DNA from: Lineus longissimus
Lineage: Eukaryota; Nemertea; Pilidiophora; Heteronemertea; Lineidae
DNA: 64,000 nt
Assembly (NCBI RefSeq): GCF_910592395.1
Contig: NC_088311.1
Location: 20,462,501 to 20,526,500, forward strand
Direction of reading: 5' to 3'
A program made the position numbers and the translations under genes. Within the stretch, counting starts at the first letter, position 1, and each line of letters opens with the position of its first letter. The notes under the pieces were generated by a model that searched no databases, was not told the origin of the DNA, and saw nothing but the letters and a program-made list of their open reading frames with translations. Positions 1 through 64,000 of the stretch are shown one piece after another.

Positions 1-1480
1 TAGTTTGGACAGTTTTCCTGTCTTATGTCCAATTTGTGGTAAGTAAATCTCATCTTAAGATGTTTGTGTATCTCTCAAGTCAAGACAAGGGTTGGATGTT
101 GCTATTTATTCGTTTTTCTTCTGCAATGTTTTTTTTTAAAATGGGTAAAAACCACTCTTATTTTCTGGCTAGTAGAAAAGACAAAATTAATGATTGTTTT
201 GGCAGTGAAACAGTTAAACAAGGTCGAGAATGGTTTTTACTCGATTTTCTTAACATCGTCTTCTTACTTACAGGATGAAAAGCATCTAGCAGCCAGGCAT
301 GAAAACGATATGGTGTGTGTAAAAACTCAAGGACCAACCCAAAAAATAAAAACATTCACTGAGTAATTTGGATTATGTCGATAAGAACACTTGTTGGGCT
401 CTTTACACCCATGTTCAACACTAGTGATACTCAACTGAGTGTACAAAGAATGCATTTAGTATCTTTCGTAACAAATAATGTCAGTGTTGTTTTGAAGTGT
501 TTTGGAGCGTTGCCCGAGGATAATATTTAGTGCTGAATCTGACATTACCCATCTTGACCCTCAAGCGACCTGGACTTCGTTACACAGGTGTGGTAATAAC
601 AGACCGATTAACTCTGTGTATATTAACTCTGTGTATATCAGCCACCTGAAAGATGTGTTAATAATAATAGCCCATCTAATAGCCCATCTGCTCCTGCCTA
701 TTATCCCCCTCAGGCTCATCACTATGCGCCTCGTCGTTGTGAAATGTCACATATCCTGTCATTTTGCCGCTTGGCACAGCTGCAGAAAGTCCGGATCGAG
801 TTCCGCTGGTTGCGACTTTTCGTAGACTTACCGTTTGGCAGTTACTCCACTATGAACACTGGTCCTCCGTATGCTGTCGAAAGCTGTCACCATGGTGAAA
901 GTAGAATTTACCATGCTCCCATGGTAAATATTTCTCACCGTCCCATTTCACCATGGTGAAGTGCTGTCAATTTAGCATGGGTGAATTGTGGATTTACCAT
1001 GGTGAAATTGAGACCAATTTTTCGTAAGGGATGCTATATGTATAAACATCATTTTTTGTGTTGACCTCATATCCTAATGTCGATCATGGACAAGCCTCTG
1101 AGCGTCCAATTTCTCATCAGATTGACCTACGACCAATGTGATGGAGTCTACCAAGAGGACCTATCTGATCGCACTGGCATTGTTCAGAATCGGATCAGTC
1201 ACCCATGTGACATGACATGAGTCGATATCAAGGATGACCGAAAAGAGTCATGGGACAGGAAGCCAAGAATGTGACACAAAGGTTGTGGTCTGCCCGCAAA
1301 TGCACCCCTTGAAATACTTCCCTGAGTGCATATTCATGTATATAAAGGACATAATGCATATTTTTTTGGCGAAAGATTTCCAAGAATGAAAAACCATAAC
1401 AACTTTGTATAATTGATCAGAATTCATTATAAGAACAAAATAGCATTAAAGAAGGACTATAGGCCGGAGCAGTGGGGTTA
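1..1480. other. No gene recognised
   Basis: Short ATG-started frames occur on both strands, but none shows a domain, splice structure or family resemblance. The only structure seen is the CCATGG palindrome cluster listed separately. Confidence 0.5.
888..1010. repeat. Cluster of CACCATGGTG palindromes
   Basis: The palindrome TTCACCATGGTGAA and close variants occur several times within about 125 bases. Between them sits a perfect 9-bp hairpin at 907-928 (TTTACCATG, loop CTCC, CATGGTAAA). This looks like the subterminal part of a small repetitive element; no outer boundaries or target duplication were found. Confidence 0.5.
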
Positions 1481-1496
1481 AATTGGCCATCTTCGG

Positions 1497-2377
1497 GTGA
1501 CTAATATTCAATTAAAAATGCTCTCAAAAGACGAAAAGGAACGATTATTTATTAACATTTCCTGTCAACTATTCTCAAAACTTACTAAAAGTGGAATAGA
1601 CGGGAAAGTTTTCAAAGTCATAAAAAATATGTATGAAAATGCAAAATCTTGTGTTAGGTTAAACGAAAAGGACTCGGATTATTTTTTCTGTAACGTGGGA
1701 ATACGCCAGGGTGAAAATCTGGGCCCTTTTTTATTCGCCATATTCCTAAATGACATGGAGGACTTTTTCAAATAAACGAGTTAAGGCGCTTTCTTAAACT
1801 TTTCCTAATCCTCTATGCTGATGACAATGTTCTGTTTGCGGAGACACCAGAAGGACTTCAGAAGGCTCCAGACTGCCTAGGCGAATATTGTGACATCTGG
1901 AAGCTCAAAGTGAATACGGACAAAACAAAAATAATGATATTTTCAAGTAACAACAGGAAGAAAAAGAATCCACCGTTGTTTAAATTCAACGGAGACACCA
2001 TTGGAATTGTTGACTCATACACTTATCTTGAAATAAAATTCTTTAAAAACGGAAAATTCTACAAAGCCAGAAAACGAGCGAGTGATCAAGCCCAAAAAGC
2101 AATGTTCGCCTTATTGAAGAAGTGTCGCACACACAACCTACCAATTGATTTGCAATTACATGTACAGCCATTTGATACCGCAGTTATACCTGTTCTTCTC
2201 TATGGTTCTGAAATATGGGGCTACGAGGATAACAAAATAATAGAAACCATACAACTAAAATTCTTTAAATATATACTCGGACTTAAAAAAAGCACTCCCT
2301 CTGCCATTGTCTGCGGTGAACTAGGTCGCATGCCTGTGGAAATTTTAATTAAACAGGATGATAAACTACTGGGCTAA
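1497..2377 (+). pseudogene. LINE reverse transcriptase core, frameshifted
   Basis: Residues read from 1497 include the conserved IRQGENLGPFLFAIFLND stretch that precedes the catalytic palm. At about 1772 the coding sequence moves to another frame. There it continues with LYADDNVLFAETPEGLQ (the catalytic YADD box) and then KTKIMIFSSN, YTYLEIKFF and YGSEIWGYEDN, which are typical thumb/connection motifs of LINE RTs. The frame closes at 2377. In a live element this would be one frame, so the shift between 1772 and 1910 marks it as inactive. No endonuclease domain precedes it. Confidence 0.8.
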
Positions 2378-2858
2378 AATACTTAGTAGTGAGGACAATA
2401 AAATTAATAAAATTCTTTATTGGCCAGAGACCTCTATTAAAACCTGTGTACATTACATGTACATTGTTGTGCATAAGTTTTGGTAAAAAAAGTACATACA
2501 CATTGGACCAATCAATCTGCACAAAATGTTATATGTGTCAAGAAGAACCCTTTGCCAATAGCATAATAAAGTTTAAAAACATTCCAATACCGATTGCCTG
2601 AGAAAAAGAGATTTCCGTACACCATATCCATCAAAACGTCACTGGCGCATTGATATGGCCCTGTCAAAGTACAAGTTCTAAACTGACCAGTGAGACCACA
2701 TTTTCTTAAATATATTATCAAAAAGCATATTTCTGTGATGGCCTGACTCTGTAGATTAAGAATCAACAACAGATTGAGAATTAATTCCACTTTGGTCTAT
2801 CCCAGCCATGTATTTACCACAACTTGACATTTTGATAAGCTCTATGTGACTTCCGGTC

Positions 2859-3400
2859 GTGGATGAATACATGTCTCTGCCCTATTGTATAATGTTTAAC
2901 CTACATGAACAAAGACAATACGAATGGCCTTGGCTTACATATATCAAGGATACCCTCAACAGGTGTGGAATGGGCAACTTATGGCAAGGACAAAACGCTC
3001 AAAATAGAAAGTGGTTATCACGGGCAATCAAATTACGACTGAGTGACCAATTTCAACAAGGATGGCGCAACACGATTGACACCTCAGGTGGATTAGTGAA
3101 TTACATTTTAATAAAAGAAGACTTTGGGTTTGAAAAGTATTTAGACATTTTACCTCAAAAACTCTGCAAAACATGAGAAAATTCAGAACTAACAACCACA
3201 AATTACCGATTGAAGCGGAACGATATGAAGGTACGCCGAGGGCAGAAAGGAAATGCACAAAATGTAACAGCGATGTCATAGGTGACGCGTATCATTATCT
3301 AATGCAATGTTCCTTCTACGAAAATTCCAGAAGACAATATCTTCCAAGAAAATACTATGTTCGTCCAAATGTTATTAAATATAGAGAACTCTTGAATTAA
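2859..3400 (+). pseudogene. LINE ORF2 C-terminal region, two frames
   Basis: Two overlapping frames (2859-3176 and 3173-3400) together read like the C-terminus of a LINE ORF2. The first carries WLTYIKDTLNRCGMGNLW and FGFEKYLDILPQKLC. The second carries FRTNNHKLPIEAERY followed by a CTKCNS...YHYLMQC zinc-knuckle-like end. The frame change at about 3175 is a second inactivating lesion. The stop at 3398-3400 is directly followed by the foldback element. Confidence 0.7.
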
Positions 3401-3402
3401 GG

Positions 3403-3568
3403 AATTGAACCCGAGGCGGAGGACCTTGGTTGAGTTACCAAGACACTCGAGGGTGGAGCTAAAATACAGTCCAAACCCGAGCCGACAGGCGAGGGTTTGG
3501 ACGAAATTTTAGCTCCACCCGAGAGTGTCTTGGTAACTCAACCAAGGTCCGAAGCCGAGGGTTCAATT
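3403..3568. mobile_element. 166-bp snap-back (foldback) MITE
   Basis: The segment opens with AATTGAACCC and closes with GGGTTCAATT. The arms are near-perfect reverse complements over roughly 70-75 bases (for example ACCTTGGTTGAGTTACCAAG against CTTGGTAACTCAACCAAGGT), with a short GC-rich centre. No coding capacity. It lies inside the LINE remnant, just after the ORF2 stop, so it inserted into or next to the LINE. Confidence 0.85.
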
Positions 3569-4249
3569 TCTATTCTAAAATACCTCAAACTTAAAAAGAT
3601 AGGCCACGAAATAACTTGAATATGTGCGAATTTGGCAAATTCCATCCATCGCCTGCCCGGAGCGCCGGTAGCGCCGTTGTTTACATTATGTTACGGCAGC
3701 CCGTATAGGAAGTCCGGATCGGCTCGCTCAAGTGACGCTAAAATCCGCGCAAATGGGCTATTTGGAGCGTTTTTCTCAGCTAATATGTGTAGTGCTCATT
3801 AAAAAACTTAGGGTGGTTGATGCTTCCTTGGCTGATTTGTGTTTGAAGCAGTGTTTTGAGAGCCTCAAACTTCTGAAGTGAGCTGTGTGCATGGTTCCAC
3901 ATTTTAGTGCAACCCGAGGGAACTTTGGTAGAGCATCTTGGTTGCGTGTCCAAAACACTCCACTCTCAGAACGAGGCTTATGCATTTTCCATTTAAAAGT
4001 TGACTTTACGGTACCAAGGTATTTTAGAATTCAAAAGAAAAACGTCTACTAATGCAAGTAGCTAAATTTATAGGCGAAATTCTTGTCTACTAGTATATAT
4101 ATACTTCATGTATAATCATTTATCCGCTCTTGAACTAGTCTTATCATTTTGTACTGCTCTGTTCGAACTATCATGTAACAATATTGTATAACCTCCTCAT
4201 ACTATGTATATAGTCTTGGAGAATAAAGTTGAATTGAATTGAAAAAGAG

Positions 4250-7200
4250 TCTACTAAGTGACTATTTGATCAAAAATTATTTAAATGCATTCTGACAGCA
4301 ACTTCCGATACTGAATCAAAGGCTCTATAATGTTGCCTTACCTGTTTTCTCATACATGGCGGTACTCCGCTTCCTTTTCCATGAAAATAAGACGTTGAGC
4401 AGCCAGACCTGACCCCTTTTCACAAAACTTGAATGCACTTACTTTGGTTCTCACCGCCTCATGTAATGTCAGACACTATTAACAAAGTCCACTAGAAATG
4501 TTTTAGAAAGAACCAACAGATATGACAGAGAAAATAAGTGCATATATATTACCAAGCTGACAGCTGCCCAATTATCTTCCTACCGACAGCCGTTTCCATC
4601 AACAATTTGCATTGATTTACAAACTAAAGAATACTCTGTCCAGTCCCACTGATCATGCTGATGACCCTGGGGCGAAGACTACAGTTAGTGAGGTGGGTGA
4701 CAAGTTGGCAATGTGCTGCCAGAAGCTCAGGAACATTTTTTTCATGATATCCTGGGTTACTTCAAAAGTACAACAACGCTAGCAATGATGTACCCGTCCT
4801 ACTATCAGAGTGACTTAAATTCCAACGGTGCGGAGCACGTTCAGGTGGTGGGGGGAGGGGTGCAAAGATTTTCCCATGCCAGGCCATGTGCATGCTACAT
4901 GTATAAGAAATAACAAACATTGCATTTTTCTAATACAAAATAATACAAAATACAAATCATATCAAAAACGTTCAATGAAACAAGAGAAAACAAACTTGGG
5001 CGTGAGATTTACCTGACCAGAAGGATAATACCCCTGCTTTGCCACGCGCAGCCGGGTGTAGCACCACACTCAATGCTGATCTCTAATAATGATTTTGCAG
5101 TCCTGCTGGAAGCCATTTTTGTATAAAAAATCAATCTTACACGAGTTGTCCCTTTAAAGGACACCCCCCTAATCCAAAGAACAACTACAATACCCACTTG
5201 GGACTAAAATTATTGTCCTCATAGAGAGGATGTCCTGCTTATAGAGGTTTCCCCTAAGGGAGGTTCCACTGTACTGTCTCAAAAACACAGGTATGCAGTC
5301 TCATCAGATATATCGACAGGAAACATTTCATATGTCAGGCTATCAGAAGTCATAAGATATTGAAAAAACAAGGGTTTCAAAGATGGCACCTCGAGCCCTC
5401 AAAGTTCGAATTGCGATGGCTTTTTGTGTATCAAGTCATGTTCTCCACAACAAGTTTCAAATTTCTGAACACGAAAGGTGAGCATATAAAAGTTGGATTT
5501 TTAGCTCAGATGGGCATTTTCGGGAACTTTATTTGTGTTATTGCACATGATCATAGGGTCATCCTGCAATGAAATACCTCTATTGGCGACTTTGGGTAAT
5601 TTTATCTTGCCTGTCTAGCTGCTACCTATATGGTCCCTTTAATGATCGACGCCAAAAGATACATGTATATCTCTTGGCGTGCTCAGATATCACATAAGCT
5701 AAGGCATACAACAAGGAATTAAACAACCAGTCCTTTTCAACCTACAAAGCTGAGAGTGACATGCGGTTGCACGGTTTTGCTGTGACTGGTCACAAATGTG
5801 AAATATTCCATCACAGGCAAGTCAAGTAGGTTGTTCCTGTTAAGCATAGAACAGTGGCAATACGGCTGCATTCGACTCCCTGTTGGATCACCGTTCGAGA
5901 ACAAGCCAACGTGTTCCAGAGACGAGTCTTCTCCTATGATCAGGTTATTTTTTTGTTCTGACATCTTCTAATATAGGTACCCATAATCATTTGGTAATCG
6001 CACAGAAACAATGCATTTGAGGATCCCCAACTTTCCCTTTTCTGCTTCATTCGTTCATGCTTTGTTTTCTTCACACCGCAATAACCAAAGTGGTGTGATA
6101 TCCGCAAGCAAGAAAAGCGAACACGTTTTAGGGTATGCAACTCGGTGGAGAACATCTTTCTCTGTTCCAGAACAGGGAGTCGCATACAGCTATGGGAACA
6201 GGCAGAAATCCAGAGGTAAACTTTATCCGTTTTTGGTACAGGGCAGGAAGGTTTTAATTTAAGTTCAGGATTTGCTGCCTGCTTTTACTATTGCCAAGCA
6301 ATATTGCAGTCTTTCTTAGTGTGCGAATTTCTCTTTACGGCTACACTGTACAACCAGGCCTGTGTCTCTTATAAACCTGTCTGTCGTCTCATGTTCCTCC
6401 CTCATGCCAATCCACCGTCGTTGTGCGTATATCCATCCTTCACCGCCGATATCTCCCCCCTGATCGGCCGTCAGAAGGGCTGTTACTTTATCGGTAGTCT
6501 CCCTGCAATATACCTTCCTTTCCCACGCGTCCTCTGTCGCGACAACACTAACATTACGCTCACTCGTGGTTGTCGCACGAGACACGCACTAAAAGCCATC
6601 TTAATTGAATACCAGGTAACGGTTCCCGAGATGCTGACCCGACCCAAACGCACAGTGCATGTTGTATAGAAGAAGCTAAGGGTAACCTGATCCGGAGGTT
6701 GGCACTATCAATTTAGGCCTTGACGGTTCAGCGCTGAAAGTGTTTGACTGTGGATCGGCTGGTCACGGGTTCGACTCCCGGTGAATCTGCCGCACTTTTC
6801 TCTTTTTTTCTTCTTCCTTATCTTGTTATCTCATCAACCATACTGATGTCAACATTTTCATTAGTATCATTATCATACCCCGCATCCAAACTTATCAAAC
6901 TGCAGCACATACTGATTCCGGGCGTTCGAGTACTACCGACGATGGATCGAATCGGCTGCTGGTATTTTCGAGGATACATTGGAATTAGGGTATCCTGAGC
7001 TTCAGACCTTTTATGCTTCTTAATTCGTCATATCGAGAGGCGGAGGATATTGTAAACCACTGGTGCTTAGATGGTTAAAGGGGTACGCCGGTCGTTGACG
7101 TATATTTACTGTTTGGTCCAATCATATCTAGTTCCTACTTCTAACGCCAATCAACTCCAATAGTCAGTAGTCAAACGCTCGAGCGCTATCTGTATACAAT

Positions 7201-7440
7201 TGGTTTGTGTATAAGTTTTCCCGACCGCTGCAAGTTAGTTCAGTCCGACTTTGTGTTTTAAGGATGCGGGTTACTTTGTTGCCCGATGACCATCCTCCTC
7301 CCTCTGTACACAAGCTCGGTCAATAGTGTCGAATGTTGGCCTGTGCTTTAGGACGCCTGATGACCAATTAATTAGATGTTCGAGTGACCCTGCTCGTAGG
7401 GTCGGAGAAACGAACAGCGAACATTGACCCCGGATTTCCT
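4250..7440. other. No gene recognised; degenerate repeat fragments
   Basis: Frames here are short and unmotivated. A terminal fragment at about 5205-5272, read on the minus strand, begins CAGTGGAACCTC, matching the start of another fragment at 8563. A stretch at 5573-5640 (tacctctattggcgactttg onward) is about 80 percent similar by eye to 8690-8770. These are dispersed repeats, probably remains of pogo/Tigger-like elements judging only by the CAGTGGAACC end. Confidence 0.4.
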
Positions 7441-7444
7441 CAGG

Positions 7445-7531
7445 ATGGCTTTAGATGTAGACAAACTTGTTACTGATGGGAGTAATGCTGACAAAATCGG
7501 AGTGACTTATAAGCGTCTCGCCAGTTTATTT
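7445..7531 (+). CDS. First coding exon of an unidentified gene
   Basis: An ATG in good context (caggATGG) opens 29 sense codons (MALDVDKLVTDGSNADKIGV, then TYKRLASLF) that end exactly at a strong donor, gtaagt at 7532. The peptide is not low complexity and reads like a folded N-terminus; I do not recognise the family. The exon ends in phase 0. The next exon is not certain: candidates are a 22-nt piece at about 8273-8294 flanked by tttttcag and gtagtg, the repeat units from 8884, and the phase-0 frame at 28368-28439. If the gene is real, both large tandem arrays downstream lie in its introns or exons. Confidence 0.5.
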
Positions 7532-7894
7532 GTAAGTATAGATTAAACCAGTTAGGTTGCGGAAAATACTCGCCACATTTATCCGAGGACTTTATTTGAC
7601 ACGTGGCGGAAAACGACAGTGAAACCACCTGCTATGTTTCTGAATCGAGAAAGTCCTAATCCTAGTCAGCAGTGAAGGACATGGCAGATTCATCTTGACC
7701 ACAAAAGCTTTTGCATCTCCCAAGATCCGGTTATGGACCATGGGAAGGTTCAGGGAGTTGCAACTCCCTGAAAAGGGCGAGAAGGCGGCCAGTGCACGAT
7801 TCTGCTGACACGGCCTGTGGTCCAGCTGGACTTATGCTAATTGCTTTGATACCATCAAAAAATAATCGTCGCCCAAAAAGGCAAAAAAGCATTT

Positions 7895-7982
7895 AAAAGT
7901 TGCGCTTGGTAGGATTCGAACCCACAACACAGGTCATGCCAGTCTGACGCTCTATGCTCTGAGCTAACGCGCCACAACTGCT
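7895..7982 (-). repeat. tRNA-like SINE head
   Basis: On the minus strand an A-box-like TTAGCTCAGAGCATAGAGCG is followed at tRNA spacing by a perfect B box, GGGTTCGAATCC. The acceptor arms pair poorly and the anticodon arm is irregular, so a working tRNA is unlikely. A tRNA-derived SINE or tRNA pseudogene fits better. Confidence 0.5.
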
Positions 7983-8559
7983 GAAAGTTGTTCGACCACT
8001 TTGTGGAGTTTGATTTGCCCTTTCTTCGACGATTTGCGCATGTCCCTGCCATGATTAGCCCCTTTGCGCATAACCATGTCACGATTAGCCCATTTGCGCA
8101 TGTCTTTGGAATGGCACTGTGATGGCCAGGGCATTTTCAAATTGCGTGGTGAACAAACACTCCCGATTTCTCATGTTAGACCGTGTTGACGTTGTCAAAA
8201 AGTGTGATCAAATGTAAGTACGATGTTCTTTGTTACTGTTTATTAGGCGTATTTAGTCACTGTTGATTTTTCAGGCCGAAATATTATGTTCTAAAGGTAG
8301 TGCGGTGTATACCAATCAATACACTGCATGCATGCCTCGTGTTGTGGGTTCGAACCAAATAAGCGGAGATGTGCCGAAGGCTTCCATCTTTGACCTTGCA
8401 CCTCCACCGCATATTATTAATATCGTCTTTTATTGTTATGTTTTAGGTGACGTACCCGTAATAAACGTCTAAGCCATATTTCAGTTGAATAAAGACAATC
8501 CGCCACACTCATAACTTTTTCCCAGAGGCTTAGTTAATGAGGAACGCTTTCCATCCAAA

Positions 8560-8770
8560 TACAGTGGAACCTCTGTTGGCGAACACCTCTCTATTAAGGA
8601 CAACCTCTCTATTAAGGACACAAGTTTTGGTCCCAAAATTGGTCGTTTCCATTCAATTTGACCTCGTGAATCATTTCGACGTACTTTAAGATGTAAGAGG
8701 TTTTTATTGGCGGCTTTGTGTAACTATTTCTTGCCTGCCTAGCTGCTGCCTATATTCTCCCTTTAATATC
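8560..8770 (+). repeat. Pogo-like terminal fragment plus dispersed repeat
   Basis: Begins TACAGTGGAACCTCTGTTGG, then has two direct copies of a 'cctctctattaaggaca' motif. The 8690-8770 part resembles 5573-5640. The TA before CAGTGG would suit a pogo/mariner-type element, but no matching right end faces it within the window. Confidence 0.35.
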
Positions 8771-8859
8771 AACACCAGTCACTAGTGATGTTTCCTAAAC
8801 ACCAGACCGATTTAATTGTGGTTTGCACAGGGTTGTCATCAATCTTGTTGTCCATATAA

Positions 8860-10745
8860 GATTGTATTCTTCTGTCTTTGCAGACAGCTCTACTGCAAGA
8901 GCAGGCCTAGATTGTTGGTATCGGGAGGTTCTTCAACCGAAGGAGGGTCAAGTTTGGAGGCAAGCTACAAGGTTAGAATAGATATTAGTTTGTAAAGTGA
9001 AAAAGTTTGAAAGTTTGTGAAATTGTATCCTTCTATCTTTGCAGAAAGTTCTACTGGAAGAGCAGGCCTAGTGCAGGCAAAGATTTCTGGTATCGGGAGG
9101 TTCTTCAACCGAAGGAGGGTCTATTTTGGAGGCAAGCTACAAGGTTAGAATAGATATTAGTTTGTAAAGTGAAAAAGTTTGAAAGTTTATGAAATTGTAC
9201 CCTTCTATCTTTGCAGAAAGTTCTACTGGAAGAGCAGGCCTAGATATCTGGTATCGGGAGGTTCTTCAACCGAAGGAGGGTCTAGTTTGGAGGCAAGCTA
9301 CAAGGTAAGAATAGATATTAGTTTGTAAAGTGAAAAAGTTTGACAGTTGATGAGATTGTATCCTTCTATCTTTGCAGAAAGTTCTACTGGAAGAGCAGGC
9401 CTTGATTTTTGGTATCAGGAGGTTCTTCAACCGGAGGAGGGTCTAGTTTGGAGGCAAGCGACAAGGTTAGAATAGATATTAGTTTGTAAAGTGAAAAAGT
9501 TTGAAAGTTAATGAAATTGTATCCTTCTATCTTTGCAGAAAGTTCTACTGGAAGAGCAGGCCTAGATATCTGGTATCGGGAGGTTCTTCAACCGAAGGAG
9601 GGTCTAGTTTGGAGGCAAGCTACAAGGTAAGAATAGATATTAGTTTGTAAAGTGAAAAAGTTTGACAGTTGATGAGATTGTATCCTTCTATCTTTGCAGA
9701 AAGTTCTACTGGAAGAGCAGGCCTAGATTTTTGGTATCAGGAGGTTCTTCAACCGGAGGAGGGTCTAGTTTGGAGGCAAGCGACAAGGTTAGAATAGATA
9801 TTAGTTTGTAAAGTGAAAAAGTTTGAAAGTTAATGAAATTGTATCCTTCTATCTTTGCAGAAAGTTCTACTGGAAGAGCAGGCCTAGTGCAGGCAAAGAT
9901 TTCTGGTATCGGGAGGTTCTTCAACCGAAGGAGGGTCTATAGTTTGGAGGCAAGCTACAAGGTTAGAATAGATATTAGTTTGTAAAGTGAAAAAGTTTGA
10001 AAGTTTATGAAATTGTACCCTTCTATCTTTGCAGAAAGTTCTACTGGAAGAGCAGGCCTAGATATCTGGTATCGGGAGGTTCTTCAACCGAAGGAGGGTC
10101 TAGTTTGGAGGCAAGCTACAAGGTAAGAATAGATATTAGTTTGTAAAGTAAAAAAGTTTGACAGTTGATGAGATTGTATCCTTCTATCTTTGCAGAAAGT
10201 TCTACTGGAAGAGCAGGCCTAGATTTTTGGTATCAGGAGGTTCTTCAACCGGAGGAGGGTCTAGTTTGGAGGCAAGCGACAAGGTTAGAATAGATATTAG
10301 TTTGTAAAGTGAAAAAGTTTGAAAGTTAATGAAATTGTATCCTTCTATCTTTGCAGAAAGTTCTACTGGAAGAGCAGGCCTAGTGCAGGCAAAGATTTCT
10401 GGTATCGGGAGGTTCTTCAACCGAAGGAGGGTCTATAGTTTGGAGGCAAGCTACAAGGTTAGAATAGATATTAGTTTGTAAAGTGAAAAAGTTTGAAAGT
10501 TTGTGAAATTGTATCCTTCTATCTTTGCAGGCAGTTCAACTGGAAGTGCAGGCCTAGTGCAGGCAAAGATTTCTGGTATCGGGAGGTTCTTCAACCGGAG
10601 GAGGGTCTAGTTTGGAGGCAAGTCACAAGGTTAGAATAGATATTAGTTTGTAAAGTGAAAAAGTTTGACAGTTGATGAGATTGTTTTCTTCTATCTTTGC
10701 AGACAGTTCAACTGGAAGTGCAGGCCTAAATATCAGGTATCGGGA
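8860..10745 (+). repeat. About 12 tandem copies of a ~165-bp exon-like unit
   Basis: Each unit has a pyrimidine tract ending ctatctttgcag, a segment of 88, 99 or 101 bases, then CAAG followed by gttagaat or gtaagaat. Thus every copy has the form acceptor-exon-donor. Units start near 8884, 9050, 9220, 9380 and so on. A three-unit block also repeats: positions 9706-9924 and 10202-10420 encode the same 72-residue minus-strand frame, an offset of 496. The 99-base versions are frame-neutral (33 codons); the 88- and 101-base versions shift the frame. Either this is an array of duplicated small exons, now mostly dead, or a satellite that grew from an exon and its intron flanks. No family recognised. 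Confidence 0.8.
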
Positions 10746-10844
10746 GGTTTATCTTTAGAATCCTATTTTTAAATCCCACTTGCACGTTTTCTTTAGTAAT
10801 GACTTTTATTTTATCCTGTATTGATGTTTTAATGTTTTATCATA

Positions 10845-10895
10845 AATTGTAAAGCGCTTAGATGTATTAACAACGTTAAGCGCTATACAAATTTT

Positions 10896-10927
<32 letters not shown>

Positions 10928-10940
10928 TAATAATCAATAA
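10845..10940 (+). repeat. SINE/LINE 3' tail with AAT microsatellite
   Basis: The sequence TTGTAAAGCGCTTAG, a short spacer, AAGCGCTATACAAAT and then an ATA/AAT run at about 10897-10935 matches the general form of LINE-mobilised SINE tails seen in many animals (AGCGCT hairpin, short A/T-rich tail repeat). It sits exactly between the two large tandem arrays. Confidence 0.6.
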
Positions 10941-13109
10941 TGAGAGGTTGCAAGTCTCGGTATTGTCGCTGCCCTTGGGATGATAATGAACGACCCTCCC
11001 AACCAACCTGAGGGAGAGCCTCAAGGTAAGACCTGATCCTTGACTCAGCTTGGCAACAAAATGGAGCAGACAGTCCGCTATTACAATGCCATAGACTTTT
11101 CGGCAAGATTTAATACATCTTGCTCGGATTGGAGATTTTTCTGCAAGGTTTAAGACATCTTGCTAAGGATTGATTGAAATGCCTCATTCTGATTCCATAT
11201 TTTATAGGTTCAACTAGTCTTGTAGGTGAGAGGTTGCAAGTCTCGGTATTATCGCTGCCTTTGGGATGACGAAGAACGACCCTCCCATCCAACCTGAGGG
11301 AGAGCCTCAAGGTTAGACCTGATCCTTGACTCAGCTTGGCCACAAAATGGCGCAGAAGTCTCGGTATTGGTGCTGCCTTTGGGATGACGAAGAACGACCC
11401 TCCCAACCAACCTAAGGGAGAGCCTCAAGGTTAGACCTAATCCTTGACTCAGCTTGGCCACAAAATGGCGCAGACAGTCTGCTATTTTAATGCCATAGAT
11501 TTTGCGGCAAGATTTAATGCATCTTGCTCGGATTGGAGATTTTTCTGCAAGGTTTTAAGACATCTTGCTAAGGATTGATTGAAATGCCTCATTCTGATTC
11601 CATATTTTATAGGTTCAACTAGTCTTTTAGGGGAGAGGTTGCAAGTCTCGGTATTATCGTTGACTTTGGGATGATGAAGAACGACCCTCCCAACCAACCC
11701 GAGGGAGAGCCTCAAGGTTAGACCTGATCCTTGAATCAGCTTGGACACAAAAAGGCACAGACAGTCTGTTATTTTAATGCCATATATTTTTCGGCAAGAT
11801 TTAATACATCTTGCTCGGATTGGAGATTTTTTTGCAAGGTTTAAGACATCTTGCTCAGGATTGATTGAAATGCTTCATTCTGATTCCATATTTTATAGGT
11901 TCAACTAGTCTTTTAGGTGAGAAGTTGCAAGTCTCGGTATTGTCGCTGCCTTTGGGATGACAATGAACGACCCTCCCAACCAACCTGAGGGAGAGCCTCA
12001 AGGTTAGACCCAATCCTTGACTCAGCTTGGCCACAAAATGGCGCAGACAGTCTGCTATTTTAATGCCATAGATTTTGCGGCAAGATTTAATACATCTTGC
12101 TCGGATTGGAGATTTTTCTGCAAGGTTTAAGACATCTTGCTAAGGATTGATTGAAATGCCTCATTCTGATTCCATATTTTATAGTTTCAACTAGTCTTTT
12201 AGGTGAGAGGTTGCAAGTCTCGGTATTTGTGCTGCCTTTGGGATGACGAAGAACGACCCTCCCAACCAACCTGAGGGAGAGTCTCAAGGTTAGACCTGAT
12301 CCTTGACTCAGCTTGGCCACAAAATGGCGCAGACAGTCGGCTACTTTAATGCCATAGATTTTTTGGCAAGATTTAATACATCTTGCTCGGATTGGAGATT
12401 TTTCAGCAAGGTTTAAGACATCTTGCTAAGGATTGATTGAAATGCCTCATTCTGATTCCATATTTTATAGGTTCAACTAGTCTTTTAGGTGAGAGGTTGC
12501 AAGTCTCGGTATTGGTTGTGCCTTTGGGATGCCGAAGAACGACCCTCCCAACCAACCTGAGGGAGAGTCTCAAGGTTAGACCTGATCCTTGACTCAGCTT
12601 GGCAACAAAATAGCGCAGGCAGTCTGCTATTTTAATGCCATAGATTTTTCGGCAAGATTTAATACATCTTGCTCGGATTGGAGATTTTTCGGCAAGGTTT
12701 AAGACATCTTGCTCAGGATTGATTGAAATGCCTCATTCTGATTCCATATTTAATAGGTTCAACTAGTCTTTTAGGTGAGAAGTTGCAAGTCTCGGTATTG
12801 TCGCTGCCTTTGGGATGACAATGAACGACCCTCCCAACCAACCTGAGGGAGAGCCTCAGGGTGAGACCTGATCCTTGACTCAGCTTGGCAACAAAATGGC
12901 GCAGACAGTCTGCTATTTCAATGCCATAGATTTTTCGGCAAGATTTAATACATCTTGCTCGGATTGGAGATTTTTCTGCCAGGTTTAAGACATCTTGCTA
13001 AGGATTGATTGAAATGCCTCATTCGGATTCCATATTTTGAAGGTTCAACTAGTCTTTTAGGTGAGAGGTTGCAAGTCTCGGTATCATCACTGCCTTTTGG
13101 ATGACGAAG

Positions 13110-16100
13110 AACGACCCTCCCAACCAACCTGAGGGAGAGCCTCAAGGTTAGACCTGATCTTTGACTCAGCTTGGCCACAAAATGGCGCAGATAGTCTGCT
13201 ATTTCAACGCCATAGATTTTTTGGCAAGATTTAATACACCTTGCTGGGATTGGAGATTTTTCAGCAAGGTTTAAGACATCTTGGTAAGGATTGATTGAAA
13301 TGCCTCATTCTGATTCCATATTTTATGGGTTCAACTAGTCTTTTAGGTGAGAGGTTGCAAGTCTCGGTATCATCACTGCCTTTGGATGACGAAGAACGAC
13401 CCTCCCAACCAACCTGAGGGAGAGCCTCAAGGTTAGACCTGATCCTTGACTCAGCTCGGCCACAAAAAGGCGCAGATAGTCTGCTATTTTAATGCCATAG
13501 ATTTTTCGGCAAGATTTGATACATCTTGCTCGGATTGGAGATTTTTCTGCAAGGTTTAAGACATCTTGCTGAGGATTGATTGAAATGCCTCATTCTGATT
13601 CCATATTTTATAGGTTCAACTAGTCTTTTAGGTGAGAGATTGCAAGTCTCGGTATGATCACTGCCTTTGGGATGACAATGAACGACCCTCCCAACCAACC
13701 TGAGGGAGAGTCTCAAGGTTAGACCTGATCCTTGACTCAGCTTGGCAACAAAAAGGCGCAGACAGTCTGCTATTTTAATGCCATAGATTTTTCGGAAAGA
13801 TTTAATACAACTTGCTCGGATTGGAGATTTTTTAGCAAGGTTTAAGACATCTTGCTAAGGATTGATTGAAATGCCTCATTCTGATTCCATATTTTATAGG
13901 TTCAACTAGTCTTTTAGGTGAGAGGTTGCAAGTCTCGGTATTGTCGCTGCCTTTGGGATGACGAAGAACGACCCTCCCAACCAACCTGAGGGAGAGCCTC
14001 AAGGTTAGACCTGATCCTTGACTCAGCTTGGCCACAAGATGGTGGAGATAGTCTGCTATTTCAATGCCATAGATTTTTTGGCAAGATTTAATACATCTTG
14101 CTCGGATTGGAGATTTTTTAGCAAGGTTTGAGACATCTTGCTAAGGATTGATTGAAATGCCTCATTCTGATTCCATATTTTGAAGGTTCAACTAGTCTTT
14201 TAGGTGAGAAGTTGCAAGTCTTGGTATCATCAATGCCTTTGGGATGACAATGAACGACCCTCCCAACCAACCTGAGGGAGAGCCTCAAGGTTAGACCTGA
14301 TCCTTGACTAAGCTTGGCAACAAAATGGCGCAGACAGTCTGCTATTTAATGCCATAGATTTTTCGGCAAGATTTAATACATCTTGCTCGGATTGGAGATT
14401 TTTCTGCAAGGTTTAAGACATCTTGCTAAGGATTGATTGAAATGCCTCATTCTGATTCCATATTTTATAGGTTCAACTAGTCTTTTAGGTGAGAGGTTGC
14501 AAGTCTCGGTATTGTCGCTGCCTTTGGGATGACGAAGAACGACCCTCCCAACCAACCTGAGGGAGAGCCTCAAGGTTAGACCTGATCCTTGATTCAGCTT
14601 GGCCACAAAATGGCGCAGACAGTCTGCTATTTTAATGCCATAGATTTTGCGGCAAGATTTAATACATCTTGCTCGGATTGGAGATATATTTAGCAAGGTT
14701 TGAGACATCTTGCTAAGGATTGATTGAAATGCCTCATTCTGATTCCATATTTTATAGGTTCAACTAGTCTCTTAGGTGAGAGGTTGCAAGTCTCGGTATC
14801 GTCACTGCCTTTGGAAGACGAAGAACGACCCTCCCAACCAACCTGAGGGAGAGCCTCAAGGTTAGACCCAATCCTTGACTCAGCTTGGCCACAAAATGGC
14901 ACAGACAGTCTGCTATTTTAATGCTATAGATTTTTCGGCAAGATTTAATACATCTCGCTCGGTTTGGAGATTTTTCTGCAAGGTTTAAGACATCTTGCTC
15001 AGGATTGATTGAAATGCCTCATTCTGATCCCATATTTTATAGGTTCAACTAGTCTTTTAGGTGAGAGGTTGCAAGTCTCGGTATCATCACTGCCTTTGGG
15101 ATGACGAAGAACGAGCCTCCCAAGAAATTGAGTGAGAGCCTCAAGGTTAGACCTGATCCTTGACTCAGCTTGGCCACAAAATGGCGCAGACAGTCTGCTA
15201 TTTTAATGCCATAGATTTTTGGCAAGATTTAATACATCTTGCTCGAATTGGAGGTTTTTCAGCAAGGTTTAAGACATCTTGCTAAGGATTGATTGAAATG
15301 CCTCATTCTGATTCCATATTTTATAGGTTCAACTGGTCTTTTAGGTGAGAGGTTGCAAGTCTCGGTATTATCAATGCCTTTGGTATGACAATGAACGACC
15401 CTCCTAACCAACCTGAGGCAGAGCCTCAAGGTAAGACCTGATCCTTGACTCAGCCTGGCAACGAAATGGCGCAGACAGTCTGCTATTTCAATGCCATAGA
15501 TTTTTCGGAAAGATTTAATACATCTTGCTCGGATTGGAGATATATTTAGCAAGGTTTGAGACATCTTGCTAAGGATTGATTGAAATGCCTCCTTCTGATT
15601 CCATATTTTATAGGTTCAACTAGTCTTTTAGGTGAGAGGTTGCAAGTCTCGGTATTTTCGCTGACTTTGGGATGACAATGAACGACCCTCCCAACCAACC
15701 TGAGGGAGAGCCTCCAGGTTAGACCTGATCCTTGACTCAGCTTGGCCACAAAATGGCACAGATAGTCTGCTATTTTAATGCCATAGATTTTTCGGCAAGA
15801 TTTAATACATCTTGCTTGGATTGGAGATTTTTCTGCAAGGTTTAAGACATCTTGGTAAGGATTGATTGAAATGCCTCATTCTGATTCCATATTTTTAGGT
15901 TCAACTAGTCTTTTAGGTGAGAGGTTGCAAGACTCGGTATTATCGCTGCCTTTGGGATGACGAAGAACGACCCTCCCAACCAACCTGAGGGAGAACCTCA
16001 AGGTTACACCTGATCCTTGATTCAGCTTGGCCACAAAATGGTGCAGATAGTCTGCTATTTCAATGCCAAAGATTTTTTGGCAAGATTTAATACATCTTGC

Positions 16101-19100
16101 TCGGATTGGAGATTTTTTAGCAAGGTTTGAGACATCTTGCTAAGGATTGATTGAAATGCCTCATTCTGATTCCATATTTTGAAGGTTCAACTATTCTTTT
16201 AGGTGAGAAGTTGCAAGTCTCGGTATCATCAATATCTTTGGGTAGACAATGAACGACCCTCCCAACCAACCTGAGGGAGAGTCTCAAGTTTAGACCTGAT
16301 CCTTGACTCAGCTTGGCCACAAGATGGTGGAGATAGTCTGCTATTTTAATGCCATAGACTTTTCGGCAAGATTTAATACATCTTGCTCGGATTGGAGAAC
16401 TTGCTGCAAGGTTTAAGACATCTTGCTAAGGATTGATTGAAATGCCTCATTCTGATTCCATATTTTATAGGTTCAACTAGTCTTTTAGGTGAGAGGTTGC
16501 AAGTCTCGGTATTTTCGCTGCCTTTGGGATGACGAAGAACGACCCTCCCAACCAACCTGAGGGAGAGTCTCAAGGTTAGACCTGATCCTTGATTCAGCTT
16601 GGGTACAAAATGGCGCAGACAGTCTGCTATTTTAATGCCATAGACTTTTCGGCAAGATTTAATACATCTTGCTCGGATTGGAGAACTTGCTGCAAGGTTT
16701 AAGACATCTTGCTAAGGATTGATTGAAATGCCTCATTCTGATTCCATATTTTATAGGTTCAACTAGTCTTTTAGGTAAGAGGTTGCAAGTCTCGGTATTT
16801 TCGCTGCCTTTGGGATTACGAAGAACGACCCTCCCAACCAACCTGAGGGAGAGCCTCAAGGTTAGACCTGATCCTTGACTCAGCTTGGCCACAAGATGGC
16901 GGAGATAGTCTGCTATTTCAATGCCATAGATTTTTTGGCAAGATTTAATACATCTTGCTCGGATTGGAGATTTTTTAGCAAGGTTTGAGACATCTTGCTA
17001 AGGATTGATTGAAATGCCTCATTCTGATTCCATATTTTGAAGGCTCAACTAGTCTTTTAGGTGAGAAGCTGGAAGTCTCGGTATCATCACTGCCTTTGAG
17101 ATGACAATGAACGACCCTCCCAACCAACCTGAGGGAGAGTCTCAAGGTTAGACCTGATCCTTGACTCAGCTTGGCAACAGAATGGCGCAGACAGTCTGCT
17201 ATTTTAATGCCATAGATTTTTCGGCAAGATTTAATACATCTTGCTCGGATTGGAGATTTTTCTGCAAGGTTTAAGACATCTTGCTATTAAGGATTGATTG
17301 AAATGCCTCATTCTGATTCCATATTTTATAGGTTCAACTAGTCTTTTAGGTGAGAGGTTGCAAGTCTCGGTATCATCACTGCCTTTGGGATGACGATGAA
17401 CGACCCTCCCAACCAACCTGAGGGAGAGCCTCAAGGTTAGACCTGATCTTTGACTCAGCTTGGCCACAAAATGGCGCAGATAGTCTGCTATTTCAACGCC
17501 ATAGATTTTTTGGCAAGATTTAATACACCTTGCTGGGATTGGAGATTTTTCAGCAAGGTTTAAGACATCTTGGTAAGGATTGATTGAAATGCCTCATTCT
17601 GATTCCATATTTTATGGGTTCAACTAGTCTTTTAGGTGAGAGGTTGCAAGTCTCGGTATCATCACTGCCTTTGGATGACGAAGAACGACCCTCCCAACCA
17701 ACCTGAGGGAGAGCCTCAAGGTTAGACCTGATCCTTGACTCAGCTCGGCCACAAAAAGGCGCAGATAGTCTGCTATTTTAATGCCATAGATTTTTCGGCA
17801 AGATTTGATACATCTTGCTCGGATTGGAGATTTTTCTGCAAGGTTTAAGACATCTTGCTGAGGATTGATTGAAATGCCTCATTCTGATTCCATATTTTAT
17901 AGGTTCAACTAGTCTTTTAGGTGAGAGATTGCAAGTCTCGGTATGATCACTGCCTTTGGGATGACAATGAACGACCCTCCCAACCAACCTGAGGGAGAGT
18001 CTCAAGGTTAGACCTGATCCTTGACTCAGCTTGGCAACAAAAAGGCGCAGACAGTCTGCTATTTTAATGCCATAGATTTTTCGGAAAGATTTAATACAAC
18101 TTGCTCGGATTGGAGATTTTTTAGCAAGGTTTAAGACATCTTGCTAAGGATTGATTGAAATGCCTCATTCTGATTCCATATTTTATAGGTTCAACTAGTC
18201 TTTTAGGTGAGAGGTTGCAAGTCTCGGTATTGTCGCTGCCTTTGGGATGACGAAGAACGACCCTCCCAACCAACCTGAGGGAGAGCCTCAAGGTTAGACC
18301 TGATCCTTGACTCAGCTTGGCCACAAGATGGTGGAGATAGTCTGCTATTTCAATGCCATAGATTTTTTGGCAAGATTTAATACATCTTGCTCGGATTGGA
18401 GATTTTTTAGCAAGGTTTGAGACATCTTGCTAAGGATTGATTGAAATGCCTCATTCTGATTCCATATTTTGAAGGTTCAACTAGTCTTTTAGGTGAGAAG
18501 TTGCAAGTCTTGGTATCATCAATGCCTTTGGGATGACAATGAACGACCCTCCCAACCAACCTGAGGGAGAGCCTCAAGGTTAGACCTGATCCTTGACTAA
18601 GCTTGGCAACAAAATGGCGCAGACAGTCTGCTATTTAATGCCATAGATTTTTCGGCAAGATTTAATACATCTTGCTCGGATTGGAGATTTTTCTGCAAGG
18701 TTTAAGACATCTTGCTAAGGATTGATTGAAATGCCTCATTCTGATTCCATATTTTATAGGTTCAACTAGTCTTTTAGGTGAGAGGTTGCAAGTCTCGGTA
18801 TTGTCGCTGCCTTTGGGATGACGAAGAACGACCCTCCCAACCAACCTGAGGGAGAGCCTCAAGGTTAGACCTGATCCTTGATTCAGCTTGGCCACAAAAT
18901 GGCGCAGACAGTCTGCTATTTTAATGCCATAGATTTTGCGGCAAGATTTAATACATCTTGCTCGGATTGGAGATATATTTAGCAAGGTTTGAGACATCTT
19001 GCTAAGGATTGATTGAAATGCCTCATTCTGATTCCATATTTTATAGGTTCAACTAGTCTCTTAGGTGAGAGGTTGCAAGTCTCGGTATCGTCACTGCCTT

Positions 19101-21069
19101 TGGAAGACGAAGAACGACCCTCCCAACCAACCTGAGGGAGAGCCTCAAGGTTAGACCCAATCCTTGACTCAGCTTGGCCACAAAATGGCACAGACAGTCT
19201 GCTATTTTAATGCTATAGATTTTTCGGCAAGATTTAATACATCTCGCTCGGTTTGGAGATTTTTCTGCAAGGTTTAAGACATCTTGCTCAGGATTGATTG
19301 AAATGCCTCATTCTGATCCCATATTTTATAGGTTCAACTAGTCTTTTAGGTGAGAGGTTGCAAGTCTCGGTATCATCACTGCCTTTGGGATGACGAAGAA
19401 CGAGCCTCCCAAGAAATTGAGTGAGAGCCTCAAGGTTAGACCTGATCCTTGACTCAGCTTGGCCACAAAATGGCGCAGACAGTCTGCTATTTTAATGCCA
19501 TAGATTTTTGGCAAGATTTAATACATCTTGCTCGAATTGGAGGTTTTTCAGCAAGGTTTAAGACATCTTGCTAAGGATTGATTGAAATGCCTCATTCTGA
19601 TTCCATATTTTATAGGTTCAACTGGTCTTTTAGGTGAGAGGTTGCAAGTCTCGGTATTATCAATGCCTTTGGTATGACAATGAACGACCCTCCTAACCAA
19701 CCTGAGGCAGAGCCTCAAGGTAAGACCTGATCCTTGACTCAGCCTGGCAACGAAATGGCGCAGACAGTCTGCTATTTCAATGCCATAGATTTTTCGGAAA
19801 GATTTAATACATCTTGCTCGGATTGGAGATATATTTAGCAAGGTTTGAGACATCTTGCTAAGGATTGATTGAAATGCCTCCTTCTGATTCCATATTTTAT
19901 AGGTTCAACTAGTCTTTTAGGTGAGAGGTTGCAAGTCTCGGTATTTTCGCTGACTTTGGGATGACAATGAACGACCCTCCCAACCAACCTGAGGGAGAGC
20001 CTCCAGGTTAGACCTGATCCTTGACTCAGCTTGGCCACAAAATGGCACAGATAGTCTGCTATTTTAATGCCATAGATTTTTCGGCAAGATTTAATACATC
20101 TTGCTTGGATTGGAGATTTTTCTGCAAGGTTTAAGACATCTTGGTAAGGATTGATTGAAATGCCTCATTCTGATTCCATATTTTTAGGTTCAACTAGTCT
20201 TTTAGGTGAGAGGTTGCAAGACTCGGTATTATCGCTGCCTTTGGGATGACGAAGAACGACCCTCCCAACCAACCTGAGGGAGAACCTCAAGGTTACACCT
20301 GATCCTTGATTCAGCTTGGCCACAAAATGGTGCAGATAGTCTGCTATTTCAATGCCAAAGATTTTTTGGCAAGATTTAATACATCTTGCTCGGATTGGAG
20401 ATTTTTTAGCAAGGTTTGAGACATCTTGCTAAGGATTGATTGAAATGCCTCATTCTGATTCCATATTTTGAAGGTTCAACTATTCTTTTAGGTGAGAAGT
20501 TGCAAGTCTCGGTATCATCAATATCTTTGGGTAGACAATGAACGACCCTCCCAACCAACCTGAGGGAGAGTCTCAAGTTTAGACCTGATCCTTGACTCAG
20601 CTTGGCCACAAGATGGTGGAGATAGTCTGCTATTTTAATGCCATAGACTTTTCGGCAAGATTTAATACATCTTGCTCGGATTGGAGAACTTGCTGCAAGG
20701 TTTAAGACATCTTGCTAAGGATTGATTGAAATGCCTCATTCTGATTCCATATTTTATAGGTTCAACTAGTCTTTTAGGTGAGAGGTTGCAAGTCTCGGTA
20801 TTTTCGCTGCCTTTGGGATGACGAAGAACGACCCTCCCAACCAACCTGAGGGAGAGTCTCAAGGTTAGACCTGATCCTTGATTCAGCTTGGGTACAAAAT
20901 GGCGCAGACAGTCTGCTATTTTAATGCCATAGACTTTTCGGCAAGATTTAATACATCTTGCTCGGATTGGAGAACTTGCTGCAAGGTTTAAGACATCTTG
21001 CTAAGGATTGATTGAAATGCCTCATTCTGATTCCATATTTTATAGGTTCAACTAGTCTTTTAGGTGAGA
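13110..21069. repeat. 15-unit higher-order repeat, two copies offset by 4,289 bp
   Basis: Variant-specific sequence from about 13110-16780 recurs at about 17399-21069. The shift is constant at 4,289 bp (15 monomers): frames at 13489, 13832, 14373, 15259, 15546 and 16117 reappear at 17778, 18121, 18662, 19548, 19835 and 20406 with the same peptide variants. Even private changes such as GTGAGAGATT at 13632 recur at 17921. This is a segmental duplication inside the array, younger than the spread of individual monomers. Confidence 0.9.
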
Positions 21070-24000
21070 GGTTGCAAGTCTCGGTATCATCACTGCCTTT
21101 GGGATGACGATGAACGACCCTCCCAACCAACCTGAGGGAGAGCCTCAAGGTTAGACCTGATCCTTGACTCAGCTTGGCCACAAAATGGCGCAGACAGTCT
21201 GCTATTTTAATGCCATAGATTTTTCGGCAAGATTTAATACATCTTGCTCGGATTGGAGGTTTTTCTGCAAGGTTTAAGACATCTTGCTAAGGATTGATTG
21301 AAATGCCTCATTCTGATTCCATATTTTATAGGTTCAACTAGTCTTTTAGGTGAGAGGTTGCAAGACTCGGTATTATCGCTGCCTTTGGGATGACGAAGAA
21401 CGACCCTCCCAACCAACCTGAGGGAGAGCCTCAAGATTACACCTGATCCTTGATTCAGCTTGGCCACAAAATGGCGCAGATAGTCTGCTATTTCAATGCC
21501 ATAGATTTTTTGGCAAGATTTAATACATCTTGCTCGGATTGGAGATTTTTTAGCAAGGTTTGAGACATCTTGCTAAGGATTGATTGAAATGCCTCATTTT
21601 GATTCCATATTTTCAAGGTTCAACTATTCTTTTAGGTGAGAAGTTGCAAGTCTCGGTATCATCAATATCTTTGGGATGACAATGAACGACCCTCCCAACC
21701 AACCTGAGGCAGAGTCTCAAGGTTAGACCTGATCCTTGACTCAGCTTGGCAACAAAATGGCGCAGACAGTCTGCTATTTTAATGCCATAGATTTTTCGGC
21801 AAGATTTACTACATCTTGCTCGGATTGGAGATTTTTCTGCAAGGTTTAAGACATCTTGCTAAGGATTGATTGAAATGCCTCATTCTGATTCCATATTTTA
21901 TAGGTTCAACTAGTCTTTTAGGTGAGAGGTTGAAGTCTCGGTATTGTCGCTGCCTTCGGGATGACGAAGAACGACCCTCCCAACCAACCTGAGGGAGAGT
22001 CTCAAGGTTAGACCTGATCCTTGATTCAGCTTGGCAACAAAATGGCACAGACAGTCTGCTATTTTAATGCCATAGACTTTTCGGCAAGATTTAATACATC
22101 TTGCTCGGATTGGAGATCTTGCTGCAAGGTTTAAGACATCTTGCTCAGGATTGATTGAAATGCCTCATTCTGATTCCATATTTTATAGGTTCAACTAGTC
22201 TTTTAGGTGAGAGGTTGCAAGTCTTGGTATTGTCGCTGCCTTTGGGATGACGAAGAACGACCCTCCCAACCAACCTGAGGGAGAGCCTCAAGGTTAGACC
22301 TGATCTTTGACTCAGCTTGGCCACAAAATGGCACAGATAGTCTGCTATTTTAATGCCATAGATTTTTCGGCAAGATTTAATACAACTTGCTTGGATTGGA
22401 GATTTTTCTACAAGGTTTAAGACATCTTGCTAAGGATTGATTGAAATGCCTCATTCTGATTCCATATTTTATAGGTTCAACTAGTCTTTTAGGTGAGAGG
22501 TTGCAAGTCTCGGTATTATCGCTGCCTTTGGGATGACAATGAACGACCCTCCCAACCAACCTGAGGGAGAGCCTCAAGGTTAGACCTGATCCTTGATTCA
22601 GCTTGGCCACAAAATGGCGCAGATAGTCTGCTATTTCAATACCAAAGATTTTTTGGCAAGATTTAATACATCTTGCTCGGATTGGAGATTTTTTAGCAAG
22701 GTTTGAGACATCTTGCTAAGGATTGATTGAAATGCCTCATTCTGATTCCATATTTTGAAGGTTCAACTATTCTTTTAGGTGAGAAGTTGCAAGTCTCGGT
22801 ATCATCAATATCTTTGGGTAGACAATGAACGACCCTCCCAACCAACCTGAGGGAGAGTCTCAAGGTTAGACCTGATCCTTGACTCAGCTTGGCCACAAGA
22901 TGGTGGAGATAGTCTGCTATTTTAATGCCATAGACTTTTCGGCAAGATTTAATACATCTTGCTCGGATTGGAGAACTTGCTGCAAGGTTTAAGACATCTT
23001 GCTAAGGATTGATTGAAATGCCTCATTCTGATTCCATATTTTATAGGTTCAACTAGTCTTTTAGGTGAGAGGTTGCAAGTCTCGGTATTATCGCTGCCTT
23101 TGGGATGACGAAGAACGACCCTCCCAACCAACCTGAGGGAGAGTCTCAAGGTTAGACCTGATCCTTGATTCAGCTTGGGTACAAAATGGCGCAGACAGTC
23201 TGCTATTTTAATGCCATAGACTTTTCGGCAAGATTTAATACATCTTGCTCGGATTGGAGAACTTGCTGCAAGGTTTAAGACATCTTGCTAAGGATTGATT
23301 GAAATGCCTCATTCTGATTCCATATTTTATAGGTTCAACTAGTCTTTTAGGTGAGAGGTTGCAAGTCTCGGTATTTTCGCTGCCTTTGGGATTACGAAGA
23401 ACGACCCTCCCAACCAACCTGAGGGAGAGCCTCAAGGTTAGACCTGATCCTTGACTCAGCTTGGCCACAAGATGGCGGAGATAGTCTGCTATTTCAATGC
23501 CATAGATTTTTTGGCAAGATTTAATACATCTTGCTCGGATTGGAGATTTTTTAGCAAGGTTTGAGAGATCTTGCTAAGGATTGATTGAAATGCCTCATTC
23601 TGATTCCATATTTTGAATGCTCAACTAGTCTTTTAGGTGAGAAGCTGGAAGTCTCGGTATCATCACTGCCTTTGAGATGACAATGAACGACCCTCCCAAC
23701 CAACCTGAGGGAGAGTCTCAAGGTTAGACCTGATCCTTGACTCAGCTTGGCAACAGAATGGCGCAGACAGTCTGCTATTTTAATGCCATAGATTTTTCGG
23801 CAAGATTTAATACATCTTGCTCGGATTGGAGATTTTTCTGCAAGGTTTAAGACATCTTGCTATTAAGGATTGATTGAAATGCCTCATTCTGATTCCATAT
23901 TTTATAGGTTCAACTAGTCTTTTAGGTGAGAGGTTGCAAGTCTCGGTATCATCACTGCCTTTGGGATGACGATGAACGACCCTCCCAACCAACCTGAGGG

Positions 24001-27000
24001 AGAGCCTCAAGGTTAGACCTGATCCTTGACTCAGCTTGGCCACAAAATGGCGCAGACAGTCTGCTATTTTAATGCCATAGATTTTTCGGCAAGATTTAAT
24101 ACATCTTGCTCGGATTGGAGGTTTTTCTGCAAGGTTTAAGACATCTTGCTAAGGATTGATTGAAATGCCTCATTCTGATTCCATATATTATAGGTTCAAC
24201 TAGTCTTTTAGGTGAGAGGTTGCAAGACTCGGTATTATCGCTGCCTTTGGGATGACGAAGAACGACCCTCCCAACCAACCTGAGGGAGAGCCTCAAGGTT
24301 ACACCTGATCCTTGATTCAGCTTGGCCACAAAATGGCGCAGATAGTCTGCTATTTCAATGCCATAGATTTTTTGGCAAGATTTAATACATCTTGCTCGGA
24401 TTGGAGATTTTTTAGCAAGGTTTGAGACATCTTGCTAAGGATTGATTGAAATGCCTCATTCTGATTCCATATTTTCAAGGTTCAACTATTCTTTTAGGTG
24501 AGAAGTTGCAAGTCTCGGTATCATCAATATCTTTGGGATGACAATGAACGACCCTCCCAACGAACCTGAAGCAGAGTCTCAAGGTCAGACCTGATCCTTG
24601 ACTCAGCTTGGCAACAAAATGGCGCAGACAGTCTGCTATTTTAATGCCATAGATTTTTCGGCAAGATTTACTACATCTTGCTCGGATTGGAGATTTTTCT
24701 GCAAGGTTTAAGACATCTTGCTAAGGATTGATTGAAATGCCTCATTCTGATTCCATATTTTATAGGTTCAACTAGTCTTTTAGGTGAGAGGTTGAAGTCT
24801 CGGTATTGTCGCTGCCTTCGGGATGACGAAGAACGACCCTCCCAACCAACCTGAGGGAGAGTCTCAAGGTTAGACCTGATCCTTGATTCAGCTTGGCAAC
24901 AAAATGGCACAGACAGTCTGCTATTTTAATGCCATAGACTTTTCGGCAAGATTTAATACATCTTGCTCGGATTGGAGATCTTGCTGCAAGGTTTAAGACA
25001 TCTTGCTCAGGATTGATTGAAATGCCTCATTCTGATTCCATATTTTGAAGGTTCAACTAGTCTTTTAGGTGAGAGGTTGCAAGTCTTGGTATTGTCGCTG
25101 CCTTTGGGATGACGAAGAACGACCCTCCCAACCAACCTGAGGGAGAGCCTCAAGGTTAGACCTGATCCTTGACTCAGCTTGGCCACAAAATGGCACAGAT
25201 AGTCTGCTATTTTAATGCCATAGATTTTTCGGCAAGATTTAAATACTTCTTGCTCGGATTGGAGATTTTTCTGCAAGGTTTAAGACATCTTGCTAAGGAT
25301 TGATTGAAATGCCTCATTCTGATTCCATATTTTATAGGTTCAACTAGTCTTTTAGGTGAGAAGTTGCAAGTCTCGGTATTATCGCTGCCTTTGAGATGAC
25401 GAAGAACGACCCTCCCAACCAACCTGAGAGAGGGCCTCATGGTAACACTCGATCCTTGACTTAGCTAGGCAACAAAATGGCGCAGACAGTCTGCTATTTT
25501 AATGCCATAGATTTTTCGGCAAGATTTAATACATCTTGCTCGGATTGGAGATTTTTCTGCAAGGTTTAAGACATCTTGCTCAGGATTGATTGAAATGCCT
25601 CATTCTGATTCCATATTTTGAAGGTTCAACTAGTCTTTTAGGTGAGAGGTTGCAAGTCTCGGTATCATCACTGCCTTTGAGATGACAATGAACGACCCTC
25701 CAAACCAACCTGAGGGAGAGTCTCAAGGTTAGACCTGATCCTTGACTCAGCTTGGCAACAAAAAGGCGCAGACAGTCTGCTATTTTAATGCCATAGATTT
25801 TTCGGCAAGATTTAATACATCTTGCTCGGATTGGAGATTTTTCTGCAAGGTTTAAGACATCTTGCTAAGGATTGATTGAAATGCCTCATTCTGATTCCAT
25901 ATATTATAGGTTCAACTAGTCTTTTAGGTGAGAGGTTGCAAGACTCGGTATTATCGCTGCCTTTGGGATGACGAAGAACGACCCTCCCAACCAACCTGAG
26001 GGAGAGCCTCAAGGTTACACCTGATCCTTGATTCAGCTTGGCCACAAAATGGCGCAGATAGTCTGCTATTTCAATGCCATAGATTTTTTGGCAAGATTTA
26101 ATACATCTTGCTCGGATTGGAGATTTTTTAGCAAGGTTTGAGACATCTTGCTAAGGATTGATTGAAATGCCTCATTCTGATTCCATATTTTCAAGGTTCA
26201 ACTATTCTTTTAGGTGAGAAGTTGCAAGTCTCGGTATCATCAATATCTTTGGGATGACAATGAACGACCCTCCCAACGAACCTGAGGCAGAGTCTCAAGG
26301 TCAGACCTGATCCTTGACTCAGCTTGGCAACAAAATGGCGCAGACAGTCTGCTATTTTAATGCCATAGATTTTTCGGCAAGATTTACTACATCTTGCTCG
26401 GATTGGAGATTTTTCTGCAAGGTTTAAGACATCTTGCTAAGGATTGATTGAAATGCCTCATTCTGATTCCATATTTTATAGGTTCAACTAGTCTTTTAGG
26501 TGAGAGGTTGAAGTCTCGGTATTGTCGCTGCCTTCGGGATGACGAAGAACGACCCTCCCAACCAACCTGAGGGAGAGTCTCAAGGTTAGACCTGATCCTT
26601 GATTCAGCTTGGCAACAAAATGGCACAGACAGTCTGCTATTTTAATGCCATAGACTTTTCGGCAAGATTTAATACATCTTGCTCGGATTGGAGATCTTGC
26701 TGCAAGGTTTAAGACATCTTGCTCAGGATTGATTGAAATGCCTCATTCTGATTCCATATTTTGAAGGTTCAACTAGTCTTTTAGGTGAGAGGTTGCAAGT
26801 CTTGGTATTGTCGCTGCCTTTGGGATGACGAAGAACGACCCTCCCAACCAACCTGAGGGAGAGCCTCAAGGTTAGACCTGATCCTTGACTCAGCTTGGCC
26901 ACAAAATGGCACAGATAGTCTGCTATTTTAATGCCATAGATTTTTCGGCAAGATTTAAATACTTCTTGCTCGGATTGGAGATTTTTCTGCAAGGTTTAAG

Positions 27001-27528
27001 ACATCTTGCTAAGGATTGATTGAAATGCCTCATTCTGATTCCATATTTTATAGGTTCAACTAGTCTTTTAGGTGAGAAGTTGCAAGTCTCGGTATTATCG
27101 CTGCCTTTGGGATGACGAAGAACGACCCTCCCAACCAACCTGAGAGAGGGCCTCATGGTAACACTCGATCCTTGACTTAGCTAGGCAACAAAATGGCGCA
27201 GACAGTCTGCTATTTTAATGCCATAGATTTTTCGGCAAGATTTAATACATCTTGCTCGGATTGGAGATTTTTCTGCAAGGTTTAAGACATCTTGCTCAGG
27301 ATTGATTGAAATGCCTCATTCTGATTCCATATTTTGAAGGTTCAACTAGTCTTTTAGGTGAGAGGTTGCAAGTCTCGGTATCATCACTGCCTTTGAGATG
27401 ACAATGAACGACCCTCCAAACCAACCTGAGGGAGAGTCTCAAGGTTAGACCTGATCCTTGACTCAGCTTGGCAACAAAAAGGCGCAGACAGTCTGCTATT
27501 TTAATGCCATAGATTTTTCGGCAAGATT
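20330..27528. repeat. Further nested duplications of 8, 10 and 6 monomers
   Basis: Offsets between variant-matched positions are 2,287 (20406 to 22693), 2,862 (21234 to 24096) and 1,716 bp (24096, 24671, 25007 and 25207 to 25812, 26387, 26723 and 26923), close to 8, 10 and 6 monomers. A segment at about 16600-17467 also recurs at 23180-24043 (offset about 6,576, 23 monomers). The 6-mer is a direct tandem duplication with very few differences. Confidence 0.85.
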
Positions 27529-28310
27529 TAATACATCTTGCTCGGATTGGAGATTTTTCTGCAAGGTTTAAGACATCTTGCTAAGGATTGATTGAAATGC
27601 CTCATTCTGATTCCATATTTTATAGGTTCAACTAGTCTTTTAGGTGAGAGGTTGCAAGTCTCGGTATTGTCGCTGCCTTTGGGATGACAATGAACGACCC
27701 TCCCAACCAACGTGAGGGAGGGCCTCATGGTAACACTCGATCCTTGACTCAGCTTGGCCAGAAAATGGGGCAGACAGTCTGCTATTTTAATGCCATAGAT
27801 TTTTCGGCAAGATTTAATACATCTTGCTTGGATTGGAGATTTTTCTGCAAGGTTTAAGACATCTTGCTAAGGATTGATTGAAATGCCTCATTCTGATTCC
27901 ATATTTTATAGGTTCAACTAGTCTTTTGGTGAGAGGTTGCAAGTCCCGGTATTGTCACTGCCTTTGGGATGACAATGAACGACCCTCCCAACCAACCCGA
28001 GGGAGAGCCTCAAGATTTGACTTGATCCTTGACTAAGCTTGGCCATAAAATGGCGCAGATAGCCTCAAGGTAAGACTCGATTCTTGACTCAGCTAGTCTG
28101 CTGTTTTAATGCCATAGATTGAAATCTTGAGCAGTGACTGAGATTATGTGACTTGAGTAAGATACAGCTGAAGCATCCAATATATTCAAGAATATAAAAA
28201 ACGGATTCCAACAAGAATGTAAAGATATGGAGGAGAGATTTCTAGCAGTTTTGAAAAGTCTTGCTAAAGATTTTATTCCAAATTGAACACATCATTCTTA
28301 TTCTAATATT

Positions 28311-28439
28311 TTAAAGGTTCAACAAGCCTAGGATCACATCTGAATCACTGACATCCCCATTCTGTAGAAAAGGAGCCCTGGGAAAGGAGAACCCATCAAA
28401 GATCGTCTCGAAAACATTGCCTTGATCAGGATACGCTGA
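28311..28439 (+). CDS. Candidate terminal exon after the satellite array
   Basis: Just past the last diverged monomer, two acceptor choices give open frames. From the acceptor cattctgtag, a phase-0 frame at 28368-28439 reads KRSPGKGEPIKDRLENIALI then RIR and a stop. It would join in phase with the 29-codon exon at 7445-7531. From ttttaaag at 28310, another frame reads FNKPRITSESLTSPFCRKGA and on to a stop at about 28424, needing a different phase. The start of this exon, GTTCAACAAGCCTAG, resembles the repeated unit edges of both arrays. Function unknown. Confidence 0.3.
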
Positions 28440-28863
28440 AAAACCACCGATGAGGAAAATCACTTCATCATCATCATCGTGGAAGTTTTATAACCCTTTT
28501 GGGTCTTCAACTTATAAGGTTTGTGAAAAATCAGTGCAATACAGTCTTATTTTCCATCTCTTCGAATCTGACACAGTCAATTCTTTAAGACATCCTCATT
28601 CCTTGTCTTTTATAGGCTACTTAGACTCATACTTAGACTGGTCATTCTCTATTGTTGTTTGTATATCAAAATATGGTGCCCACACAGAAAAACACAAAAA
28701 GACCAGGCGCTTTATAAAAACAAGGAAAAACGAAGTACGGTGTGGGAGAGTCGTCTCACTTGTAGTAAAAATATGAACTTTTTAATTTTTCCAGAGATTG
28801 TCTAAACGGGTTTTGAAAGTTTCAAGGGTATTTCTATTTGCAGCTACAACTTCATGTCAGTGA

Positions 28864-29118
28864 TGGAATACTGTCAGGAACAAACCTGATGAAAGAACTC
28901 TCATTGCTTACACCAATGTTCGCGTTGATACAGAGCTGGACGATCCCATTGATGCTCTTGTTTCAGGCAAATGTAATGAAGTGCTGTGCAAACGATCTGT
29001 TAAGCAAACATTTGTTCCAAATTGTAGCATAATATTTGTTCCAAAGAGTGATTTACCGACATGCTTGAAGATCACCTGTTTGTATTTGACAATGCAATAC
29101 TGCACAAATGTAATGTGA
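28864..29118 (+). CDS. Unassigned exon-like open frame
   Basis: One + strand frame stays open for 84 codons and contains PDERTLIAYTNVRVDTELDD followed by PIDALVSGKCNEVLCKRSVK, which reads like real protein rather than noise. A plausible acceptor (actgtcag at about 28877) precedes it and TGA follows at 29116-29118. No family recognised. The second half is repeated as degenerate DNA at about 29139-29260, so it may be part of an old repeat. Confidence 0.3.
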   Translation, partial: WNTVRNKPDERTLIAYTNVRVDTELDDPIDALVSGKCNEVLCKRSVKQTFVPNCSIIFVPKSDLPTCLKITCLYLTMQYCTNVM

Positions 29119-29260
29119 TGTAATGCAACGATACAATTTGTTAGGCAAAATGTTTGTTCAAAATTGTGATTTATCAACATGTTTGAAGATCACCTGTATG
29201 TAGATCACCTGTATGTAGATCACCTGTATGTATTTGACAATGCAATACTGCACATAATCT
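28997..29260. repeat. Direct repeat of ~140 bp with 15-bp microrepeat
   Basis: The stretch from GTTAAGCAAACATTTGTTCC to AATACTGCACAAATG recurs in diverged form from about 29139. The second copy contains three tandem copies of GATCACCTGTATGTA at about 29188-29235. Confidence 0.7.
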
Positions 29261-29520
29261 TTCACTGTGGCCCAGTGTGTTTTGCACCCTTGAAACTAAT
29301 GTAATTTAAACTTTTCAAGCCTGAATGCTCTTGGGAGCGCCCTTCCTGTTCTCAAATAGTCTGTGAATCAAATAAGCCACTTAAGTATGTTGATAACTTT
29401 ATCATTTCATACTGTGTCATCTTCCTTTGCCCCACATAGGCATATCTTTCATTATTTTCAATTATTTTTTATTTTTTAAAGATTTTTGGCATTTTTGTTT
29501 TTTCTTCAGTGGTACATGTA

Positions 29521-30480
29521 TGAGGCGCCATGTGGGACTTTAATTGTTTCCCTAAATTATTTCAAATAATGTCATTGTTTCAAACAAAAAATGAACAAAT
29601 CAGAAATTATTTCATCCAATAAAGTACATTTTAGAAACAATTATTTTGTATTCAAACCAGCGTTTTTATTTTTCAAACCATCGGTTTATTTTCAAACCAG
29701 GAAAACATACACAAATTGTTTCCATACCATAGTAGTTCTGCAAATCCATGGTTTGGAAACCATACCAAGTTGTCCTTTTTATTATTTCAAACCATGTGGA
29801 TTCGCAAAGTCATTATTTCAATGGTTTACAAACCACGAATATGTGCGTATTACATTCTTTGCATCCCATGAAAAATTGTATACGCTACAAACTTGTGGTA
29901 TGCATATAATTGTTTTACGCAGCCACGGGCGCCATGTAATTAAATCATTTGACGAAATTATTTGAAATAAGCAAATTATATCGAAATAAATGAGTGAACC
30001 AAGTCAATTGCATTGGATGATAAACAATCACGCACAAAATCATTATTTCCAAACCATCACTTTAACTTAGTAACAAACTGATCGTTTCAAATCATGAAAG
30101 TATGCACGAAATTATTTGTATACAATCTAATTGTACTCATCTAATGTTGATTATTTGCATCCCAGCAACGTTTTTTCAAACCATGAAAACGCGAACTCTG
30201 ATTGTTTCCATCCAATCACTTTCAAAAGTCATTGTTTCCATCCAAGCAAAACTACGTTCATAGTATGCGCACATGGTTTGCGCAGTAGACAGGTTTTAGG
30301 TCTCGTTAGGGAGTTTTTCCCAAATGTACGACGTCATCATCGCGTTTGAATACAAAATAATTGTTTCTAAAACGTACTTTATTGGATGAAATAATTTCTG
30401 ATTTGTTCATTTTTTGTTTGAAACAATGACATTATTTGAAATAATTTAGGGAAACAATTAAAGTCCCACATGGCGCCTCA
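29521..30480. mobile_element. 960-bp non-autonomous DNA transposon with 137-bp TIRs
   Basis: Left end TGAGGCGCCATGTGGGACTT at 29521 is the reverse complement of the right end at 30461-30480. The terminal inverted repeats are 29521-29657 and 30344-30480, 137 bp each, with very few mismatches. The element is flanked by TA on both sides, consistent with a TA target duplication as in Tc1/mariner-like families. The interior is rich in repeats of ATTATTTCAAACCAT and TTGTTTCCATCCAA and has no credible gene. Confidence 0.9.
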
Positions 30481-31080
30481 TATACATGTTGGTCATTATA
30501 GCTAGATTACAGGTAGGTTAGGCCTACAGGGTTACAGCATTAGTTTATTTCATGACTGGCAGTTAGTGCCGTCATCAGCAGCCACCTAGCGATAGGATTG
30601 AGACTAGTGAGTGCAGTAGGTGTAGGCGCAACGTATCTAAGGTTAGGGACTCACTGGTCTTTATCTCCAGGAAGATGACACACCTGGGTAATCATGGCGA
30701 AGCTGCAATACAATCTTATCACTGGTTTTAAACTTGATCCCAGTTGTTTGCTATAATTGGGCAAAGTTTGTTATCAGATTTTAAAACTCAGAGGCTCATG
30801 CCAGTGAGCATGTTGCGCGTTTTAATAGTAATAGTAGCTCGAATTGGGCACATGGCTTGAAAGGTTTAAAACATTGACCTGTGATAAAAAGGGTGAGTTT
30901 CTGGGAATGGCCTGCAAAGGCAATTGCTTTTTCTCACCCATTTTTTCACAATCAAATATTGTTTATAAAATGTAAAATGTATGATGTAAATAATGAAGTA
31001 AAAATGTATAACATAATAAGAAAGTACTTCTTTGAAGTTATTTATGTTTTGTTATGGTAAAATGAATTACAGGCCCTTAC
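30481..31080. other. No gene seen
   Basis: AT-rich DNA without a supported reading frame, splice pair or repeat structure that I can define. Confidence 0.4.
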
Positions 31081-31345
31081 TGTAAACTCACTCAGGAGCT
31101 GTCCGACCGTCAAATGGCAGCACCCGCTGGATCTGTCATATTCATAGTCCCCTGCTGTAAACTCACCCGGCCAGGAGCTGTCTGGGCTTCAAATGGCAGC
31201 ACATGCTGGATATATCAATATAGGACAGCCCCCCCCCCCCCCACTATAAACTCCCCCAGGAGCTGTCTTAACCTTAAATGTGGCAGCACCAGTGGGACAT
31301 ATCAGTCGCCTACCATCCTACTGTAAACTCACCCAGGAGCTATCG
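31081..31345. repeat. Tandem repeat, ~80-bp unit, 3.3 copies
   Basis: TGTAAACTCAC...CAGGAGCTGTC...AAATG-GCAGCACC recurs at about 31081, 31156, 31241 and 31321. A C homopolymer of about 15 bases lies inside the second unit. No coding meaning. Confidence 0.75.
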
Positions 31346-31436
31346 CCTCTTGATCATGTGAATCAAATGCTAGTCTGGAGGTCTCAGAAGCCCACTTTGT
31401 CCCCTCCAATAGATCTAAGACATGCCTTTTCCGAGG

Positions 31437-31616
31437 CCGGTGTAACATCTGTGGTTGTTCCCCATGTTTCAGTGTTTCCAAACAATAGGCAGCTAGAGAG
31501 ACCATGACTTTTCAATAGGGGGGATACACAGAAAAACTCGTCAATCTATTTTTGAGCGTTCCCAAACAATGAGGGGAAACACTCCAAAACAGAAACACTC
31601 AAAAACATTACACCGG
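31437..31616. mobile_element. 180-bp MITE, copy A
   Basis: Bounded by CCGGTGTAA and its reverse complement TTACACCGG. It is nearly identical over its whole length to the copy at 34637-34816, differing at only a few positions. Internally it has two related halves (GTGTTTCCAAACAATAGG and GCGTTCCCAAACAATGAGG). No coding capacity. Confidence 0.85.
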
Positions 31617-32087
31617 GATGGATGTACGCTATCCTGATTCAAATATTATTCATCATTCTCTTCGTTGGCCATCTTCTTAGGTGCCTGAGATAGTAAGTCA
31701 GGTGCCCGAGATGAAAAATAAACATCGTCACTGAAAAAAAACACCATGTCCTTTCACCAAGACGAGAATATCGTCTAAATCGGATTCTTGGTCGTGTGAA
31801 GACAAGTCTCAAATGGTCTGTGAGAGGTGTCTAAATGAACTCTTTGCGACCTCGATGTCAATCGTCAGAGATAACGCCCTAGTGGGAACAGGTTATGGAA
31901 TTCGGCACGCGGCGACTTCTAGTAGCGGACAATTCCAGCGATTTTTGCAAAGCGACAAATCGCGTCAGTGGGTTCAGGTTAGGCCGTCATTCAATTACTT
32001 TGTGTCCAGCAATTAGATTGGCCACCCGTTTATGATGGTGCGTCCGACAGATTACCTTGCGGGAGTTATCGGCGGTGAAAGGAGACT

Positions 32088-32375
32088 TTAGGACCGATAT
32101 TCACCGTCGATAAGTCGGCATGTCCTCAATCTCTCCGTGTCCATGAGAGGGCAGTTCTGGAGCACATGCTCTGGTGTCTGCAATGGCCAGTCCCAAGATG
32201 AAAGATAGTGGTCGCCTCTTTTCTGTCCATGTCTAGGAGTGTTACATCTCAAGTCCCCTCTTCTCTCTTGCCAGAGTTTTTGTGGGCCTTCTTCAGGAGT
32301 GTATTCATACTTCTCTGTACGAGGTACTGGAATATGGCAGTCACACAGCAACAAAAAATAATTTTGTTCAATCAA
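32088..32375 (-). pseudogene. LINE ORF2 C-terminal fragment
   Basis: The 95-codon frame contains TPEHVLQNCPLMDTERLRTC preceded by a histidine- and cysteine-bearing stretch. This is the common C-terminal zinc-finger-like end of jockey-type LINE ORF2 proteins, which use a 'TPEHVLQ.C' box. No RT core is adjacent, so only a fragment survives. Confidence 0.6.
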
Positions 32376-32440
32376 TTTTAATCAACATACATTGAGCTAT
32401 ATATACAAATTTTTGCTTTTTCTATAGGCTATATATTGTG

Positions 32441-32611
32441 TTATTCTTTGTTTGCAACACTTTGGGCTCTGCGGCACAAACTTCTGGCAACACTAGCCAA
32501 CAATGCCACCACAATATTTACAATACAGGCTACAATTGCTGATGTACTCTCGCTAAGCTGACCAACCGTTTTATCAATTTCATGAATCTCACTGTTGCTT
32601 ACTTTACCCTT
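32441..32611 (-). CDS. Unassigned exon-like frame with a hydrophobic segment
   Basis: On the minus strand, after a possible acceptor (ttttgactag), 56 codons read KGKVSNSEIHEIDKTVGQLS, then ESTSAIVACIVNIVVALLAS and a basic tail ending in TAA at 32441-32443. The middle 20 residues could form a membrane helix or amphipathic helix. No upstream exon was found before the ISCA1 3' region, and I do not recognise the family. It may be a real terminal exon or a transposon relic. Confidence 0.3.
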   Translation of the reverse strand, partial: KGKVSNSEIHEIDKTVGQLSESTSAIVACIVNIVVALLASVARSLCRRAQSVANKE

Positions 32612-33291
32612 CTAGTCAAAATCATTTGAATAAATTAGAACAGATACACGATGTACCGGGTATGTATCATGTGTTGTGGAGTATTCACAGGCTGCCAAGA
32701 CATTATGCCTTCATTCGTCTCAATTATCATACAAGACCCATGTCATGTAATTGTTATCATGCGCAATAAATTAGGAAGTGTTGAAGTATCATCTAAAAAA
32801 AAAAGAAGTGTCTTTTCAGGATGCCTCAACAAAAGTACACAATGTACATTACAAAATAACATTGGCTGTCGGATTAGCGCAGTGGATCAATGTCTGTCAC
32901 CTTGTTCTAGAGAAAAAAATTGAAATGAGATGGCTATGAAAAGTTTCCTATCACAGTATTTTCCCAGCAAATAGTCACAGCCCAGCAGTCAACCATGATA
33001 ATCATTCACATATCATTAAATTGCTAAGACACACACATGTGCTTTCCCAAATGTTTCAAATTTTTCTCGAAACTGTCATAAATAGAGCAATCCTACAAAC
33101 TATATATGGACATGTACAGTTACATATCCAACATTTTTCCTGACCAACTCCCATCAAGAACCTTGATAGTTCTTCACATTACCCTGTACAGCATAACAAC
33201 GCTTGGTTACTTTACATGGCTGTCATGAAAGTGTCAACTGAGGCATTGCATTTCCCTCTAATGTTTGTGTCACCTACGAACACATAATATG

Positions 33292-35093
33292 TTATAAATT
33301 AAAACTTTCTCCACATCCACAAGTTCCTTTGATATTTGGGTTGTTGAATATAAATTCTGAAGCTAAAGGCGTTTCAACATAGTCCATTTCTGTTCCCAGT
33401 ACTGAGAGCTGAGCTTTTGAATCTATGATTATCTTTGCACCTGGAAAGGAAGCAGACAGAATATTTCAGAACATTTAAAACAGGTCTTTCACGATCACAT
33501 CACAAAGTAGGCATCCAGGCCTTTTAACTGGGATACTGTGTTGTTCATTGTTCTAACTTCTAAGGAGTAATAATACGGAGACATATCAGATGAAGCCAGA
33601 AAGACTTCAGGATGATTCAAAATATATCATGTCTCACAAGGCACACATGGCGTCTAGGCAGGCTAAGGACCACATGGCGAAGATCGACAGAACATGAGGC
33701 TAGGATGATAGGGATGAAGTGGACCCAAGTTGAGAAAACTGTGACCTATGCTTCACTTGGAGTAGCAGGGTTTAAGTCAAGTAAGTCAATTAACATGTCT
33801 GGTGAAGTAAATTCTGTAGTAGTGTTTGTTAGATAAAAACATTTCATTGTTCTGGTAGCGCAGGTAAGATTCATTGCCTGGATCACTGCAGCGTACAGGG
33901 CTGCTTGAATATCAGCTTAGCTGTGGTTTTTTAATTATCAATGGTTAATTCAACGTTAGAATACCGTCTTGATGCACCTCCTCATCGAACTTCCCCTTCT
34001 CATTGCAGTACTCCAAGGTATATGATAAACCATTACAACCTCTTGTCCGCACTCCGATCTTTAGACCAACCTGAAAATAAAAAACATTTCAATAAACGGA
34101 CAGTAATGACAAACCACTACCAACATGTAGCCAATCACAAACGAGTTTTAGCTCTGCAACCCAGTTTTTAAGGTCATACAGATTGAAGATGATGAAAGTC
34201 ACGCAATGACTTGCAATACATTTATCATAAAAGCATGCCTCTGCTGTGAATGCCTGCACTTTTCTCCAGTTATGAGGGCAGAATAAAGTTTTTTTTAAAA
34301 TGGAATTAAGCTTTCGACTTTCTTTGTGTGAAGATATTGAGAACAATGTAGAGGTCGTAAAAACCATCATTACCATGCCAACATACTTTAGTCGCTTTTT
34401 ACCTCACAAGTCAGACAATGTCCTACTTACTACACCATTGATCTACTCACCATCTCAGGTCTTTCTTTCATGAGCACCTTCACCTTTTGCACTGCAGTAG
34501 GAGTCTAAAATGGAAAGACAGACAGAGATCAATCAAAGTTGTTGTAGTACCAGTATACTTTATTGAACTTTAAAGGAAAACTTTTTGGGAAACAAAACTT
34601 ACTTTTCCCAGATTTGATCATGCATCCAACGTGGTACCGGTGAAACATCTGTGGTTGTTCCCCATGTTTCAGTGTTTCCAAACAATAGGCAGCTAGAGAG
34701 ACCATGACTTTTCAATAGGGGGGATACACAGAAAAACTCGTCAATCTATTTTTGAGCGTTCCCAAACAATGAGGGGAAACACTCAAAAACAGAAACACTC
34801 AAAAACATTACACCGGCGTTTCAGACAAAAGCCGAAAAGGGCCTGTAGGCTGTAGGAACACACTTCGATTCGACTAACTTGATCATGATGAATGACCTTC
34901 AATCCTTCATTATGAACACGATACAGCCATACATTTCGAGGCGTAAATGCAAGAAATTAACGGTAAATCGAAACTATAGACTACAAACCAATGTTTTATT
35001 AGTTCTTACCAATGTCAATGCAGCTCTGGTGGGAATCAATCGCATTTTTGAGACGGCACGAACGGACGCAGAAACAAACTTCGCAGCTGACAT
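33292..35093 (-). CDS. ISCA1: Iron-sulfur cluster assembly 1, mitochondrial A-type carrier
   Basis: Four exons give a 130-residue protein close in length and wording to animal ISCA1. Exon 1 is 35010-35093 (MSAAKFVSASVRAVSKMRLI..., a basic mitochondrial presequence). Exon 2 is 34451-34504, exon 3 is 33965-34070 and exon 4 is 33292-33440. All junctions are GT-AG and phases fit (0, 0, 1). Key features are RTRGCNGLSYTLEY with the first cluster-binding cysteine and a C-terminal GTCGCGESF carrying the Cys-x-Cys pair. With ISCA2 and IBA57 the family supplies mitochondrial [4Fe-4S] clusters. Intron 1 carries a 180-bp MITE and intron 3 a LINE scrap on the opposite strand. The start is the first ATG before the presequence and lies 289 bp from the PET100 start. 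Confidence 0.96.
33640..33765 (+). pseudogene. LINE C-terminal scrap in ISCA1 intron 3
   Basis: The + strand frame reads RLRTTWRRSTEHEARMIGMK followed by WTQVEK. It matches the general 'RP.TTWRR..E.E....G..W' tail common at the end of LINE ORF2 proteins in invertebrate genomes. Too short for clade assignment. Confidence 0.45.
34637..34816. mobile_element. 180-bp MITE, copy B, in ISCA1 intron 1
   Basis: Almost identical to 31437-31616, with the same length and the same CCGGTG...CACCGG ends. It lies 130 bp upstream (in gene direction) of ISCA1 exon 2. The high identity of two copies 3.2 kb apart points to recent transposition or local duplication. Confidence 0.85.
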
Positions 35094-35382
35094 CTTGGCC
35101 GCTTATACAAATAATATTGCATTTAAATTACTTTCGACACATAGATATACCATTATCTGAAGCCTAATAAGCATTTAAGGGAACAAACAATTATACATTT
35201 ATATGTATAAAAATACATTTGGCTATTGTTATCCTGTATTTTCTAGTAAATTCGTGATAAACTAAAAATATTTTCTGTTGTTGTAAGCGACTCAGAAATT
35301 GCGCAGTCTTTCACGTTTTGAACTTATGCAACGACAAAACTATTGATTTTCCTCTAAATGACCCATAGATGATATAAGCAAG
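35094..35382. promoter_or_regulatory. Shared head-to-head promoter of ISCA1 and PET100
   Basis: The start codons of the two divergent genes are separated by only 289 bp. Allowing for both 5' UTRs, both promoters must lie here. No TATA box stands out at a fixed distance from either gene. Both products are mitochondrial assembly factors for metal-containing proteins, so co-regulation is plausible. Confidence 0.7.
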
Positions 35383-36464
35383 ATGGGTGGATGGAAATTA
35401 GAAGTTGCGAAGGTAAGTTTTGTCCTTGGTTTTTATTGATCTGTTGCGTATTTCTTTTCAGGATGTTTGTTTTAGGAATCAGTAGTGGGCAATCTAATTT
35501 CGCCACATCCCTAAGTAGCCTACTTATAGACATGCAATTTTTTATTCTAATGACATGCAGTCATGCTCAAAAGTAACTATCTGTGCCCTGTGTCCAAAGT
35601 GATTTAAATTATTTTAGTAAAGTAGCGTGAATTAATCCAGGGCTTAGCGTCATCCACTGGCGTCATAGCATTTCAAAAGTTCTAGCATGTCTTATTTTGG
35701 TTCATTTCAGATGGCCATGTATATGTCATTTCCAGTTGGACTTTTCTACTATTTTAACCAGCCTTCGTTTTTTGAGGAGTGGATGATGAGTAGGAGGGTA
35801 AGTTCATTTTTTGGCCTAGTCCCTGCAAACAAGCTATATAAATGTTCGCTGCGTCCAGTGAATAGTCACTATAGTGATCTCAACTGCATGTGGCAGAAAT
35901 TGCTTGTTTGTTCTGGGCATCAGAGGTGCTTGTGACCCGGGCTCAAAGTAATCGTTTCTCTTCGAAGATTAAAGTTTAATATTTTTGTGTGTTTGTTTTC
36001 AGCATGAATTATTCCCTCCCGAACAACCTGGGGCTGTAAGTATCAGTTCAAAAATTATCAAGCCTTTCGACTGATAAATAATTTACGGTTTAGTGCCTCC
36101 AGACAGTATAGGCCATATAGAAGTCATATTGAGTTACTTTTATAGAGCTAATGACCTTCCTGGATGATGCTTTTTGCCTTCTACAGCAGTAGTTCCACTG
36201 GCAGACTGAAGCATAGTTCTTCATGATCTCTGGCCAACTTTCTTTTGTCATGTTTCACACATTTCTGTGTGTTTGCAGGCTCTAACAGGTCAAAACATAC
36301 CAAAAAAGATGTTTGGCCTTTGTGACCGCCCTTTATATTGCATTCTATAGTGTATTCTTTTTGTATTCCAGCGGAGAGCCATTCAAAAGACGATTGTCAA
36401 ATTAGATGAAAGGCGTGAACAGAAATGGAAGGAAAATATGAAGAAGGTAGACACATCGTCATAG
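35383..36464 (+). CDS. PET100: PET100, cytochrome c oxidase assembly factor
   Basis: Four small exons give 80 residues, the usual size for PET100. They are 35383-35412 (MGGWKLEVAK), 35711-35797 (MAMYMSFPVGLFYYFNQPSF then FEEWMMSRR), 36003-36035 (HELFPPEQPGA) and 36372-36464 (charged tail ending KKVDTSS). All introns are GT-AG and phase 0. The N-terminal pattern GxKLEV...M followed by one membrane helix (about residues 11-27), then FFEEW, R-[RK]-HEL-[FW]-PPE and a charged coiled tail, is that of PET100. The family is an inner-membrane protein needed for complex IV assembly. It diverges from ISCA1 across a 289-bp promoter. Confidence 0.93.
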
Positions 36465-36639
36465 TTTTAGGAATCTGTTTGATTTAAAAGATGTATCATG
36501 TTAAACAAAACTGAATTTAAGAGCCCTGAAGTTTTGCGAATTTATAATATTGGGGGATCTCAGAAATAGGAATCATGTACACACTTTTGAATCATGGACC
36601 AAATTTCATACTTTCTATGTTGTTCTGCTTGAATAAGTG

Positions 36640-38358
36640 AATGTAAGTCAGGCTGTGAGTACAACCACTTTCAATACATGCCTTTTTCTGACAATTTTGA
36701 GGACAGCTTTTGTATCCATGAAACGAGCAGGCAAGCTGGGCCTGCCTGGGAAACTGTATGGATTCCATTGTTGTCGATAATGATACTTTGAAAATGATTT
36801 GTGATAAGTTCTTGTGTGAAAATTGTGGTGTATTTAAAAATTCTGAAGGATGTGACAAACTGTGTGTTTTGATGTAACTAAGATGTGGCTGACTCTTGAG
36901 GCTGGGTATGCATAGACTGTATGGACGTGTGGCATTGTGATATTGATAATTGTCACCTGGCCGACAAAAGAGTATGTTCCTGTTGTAATGGAACATGTTG
37001 CATGATGTGCCGTGCACAAGAAAGACATTGGGTGATATGAATAAAGACTAGGAAATGCTTTTATCTCCATGTACATTTACACTAGGCCTTCCTGTACAAA
37101 ACCGGAGTAAAAGCATTTGCTAGTCTTTATTCATATCACCCAATGTCCGTGCAATGCATTACAAGAGAACAGTCTGTGGATACATGTAAGCAGTATAGTG
37201 ATGGTGAAACGCATGTGTCCAAGGAATTGGTGTGATCCTCTTGTAAATATATGTATCATCAACCTTTTTGGAGAAAAAATAAAGAAGAAATGGAATAAAA
37301 CCAAGTGTTGTTCCTTTGTCCTTATGGTGTTGCCTCCTGATCTATTTGTTGGCTTGTCAGTTGTGGCAAAGTTTGTTCGGACCAAGAAGACTGATGAGAC
37401 ATGTAACGGTCATGAAGACTACGAGGTTGCCATGCTGTTGTCATTTTGGCCACCTTGAATTTTAATCAGGTCCAGGATAAAAAGTTTTTGCCTGTAAAGA
37501 CCTAGAAAACGTGACCCGGCTGGTCTCGGATGTAGAGACCAACTGTCTCTGTGGCCCCTCGTTCTGACACTGTCGCCTCCCATTAGGACAGTTTGGCATG
37601 TACACCTGATACCAATGGTCTACCTGCCAAGACCAGGTTCTGTTTGGGTACCAATTTGAACTTTTTCCCAAATTTTATAATGGAATTGGATGTGAATAAG
37701 GCTCAGACAGACAGTGGATGTTACAATGGTCTCTGACCTCTGTCGTATATTGGTGTCAAGGCCTTGCTAGATGACCTGGATAACATCCAAGGCACTGTGT
37801 GCAAACAAACAGAGTTGTTCCTCTTGGAAATAGAATCCCTTGATCATATTCTTTTATTCATACACGGGACAATTCGAGTCAGGTTTTTTAGAACTTGGCT
37901 ATACAATGTACCCTGTCCACGTTTAAAGTGTGCACTTGTCCATCCTAAACAATGAATTTGGCCACCTGAATATTCTTCCTGCTTGTATACAATGTAGCAG
38001 GGTCTTTTGATGACATGCTCATACAGTCCAAAGCCATAGGGGACAATGCTTTAAATGATGGCTATGGCTTAAACCCATGCTGACAGACTTAATAGAGGGG
38101 ACACGAGAGATGGTTGTGCCGACCCGCAGACAAGACAATGTAGGTGCCAGTACACCCAAGTGTAGATTATTCCCAGTATCGTAAAAGTGGTGTGCAGTCT
38201 GCATCTATTATGTACACTGGGTCAAGTTCCGGCTCCTGTGTTGTAGTCGAGATGATCCACTGTTAGTAGAGATGCAACAGTCCTTTGACGAACTGAATGT
38301 CATCAAGAGCCAAGACCAACAACATCGATTGATGTTACTTGGCAGTGCTTGGTTGTGA
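36640..38358 (+). pseudogene. Decayed cysteine-rich coding region, family unknown
   Basis: Several + strand fragments read like protein but lie in different frames. One is CENCGVFKNSEGCDKLCVLM at about 36812. Another runs 36909-37040 (CIDCMDVWHCDIDNCHLADK followed by RVCSCCNGTCCMMCRAQERH). A third frame ends at 37458, and a terminal frame ends at 38358 (DDPLLVEMQQSFDELNVIKS then QDQQHRLMLLGSAWL). The Cys/His spacing suggests a zinc-binding domain. Stops and frame changes separate the pieces. I think this is a broken copy of a multi-copy, perhaps transposon-borne, gene; I cannot name it. Confidence 0.4.
37021..37149. repeat. Inverted repeat, ~45-bp arms
   Basis: AAGACATTGGGTGATATGAA and the following bases through GGAAATGCTTTTA are mirrored after a spacer of about 40 bp by TAAAAGCATTTGCTAGTC and on to CATATCACCCAATGTC. 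The left arm includes the stop codon of the cysteine-rich fragment at 37040, so the palindrome duplicated coding-end sequence in inverted form. Confidence 0.8.
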
Positions 38359-38860
38359 CATTGTCTTCCAAACTAGCTTCAGCCCCTCAACTCCTTTAAT
38401 TTTTTATGAACAAGAAATACACAAAAGATTTGGAGTTTGAGATATGTTGTTTATTAGCATGATTTTAAAACCATACTCCTTGTAACAATGCCAGTACATA
38501 TACTACCATAGAATCTCAACACAACCAATCACCATGTATTCCAGTATTCTTCCATGTATTCTTATGGAATCCAATGGAATAGTTAAAGCTACTGGGTCAG
38601 AAACATGTATACTTTCCTGAGTAAGGCTGAAGCCGAGCGCTCCGATGAAACAAACTCAAGAAGTTTTTAGTAATACATGTACGTTGGCGTTGATCATCAA
38701 GAGTGATGTACTTGTCTTTGCACAGCCATGTTTCAGATGAGACCTTTGGTCCCAGTCAAGACATCTTACCTCGGAAACTTAAGACAATTGTGGATCTTTT
38801 AGCTGCCATAATGCATTTGACTATTTTCCAGAAACAGATACAGTAGATTTCACCTTGTTC
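38359..38860. other. No gene seen
   Basis: Intergenic-looking AT-rich sequence. No frame, splice pair or repeat could be supported. Confidence 0.4.
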
Positions 38861-38864
38861 CTCA

Positions 38865-39275
38865 ACTGTGGCGACACCTCGGTCTCTAGAACATAATAGT
38901 GTCTATCATGGAACTGTGGAGATACATGTACCTCGGTCTCTAGAACATGATAGTAACTACATGTATCATAGAACTGTGGAGACACCTTGGTCTCCAGTAC
39001 ATAATACATGTAGTATCTATCATGGAACTGTGAAGATACATGTACCTCGGTCTCTAGAACATGATAGTAACTACATGTATCATAGAACTGTGGAGACACC
39101 TTGGTCTCCAGTACATGTAATACATGTACATGTAGTATCTATCATGGAACTGTGGAGATACATGTACCTTGATCTCTAGAACATGATAGTAACTACATGT
39201 ATCATAGAACTGTGGATATACCTTGGTCTCTAGAACATAATATTACCTATCATAGAAATGTGGAGATACCTTGTT
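38865..39275. repeat. Tandem repeat, ~58-bp unit in ~118-bp pairs
   Basis: The core ACCTYGGTCTCTAGAACAT followed by ATCATRGAACTGTGGAGAYA recurs about seven times. Two alternating variants (TCTAGAACATGATAG and TCCAGTACATAATAC) make a pair of about 118 bp. ATG-started frames on both strands here are by-products of the repeat. Confidence 0.85.
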
Positions 39276-39814
39276 TGACCTTGTATGCAACAAGATCATT
39301 CAGCTGTAGGAGAATCATATCTCTAATTCATGATGAATTATTTTGGCAACAATTTACAAGGCATTTTGGCCATGGGTACCAGGAAATGCAGACGAGGACA
39401 CCACGGCAGCAAAATTCGAGCCCTGGAGATTACTTGTAGTCTTTATGAATTCTTGCTTGTATCGAACTCTAAAATCATGAACTCTGAACCACGAATACAT
39501 GATCAGCTAGTGTCACCTGTAGTTCTTGCCACGTTTTTCAAACTCTTGACAGCAAATTTTTCAAATACCCCCCCCCTGAGTTAATCAGAAGAACTCATTC
39601 AGTTGCCTACTACCAGTACATACTGGTATATGTTGGACACTTGTATGAAGACATCAACCAATACATCCTACTAGCGTTGCAATGCATAACTGATTCGGAG
39701 ATGATATCTAGCAGGATGCTTTGAAAACTAACACGTATATGGCCTATATCAAGCAGGATGCTTCGAAAACTTACAAGTGGCCTAAACAGAGAAATTAAAG
39801 TACAACGCCAGCCA

Positions 39815-39820
39815 TTTATT
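39815..39820 (-). terminator. Possible DBT polyadenylation signal
   Basis: AATAAA on the minus strand, about 315 bases past the DBT stop codon. It is the first canonical hexamer I noticed in that 3' flank; position alone supports it. Confidence 0.35.
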
Positions 39821-40134
39821 GTGTACTTTCTAGAAATGCTCTGCAGATTCAGACTAAAAACACTAGAAACTGTTATCTCTTCTCCTAGAAGTCCTGTGGT
39901 TTCACTCTGGCGGATTACGGCCAGTGGCCACAGACCACGACTATAATACATGATTGTATGACTGCCATTACCAAATTACACCCACATTACATCATGACCG
40001 GTAGCCGCCTAAAAGAAACAGGCATCTCTGATGAAGAAAACCAAGCCGTCATCCATTGAAACTCACACATAAGTCAGTTAGTTTAGCACGCAACACCAGT
40101 TAAACCTAGAAAGCGCCTTTTCATATTGTGTCCA

Positions 40135-40302
40135 TCATTTCAAATCCAGGATCATTGATGAGGGGTTTTCTAGATAAGACTTCCAAAGATTTGAGAAACG
40201 AGCCATCGTGGCGCCATCTATTACACGGTGATCGGCTGACCAACTAACTTGCATTATATGGGCCTTGATGACTTCACCATTTGAGCCGAACCTTGGTAAT
40301 GC
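40135..40302 (-). CDS. DBT: DBT (BCKDH E2) last exon, catalytic histidine
   Basis: The exon opens in phase 0 after attttcag and encodes [20 protein letters not shown], then [20 protein letters not shown] and [15 protein letters not shown] before the stop at 40135. The [10 protein letters not shown] block is the diagnostic active-site motif of 2-oxoacid dehydrogenase acyltransferases, with the catalytic His. The wording around it, including the LDLK end, is that of the branched-chain E2 rather than the pyruvate or oxoglutarate E2. It is separated from the previous exon (57173-57244) by a 16.9-kb intron full of transposons. The codon join ...GKIQ-ALPRF... is clean. Confidence 0.97.
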
Positions 40303-40545
40303 CTGAAAATAGATTGACATGAGAGCTTACCTCATTTAAATAGAATATCAAGTAACCAAAACACACAGAGTAACAGTTTTCAAGTCTTTGAATATTCTTA
40401 CAAGTCTCATGTATCATCAATGAATGAAACGGCCAGGGGCCATTGTGCTCACCGTAGAAAGCAATCTAGTACTGTTAATTATGTGCGATATGTGAATAGG
40501 TGATAGGTACCCTGGTAGGCGTACTCATACATATATATGGAATGG

Positions 40546-41331
40546 CTAGTAATAGGACAGGGTGGTATATATTAGTTTATGATCAGACCAATAATTGTCA
40601 ATGACATCGACAAGTTCAATATCATGTGATAAAGCAGTGTTGGTGAAGACTAGGTCTAACGTTGAGTCAAAATCTGTGGTGTTTTTTGTCATGTGCTGTG
40701 TGAAATCAAATCCTTGCAACATATAGGTTTCTAATTTAGCATTGTAGTTTTCAGTATTAGCTATTGACTTCATGTTGAAATCGCCCATGATGAGGTACCT
40801 TTCAGTTGGTTCATATGTTGAGAGGCACTCTTGTAGTCTATAGACCAGGTTTTGAAATGTGCAAGTTGGTGCTGTGTAGATTGCAATGACATGAATGACT
40901 GTGTTGGAGTCTTTTGGATGGATGCAAAGAGATATAGATTCGAAGTTACTGGTGGTAATAAATCGTTTCTCCATTATTCTTATATCATTTTTCACATAAA
41001 TCATTAGACCATGAGGTGGTCTTTGCACAGGGTTGGCAGTATTTTGGTCATTGCGCACAAGCTGGAAATCAGTGATAGAATAGTTCTTGTCGGTATCAGA
41101 TCGTTTTAAACGTGTTTCTGCTAATGCAACAATAGATGCAGCGGTTATGTTTGGATCCGGTTTTAAATCACTAAAGTGTGCGTAGACAGATCTAGCATTG
41201 TGGTAGACAATTTTCAGTAGATTTGATGGCTGGTAAGACAGGGCAGTTTGTATTATTTGATGATTTGACCAACTCTGGTCAGCTATGTGCAGTGAGTGGA
41301 TGTACTGGGTATTCAATTGATTGGTGAACAC
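40546..41331 (-). CDS. Stand-alone endonuclease (EEP fold) of the Helentron
   Basis: A 261-codon ORF with an endonuclease/exonuclease/phosphatase domain of the APE-like type. It shows the opening KIVYHNARSVYAHF, catalytic Glu in ALAETRLK (E72), HGLMIYVKNDI, LIMGDFNM (D184, N186), DSTLDLVFTN and the closing WSDHKLI (S249, D250, H251), so all expected active-site boxes are present. It begins 5 nt after the stop of the large Helentron ORF, in a different frame. It is clearly homologous to the damaged endonuclease domain fused to that ORF's C-terminus. It would nick DNA, as in Helentron elements that carry such a domain. How it is translated is unclear: frameshift, reinitiation or a separate mRNA. 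It could also be the remainder of another nested copy. Confidence 0.85.
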   Translation of the reverse strand: MFTNQLNTQYIHSLHIADQSWSNHQIIQTALSYQPSNLLKIVYHNARSVYAHFSDLKPDPNITAASIVALAETRLKRSDTDKNYSITDFQLVRNDQNTANPVQRPPHGLMIYVKNDIRIMEKRFITTSNFESISLCIHPKDSNTVIHVIAIYTAPTCTFQNLVYRLQECLSTYEPTERYLIMGDFNMKSIANTENYNAKLETYMLQGFDFTQHMTKNTTDFDSTLDLVFTNTALSHDIELVDVIDNYWSDHKLIYTTLSYY

Positions 41332-41336
41332 TAAAT

Positions 41337-44300
41337 CTAATTCTGCATGTGGACACTAATGTAAACTTTTTTCTTTTTTTTCGTGCTTGTTTCTTCATTT
41401 GATTGATAGGCGGTGAACATACCATTATCTGATTGTGTAAACAGATGTTCATCCCTTTTGGAATGTTTTGGCAGACCTTTTGTGGTTGGTTCTCCAATAT
41501 ATTGTTCAAATTGATATCTCTGCATCATGATGGTTTCCAAGTCGTTCTGGTACATGTTGACCATTATCTTGTTTGCTTTCGCTGAATCTGGATCATTAGC
41601 TAGTACTGGCTTGTCAATGTTATTGAAATTTCCAATGATGAAGAATCTCTCTAATTGTTGGTAGGGCAAAAGGCAAGTATGGAAATTATTGATTAGTTTT
41701 GACCAAGTGGAATTTGGATACACGTTTATGAAAAGGACATAGTATTGTTTACACGAGATAGATTGCGGAGGCTGTAAGTGCAGGAGGATTGTTTCAAAAG
41801 TGTCTGTTCGATCGGTTGTTGTTTCCAAGACAGTAATGTCTTTTTTTATGTATAGCATCAGTCCATGCATTGGTCTCATGATATTGTCTGTCGGTTGGTG
41901 ATCATTACGTACAAGTCTGAAATTTGGTAAGGCATATGTTTCAGTGTGATCAGATTGTTTCAACCGAGAATTTGCAAGTGCAATGACGGACGCTGTTGTG
42001 ATGGTTTGATTTTTTTTAATCTCATCAAAATGATCATACACTGATGTAGCATCATTGAAGACAATGGCAAGTTCTTTTCCCTGGTAGACAGGTGTGTAGC
42101 ACAAGGAGAGTTTGTTTTTCTGCTTCATTAATCTCATGTACTTGATCACTTTGGCTGATTGCGAAATGGCACTTTCATTGAGGTCAAGGATGTACAGATC
42201 ATCGATGGATCGGACTCGACTTAAAGCAACATAATGTGAATGTTTCATTAAATTTGTTGGTGTTGTTTGCAGTACTTGGTTAGTGTTCATGTTAACCACA
42301 AGCTTTTTGAATGTGCCCCCTTGTGCAGAGTGGACAGTTCTTGCATTGCTGGGTTTCAAGGGAAATTGACTTCTCATAATGGTATGATGTTTTCCCCATA
42401 AGAACTGACGTTTGACAGCAAATATAGGTGTCCATGATTTGTCGATGTGGTCTGAGTAAAGGGAGCGATTGGTTGCTCTTCTTTGTTGTCCAATCTTTGT
42501 TTCTTCGAATTGAACCCATATAATGGACGGATTTTTAACAATGTCTTTAAATTCAATATATTTTACAATGCAGGATGAGCCATTTACTATGCCGTCTTCT
42601 ATATCGGAGTTAATTGTTGTTGAATATGTGAGGGAAACAGCAATGTTGAGTGTCCTTTGGAGGTTTGCAGAGGCTTTGTACGTGTCTATTGTTTTTAGGC
42701 TGTCATATATCTTTTGTTTTTGTTTTTCCGAAACATTTGTTATGAGAACATCATGAGCATCAATTGTTACTTTTGTCATAGTTGCTTTATCGAAAAGTTT
42801 GTTGTTATGAGCATCGACTAATCTATTAAGCAAGAATATGTGAGGTACATCTTCAGGATAATTTGGATCATTTTGGGTAATCATACGACTTTTTAATTGA
42901 GTCAAGTCATCTTGGGTTTGTTTTCCTGTTCTTAATCTATTTAGGATGTTGGCGAATGTCATGTCACCTTGTTGCCTCATTATTTGATCAAGTTCGTACA
43001 CAAAGAAGTATTCTTGCCAAAAATTACCTGCCAAGTAGGCATTCGTTGCATTTGAATCTTCAAACACATAACTGTCAAAACATGGTTGCAGTTGATACAT
43101 ATCACCAATGGCAAGGACATGTATTCCTCCAAATAGGTTCTTGTTGTCTAAAATGTCCGTTAGTCTCTGGTGAATGAAGGAGAACATACCACAGCCAACC
43201 ATAGATATCTCGTCGATGATAAGGACTTTTAAGTGCCTATATTTAGCTCGTAGTGTATTTCGTTTTTCTTGTACCAGGGGTATGTAGTCAGCTTTGAAAT
43301 TCTTTTTGAATGGTATACTAAATGCTGAGTGTATTGTAGAGCCTTCGACAACATATGCTGCATATCCACTGGGGGCTATTATTTGTATTCGTAGATCCTC
43401 TGGATTCTGACCTTCTTCGGAACATAAGTGTCTTAGCATGAATTGATATAGGGCTTTAACAACTTGCGATTTGCCAACTCCTGCCCCGCCTGTTAGGAAA
43501 GTACACAGTTGATCATCACTGGTCTTCAATCTTTGTACGATATGTGTGAAGAACTCTCTTTGTTTATGGTTCAAAGTTCGAAGCAAATCTTTGTACTGAT
43601 CATCTGGCAATCTTTTACCAATCAATTCAACTTCTTGACCAGGTGGACGAACAGAAATACCAATGTCTTGGCCAATGTCATAAGTCTTCTGATTATTTGC
43701 ACGCTCAGGGTCAAAGAATAAGCATTCGCTACTTTGGATAGTGTGATCAATTTCATCTTGCTCAATGATATCGCCTTCTTCTGCTTGGGCAATAGCCTCT
43801 TGTAACTCGTCAATGTTCTGTTCATACTGTCTTCGTTTGGCTTCAATAGGTGTAGTTGTTTTCAGGTAGTTGTAATGCTGTTCATAGGTTTCAAAATCCC
43901 CCAGCAAGTTTTTTTCAGATGTCATCCAAGGGTGAAACAGTAATATTCTCTCCCTATAATAAGCTTCAGAATCGTTGTCTTTATTGAATTTGACATATCT
44001 GATGACCTTAGGTTTATTTCTCTTCGTTATCTTCATGCCACTCTTTGTGACGTAGGATTTTTCTACGTTAAAATCATGGTCCTCATCTATGTTGTGAACA
44101 TGTTTTGAAGTCATTTGGTCATCAAGCTCACTGGAATCATCAGAAGGGTAATCATCTACATTGTCTTGAAAGAGATCATCATCATGTTCAGTTTTTGGAT
44201 ATGTAATGGTGAAGCATGCCACATAATCAGCAAGGCAATATTTTCGAAGACAAAATGGTCTTTTAGCATAGAGGCCGATGTTTCCAAGAGTCTGTACATC

Positions 44301-47300
44301 AGTTGATTGTGGTGACAATTTCTCTAATTTGTCTCGGTCTTTTAATATAAATGGCCGTTCCTCAGGGGTATTGGTATTTATGAAGACCACATCTCGTGAA
44401 CAGCGCGTCATTGGCATTTGTAGTACAAGATATGCTGCCTCTTGTGCTCCCGTTTCAACAGAATTGAGAAATTTGTTTCCCATGTGGCGAACAGCTTGTC
44501 GGAGTTCCATCTTGTCTGCCTTTGCTTCTTTGGATGCGGTGTCAAGAAGAGCACTCATTCCTTTCTGGGATTTGCAGGTGTATGCAATGATGTAGACTGC
44601 CACAGCATATCCATCAAGAATGAATTGAATGTCATGGTTAGCTTGCCAGGCACCAAGTAAGTGCTTCATGTATGGATTAATACGGATTTCTGAAGGTTCT
44701 CTTTTTAGGAATACTTTTGGACATTTTAGGGATGACCGAATGCTTTTGATGTACTCATCTTCTGACATGTCTAACTGTGCAAGAAATTCATCAAACGTGA
44801 GGACGACATCTTTTCCGTCACCCATTTCATTCAAAGTCTCATTAATTCTGGTGAAATTTGCCTTGTATTTTTTCAGAAGTTCTTCATCGATATCTGGATC
44901 AAGTTGTTCCAGAATTCTTGTCCTTCTCATTGGTGGCATTGGATATCCAAATCTGCACACTGGATGCTTACCTTTTCTGCATGTCTTTGAATGTTTGTGA
45001 TATTGCAATGCAAGGAATGGTTTATCAGATTCACTGACATTTGCTGATACGCTAATTACAGAATCAATGTAGTTCACAACTTCTTCTTCAGAGGCTGAGC
45101 CATACTTTGGTGCACCTTCTATCCATAGAGCAATATGTACATGTGGACTACCTCTATTCTGAAATTCCACCCTATAAAAGCTATCATTAATTTCACCGCC
45201 CAGTGGGTAATGTGGTCCTTTCAAAACAATTTTCATGAATTGCTGAAATCTATGATCGAAATATCTAGCACAGGTTACAGGATCAGCACTAAGCAGTCGG
45301 CTTCTTGTTTGCCAGTTAAACTGCTCTATTTGTTCATCAGTATATTCTACTTTGTCAATCAACAAGCCGAGTGTCTTAAGGAGTGGTGACCATCTTGTAT
45401 CAGCAGCTGACAAAGACATGAACAGAGTTGGTATTCCGAGTTGTCGTATCATAGCAAAAACTTCTTTTTTCTTGTTTTCGAGGTAGGGTGGGGAATTCCG
45501 TATGGTTCTGAATATATAATAGCCCTCATCCAAGCGAACAATATTATCTCGAACATTGCTGTTTAACACATCTTCGGCTGTGTAAGCTTTTCCTTTGCTT
45601 TTGCAACGCCGTACAGCTAACTTCACTTTATCAGATATTTGTTTGATTTGTATTTTCTTCAATTTAAAGAAAAGATTAGGAATATTCTGGGAAACTCGGC
45701 GATCTACGGATCTCAATTCATATTTGCTGATATCACTATAGTGCACTGGTATGTCATTTTCAGATCTACCATTTCCACAAAATATTGTTGGGAATGAAAG
45801 GTATTCTGCATTACTATCTTGAAATATGCTTAGTGGTCTTTGGCCTTCTCCAGGGGCAAATATGAATTCCTGAGGTTCAGCAACTTCCGGAGCATCGAGC
45901 ATTGTGTCCATGTTGCCAGATGTTTTTTCTGTTTCGTCGACTTCACTGAAATGATCGCTATCATCATCGGTGTCATTATCATTAGTTTTATCCTCTGTAT
46001 TTGAGGCAATGTGAATGTCAAAATGAGGTGTACTATTTTGACGGTTTCTTTTCAGTTGGGACGTGCTTGGCACAGGTGAAGAAGCTGTTGGGTCAGCACT
46101 AAAAAATATATCTTTGCCGTTTTCCGTGATCATCTCAAAATTGACAATACCATCTTCATCCTGTTTCAATAACTGTGAAGTGCTTGGGCGAGGCTCTGAT
46201 CCTGCTGTGTCAACAAATTCTGACATGGCTCCAGAGTGTTGCTGGTGTAAAGATTCCTTCCAAGTGTTGTGGTCATTGATAGTGATATCTTTGTAAAGAG
46301 GACCATTGTCTTTTAACCACTTCAGAGCGTTAAGTACTTTAGTAGGTCTGATATTTTCAATAAATTCATTGGTTTTGTATTGCATTCGCCTTTTGAGTTT
46401 TACTGGCACGGTTTCCATATCGGATAAATTTCTAGGTAGAGACCTAACTGTTTTTGACACATCTACTGGGACATTGACCACATTGCCTCTCACCATCTTC
46501 TGACCACCAACTGGAAGTTCTCTCATTTGCATGAACGGAATGCGTAATGATATAAGTCTTTCTTCCAACTGGTACAATTCCAGTTCTTGTGGTTTGTCTT
46601 TTACTTTGAAGCCAACATTGTTTGCAATTGACAATTTTGGGATTTTCCCTTTACTGACGGAATCTCGGCAAGTTCGGCAGATCCATTCTTTGTTGTCAAC
46701 AGATATATATTCAGTCTTACATTGTGCCAACAAATCTTGTTGTGCCGTTGATACACTAGCTCTTTTGATATCAATGACAGAATCTTTAAACCACGTTTGA
46801 TGACAACACGTGCAAACATAAAGGGGACCAATTTTAATTTTTTGATGAAATTTGTCTATGCATTTGTCAAGGTTGGAACCATACTCATTTTTTTGTCGTA
46901 ATGTTTTTTCTACAGACTGGTAATTGGCGTTTGCTCTAGATATCTTTTTCTGCATTCTATTGGATAGCATTTCTTGGTGCCTATATTCTCGATCACTTGA
47001 CCGCTTAAATCGTTTTCTTTCTCTTTCAATTTCTTGGAATTCCTCAGCACATCTGTATTTCTTTTTTCTCGATAAATCATTATTTTGTTCAATGGAATAT
47101 ATTCTTGGATCGCTACGACTTTTTTGTTTGTTTCTTCGTTCTTTGACTTTTACTTCATGATTTTGCCGAACATGTTGCTTACTTTTTAATTCTTTGATTT
47201 TATAATCTGGATCAGTGCGCAGTTTCCGTTTGCTTGGTGTTCCTCTTTTATTTTCCCTAATTTTATAGTCTGGATCAGCACGAACCCGCTGCTTATTTTT

Positions 47301-48986
47301 GACCTCCTTGGCTTTATAATCTGGATCAGCACGATCTCGTCGCTTACTTTTGACCTCCTTGGCTTTATAGTTTGGATCAGCTCGCAGTTTCTGTTTGCTT
47401 GATGTTCCTCTTTCATTTTCCCTAATTCGATAGTCTGGGTCGGCACGATCTCGTCGCTTACTTTTGACCTCTTTGGCTTTATAATCTGGATCAGCACGAA
47501 CTTGTTGCTTACTTTTGACCTCCTTGGCTTTATAATCTGGATCAGCACGAACCAGTTGCTTACTTTTGACTTCCTTGGCTTTATAATCTGGATTAGTACG
47601 TTTCTGACGTATGTAGGCCCTCATTTTCGCTTTCTTCCTTTCATGTTTTTCGTTCTGATCCATGAAATATGTCGCAAGATGATCTAACAGTGGTTTCTGA
47701 CAATTTGATGATAATCTTTCTTTGGTTGAAGTGGCACTATGCGAAGCATTTATGGAGGGAGTCGTGCTGTCATTCGGATAGACTATTGTCTCAGACATGC
47801 ATTCATTTTCTGAAATTGCTGTATGTGCAGGTGTCTTCAAAATATTTGGTTGGGTTATTTTCTTATCATCAGAATGGTTAATTTTTTCATCTTTTTTTCT
47901 AATCTTTTTTGGAACAGTGGTTGATGAAGGTTCAGTGATATTTCTGGTGCGTACCGGTAAGCTTAAATGGAGTGGATCATGTTGTCTATTCAGTGCTAAT
48001 CGAAAGGCTTTTGGTGTGAGGATACTAACTTTGAAGAAAGTCACTTCAAAAATAAGTTGATGCAAATCATTGGCGTATTTGTTTATATAACACTGAAGTT
48101 GAGAGTCATCACCAAAGCTTAACAATACTGATGTTCCATCAGGAACTTGGTTACCATGCTTGTCTCTGCTATGAGAGTCAAAGAGATAATAAGCATTTTC
48201 ATGAAACATCACTGCAAATGCATCGTATCCAATAATCAAGATTGCTCCAGTGCAAGTTGTGATGTGATCAACAGCAGTTTGAAGGGACAAGTTTGGCAAT
48301 TCCACTGTTGTTTCATGTAAAATCACATTTACTGTCGAGCCAAGCCGTTTCAATTTGAAATGTTCATTGAAACATTTGATTAATGGAGGCAATTCGTCAA
48401 CTGCAAGGTAACTAATACTGTTGAAACTCCTATACAACATGTCGCCATTCATCAAGATGTCATTCAAATCATTTGATGCCCAATGCAAAGGTGAAATGAC
48501 AAGTGAATACATCAGTGCGGTCACTGCATTTGCAACACATTGCTTACCAACTGAGTCGGTAGAGAAGAAGTGGTGATCTCCTTGGTGGAAATGGCCTTGG
48601 ACAACTCGACTTATTTGTGGATTATCCATTGGTCCAGGATTACTTTCTACATCACCACTTAATTTCAATTTATCGAAGTTATATGAACGACATAAAAGTA
48701 GATGTTCCAGCAGGCAGCATGAAAAATAGTATTCACAAGTGCTTTGTAATGAGGAGTAATGGGCAGCCGCTCTTACATTTTCTACCTGGTCATTGTTTTT
48801 CTTGGTAATTTCGTCAAACCTAATGTTGTAGCTATACAGTTCAGACAGACTGTAGCCTTTCGAGTTATCTCTGTGTGGTATGAAGATTTTGGTGCATCCA
48901 CACTGACCAATGTCCTTATGTTTGCTGGATGTTGCTCTACTATAGAAACAGCCCACAGCTGAACGGTATTGTTCAACAGATATCAT
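41337..48986 (-). CDS. Helentron RepHel polyprotein with 2A, protease and EEP domains
   Basis: An uninterrupted 2,549-residue ORF. In order: a 118-residue leader ending in a 2A motif (residues 102-119). A C76-like cysteine protease follows at about 140-310 (QC at 149-150, DSH at 270-272). Next is a basic region of repeats built on RADPDYKAKEVKSK (about 456-620). A cysteine-rich DUF6570-like zinc region lies at about 720-840. The HUH replication initiator has RGSPHVHIALW at about 1280 and a paired-tyrosine box YIIAYTCKSQKG near 1463. The PIF1/SF1 helicase has GGAGVGKS at about 1836, LIIDEISM at about 1925, AIGDMYQLQP, HSAQGGTF and HYVALSRVRS at about 2255. A C-terminal EEP domain (about 2295-2490) lacks key residues. 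Rep nicks and joins single strands and the helicase unwinds, for rolling-circle transposition. An in-frame TAG lies just upstream of the ATG. The ORF sits in the last DBT intron, same strand. Confidence 0.93.
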   Translation of the reverse strand: MISVEQYRSAVGCFYSRATSSKHKDIGQCGCTKIFIPHRDNSKGYSLSELYSYNIRFDEITKKNNDQVENVRAAAHYSSLQSTCEYYFSCCLLEHLLLCRSYNFDKLKLSGDVESNPGPMDNPQISRVVQGHFHQGDHHFFSTDSVGKQCVANAVTALMYSLVISPLHWASNDLNDILMNGDMLYRSFNSISYLAVDELPPLIKCFNEHFKLKRLGSTVNVILHETTVELPNLSLQTAVDHITTCTGAILIIGYDAFAVMFHENAYYLFDSHSRDKHGNQVPDGTSVLLSFGDDSQLQCYINKYANDLHQLIFEVTFFKVSILTPKAFRLALNRQHDPLHLSLPVRTRNITEPSSTTVPKKIRKKDEKINHSDDKKITQPNILKTPAHTAISENECMSETIVYPNDSTTPSINASHSATSTKERLSSNCQKPLLDHLATYFMDQNEKHERKKAKMRAYIRQKRTNPDYKAKEVKSKQLVRADPDYKAKEVKSKQQVRADPDYKAKEVKSKRRDRADPDYRIRENERGTSSKQKLRADPNYKAKEVKSKRRDRADPDYKAKEVKNKQRVRADPDYKIRENKRGTPSKRKLRTDPDYKIKELKSKQHVRQNHEVKVKERRNKQKSRSDPRIYSIEQNNDLSRKKKYRCAEEFQEIERERKRFKRSSDREYRHQEMLSNRMQKKISRANANYQSVEKTLRQKNEYGSNLDKCIDKFHQKIKIGPLYVCTCCHQTWFKDSVIDIKRASVSTAQQDLLAQCKTEYISVDNKEWICRTCRDSVSKGKIPKLSIANNVGFKVKDKPQELELYQLEERLISLRIPFMQMRELPVGGQKMVRGNVVNVPVDVSKTVRSLPRNLSDMETVPVKLKRRMQYKTNEFIENIRPTKVLNALKWLKDNGPLYKDITINDHNTWKESLHQQHSGAMSEFVDTAGSEPRPSTSQLLKQDEDGIVNFEMITENGKDIFFSADPTASSPVPSTSQLKRNRQNSTPHFDIHIASNTEDKTNDNDTDDDSDHFSEVDETEKTSGNMDTMLDAPEVAEPQEFIFAPGEGQRPLSIFQDSNAEYLSFPTIFCGNGRSENDIPVHYSDISKYELRSVDRRVSQNIPNLFFKLKKIQIKQISDKVKLAVRRCKSKGKAYTAEDVLNSNVRDNIVRLDEGYYIFRTIRNSPPYLENKKKEVFAMIRQLGIPTLFMSLSAADTRWSPLLKTLGLLIDKVEYTDEQIEQFNWQTRSRLLSADPVTCARYFDHRFQQFMKIVLKGPHYPLGGEINDSFYRVEFQNRGSPHVHIALWIEGAPKYGSASEEEVVNYIDSVISVSANVSESDKPFLALQYHKHSKTCRKGKHPVCRFGYPMPPMRRTRILEQLDPDIDEELLKKYKANFTRINETLNEMGDGKDVVLTFDEFLAQLDMSEDEYIKSIRSSLKCPKVFLKREPSEIRINPYMKHLLGAWQANHDIQFILDGYAVAVYIIAYTCKSQKGMSALLDTASKEAKADKMELRQAVRHMGNKFLNSVETGAQEAAYLVLQMPMTRCSRDVVFINTNTPEERPFILKDRDKLEKLSPQSTDVQTLGNIGLYAKRPFCLRKYCLADYVACFTITYPKTEHDDDLFQDNVDDYPSDDSSELDDQMTSKHVHNIDEDHDFNVEKSYVTKSGMKITKRNKPKVIRYVKFNKDNDSEAYYRERILLFHPWMTSEKNLLGDFETYEQHYNYLKTTTPIEAKRRQYEQNIDELQEAIAQAEEGDIIEQDEIDHTIQSSECLFFDPERANNQKTYDIGQDIGISVRPPGQEVELIGKRLPDDQYKDLLRTLNHKQREFFTHIVQRLKTSDDQLCTFLTGGAGVGKSQVVKALYQFMLRHLCSEEGQNPEDLRIQIIAPSGYAAYVVEGSTIHSAFSIPFKKNFKADYIPLVQEKRNTLRAKYRHLKVLIIDEISMVGCGMFSFIHQRLTDILDNKNLFGGIHVLAIGDMYQLQPCFDSYVFEDSNATNAYLAGNFWQEYFFVYELDQIMRQQGDMTFANILNRLRTGKQTQDDLTQLKSRMITQNDPNYPEDVPHIFLLNRLVDAHNNKLFDKATMTKVTIDAHDVLITNVSEKQKQKIYDSLKTIDTYKASANLQRTLNIAVSLTYSTTINSDIEDGIVNGSSCIVKYIEFKDIVKNPSIIWVQFEETKIGQQRRATNRSLYSDHIDKSWTPIFAVKRQFLWGKHHTIMRSQFPLKPSNARTVHSAQGGTFKKLVVNMNTNQVLQTTPTNLMKHSHYVALSRVRSIDDLYILDLNESAISQSAKVIKYMRLMKQKNKLSLCYTPVYQGKELAIVFNDATSVYDHFDEIKKNQTITTASVIALANSRLKQSDHTETYALPNFRLVRNDHQPTDNIMRPMHGLMLYIKKDITVLETTTDRTDTFETILLHLQPPQSISCKQYYVLFINVYPNSTWSKLINNFHTCLLPYQQLERFFIIGNFNNIDKPVLANDPDSAKANKIMVNMYQNDLETIMMQRYQFEQYIGEPTTKGLPKHSKRDEHLFTQSDNGMFTAYQSNEETSTKKKKKVYISVHMQN
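47186..47630 (-). repeat. Coding tandem repeat in the Helentron ORF
   Basis: About eight copies of a roughly 57-bp unit encode RADPDYKAKEVKSKQ.. or a variant RENERGTSSKQKLRADPNY... The reading frame is kept throughout. Similar basic 'DP.Y..KE..KK' repeats are common in the N-terminal part of Helitron Rep proteins. They may bind nucleic acid or be a nuclear-targeting region. Confidence 0.85.
48630..48683 (-). promoter_or_regulatory. 2A-type ribosome-skipping motif in the Helentron ORF
   Basis: Residues 102-119 read YNFDKLKLSGDVESNPGP. The D-V-E-x-N-P-G-P core is the complete 2A consensus, and the upstream NFD and LKL positions also fit the best-studied aphthovirus-type 2A. Skipping would occur between G118 and P119 and release a 118-residue leader from the protease-Rep-helicase part. 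The codons are visible directly at these coordinates; the function is inferred from the motif. Confidence 0.85.
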
Positions 48987-48999
48987 GCTTACTTTTATC

Positions 49000-49860
49000 T
49001 ATTCCACGGATTAAATTACACAATACGATTGACACAACTTACTACAAGCGCGACACGCTTTTTTTCCCTAAATAATTCGATAGTGCAATATTTCAAGAAG
49101 TTGATTCAGTTCATATGTACTTGTCTTTCAGAAGTATTGTACTTCACACTCTTGATCGGTCTATCCCCAATAGTCATAATCAGCGACAATAATGTCGTAC
49201 CCTTTCTGTGGCCAATATGATCGTCACAATCTTAGGTTCAATATCAACAGGAGTAACACGTTGTTGCAGGTAGAAGTAGGAAATATATTATCAGTACGGG
49301 TAGTAAATATATTGAAGAACTGAACAATCAGAGGGTTACACTCGACCTTCCGATGAATTTTATTGAGTCTTGACCGGTTGTCCAAATTGTCACAATTAGC
49401 TGTGCACTTTTGGTGATGAACAATATTACAGGAACAGTTCCTTTGTAGCTATGTCTCTGTCTATCTATAGATAGGAACCAAAGTCTACTATAATATACAA
49501 GTAAGAGTTTATTTATGAAGAAAAAATATACTTATATTATAACAAAGACATAGTACAGAATGACGGTGGATACAGTAAAATAGTCGGAACGATGATGAAG
49601 AGTAGCTGGTCCTACAAGATGCACCTATAAAATGGAGTCGATGGGAAATGAGTATCAACCTTTTTCCTTCAGGCTTTAATGGACTGTTCTGCTGGTCAAT
49701 CTTGAGAAGTATCTTTTTCTTCTTCACATAACTTTGATAGCGCTTCACTTGGTTTTGCTTCGTAGGTCTGGTTTGCTTGCTTTCTTTGTTTCTGATTATA
49801 TAGTTTGCTTTGCTGGTTGTTTGTTTGCTTATGCTTATGTTCTTCGTTTGCTTATGCTTA
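49000..49860. other. No gene seen; DBT intron or Helentron 5' flank
   Basis: Contains a short palindrome, CTATCTATAGATAG, at about 49457-49470 and otherwise unstructured AT-rich DNA. It probably includes the Helentron promoter, but no motif could be supported. Confidence 0.35.
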
Positions 49861-49917
49861 TATAACAGGCGTGCAGCCTGCTGTGCTGCTATGGGTTCTC
49901 GTGAGAGAGCCTGGACT

Positions 49918-50340
49918 GTGCAACCTGTGGAAAGTTGCACGCTGTCTCAAGCAGGGCAGACAACTTCAGAAAGCGCCAGCAGCGTTACGCAAAATTTTCC
50001 AAATGAGAATTCTCGAGATGAAAATTCATCAATGGAAAATTATGCCAGAGTTACCCGGCAGGCACAGGTGCACGCTGACACCTGCGATTAAGTTCAAGTA
50101 CACGCTGACACTTGAACTTTGTTCTCACCAATGTGAGAGGGCCTTGGTTAGAGGCAAACGCAAGTGTGATGAACACTTGCACAGTTACCAATGCCAGAGT
50201 TACCCGGCAGGCACAGGTGCACGCTGACACCTGCGATTAAGTTCAAGTGTACGCTGACACTTGAACTATGTTCTCACCAATGTGAGAGGGCCTTGGTGAG
50301 AGGCAATAAACACCAATGCCAGAGTTATATGGCAGGCACA
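49918..50340. repeat. Run of about a dozen perfect short hairpins
   Basis: Successive inverted repeats with 6-11 bp perfect stems lie a few bases apart. GTGCAAC/GTTGCAC is at 49918-49940, GAGAATTCTC at 50005-50014, GATGAA/TTCATC at 50017-50030, CAGGTG/CACCTG at 50065-50084 and AGTTCAAGT/ACTTGAACT at 50091-50118. Next come TCTCAC/GTGAGA at 50123-50138 and GCAAGTGT/ACACTTGC at 50160-50180. The middle group recurs about 149 bp later with CAGGTG/CACCTG at 50214-50233, an 11-bp stem at 50240-50267 and TCTCAC/GTGAGA at 50272-50287. In the second copy AGTTCAAGTGT pairs perfectly with ACACTTGAACT, so the stem was kept or lengthened. A third partial unit starts at about 50317. No gene. Confidence 0.85.
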
Positions 50341-51390
50341 GCCAATATCACTCGGAGGGCAGGCGTACAAAGGACACTTGGTCAATTGTCAGCAGTGGAA
50401 GGTCGTCGTGGCTAGTGCAAGCCAAATCTGCGTTAGCTGAAACAAGAAGGAGAAACAGGTTAAATTAGAAAGTTTTGGGAAAGAACAAAAGGTTTATCAA
50501 ATTACCTGCAACGTGAAAGCAGGCGAATAGCAATGCATGCCCTTGCTCCATGGACACCAGAGTCCAAAGGCCTGACGTCCACTAAAGTGGTTTTGAAAAG
50601 CAAAGATAGTAGCCATGTGGCGGCCATGTTTGATTTTGAATAGGGTCTGGAACTAGTAGAGAATCTCCCTTTCACTACATGTAGGTCATGACCCACATAC
50701 GTTTCAGGTCTGTCAAAAAGAAAACAAGTTGGTGGCCTGGTGGACATCTGGGACTTTGGTTTGGGCCTAAAATCAATAGGGAATTTCCTCTACCATAGGA
50801 GATCACACCACAAAACTTTCAGTTCAGCCATGGGTTGAACTACCATCGCGAAGTGTCCACCAATTCCTAATAGATACATTGATAAAATAATGCCTTGAAA
50901 GTATGCGTACTTGGTGATCCAATTATGTCAGTGTACTTACATTATCAAAACCTCCAACAACCCCACCACCACTTTGGTGTCAATAGCACACAACCTTGCT
51001 TAAGTGTGTCAATCTTGAAAAGAGACAGAGAAAAAGTTTTCTAAAACAGTTGTCATGTACAACATACGTCATCTTCTGTGCACCATGCGACTGGTTTTGC
51101 CATGGCGGGGCACAAAATTATTATGTCATGTACATCATACATATACACAGACGATGTCGTACTAATCAATGTAATATTCAGTTATCACTGTGTGTATACT
51201 GTATATCGTCATGGCGTTGATTCCCAATAAAGGTGGCGATATCACAGACAATATTCCGACAACATCGTCATATTACACCAGGTGATGTAAGACTTACCGC
51301 AGTAGCCCTAAATAAGCTTGATCTGCATCAGCAATACACTCAATGACTCATAGAAATAGCAACAACCTAAAAAAGTAAATGAAATACATG

Positions 51391-51486
51391 TGTTCCGCGC
51401 ATTTTACCGATCTGCGCTATCTTAAGATTGCGCTGCGCATTCTTAGGATCCTATAATTGCGCGGCAATCTCGAGATCGCGCAAGGG
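51391..51486 (+). repeat. Left TIR of the Ginger-like element
   Basis: TGTTCCGCGC through CTCGAGATCGCGCAAGGG is the inverted counterpart of 54350-54450. It is built of nested GCGC-flanked palindromes (CTATCTTAAGAT; ATTGCGCTGCGCATT). Confidence 0.88.
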
Positions 51487-51930
51487 AGTTGGGGTGTTGT
51501 GTGTGTTGCATGAGCCAATGTGAGATGTTGGCCTGCAAATAATATAACTGAGTTTATGTTCTCTCCGAGAATTTGCAACATCAAACTGCATAAATTATGA
51601 TGAAATATATGAAATATGGGTAGCCATTCCAACAATAATCTTCTGCACGGATCATGGGCTTGAATTCTGAAAAGTAACATCAACTTCTGCAATGTTTTAT
51701 TGTATAAGGGACAGAATGCGTATAAAATGAAGAAGTGCAGAAGTTTACGTATGAAGGAGGCAAAGACCCTTCATGGGCCAAGATGCCGCTATGACGGTAA
51801 ACGGTAAACGGTAAAGAATGAAAGAAAATGAGGACGGGAAACTTGGTGTGAAAGAAAATGGTGTCCCCTACGTATTACTAGTAGTAGAATTCGTTCTACC
51901 ATATTGTTCAGTGATTTATTGTTGGATTTG

Positions 51931-52208
51931 AGATGATGGTCAGTAAATATTGGTCAAAGTGTCATAGTGAGATCTGTTCACATTATCAAAGGCATGGCCG
52001 CCTTAATTAGCACTGCTAATTAGGCTTCTGAGATGATGGTCAGTAAATATTGGTCAAAGTGTCATAGTGAGATCTGTTCACATTATCAAAGGCATGGCCG
52101 CCTTAATTAGCACTGCTAATTAGGCTTCTGAGATGATGGTCAGAAAATATTGGTCAAAGTGTCATAGTGAGATCTGTTCACATTATCAAAGGCATGGCCG
52201 CCTTAATT
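51931..52208 (+). repeat. 100-bp coding segment in three tandem copies
   Basis: Units start at 51931, 52031 and 52131 (exact period 100). Each reads MMVSKYWSKCHSEICSHYQR onward, then in the first two copies a TAATTAGcactgCTAATTA hairpin with a stop. Only the third copy runs on into the long ORF. A non-multiple-of-3 triplication within coding sequence has cut the ORF from the integrase that would normally precede it. Confidence 0.9.
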
Positions 52209-53344
52209 ACCAGAGGAGGAAAAGAATTCGGGTCGCAGAATTTGAAGTCGGTGATCACGTAACCATTGAAGTCCCGAAGCTAGACAGAGCCAGCAGCAAT
52301 CCACGCCGCCTACCCGCCATCATAACGAAGATTACGGGAGATCACGATAAGCAGTACCACCTCTGCACGGAGTATGGCAATATCGGGTCTTATCGTGGAG
52401 GTGACCTAATGCCATACTCATCCACGATTGTGCCGAAGTTCGACGCCACCGTGTCCCTGAGATCAGCCGCCAGATCAGCATACCCGAAAAAGATGTCCAA
52501 AGCCAAATGCAACTGTAGAGGAAAGTGCGATACGCAACGATGCGCCTGTTTTCGGGAGAACGAAGAGTGTACTAGTCACTGCCACCCAAGCCGATCCTGC
52601 AAGAGACCCAAACCAAGTCGACATCAACAACGTGATGCCAACCTCAACCCGATGCTGTACGTTGGCGACAACAACTGGCTGACGGACCGACATATGGAAG
52701 AATCAAATCGTCTAATCAAGAAGATCGAACCAGCACTGTCGGGCCTCGAATCAACAGTTCGGCAACTCCACGGGCATGTTAAAACCAAGAAACCGTCCGG
52801 GAAATTCGTCCAATTTATACATGCTGGAAACGACCATTGGGTTACGGCTTCAAACGCAATCGGCAATAAAGACAACGTTGTTACCGTATACGACTCTCTA
52901 CACCGGGGCGAGATATCGACCGAAGTGCAACAATCCGTGGCAAAATTTGTTAAATCAGAGAACGAGAAATTGTCATTCGAACTCGCGAACGTGCAGCAAC
53001 AAAGTAACTTCTCCGACTGTGGCCCATTTGCCGTCGCCTACGCAGTATCGATCGCCTACGGGGAGGATCCCGTATCGCTGACATACGATGATGTACGAAA
53101 AGATCTATCCGACGGAATCAAGAGAGGCTTCTTTAATCGTTTCGTGTCAGAATGCCTATTTCGAACCGCCACTCTGCGAACCTACGACGCGCCGATTCAT
53201 TGCAAGTGTCGCGGTATTGACGATGGATCAAAGATGATCGAATGTGAAAGATGCCTAACGTGGTGTCATTACGACTGTTACCGTCTGACTAAGAAATCGA
53301 AAATCGAAAACTGGAAGTGTGTCGTGTGTAAAGGAGTGTGGTGA
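52133..53344 (+). CDS. Integrase-tail protein: chromo-like, Cys-rich, Ulp1-like protease, PHD
   Basis: 403 codons, open throughout. Residues 34-95 (FEVGDHVTIEVPKLDRASSN to SYRGGDLMP) match the small barrel that follows the integrase core in Ginger/KRBA2-like proteins. Residues 126-156 form a dense cysteine cluster (CNCRGKCDTQRCACF...CTSHC). Residues 175-345 look like a C48/Ulp1 cysteine protease with H235 (DHWVTAS), D254 (VYDSL), Q290 and C296 (QQSNFSDCGPFAVAY). Residues 357-399 make a PHD-type finger (CKCRG...CERCLTWCHYDCY...WKCVVC). The DDE integrase core is missing upstream. Ulp1-like proteases and PHD fingers have been reported in some Ginger families (from memory). The ATG used here lies in a tandem duplication, so the true start is unknown. 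Confidence 0.82.
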   Translation: MMVRKYWSKCHSEICSHYQRHGRLNYQRRKRIRVAEFEVGDHVTIEVPKLDRASSNPRRLPAIITKITGDHDKQYHLCTEYGNIGSYRGGDLMPYSSTIVPKFDATVSLRSAARSAYPKKMSKAKCNCRGKCDTQRCACFRENEECTSHCHPSRSCKRPKPSRHQQRDANLNPMLYVGDNNWLTDRHMEESNRLIKKIEPALSGLESTVRQLHGHVKTKKPSGKFVQFIHAGNDHWVTASNAIGNKDNVVTVYDSLHRGEISTEVQQSVAKFVKSENEKLSFELANVQQQSNFSDCGPFAVAYAVSIAYGEDPVSLTYDDVRKDLSDGIKRGFFNRFVSECLFRTATLRTYDAPIHCKCRGIDDGSKMIECERCLTWCHYDCYRLTKKSKIENWKCVVCKGVW

Positions 53345-54349
53345 AAGACAGACTATTAGTACGAGCTATGAACTATAAACTATAAACTATTAATTATGAA
53401 GTGATCCTGGTCTTTATTCATCGTCATTATCAACATCATTCTGTGTGAAATAACTTCAACCGATGCGCTTGAAAATTTTATGTTTTTCATTTTATCAAAG
53501 GCGGACGGTTTACAGGCTGTATTGGAAAGGGGCCATCCATTTAGCAGGCTTCATACGCATAAAAGTCTGGATTTCCGGACACCCCCCTCAAATGGTAAAA
53601 ATGTAGGGCTTACATTGACGCCCCTCCCCCCCTCAGATGCATATCATAAAATGGATGACCCCTTGCTTAAGAAGGGAATGGGATCAACATTAATGGAGAT
53701 GACCAAATTGGACCAAGAAGGGAGACTACAGGCAGGACTATAATCAAATGTATTTGATCAATTAAAAGGGGCGTGGTCACTCTCAGGATGGATATCTGCA
53801 AGCTGTGGCCGGAGTAACCTGGAAAAGAAAATACATGTAGTTGATATTATATTTATAATGAGAAAATAACATAAAGCATAGAGTGTCTTATAAGAAATAG
53901 GGCCTAACCATTTGCATGAGGTCTCCCTTCCCAAGGAAGACCTTGAGGCCAGGGGAGGCCTAGGGCCTAGCCTACATGACAAGACAACAGACATTAAGAG
54001 TGGCAGTAATTGAGGCTTAGAACATGCTATAAAGGCAGTAAAATGCCGAAGTAATTGGAGAAACTATAATAATAACTAGAGTAGCCAAACCAGGAGCATA
54101 AATATCGGTACAAATAGGCCTACAATCATACAAATCACCATAGTCAAAGATTTGAGACGGACCCTGAGCCAGCATTCACATCATATCCGGCATCCCATAG
54201 ACAGTCACATGACAGTAACGTGACAAATCGAAGGTGTAGCAAAAAGTCAGGTTAAAAATAAAGACACCAACGTAAAATGAGTGAAAATCTGTTTCTTACA
54301 AAGCCATAAAAGGATGATCTCTAAAATGCGCAATCGGCAAAAAGCGCAG

Positions 54350-54450
54350 AGACACCCTTGCGCGATCTCGAGATTGCCGCGCAATTAAAGGATCCTAAGA
54401 ATGCGCAGCGCAATCTTAAGATAGCGCTAATCGGCAATTGGCGCAGAACA
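54350..54450 (-). repeat. Right TIR of the Ginger-like element
   Basis: Runs from CCCTTGCGCGATCTCGAG to GCGCAGAACA, followed by the CATG target copy. It differs from the left TIR mainly by a few bases near the outer end. Confidence 0.88.
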
Positions 54451-55660
54451 CATGTACTAGCATATTATTATCGAGCCTATTATTATAAGCCCAACCACAG
54501 CCTGACAGAAAGTGTCAAGAACGTTTGATCGACCTTTCTTAGCTGTAAGAGATAACATCACACCAGCCGGAGGAAGTCACTGCCACGCCATCCACAACAA
54601 ACCTTTTAAGAGGCACAATGAACAAAAGAACAGATGCTAGTTTTCTGCTAGTTTGTTGTGGCCAGCTGAATTTTGCAAACTGGGTTGACTGCAGAATCTG
54701 GTATGGCAGGGACAGTCAGTACATTTTGTGTACAATTGACCCAATGTACTAGTATACAGTGGCCAGCACGACCAGTACATGTTTTGTAAACAAACAATGT
54801 GTAGGCCTATACAATAATGTAGTGTAGACGACATGCATCATTGCATGCATGCTGTGTGTATTGCATGTAGTTGAGCACGAGCATCATGACCAAACTTCCA
54901 AAAACACACCTCAGACCTACTAATACTAGAAAATACAATGAGTGTAGGTCCAATGTACATTTTAATCAAACCTCATGTCCCAAATGTTGCATTTAACTTA
55001 CCAATAATGCACTAATAACACTTTGAAAATCCTGAAATCAAGCACATGTGCAGTCTCTTGCAAGATGAGAAACAGGAAGTGGTCAATGTATGGAGCGCCT
55101 TTACTGAATAAATTATTCTCTGATATTTTTCAAATATGTATTTTTTTCAGTTTCAGTGATGCAGAACCTAAATACAGCAGACCCTACATAGAAATCCTTT
55201 CCTCCTAACTGAATTGAAACAATAGTAGTAGTACAGCATATTTATGTATGGTCTCCAACTATACTTATAGGGCGCCTTTCGTGCACAAATTTAGTGGCAT
55301 CTTTGAAATAATTTTCAATAAAATCCAAGAAGTAATGGTCACATGGTACAAGTTTCCCACCCGATTGTGGTGGGTTAATCATAAGCATAATTTGATGTGC
55401 GGTACTTGCAGCTGCCACTTTGGCCTGTGGGGCCTAAATTTGGAATGATCTATGAGCTGTTCTAATATTTCTGTAAGGTATGACAAATCAGACAACTGCC
55501 TTTTTTCCTATGATCATGTAGGCCTCTCCTTATTCACACATGCATCTGTGATCTGTTCAGAACTGGCCCTGGCCAAGTGGTGAATCCGAGACTTGCGGTA
55601 CCAAGCTTGCATGTACAGTCTAGGTCAAAATAATAGTGAAGAACGTGCCACTTGATGACA
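54451..55660. other. DBT intron; no gene seen
   Basis: Short frames only. TACATGTA-type and TAGGCCTA-type words recur, as elsewhere in the window. No repeat boundaries could be fixed. Confidence 0.4.
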
Positions 55661-55669
55661 ATGGTGAAT

Positions 55670-56975
55670 TTTTAACTTTGACCTCAGTGATCCCTGATTG
55701 ATAGGTCAAATGATAAACCAGGGTGATATGTATACACATCCACCAACAATTTCATCACTCTAGTGACAACAATAGGCTACAAAATGACAAAAAATGATTT
55801 CCAAGATAGCCACCTAATGATATGGCACCAAATAAATAAAAAATCAAGAAAATGTAAGGTACAAGTCAGAAAAGACAAAAGTGAAAAGATAAAAAAAATA
55901 ATAAAATAAAAAAAATATTTTTGGCCGTCCTTGACCGGGGTTTGAACTCACGACCTTTGGATTGCCACAACACGAAAAACACGAAACATGCAATTTCGGC
56001 CATATCTGTGTCTGCGTTGTGACCTCTGTGACCTTGACAAGTAGGTCAAATTAAAAACCCATATGATATATGATGTATCCTTGCTATGAGTACCTACCAC
56101 AAAAGTTTTATCGAAAACAAGTCATCAAGCGAGATATCACACTTTTTAGATATCCACATTCGACCCCCTGGTGGCCAAATTGAGAATCAGATCGGACCGA
56201 TATTCAGCACAAGACGTTATCTGATATAGGGGGTTATATGTACCAAGTTTCAAGTTCATAGCTGTGGCGGTTGAGAAACGTGCCATAGTTACACTGAAAC
56301 AGCCAATTTATGCCATTTGACCTCTGCAACCTTGAAAAGTAGGTCAAATTAAAAACCCGTACGATATATGATGTATCCTTGCTATTAGTACCCACCACGA
56401 AAGTTTTATTGAAAACAAGTTATTGATAAGCGAATTATCACACTTTTTAGGTATCCACATTCGGCCCCCTGGTGGCCAAGTTGAGAATCAGATCAGACCG
56501 AAATTCAGCACCAGAGGTTATCTGGTATAGGGGGTTATATGTACTAAGTTTCAAGTTCATAGCTGTGGAGGTTGAAAAACGTGCCATAGTTACACTGAAA
56601 CAGCCAATTTACGCCATTTGACCTCTGTGACCTTGAAAAGTAGGTCAAATTAAAAACCCGTATGATATATGATGTACCCTTGCTATGAGTACCTACCACA
56701 AAAATTTCATTCCAAACAAGTTATTAATAAGCGAGATATCACACTTTTTAGATATCTACATTCGGCCCCCTGGTGGCCAAATTAAGAATCAGATCGGACC
56801 GAAATTTAGTGTCACAGGTCATCTGACCAAGGGAGTCCTGTGTACAAAGTTACAAGTTCATAGGCTTAGCGGTTAAGAAACGTGCCACTGTTTTTGAAAC
56901 AGGATACGACGACGACGGACGACGACGGACGACGGACACTGCGGTGTTGTATAGACTCCCCTACGGTGAGCCAAA
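55670..56975. repeat. ~300-bp tandem repeat ending in a GACGACGG tract
   Basis: Three similar units start near 56028, 56327 and 56628 at GACCTTGAMAAGTAGGTCAAA. A more diverged unit precedes them from about 55670. Shared landmarks are ATGATATATGATGTATCCTT, CCCCCTGGTGGCCAA, ATCAGATCGGACCG and AACGTGCCATAGTTACACTG. The block ends with a GACGACGGAC microsatellite at about 56906-56937 and then CTCCCCTACGGTGAGCC. At 55930-55960 a reversed tRNA B-box-like GAGTTCAAACCCC occurs. Probably a dispersed non-autonomous element that formed a local tandem. Confidence 0.75.
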
Positions 56976-57172
56976 AACCAACCAAAGCAGTCATGATTAC
57001 CTAACTACAACCGCTACTGCTAGAACGAGGCACAATGCTTCACACATTGTAACTCAGGTGTTTAAGAATGTTAAACAGACCCTTTCCTTGCTTTCTTTTT
57101 CAACCTAAGTCGCAAAAAATTCTATCTCTGTTCATCACACTAATCTAAGTTGGGATTCATGGTCACTCCTAC

Positions 57173-58907
57173 CTGTATTTTCCCTATAGCACCTATTGCA
57201 ACTTCTGGTGGCAATATGATAGGTTTGGCATATGTTCCACCAATCTGAAACCGACAAGGAATGTTTAGAAACTACATCTTAATGGCACTGTCAGTATTAC
57301 TTGTTCTGTGGAGGACATGCACTAGACTCAAAACGGGAAAATTTTACCATAATGTGATGTTTTTCAGACCGGAAATCACCAAATTGAGCTTTTCAAGACC
57401 CGTATTCTACATCTTTGATTTGAGTCCGACACCTTCATTGAAACGTCACTGCGCTGCAAATGTCTACTTACCGAGCCTATATTAGATAATGAGAATGTCC
57501 CTCCTGTTATATCACTCTGCCCTAACTTGCCAGCAGTTCCTAGAGCCTGCAGACGATTTATTTCTGCACCTATTTCCAGTATATTTAGACACTGCATGTT
57601 CTTTACGTTTGGTACCAGTAGGCCATCAGGCGTGTCCATAGCTAAGCCTATGTTATGAGAAGCCTGGAAGGAAATAAATGTACATGTACATGTATCTTAT
57701 ACAAATATAACCAGACAAGTTGGCTGCGGCACTTGGACCCTGCCAGGAAGACAGAAGCTCAGATGGCCAAAGAACACCTGGCACTGCAACGTGACAAAGG
57801 AGTTGGAAAGCCTTGGGATGTCTTGGGATCATACAGTGATGTACCTGCGCCAAGGCAAACAAATGTGCCCACCCAAATCGAAAGTAGCTGCGATGGGCTC
57901 CTGTGCAAAGACAGAGTCATCTGGCCAATGAATACAATTGGTGCCAAACCATAGTGGCACACAGCAAAATGTTCACATCGCAATGAGCAAACGAATAGGA
58001 AAAAAAGCAATCTAAGGGATTACCATACCCTACCTTATAAATCACATTGTCACAATTTTCATCAGTGTGTGCATTTAGTTCTGGAAACTGGTGAAGGGCC
58101 ATAGAAGCAGCCTGAAATACAAACAATGTGGTGCTGTACGAATATGCTATCATCCATTGCTAATATTCAGGTTATTCTGGTCCATCTTATCATTGACTAA
58201 AATGATAGCCATTCAAAAGAAAAAATACATGATCTAATTTTTGTTTTGCTCTTTCATGATATTTTGATATCCTGATATTTTAATGAGTCAGGCTTCAACT
58301 CATACATTTAGGACAACGAAGGATTAACAGGTGTTTATTTACCTTGGACCAAGACTGAACAAGTAATTTCTCTCCATCTTATTCATCTTATTTTTAACCC
58401 ACACAACATTTCAGAGTGCTGAATGTCATTTTTGAAAGAATCAACTAACACACCGATCATAGATATCTGATGATGAAGAATGATTGAATAATCACGTGTG
58501 CTTACCTTCAATATTATTGGCATGTAAGACAAGCGTATACCCCTTTCAGCGGCAATGGTCTTCACATCGCTCCGAAGATGTACAAGAGCGGTCATATCTA
58601 CTTCATCACAGTAACCAAAGTGTGGAATTGTCTGTGCTAATGTCATCGTCTTCACCATAGCCTTTTTGATACCTCTTACTGGAACCATTTTATCCTCGCT
58701 TAAAATAACTGCGGCTGGTCTAGCGACAGGAGCGGTTATAGGTGGAGCAGGAGCTGGGGTAGAAGACGGTCTTGCTGGAGCTGCAATTGAGGGCGTTGTT
58801 GTGGGTGCTGGGGCAACAGCTGTTGGTCCATCAGATATGAACTTGAGGATGTCCTCTTTCAGAATTCGTCCATCCCTTCCTGTATGTGTTATATCGGCCA
58901 AATTGAT
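57173..58907 (-). CDS. DBT: DBT (BCKDH E2) exons: subunit-binding end, linker, catalytic core
   Basis: Four in-phase exons with GT-AG borders. 58506-58907 (134 codons) has [20 protein letters not shown], the second helix of the E3/E1-binding domain. A Pro/Ala/Thr-rich linker of about 50 residues follows, then [20 protein letters not shown] and [18 protein letters not shown], the start of the acyltransferase core. 58034-58111 has [20 protein letters not shown]. 57472-57663 has [20 protein letters not shown] and [15 protein letters not shown]. 57173-57244 has [20 protein letters not shown]. The core accepts acyl groups from branched-chain keto acids and passes them to CoA in the mitochondrial matrix. 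PHFGYCDE and ITGGTF favour DBT over other E2 paralogues. Confidence 0.96.
57664..58033. other. DBT intron with possible LINE-derived scrap
   Basis: A + strand frame ([20 protein letters not shown] and on) reads partly like a degenerate transposon tail. Nothing firm. Confidence 0.25.
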
Positions 58908-59229
58908 CTGAAATGATACAGAGCTCTGCATTTGAGTGGTTACATCACATCGCCCAATGGGGAGAACCGTGGCCCAGTAGAAGAGCGTCCCACTTGTGAC
59001 CGGCCAGAACGTCATGGGTAGGAGACCCGGGCAGTGCCAATCTTAATATACATATACTCTCAACTGGTCTGAAAAGGTCAAATGTGGTGAAGTGTGTGCG
59101 CTCTGAGGTTTCTGCAGAAACCTTTTTTAGATTGGGATGAGGAATAGATATATAGCCCTGCTTTGAGAATGTTGTACATTTTAAGCACTTAATTTAGATT
59201 TATTCGATTTTGATAAAAAACAACTTTAC

Positions 59230-60090
59230 CTTGTGTTCCCTTGCCAGGCGTCGTACAGCTGGCGTGGCCAACACCTTTTTGCCCTTGACCTCGTGCATTG
59301 AATGCTGCATTCCAGAAGTCTCTGCATCATGGTCGACCTTCGCTTTAGCATCATCAGCTTGAAGATAGACGGAAAATCATAAAAGAAATTCAACTAAAGA
59401 TTCAATGCAATCATTAAACTCTTTCATTAACTACATGTATAGCAAGTTCCGCCTAACAAAGTCAATGCTAAGTTTGATATTTTGGAAATGAATTTTTTTT
59501 TACAGCTTTCTCAGTTATCGTTTCAAAGCTACAGAAAAAGATTTCATCAGTGACATTGTGGTAGGTTATAGCAAATGATGGCTTGCTGTACTCTTTGACA
59601 AGCCTTAAAATTCAATTTTAAAGCAATATTAGTATAGGTACACCAAAGTTTTGCTAGCAGTATTGGACAGTTATGCCGAGGGAACATTTTTTTTAGCCAG
59701 GTGCTGTCATCATATTTTGACACAGTTTAGAATACACGTCAGTTTTGACTAGGTACATTGGACAGAAAAAAACATAACCAACTACATGAATCAATCCAGG
59801 TGCAAATTTTTCTCCCCTAAGAAAGAAAATAACAATCCAGACGTTGTGCCTGGACAAAAAGCAAATTGGAGAACTTTGGGCCTTTTAGAGAGAATAAGCA
59901 TTGCCCACCTGACTCAGCATCAGTCTCGATATCAACCAGAGGTTTCCCAACGAGGGCGATATCATCAACTGCATAGTGTAGCGTCTTGATGACACCATCG
60001 AAGCGGCTCGTGATCGTCACCGATGCCTTGTCACTCTGTACCTCACAGATGCTATCAAACTGGTTTACCCTATCACCAACATTCACGAAC
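59230..60090 (-). CDS. DBT: DBT (BCKDH E2) lipoyl-domain and binding-domain exons
   Basis: Exon 59909-60090 starts inside the lipoyl domain with [20 protein letters not shown] followed by [20 protein letters not shown]. The Lys of the SDKAS turn carries the lipoyl group. It ends in DIETDAES with one base left over. Exon 59230-59357 takes that phase and encodes [20 protein letters not shown], then the hinge and [17 protein letters not shown], the first helix of the peripheral subunit-binding domain, which continues in the exon at 58506-58907. The mitochondrial presequence and the beginning of the lipoyl domain must lie on exons beyond 64000, past the BEL retrotransposon. The gene is therefore incomplete in this window. 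Confidence 0.96.
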
Positions 60091-60634
60091 CTGAAGAGAA
60101 AAAAATCATTTTTGTCCAGGTTATTCAATACCCCTCTTCAGAAGGTGGCCCGGATATGACGATGGTATGGTTTGTGTAACGCCCAAAATCATCATATAGG
60201 TTTTGGTAGTTTTGTATTTGCATTTTATTTGATGTCTAGGTATTCATAGATCACACTTTAATAATTTACTTTCTCAGTCATGTAGGTCTGTATGATGTCT
60301 CATGTACTTTATGCTTGTTTAAAGTTAGTTAGGTGTGGGTGCCTGTCACCGTTAATTAGTATACAACTCAGAACTTTCTAGGAATTGAGGTCCGGCATCC
60401 TCCGAGGACTGTCCATAGTTTATGTGACACTTCTTTGCTATCTTCGGTAGTCTTTGATGTAACTCTTTCCCAGCATCTCAAGAATTTACAACTTCCTGCA
60501 GCTTGCAGTTAGTTTCCTCTCTGAAGAGTGATATGTCCTGGTACGCCTTTCATAAATCGGTTTGACCATGGGTCACTTTCAGGATGTTAGAACTTTGTTA
60601 CTTTAGAAGATTCAGTGAGACCTAGGTTGTGAAG

Positions 60635-60800
60635 GTGGCAAGACGTGCCTCTTCTTTTGCTTTGGACAAACGGTCCAAATAGGCAAGGTGGCAAAGTGCC
60701 CCTTCTGTTTCTTTCTGGACAAATGGTCCAGCCTGTGAAGGCCTAAAGTAGGCTAGGTGGCAAATGTGCCCCATAGTCTTTCGTTCTGGACGGATGGTCC
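60635..60800 (+). repeat. Three imperfect repeats each with a GGAC/GTCC hairpin
   Basis: AAGGTGGCAARRTGCC-like words alternate with hairpins TTTGGACaaacgGTCCAAA, CTGGACaaatgGTCCAG and CTGGACggatgGTCCAG. The middle loop bases vary while the stems are kept by paired changes (TTT/AAA against CT/AG). Confidence 0.75.
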
Positions 60801-60945
60801 AGCAGTTTATTTTGATTTGATAGAGCCAGCCTTGTAAGTAGAGTTATAATTCTCGATTTGTCGTTTTCTGTTTTAACGAGATAATTTAGGTTTCTTATAG
60901 AATCAATATGTTTAGGATTTTACTTTCAATATTGCAGATTGAACC

Positions 60946-61005
60946 ACTTCATGAACACTTCATGAACACTTCATGAACACTTCATGAACACTTCATGAAT
61001 ACTAC
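60946..61005 (+). repeat. 12-bp tandem repeat ACTTCATGAACA
   Basis: Five copies of CACTTCATGAA(C/T)A in a row, each carrying the palindrome TTCATGAA. Confidence 0.9.
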
Positions 61006-61484
61006 ACTTCACGTCGTTACGTTTCAAGCAACTTCATTGTCACTTCGTTCCTGTATGAATACTTCACGTTGTTTCGATCACTTAAGTGTGAACTGTATGC
61101 AATATGCAAGTTTGTGGAGTAATTAAAAGTGTGTATCAATACTGGACCTATACATTTATTTCGTTTATTCTCGTTGTGAGAATGGAAAGGCCTCACTCAC
61201 CCCATGTGGACTAAAGGAGAGTCCACATTCAGTTCAATAAGGATCTGACTCAGTTCAAGGAGCTGATTCAGTTGAAGGACAGTTCAAAGGGAGCTGCATT
61301 CTGAAGAATACGCTTCAAAGATACGTATTGGATCGCGGACTACGGATCAAGGGATTCGTGGACTTGATGGTGACAGAAGAAGAAGGATTTCAACCGACAG
61401 GAATTGACCGGACTGAAAGTTTAAACGGAACTCTCTACTGGTGACATTCAAAGGACTGACGTTGTTATCCACTAAAGGTTTAAA

Positions 61485-64000
61485 ATGGCAGATTCAGAAA
61501 TGAAACTGTTGAAGAAGCAACGTAGTGTTGCTAAGGGACTTGTGACGAGGACTCTTAAGGGTGTTGAAAGCATTAGGTTGGATGTAGAACACTTACCTCA
61601 GGTGATGGAAATAAGTGAGAAAGTAGGCAAGTATTTTGATCAGTTCTTGGCATGTCATAATAGGTATCATTCTGCTTTAGTAGACCTTGATGAAATAAGG
61701 AAATCCAACGAGTATTGTGACAGGGTTATTTGCCTCATGCGCGCATTCAGGGCTGACATTTCTGCTTGGGTTGATTATGCTGAACAAATGGCAATTGATG
61801 CAACTCGGTCAGAATCTGTAGTCAGTGTCCAACCTCAGGATTCAGTTTCGAATGTAGGGTCTGATAGGTCTGCCAAGAGCATGAAAAGTGGTTCTAGTAA
61901 GACTAGAAGTTCCACCAGCAGCAGGTTATCGTACGCCCTTATGGAAGCTGCCACCTCCAGAGCCATGTATGAAGCAGAGGCTGTTCTGCTACAGGAACGC
62001 CAGGCCCTTGCCAAGAAGGAGCTTGAATTGACCCAGGAGAAAGAGGCCCTAGAGCTGAAGACAAAGGTCGCAAAAGCACGAGCCAAGGAGAAGGCCTACC
62101 AGGACCACTCCCTTGTCAAACCTGTAGATGTACAGGATGTTCGTGTCCGTGATGAGTCATGGAAGTCAAGCCTCAATCCGGACATACCTCCCTTCAGGCC
62201 TAGAATGCCAAGTCTGATGTGCCATAGTACGCCAACGCAAGAATCACCTGTCACACGAGAGGTAAAGTTTACCGATGGTCCTGTATTTAGACAACCCACA
62301 TCAAGCCGCCCAGCTGGCAGTGATGGAGCGTGCCATCAACATCAAGACGGATGCCAATTATCAGAAGTATCGAATATCACAACAACAGAGTCTGACACGC
62401 ATCACAATAGTAGGCCTAATGACACTTACCAGGTCAAGGAAGCATGCTCACCAGGAAGTCAAGATGTGAGTTTGGCTTTGTCAACTTTACCGGATGCATT
62501 GTTGCGAGTTCTCGACCAAGGGCAGAAGCAACAACAACTGCTTCTGGACACCTTACAGCTCCCCAAGGTTGACTTGATGACGTTCGATGGTGATCCATCG
62601 AAGTATTGGATGTTCATCAGAGCATTTGAACACTCTGTGGACAAACACACCCTAGATGACAGTGTCAAACTTAGCAGGCTATTGAGGTTCTGTACTGGCA
62701 AGGCCAGGCGAGTGATAGAAAGCTGTGCAGTGAAAGAGCCTGCTGCAGGCTATAAGTTAGCCAGGAGCCTATTGAAGGATAGGTTTGGTAACGATTTCGT
62801 AGTGTCCCAAACTTGGGTGGACAAGATAACAAATAGGAAACCCATTAGGGCCTCTGATCCGGAAGCTTTAAGGGATTTGGCCGATGACCTGCGGAATTGT
62901 GTTGAAACATTGACATCTATGGGTAGGCTAGATAGGCTTAATGAGAACAGCCTAGTTCAAATAATCGAAAGGTTACCGCTGTACTTACAAAATAAGTGGA
63001 AGGGGACAGCCTACAAAATAAGGCAGGAAGCAAGGTCACCTTCCATTCAAGATATGTTGTGGTTTGTCTCGAAGGCAGCAGACGAGGCAAATGATCCAGT
63101 TTTCGGAAAATGCGGTCTGAAAGATGCCAAAGATGACACCAAGAAGCCAAAGGACTTTAGGACAAGATCATCAGGAAAAGTTGGACCTGCATCCTTTGGT
63201 ACCCAAGTAGATGACGACAAGAAAGGTAATAGAAGTTGCCCAGTGTGCCATGAGGCCCATCTGCTGTACTTGTGCAGTAAGTTCAAGGCCATGAAACCCC
63301 AAGAGAGGATGTCAGTTGTTCGCCAGGAAAGAGTATGTCTGAACTGCTTAACTCCAGGTCATTTTGTGGCTCGATGCACGAGGACGATGACGTGTGGGGT
63401 CAGTGGTTGTACATTGAAGCACAACAGACTTCTCCACATAGATAAGCCACCAAAGCCCAAGCCTCCTGAGATTGGTGCCAAGAAAGTTGAAGATGCGGTG
63501 AAGAAACCAGAGGGAACATCTTCATCAAGTCATGTCACTGGGGCCGGTAGGACACACGTGATGTTGCCAGTTGTTCCAGTAAGAGTCAGGGGACACGATG
63601 GTGGTAAGTTTGTAGAAACGTACGCTTTATTGGACAGTGGATCAACCACCACTTTCTGTTCTGAGAGCATTGTTAGAGAGTTAGCTTTAACAGGAACAAT
63701 GTCTACTATGGAGCTGACCACCCTGGAAAATGATCGTAAACCGGTAACTACCTTTGAGTACAAACTAGAAGTATCGGACCCTCACGAGAAGGAGACGATT
63801 GCACTGCCAAAGGTATTCACCAGGCCAACTCTGAATATAAATCAAGGTGTGGTCGTACCCAAAGATCTAGAAGATTGGGGACACCTTCAAGACCTGGATT
63901 TGCCAGTTGTAGATAGTCACCGGATCGAGCTGTTGATTGGCCAAGATGTACCCGAAGCGCTGATACCACTCGAGGTGAAGAGAGGTGAGATCGGAGCACC
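61485..64000 (+). CDS. BEL/Pao Gag-Pol polyprotein, N-terminal part, open to window end
   Basis: From ATG 61485 the frame stays open for 838 codons and leaves the window. It has no stop here, so simple stop-bounded ORF lists miss it. Order: N-terminal Gag helices, a Ser-rich stretch, and a coiled coil at about 160-215 (EAEAVLLQERQALAKKELEL). A DUF1759-like capsid region starts at about 359 (LPKVDLMTFDGDPSKYWMFI). Then come a CPVCHEAHLLYLC motif, a CCHC zinc knuckle near 618 (CLNCLTPGHFVARC) and an aspartic protease near 715 (YALLDSGSTTTF, the DSG triad). This DUF1759-zinc-DUF1758 protease order is characteristic of BEL/Pao. RT, RNase H and integrase should follow past 64000. Antisense to DBT. 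Confidence 0.92.
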   Translation, partial: MADSEMKLLKKQRSVAKGLVTRTLKGVESIRLDVEHLPQVMEISEKVGKYFDQFLACHNRYHSALVDLDEIRKSNEYCDRVICLMRAFRADISAWVDYAEQMAIDATRSESVVSVQPQDSVSNVGSDRSAKSMKSGSSKTRSSTSSRLSYALMEAATSRAMYEAEAVLLQERQALAKKELELTQEKEALELKTKVAKARAKEKAYQDHSLVKPVDVQDVRVRDESWKSSLNPDIPPFRPRMPSLMCHSTPTQESPVTREVKFTDGPVFRQPTSSRPAGSDGACHQHQDGCQLSEVSNITTTESDTHHNSRPNDTYQVKEACSPGSQDVSLALSTLPDALLRVLDQGQKQQQLLLDTLQLPKVDLMTFDGDPSKYWMFIRAFEHSVDKHTLDDSVKLSRLLRFCTGKARRVIESCAVKEPAAGYKLARSLLKDRFGNDFVVSQTWVDKITNRKPIRASDPEALRDLADDLRNCVETLTSMGRLDRLNENSLVQIIERLPLYLQNKWKGTAYKIRQEARSPSIQDMLWFVSKAADEANDPVFGKCGLKDAKDDTKKPKDFRTRSSGKVGPASFGTQVDDDKKGNRSCPVCHEAHLLYLCSKFKAMKPQERMSVVRQERVCLNCLTPGHFVARCTRTMTCGVSGCTLKHNRLLHIDKPPKPKPPEIGAKKVEDAVKKPEGTSSSSHVTGAGRTHVMLPVVPVRVRGHDGGKFVETYALLDSGSTTTFCSESIVRELALTGTMSTMELTTLENDRKPVTTFEYKLEVSDPHEKETIALPKVFTRPTLNINQGVVVPKDLEDWGHLQDLDLPVVDSHRIELLIGQDVPEALIPLEVKRGEIGA

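What the first reader, a model, noticed from the sequence alone, without database searches (positions are those of the whole stretch)
48630..48986. A complete 2A ribosome-skipping peptide heads a Helentron polyprotein
Residues 102-119 of the 2,549-residue Helitron ORF read YNFDKLKLSGDVESNPGP. This is the full D-V-E-x-N-P-G-P core plus the upstream positions known to matter for 2A activity. It sits exactly between a 118-residue leader of unknown function and the cysteine-protease domain. 2A-like peptides are known in some non-LTR retrotransposons; in a rolling-circle DNA transposon this would separate a small leader from the replication machinery co-translationally. The leader itself (cysteine-rich, ending in a hydrophobic LLEHLLLC patch) is not recognised. 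In some LINEs the 2A can act as a targeting signal when skipping fails, so dual localisation is an alternative.
Basis: partly seen in the sequence, partly recalled or inferred. Interest (0 to 1): 0.9.

Follow-up and report, generated by a model that had tools for sequence, protein, structure and literature searches.

The report
Ribosome-skipping leader in a rolling-circle transposon
A rolling-circle DNA transposon in this animal genome begins its giant protein with a short leader that ends in a virus-like "skip" signal, so the cell probably makes the leader and the replication machinery as two separate proteins from one message; two LINE retrotransposon families in the same genome start with a related leader and the same signal.

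Summary
ORF 41337-48986(-), 2549 aa, reads YNFDKLKLSGDVESNPGP at residues 102-119, directly before a cysteine-protease domain: a tegument-type deubiquitinase (VTD), not OTU. The element is a 13.5-kb Helentron (window 40423-56977, with a 3-kb nested insertion) with copies over 99.9% identical.

The 2A is more than chance. Its core is intact in 17 of 20 own-genome leader copies, across families with heavy synonymous divergence. Genome-wide there are 92 core matches against 0 for the reversed pattern. The peptide is 14/17 identical to a viral 2A tail in the PDB. Seven of 15 VTD proteins from other sources carry it at the same place; eight do not, and the carriers tested are not one clade.

The leader is a conserved module (YRxx[IV]Gx[FY] at residue 7 or 8), apparently exchanged between Helentron families near the 2A. 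A related leader plus 2A heads two of about seven 2A-bearing LINE families read here.

Most likely StopGo separates a leader protein from the VTD-Rep-helicase-endonuclease product. Skipping itself is untested. No paper found links 2A with Helitrons, but Rao et al. 2025 could not be read.

The parts
40423..56977 (-). Helentron element (5' end at 56977, 3' end at 40423), including a 3058-bp nested insertion
   Evidence: Limits of near-identity with copies on C9 and C13
41337..48986 (-). Polyprotein ORF of the window copy, 2549 aa
   Evidence: 2812 aa in three near-identical copies
48633..48986 (-). Leader, residues 1-118 (the product expected to be released)
   Evidence: Translation; conserved in own-genome families
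48945..48968 (-). Leader signature YRSAVGCF, residues 7-14
   Evidence: YRxx[IV]Gx[FY] also in 6 of 7 outside 2A carriers and in 0 of 8 outside VTD proteins without 2A
48630..48683 (-). 2A / StopGo peptide, residues 102-119
48630..48653 (-). Core octapeptide DVESNPGP; the skipped bond is expected between Gly118 and Pro119
48156..48587 (-). VTD (tegument-type) deubiquitinase domain, residues 134-277
   Evidence: PF04843 E 8.4e-6; 8add by profile
47177..47622 (-). Basic tandem repeats in the protein (DPDYKAKEVKSK type)
   Evidence: translation
46266..46652 (-). DUF6570, residues 779-907
45132..45590 (-). Helitron_like_N (Rep region), residues 1133-1285
42912..43574 (-). PIF1-like helicase, residues 1805-2025
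40546..41331 (-). Endonuclease ORF, out of frame with the polyprotein in the window copy only
   Evidence: Exo_endo_phos_2 E 1.9e-12; in frame within the 2812-aa ORF of L011
56961..56971 (-). 5' subterminal inverted repeat GCTCACCGTAG
40447..40457 (-). 3' subterminal inverted repeat CTACGGTGAGC
40428..40444 (-). Possible 3' hairpin (7 bp, loop of 3)
   Evidence: not significant there (z -1.12, 29 of 200 shuffles fold at least as well)
51392..54449 (.). Nested insertion absent from copies C9 and C13

Best explanation
The element is a recently active Helentron whose single ORF starts with a leader of about 118 residues ending in a StopGo (2A) signal. The ribosome makes the leader up to Gly118, fails to form the Gly118-Pro119 bond, releases the leader, and goes on from Pro119. 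The second product carries VTD deubiquitinase, DUF6570, Rep, helicase and (in intact-length copies) endonuclease. Shown here: the motif, its place, its conservation across Helentron families, its F2A-like context, a conserved leader with a shared N-terminal signature, and near-identical copies. Inferred: that skipping occurs, that the free leader has a job of its own, and that the element was active recently.
For: Core intact in 17 of 20 own-genome leader copies, including all 8 with open frames over 2000 aa. In the core, synonymous differences per site are 0.51-1.23 in 14 of 15 family pairs (0 in L010-L014), non-synonymous 0-0.18 (only about 5 synonymous sites, so rough). 92 genome-wide core matches, reversed control 0. 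Window peptide 14/17 identical to a viral 2A tail in PDB 9rhu_G2. Of the F2A residues that Li 2026 reports as contacts or as sensitive to mutation (F4, L6, L7, K8, L9, D12, E14, N16), the window keeps all but L6, which is K. Seven of 15 outside VTD proteins have the 2A directly before the VTD. The upstream KLKLSG resembles the LLLLSG-like class of that paper.
Against: No translation or expression data. Eight of 15 outside VTD proteins lack the 2A. Several other Helentron families of this genome have N instead of G just before the core (L025, L026, L027, L034, L036, L040, L044, L046, L048, L049, L064), although Li 2026 reports a strong G preference there when the core starts with D, so their activity is doubtful. 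Between the two closest families the leader shows little constraint (pS 0.05, pN 0.04). Nine of the 17 copies with an intact core have short frames, so damage alone does not set the three exceptions apart.
Confidence: 0.8

Rival explanations
1. Incomplete skipping is the point: the unskipped fusion is targeted to the secretory pathway by the hydrophobic leader and the skipped product stays in the cytosol or nucleus, as reported for sea-urchin NLR 2A leaders.
For: Outside carriers P0002, P0003, P0005, P0008 and P0016 have strongly hydrophobic leaders (best 12-residue means 2.6-3.3). The precedent is PMC4981915.
Against: The window leader's best 19-residue mean is 0.76 and its patch LLEHLLLC holds E and H; of 11 own-genome leaders only L027 exceeds 1.1 (1.66). 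SignalP was not available.
Confidence: 0.1
2. The box is kept for another reason (ribosome pausing, or a peptide or domain function of the leader) and a single long protein is made.
For: Skipping was not tested; N before the core in several families may weaken skipping.
Against: D, E, N, P, G and P of the core are the only positions besides M1 invariant in 11 leaders from several families and sources, and the leader-VTD histories conflict around that joint.
Confidence: 0.06
3. The replication product starts by internal initiation at Met120, right after the 2A, and the 2A is incidental.
For: Residue 120 is Met in the window family and in L022 and L023.
Against: Other families have C, V, S or I there, outside carriers R, T, L, C or I.
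Confidence: 0.04

Closest known systems
2A / StopGo sequences of RNA viruses, above all F2A (Li 2026, PMC12846837: abstract, passages, sections 6 and 10 seen)
   Same: Core DVESNPGP, FD-LKL-G upstream context
   Different: Here in a DNA transposon, close to the N terminus, behind a conserved leader; activity not measured
2A of non-LTR retrotransposons (Odon 2013 not held; mentioned in passages of PMC11512398 and PMC4981915)
   Same: 2A in a transposon ORF; two LINE families of this genome have a related leader
   Different: Different transposon class and downstream domains
N-terminal 2A signal sequences of sea-urchin NLR proteins (PMC4981915: passages and part of section 2 seen)
   Same: 2A near the N terminus
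   Different: There the 2A is itself a 26-residue signal sequence; the window leader is 118 residues and only weakly hydrophobic
VTD-bearing Helentrons (Erven-type VTD family, PMC9741609: passages seen)
   Same: VTD within a Rep-helicase-AP endonuclease ORF
   Different: No hit for 2A peptide, NPGP, skipping or self-cleav in its main text

Membership tests
2A / StopGo | Core (D/G/C/N)(V/I)ExNPGP in frame | tested here: met
2A / StopGo | Suitable upstream context | tested here: met
   Window family 14/17 identical to a viral 2A tail; several other families of this genome depart at the position before the core
2A / StopGo | Failure to form the Gly-Pro bond, two products | not testable with these tools
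   Needs a translation assay
Helentron | Rep and PIF1-type helicase in one ORF | tested here: met
   PF14214 and PF05970
Helentron | C-terminal AP-type endonuclease | tested here: met
   In frame in the 2812-aa ORF of L011; out of frame in the window copy
Helentron | Subterminal inverted repeats, no target duplication | tested here: met
   11-bp repeat; no shared flank by eye in 3 insertions; empty sites not examined
Helentron | Short 3' palindrome | tested here: inconclusive
   7-bp hairpin, not better than shuffles; one search listed no inverted repeat of 12 or more
VTD (tegument-type) deubiquitinase | Sequence and fold of the family | tested here: met
   PF04843 in 11 of 11 members of A3; 8add by profile; fold search agrees but the model is poor (mean pLDDT 48.9)
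VTD (tegument-type) deubiquitinase | Catalytic residues | tested here: met
   Q135, D270 and H272 in 11 of 11, C150 in 10 of 11 (Ser in L022); which residues are catalytic is recalled from M48
VTD (tegument-type) deubiquitinase | Ubiquitin cleavage | not testable with these tools
   Needs an enzyme assay
NLR-type 2A signal leader | Hydrophobic signal sequence upstream of the 2A | tested here: inconclusive
   Weak in the window family, strong in several outside carriers

The most novel reading that the evidence does not exclude
Leader plus 2A is a portable cassette used by both LINE retrotransposons and rolling-circle DNA transposons. Elements swap it as a unit at the 2A joint, because the skip frees the leader protein from whatever follows. 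The leader would then be a helper protein useful to unrelated transposons in one genome.
Probability: 0.45. Interest if true: 0.88.

Novelty: new variant of a known kind. Interest (0 to 1): 0.74.

Why it matters
Among transposons, 2A skipping has been described for non-LTR retrotransposons. A conserved 2A in Helentrons would extend it to DNA transposons and give a concrete product map for a class whose protein processing is little known. The related leader in LINEs and Helentrons of one genome raises a directly testable question: what does the leader do that two unrelated ways of replicating can both use?

Tried and rejected
Rejected: OTU as the identity of the protease (Pfam, PDB profile and fold search give the herpes tegument/VTD family). 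Rejected: one clade of 2A carriers on the VTD-to-helicase tree (held-together tree 125.6 log units worse); so losses, repeated gain or transfer. That tree had 16 rows, 9 with 2A: four own-genome copies and P0002, P0003, P0004, P0005, P0016 against seven others. P0008 and P0009 (both 2A carriers, short pieces) and P0007, P0010, P0017, P0019, P0020 were not in it. An earlier quick tree of 18 rows with P0007 and P0017 gave the same two carrier groups.

Led nowhere: scan of viral contigs with the N-terminal part (no relative); models of leader plus VTD (mean pLDDT 48.9) and of the leader (45.7), too poor to interpret beyond the VTD match. The search for VTD copies in the own genome did not complete, so the share of own-genome VTD Helentrons without a 2A is unknown; the own-genome 17 of 20 counts only places that match the leader.

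Papers: Helitron with NPGP 0; Helitron with 2A-like 0; any three of 2A-like, transposon, ribosome skipping, Helitron gave 5, none with Helitron; any three of 2A peptide, rolling-circle, transposable elements, NPGP gave 1, on PIF/Pong/Harbinger elements; one search matched 620 papers, of which only 15 were listed, none with Helitron. Odon 2013 and Rao 2025 are not held; Rao 2025 covers eukaryotic 2As by its title and may already contain such cases.

Full report
Check of the observation. The ORF at 41337-48986 on the minus strand has 2549 residues and reads YNFDKLKLSGDVESNPGP at 102-119. The core pattern occurs once in the window and in 0 of 100 shuffles. Pfam finds Herpes_teg_N at 134-277, DUF6570, Helitron_like_N and PIF1; a separate ORF at 40546-41331 carries the endonuclease.

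The element. The window lies in a 391-Mb genome. Copies on C9 and C13 match from 40423 to 56977 except for a 3058-bp insertion at 51392-54449 that they lack; identity is over 99.9% in the two long blocks. The ends are TTTTTGGCTCACCGTAG... and ...CTACGGTGAGCACAATGGCCCCTGGCCGTTTCATT: an 11-bp subterminal inverted repeat and, by eye, no target duplication in three insertions. A 7-bp hairpin near the 3' end is not better than shuffles (29 of 200). This fits a Helentron. Three copies have an unbroken 2812-aa ORF; the endonuclease was located in it in L011. The window protein equals that of L012 through residue 2530 and loses the frame before the endonuclease.

Conservation in the genome. Twenty places match the leader (the tool calls such counts lower bounds); all twenty were fetched. 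The core is intact in 17 of 20. The other three are L015 (core altered, frame 493 aa), L024 (leader frame disrupted) and L028 (no core, stops). All 8 copies with open frames over 2000 aa have the core; 9 of the 17 have shorter frames. Between families other than L010-L014, leader identity is 30-53%, yet D112, E114, S115, N116, P117, G118 and P119 are invariant in the 6 and 11 sequences aligned. In the core, synonymous differences per site are 0.51-1.23 in 14 of 15 pairs and 0 in L010-L014; non-synonymous 0-0.18, from the V/I swap and the path between the two serine codon boxes. With about 5 synonymous sites this is rough. Over residues 1-101 non-synonymous change is lower than synonymous in all 15 pairs, but barely in L010-L014 (0.04 against 0.05).

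Genome-wide. The degenerate core pattern has 92 matches and the reversed control 0. These have 35 spellings. Twenty spellings were read from one place each and four more places later, two of them new spellings. Downstream of the 2A, Pfam gives PF04843 in L034, L036, L038 and L046. L044, L048, L049 and L064 look like a VTD start by eye only; Pfam found none in the L044, L048 and L049 pieces and L064 was not given to it. L040 was placed by its leader alone. L037, L039, L042 and L043 have endonuclease matches, below the curated cut-off in L037 and L042; L041, L042 and L045 have a PHD finger (below the cut-off in L045); L033 has a sub-threshold Transposase_22 match, followed by endonuclease-like and RT-like frames by eye. 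L052 resembles L037 by eye. By spelling, 39 of 92 fall to Helentrons (2 of these by leader only), 30 to LINEs and 23 were left unclassed; one of the 23 (L063) reads as LINE. Most single places were assigned by spelling, not read.

Other sources. Of 19 further proteins, 15 have a VTD with some sequence ahead of it. Seven have the 2A directly before it (P0002, P0003, P0004, P0005, P0008, P0009, P0016); eight do not (P0006, P0007, P0011-P0015, P0018), of which P0007 and P0018 start close to the VTD and may be cut. P0010 lacks the first part, P0017 shows no VTD, and P0019 and P0020 are not Helitron proteins by their Pfam rows. YRxx[IV]Gx[FY] sits at residue 7 or 8 in 6 of the 7 carriers (P0004 starts 15 residues before the core) and in 0 of the 8 others. 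A tree from VTD onward puts the carriers tested in two groups and rejects one clade.

The 2A itself. The best solved-chain match is the tail of 9rhu_G2, labelled in part Genome polyprotein, with 14 of 17 identities (E 0.0032); its FDLLKL stretch is the one Li 2026 names for F2A. That paper reports contacts or mutation effects for F4, L6, L7, K8, L9, D12, E14 and N16; the window has all but L6, which is K. It also reports a strong preference for G just before a core that begins with D. The window family has G there, but many other Helentron families of this genome have N, so skipping may be weaker in them.

The leader as a module. Within the genome, leader and VTD disagree: L010 and L027 share 33% in the leader and 74% in the VTD; L010 and L018 share 53% and 47%. 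In resampling, L010 is nearer L018 than L027 in 100% of leader draws and 0% of VTD draws; with L025 in place of L027, 99.8% and 0.7%. L018 against L023 shows no conflict. Exchange between families with a break near the 2A is the simplest reading; L025 and L027 are incomplete copies. A LINE (L061; sister copy L035 continues into RT) has MGISVEQYRFSIGNF..., then LSG-DIELNPGP, then an endonuclease in one frame; a second LINE family (L033, L063) has MGISVELWRVRIGRF..., 2A, then an ORF1-like region. Against 2000 shuffles the L061 leader is matched by 7 or fewer for 8 of 9 Helentron leaders, and by 165 for P0002. The L033 leader is matched by 7 or fewer for 6 of 9, and by 109 (P0001, the window), 506 (P0002) and 31 (P0016) for the rest; its best match is L034 (0 of 2000), along most of the leader with LNQETE in common. 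These leaders were picked after seeing the motif, so the counts overstate significance. A score matrix from 11 Helentron leaders gives L033 16.5 against 9.2 for the best other stretch among 68,338 in the window. The other five LINE families read (L037 with L052, L039, L042, L043, L045) lack the signature in the stretch scanned, which for L039 and L042 was only 133 codons upstream; among Helentrons L044, L046 and L048 lack it in the same short stretch. So 2 of about 7 LINE families have it.

Reading. The anatomy fits StopGo release of a leader protein from a Helentron polyprotein. What the leader does is open. Its relatives in LINEs and its apparent exchange near the 2A suggest a module that works apart from the replication product. 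Prior art seen: 2A in non-LTR retrotransposons and NLRs (passages), VTD in Helentrons (passages), Helentron anatomy (passages). No text tying 2A to Helitrons was found in the searches named under Tried and rejected; Rao 2025 is unread.

Noticed in passing
window 51392-54449: Nested 3058-bp element with about 100-bp terminal inverted repeats (105-nt arms, 91%) flanked by ACATGT; it encodes a 403-aa protein with Ulp1-type protease and PHD-finger matches.
   Followed up: partly
window 11356-28059: Satellite-like array, 286-bp unit, about 58 copies.
   Followed up: no
window 56020-56887: Three 301-bp tandem repeats just inside the 5' end of the Helentron.
   Followed up: no
window 58383-59015: ORF with E3-binding and 2-oxoacid dehydrogenase acyltransferase matches, about 1.4 kb beyond the Helentron's 5' end; probably a host gene piece.
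   Followed up: no
P0001 residues about 2370-2549, and window 40546-41331: The end of the window polyprotein resembles the start of the endonuclease ORF by eye, so the 2812-aa ORF may hold two endonuclease-like stretches, the first degenerate.
   Followed up: no
L034, L036, L040, L049, L064: Further 2A Helentron families with leaders of about 84 to 185 aa that start MG(I/V/N)(D/S) with an (Q)YR signature, and N instead of G before the core.
   Followed up: partly
P0006, P0015: Relatives without a 2A that carry an OTU domain as well as the VTD (Pfam rows).
   Followed up: no
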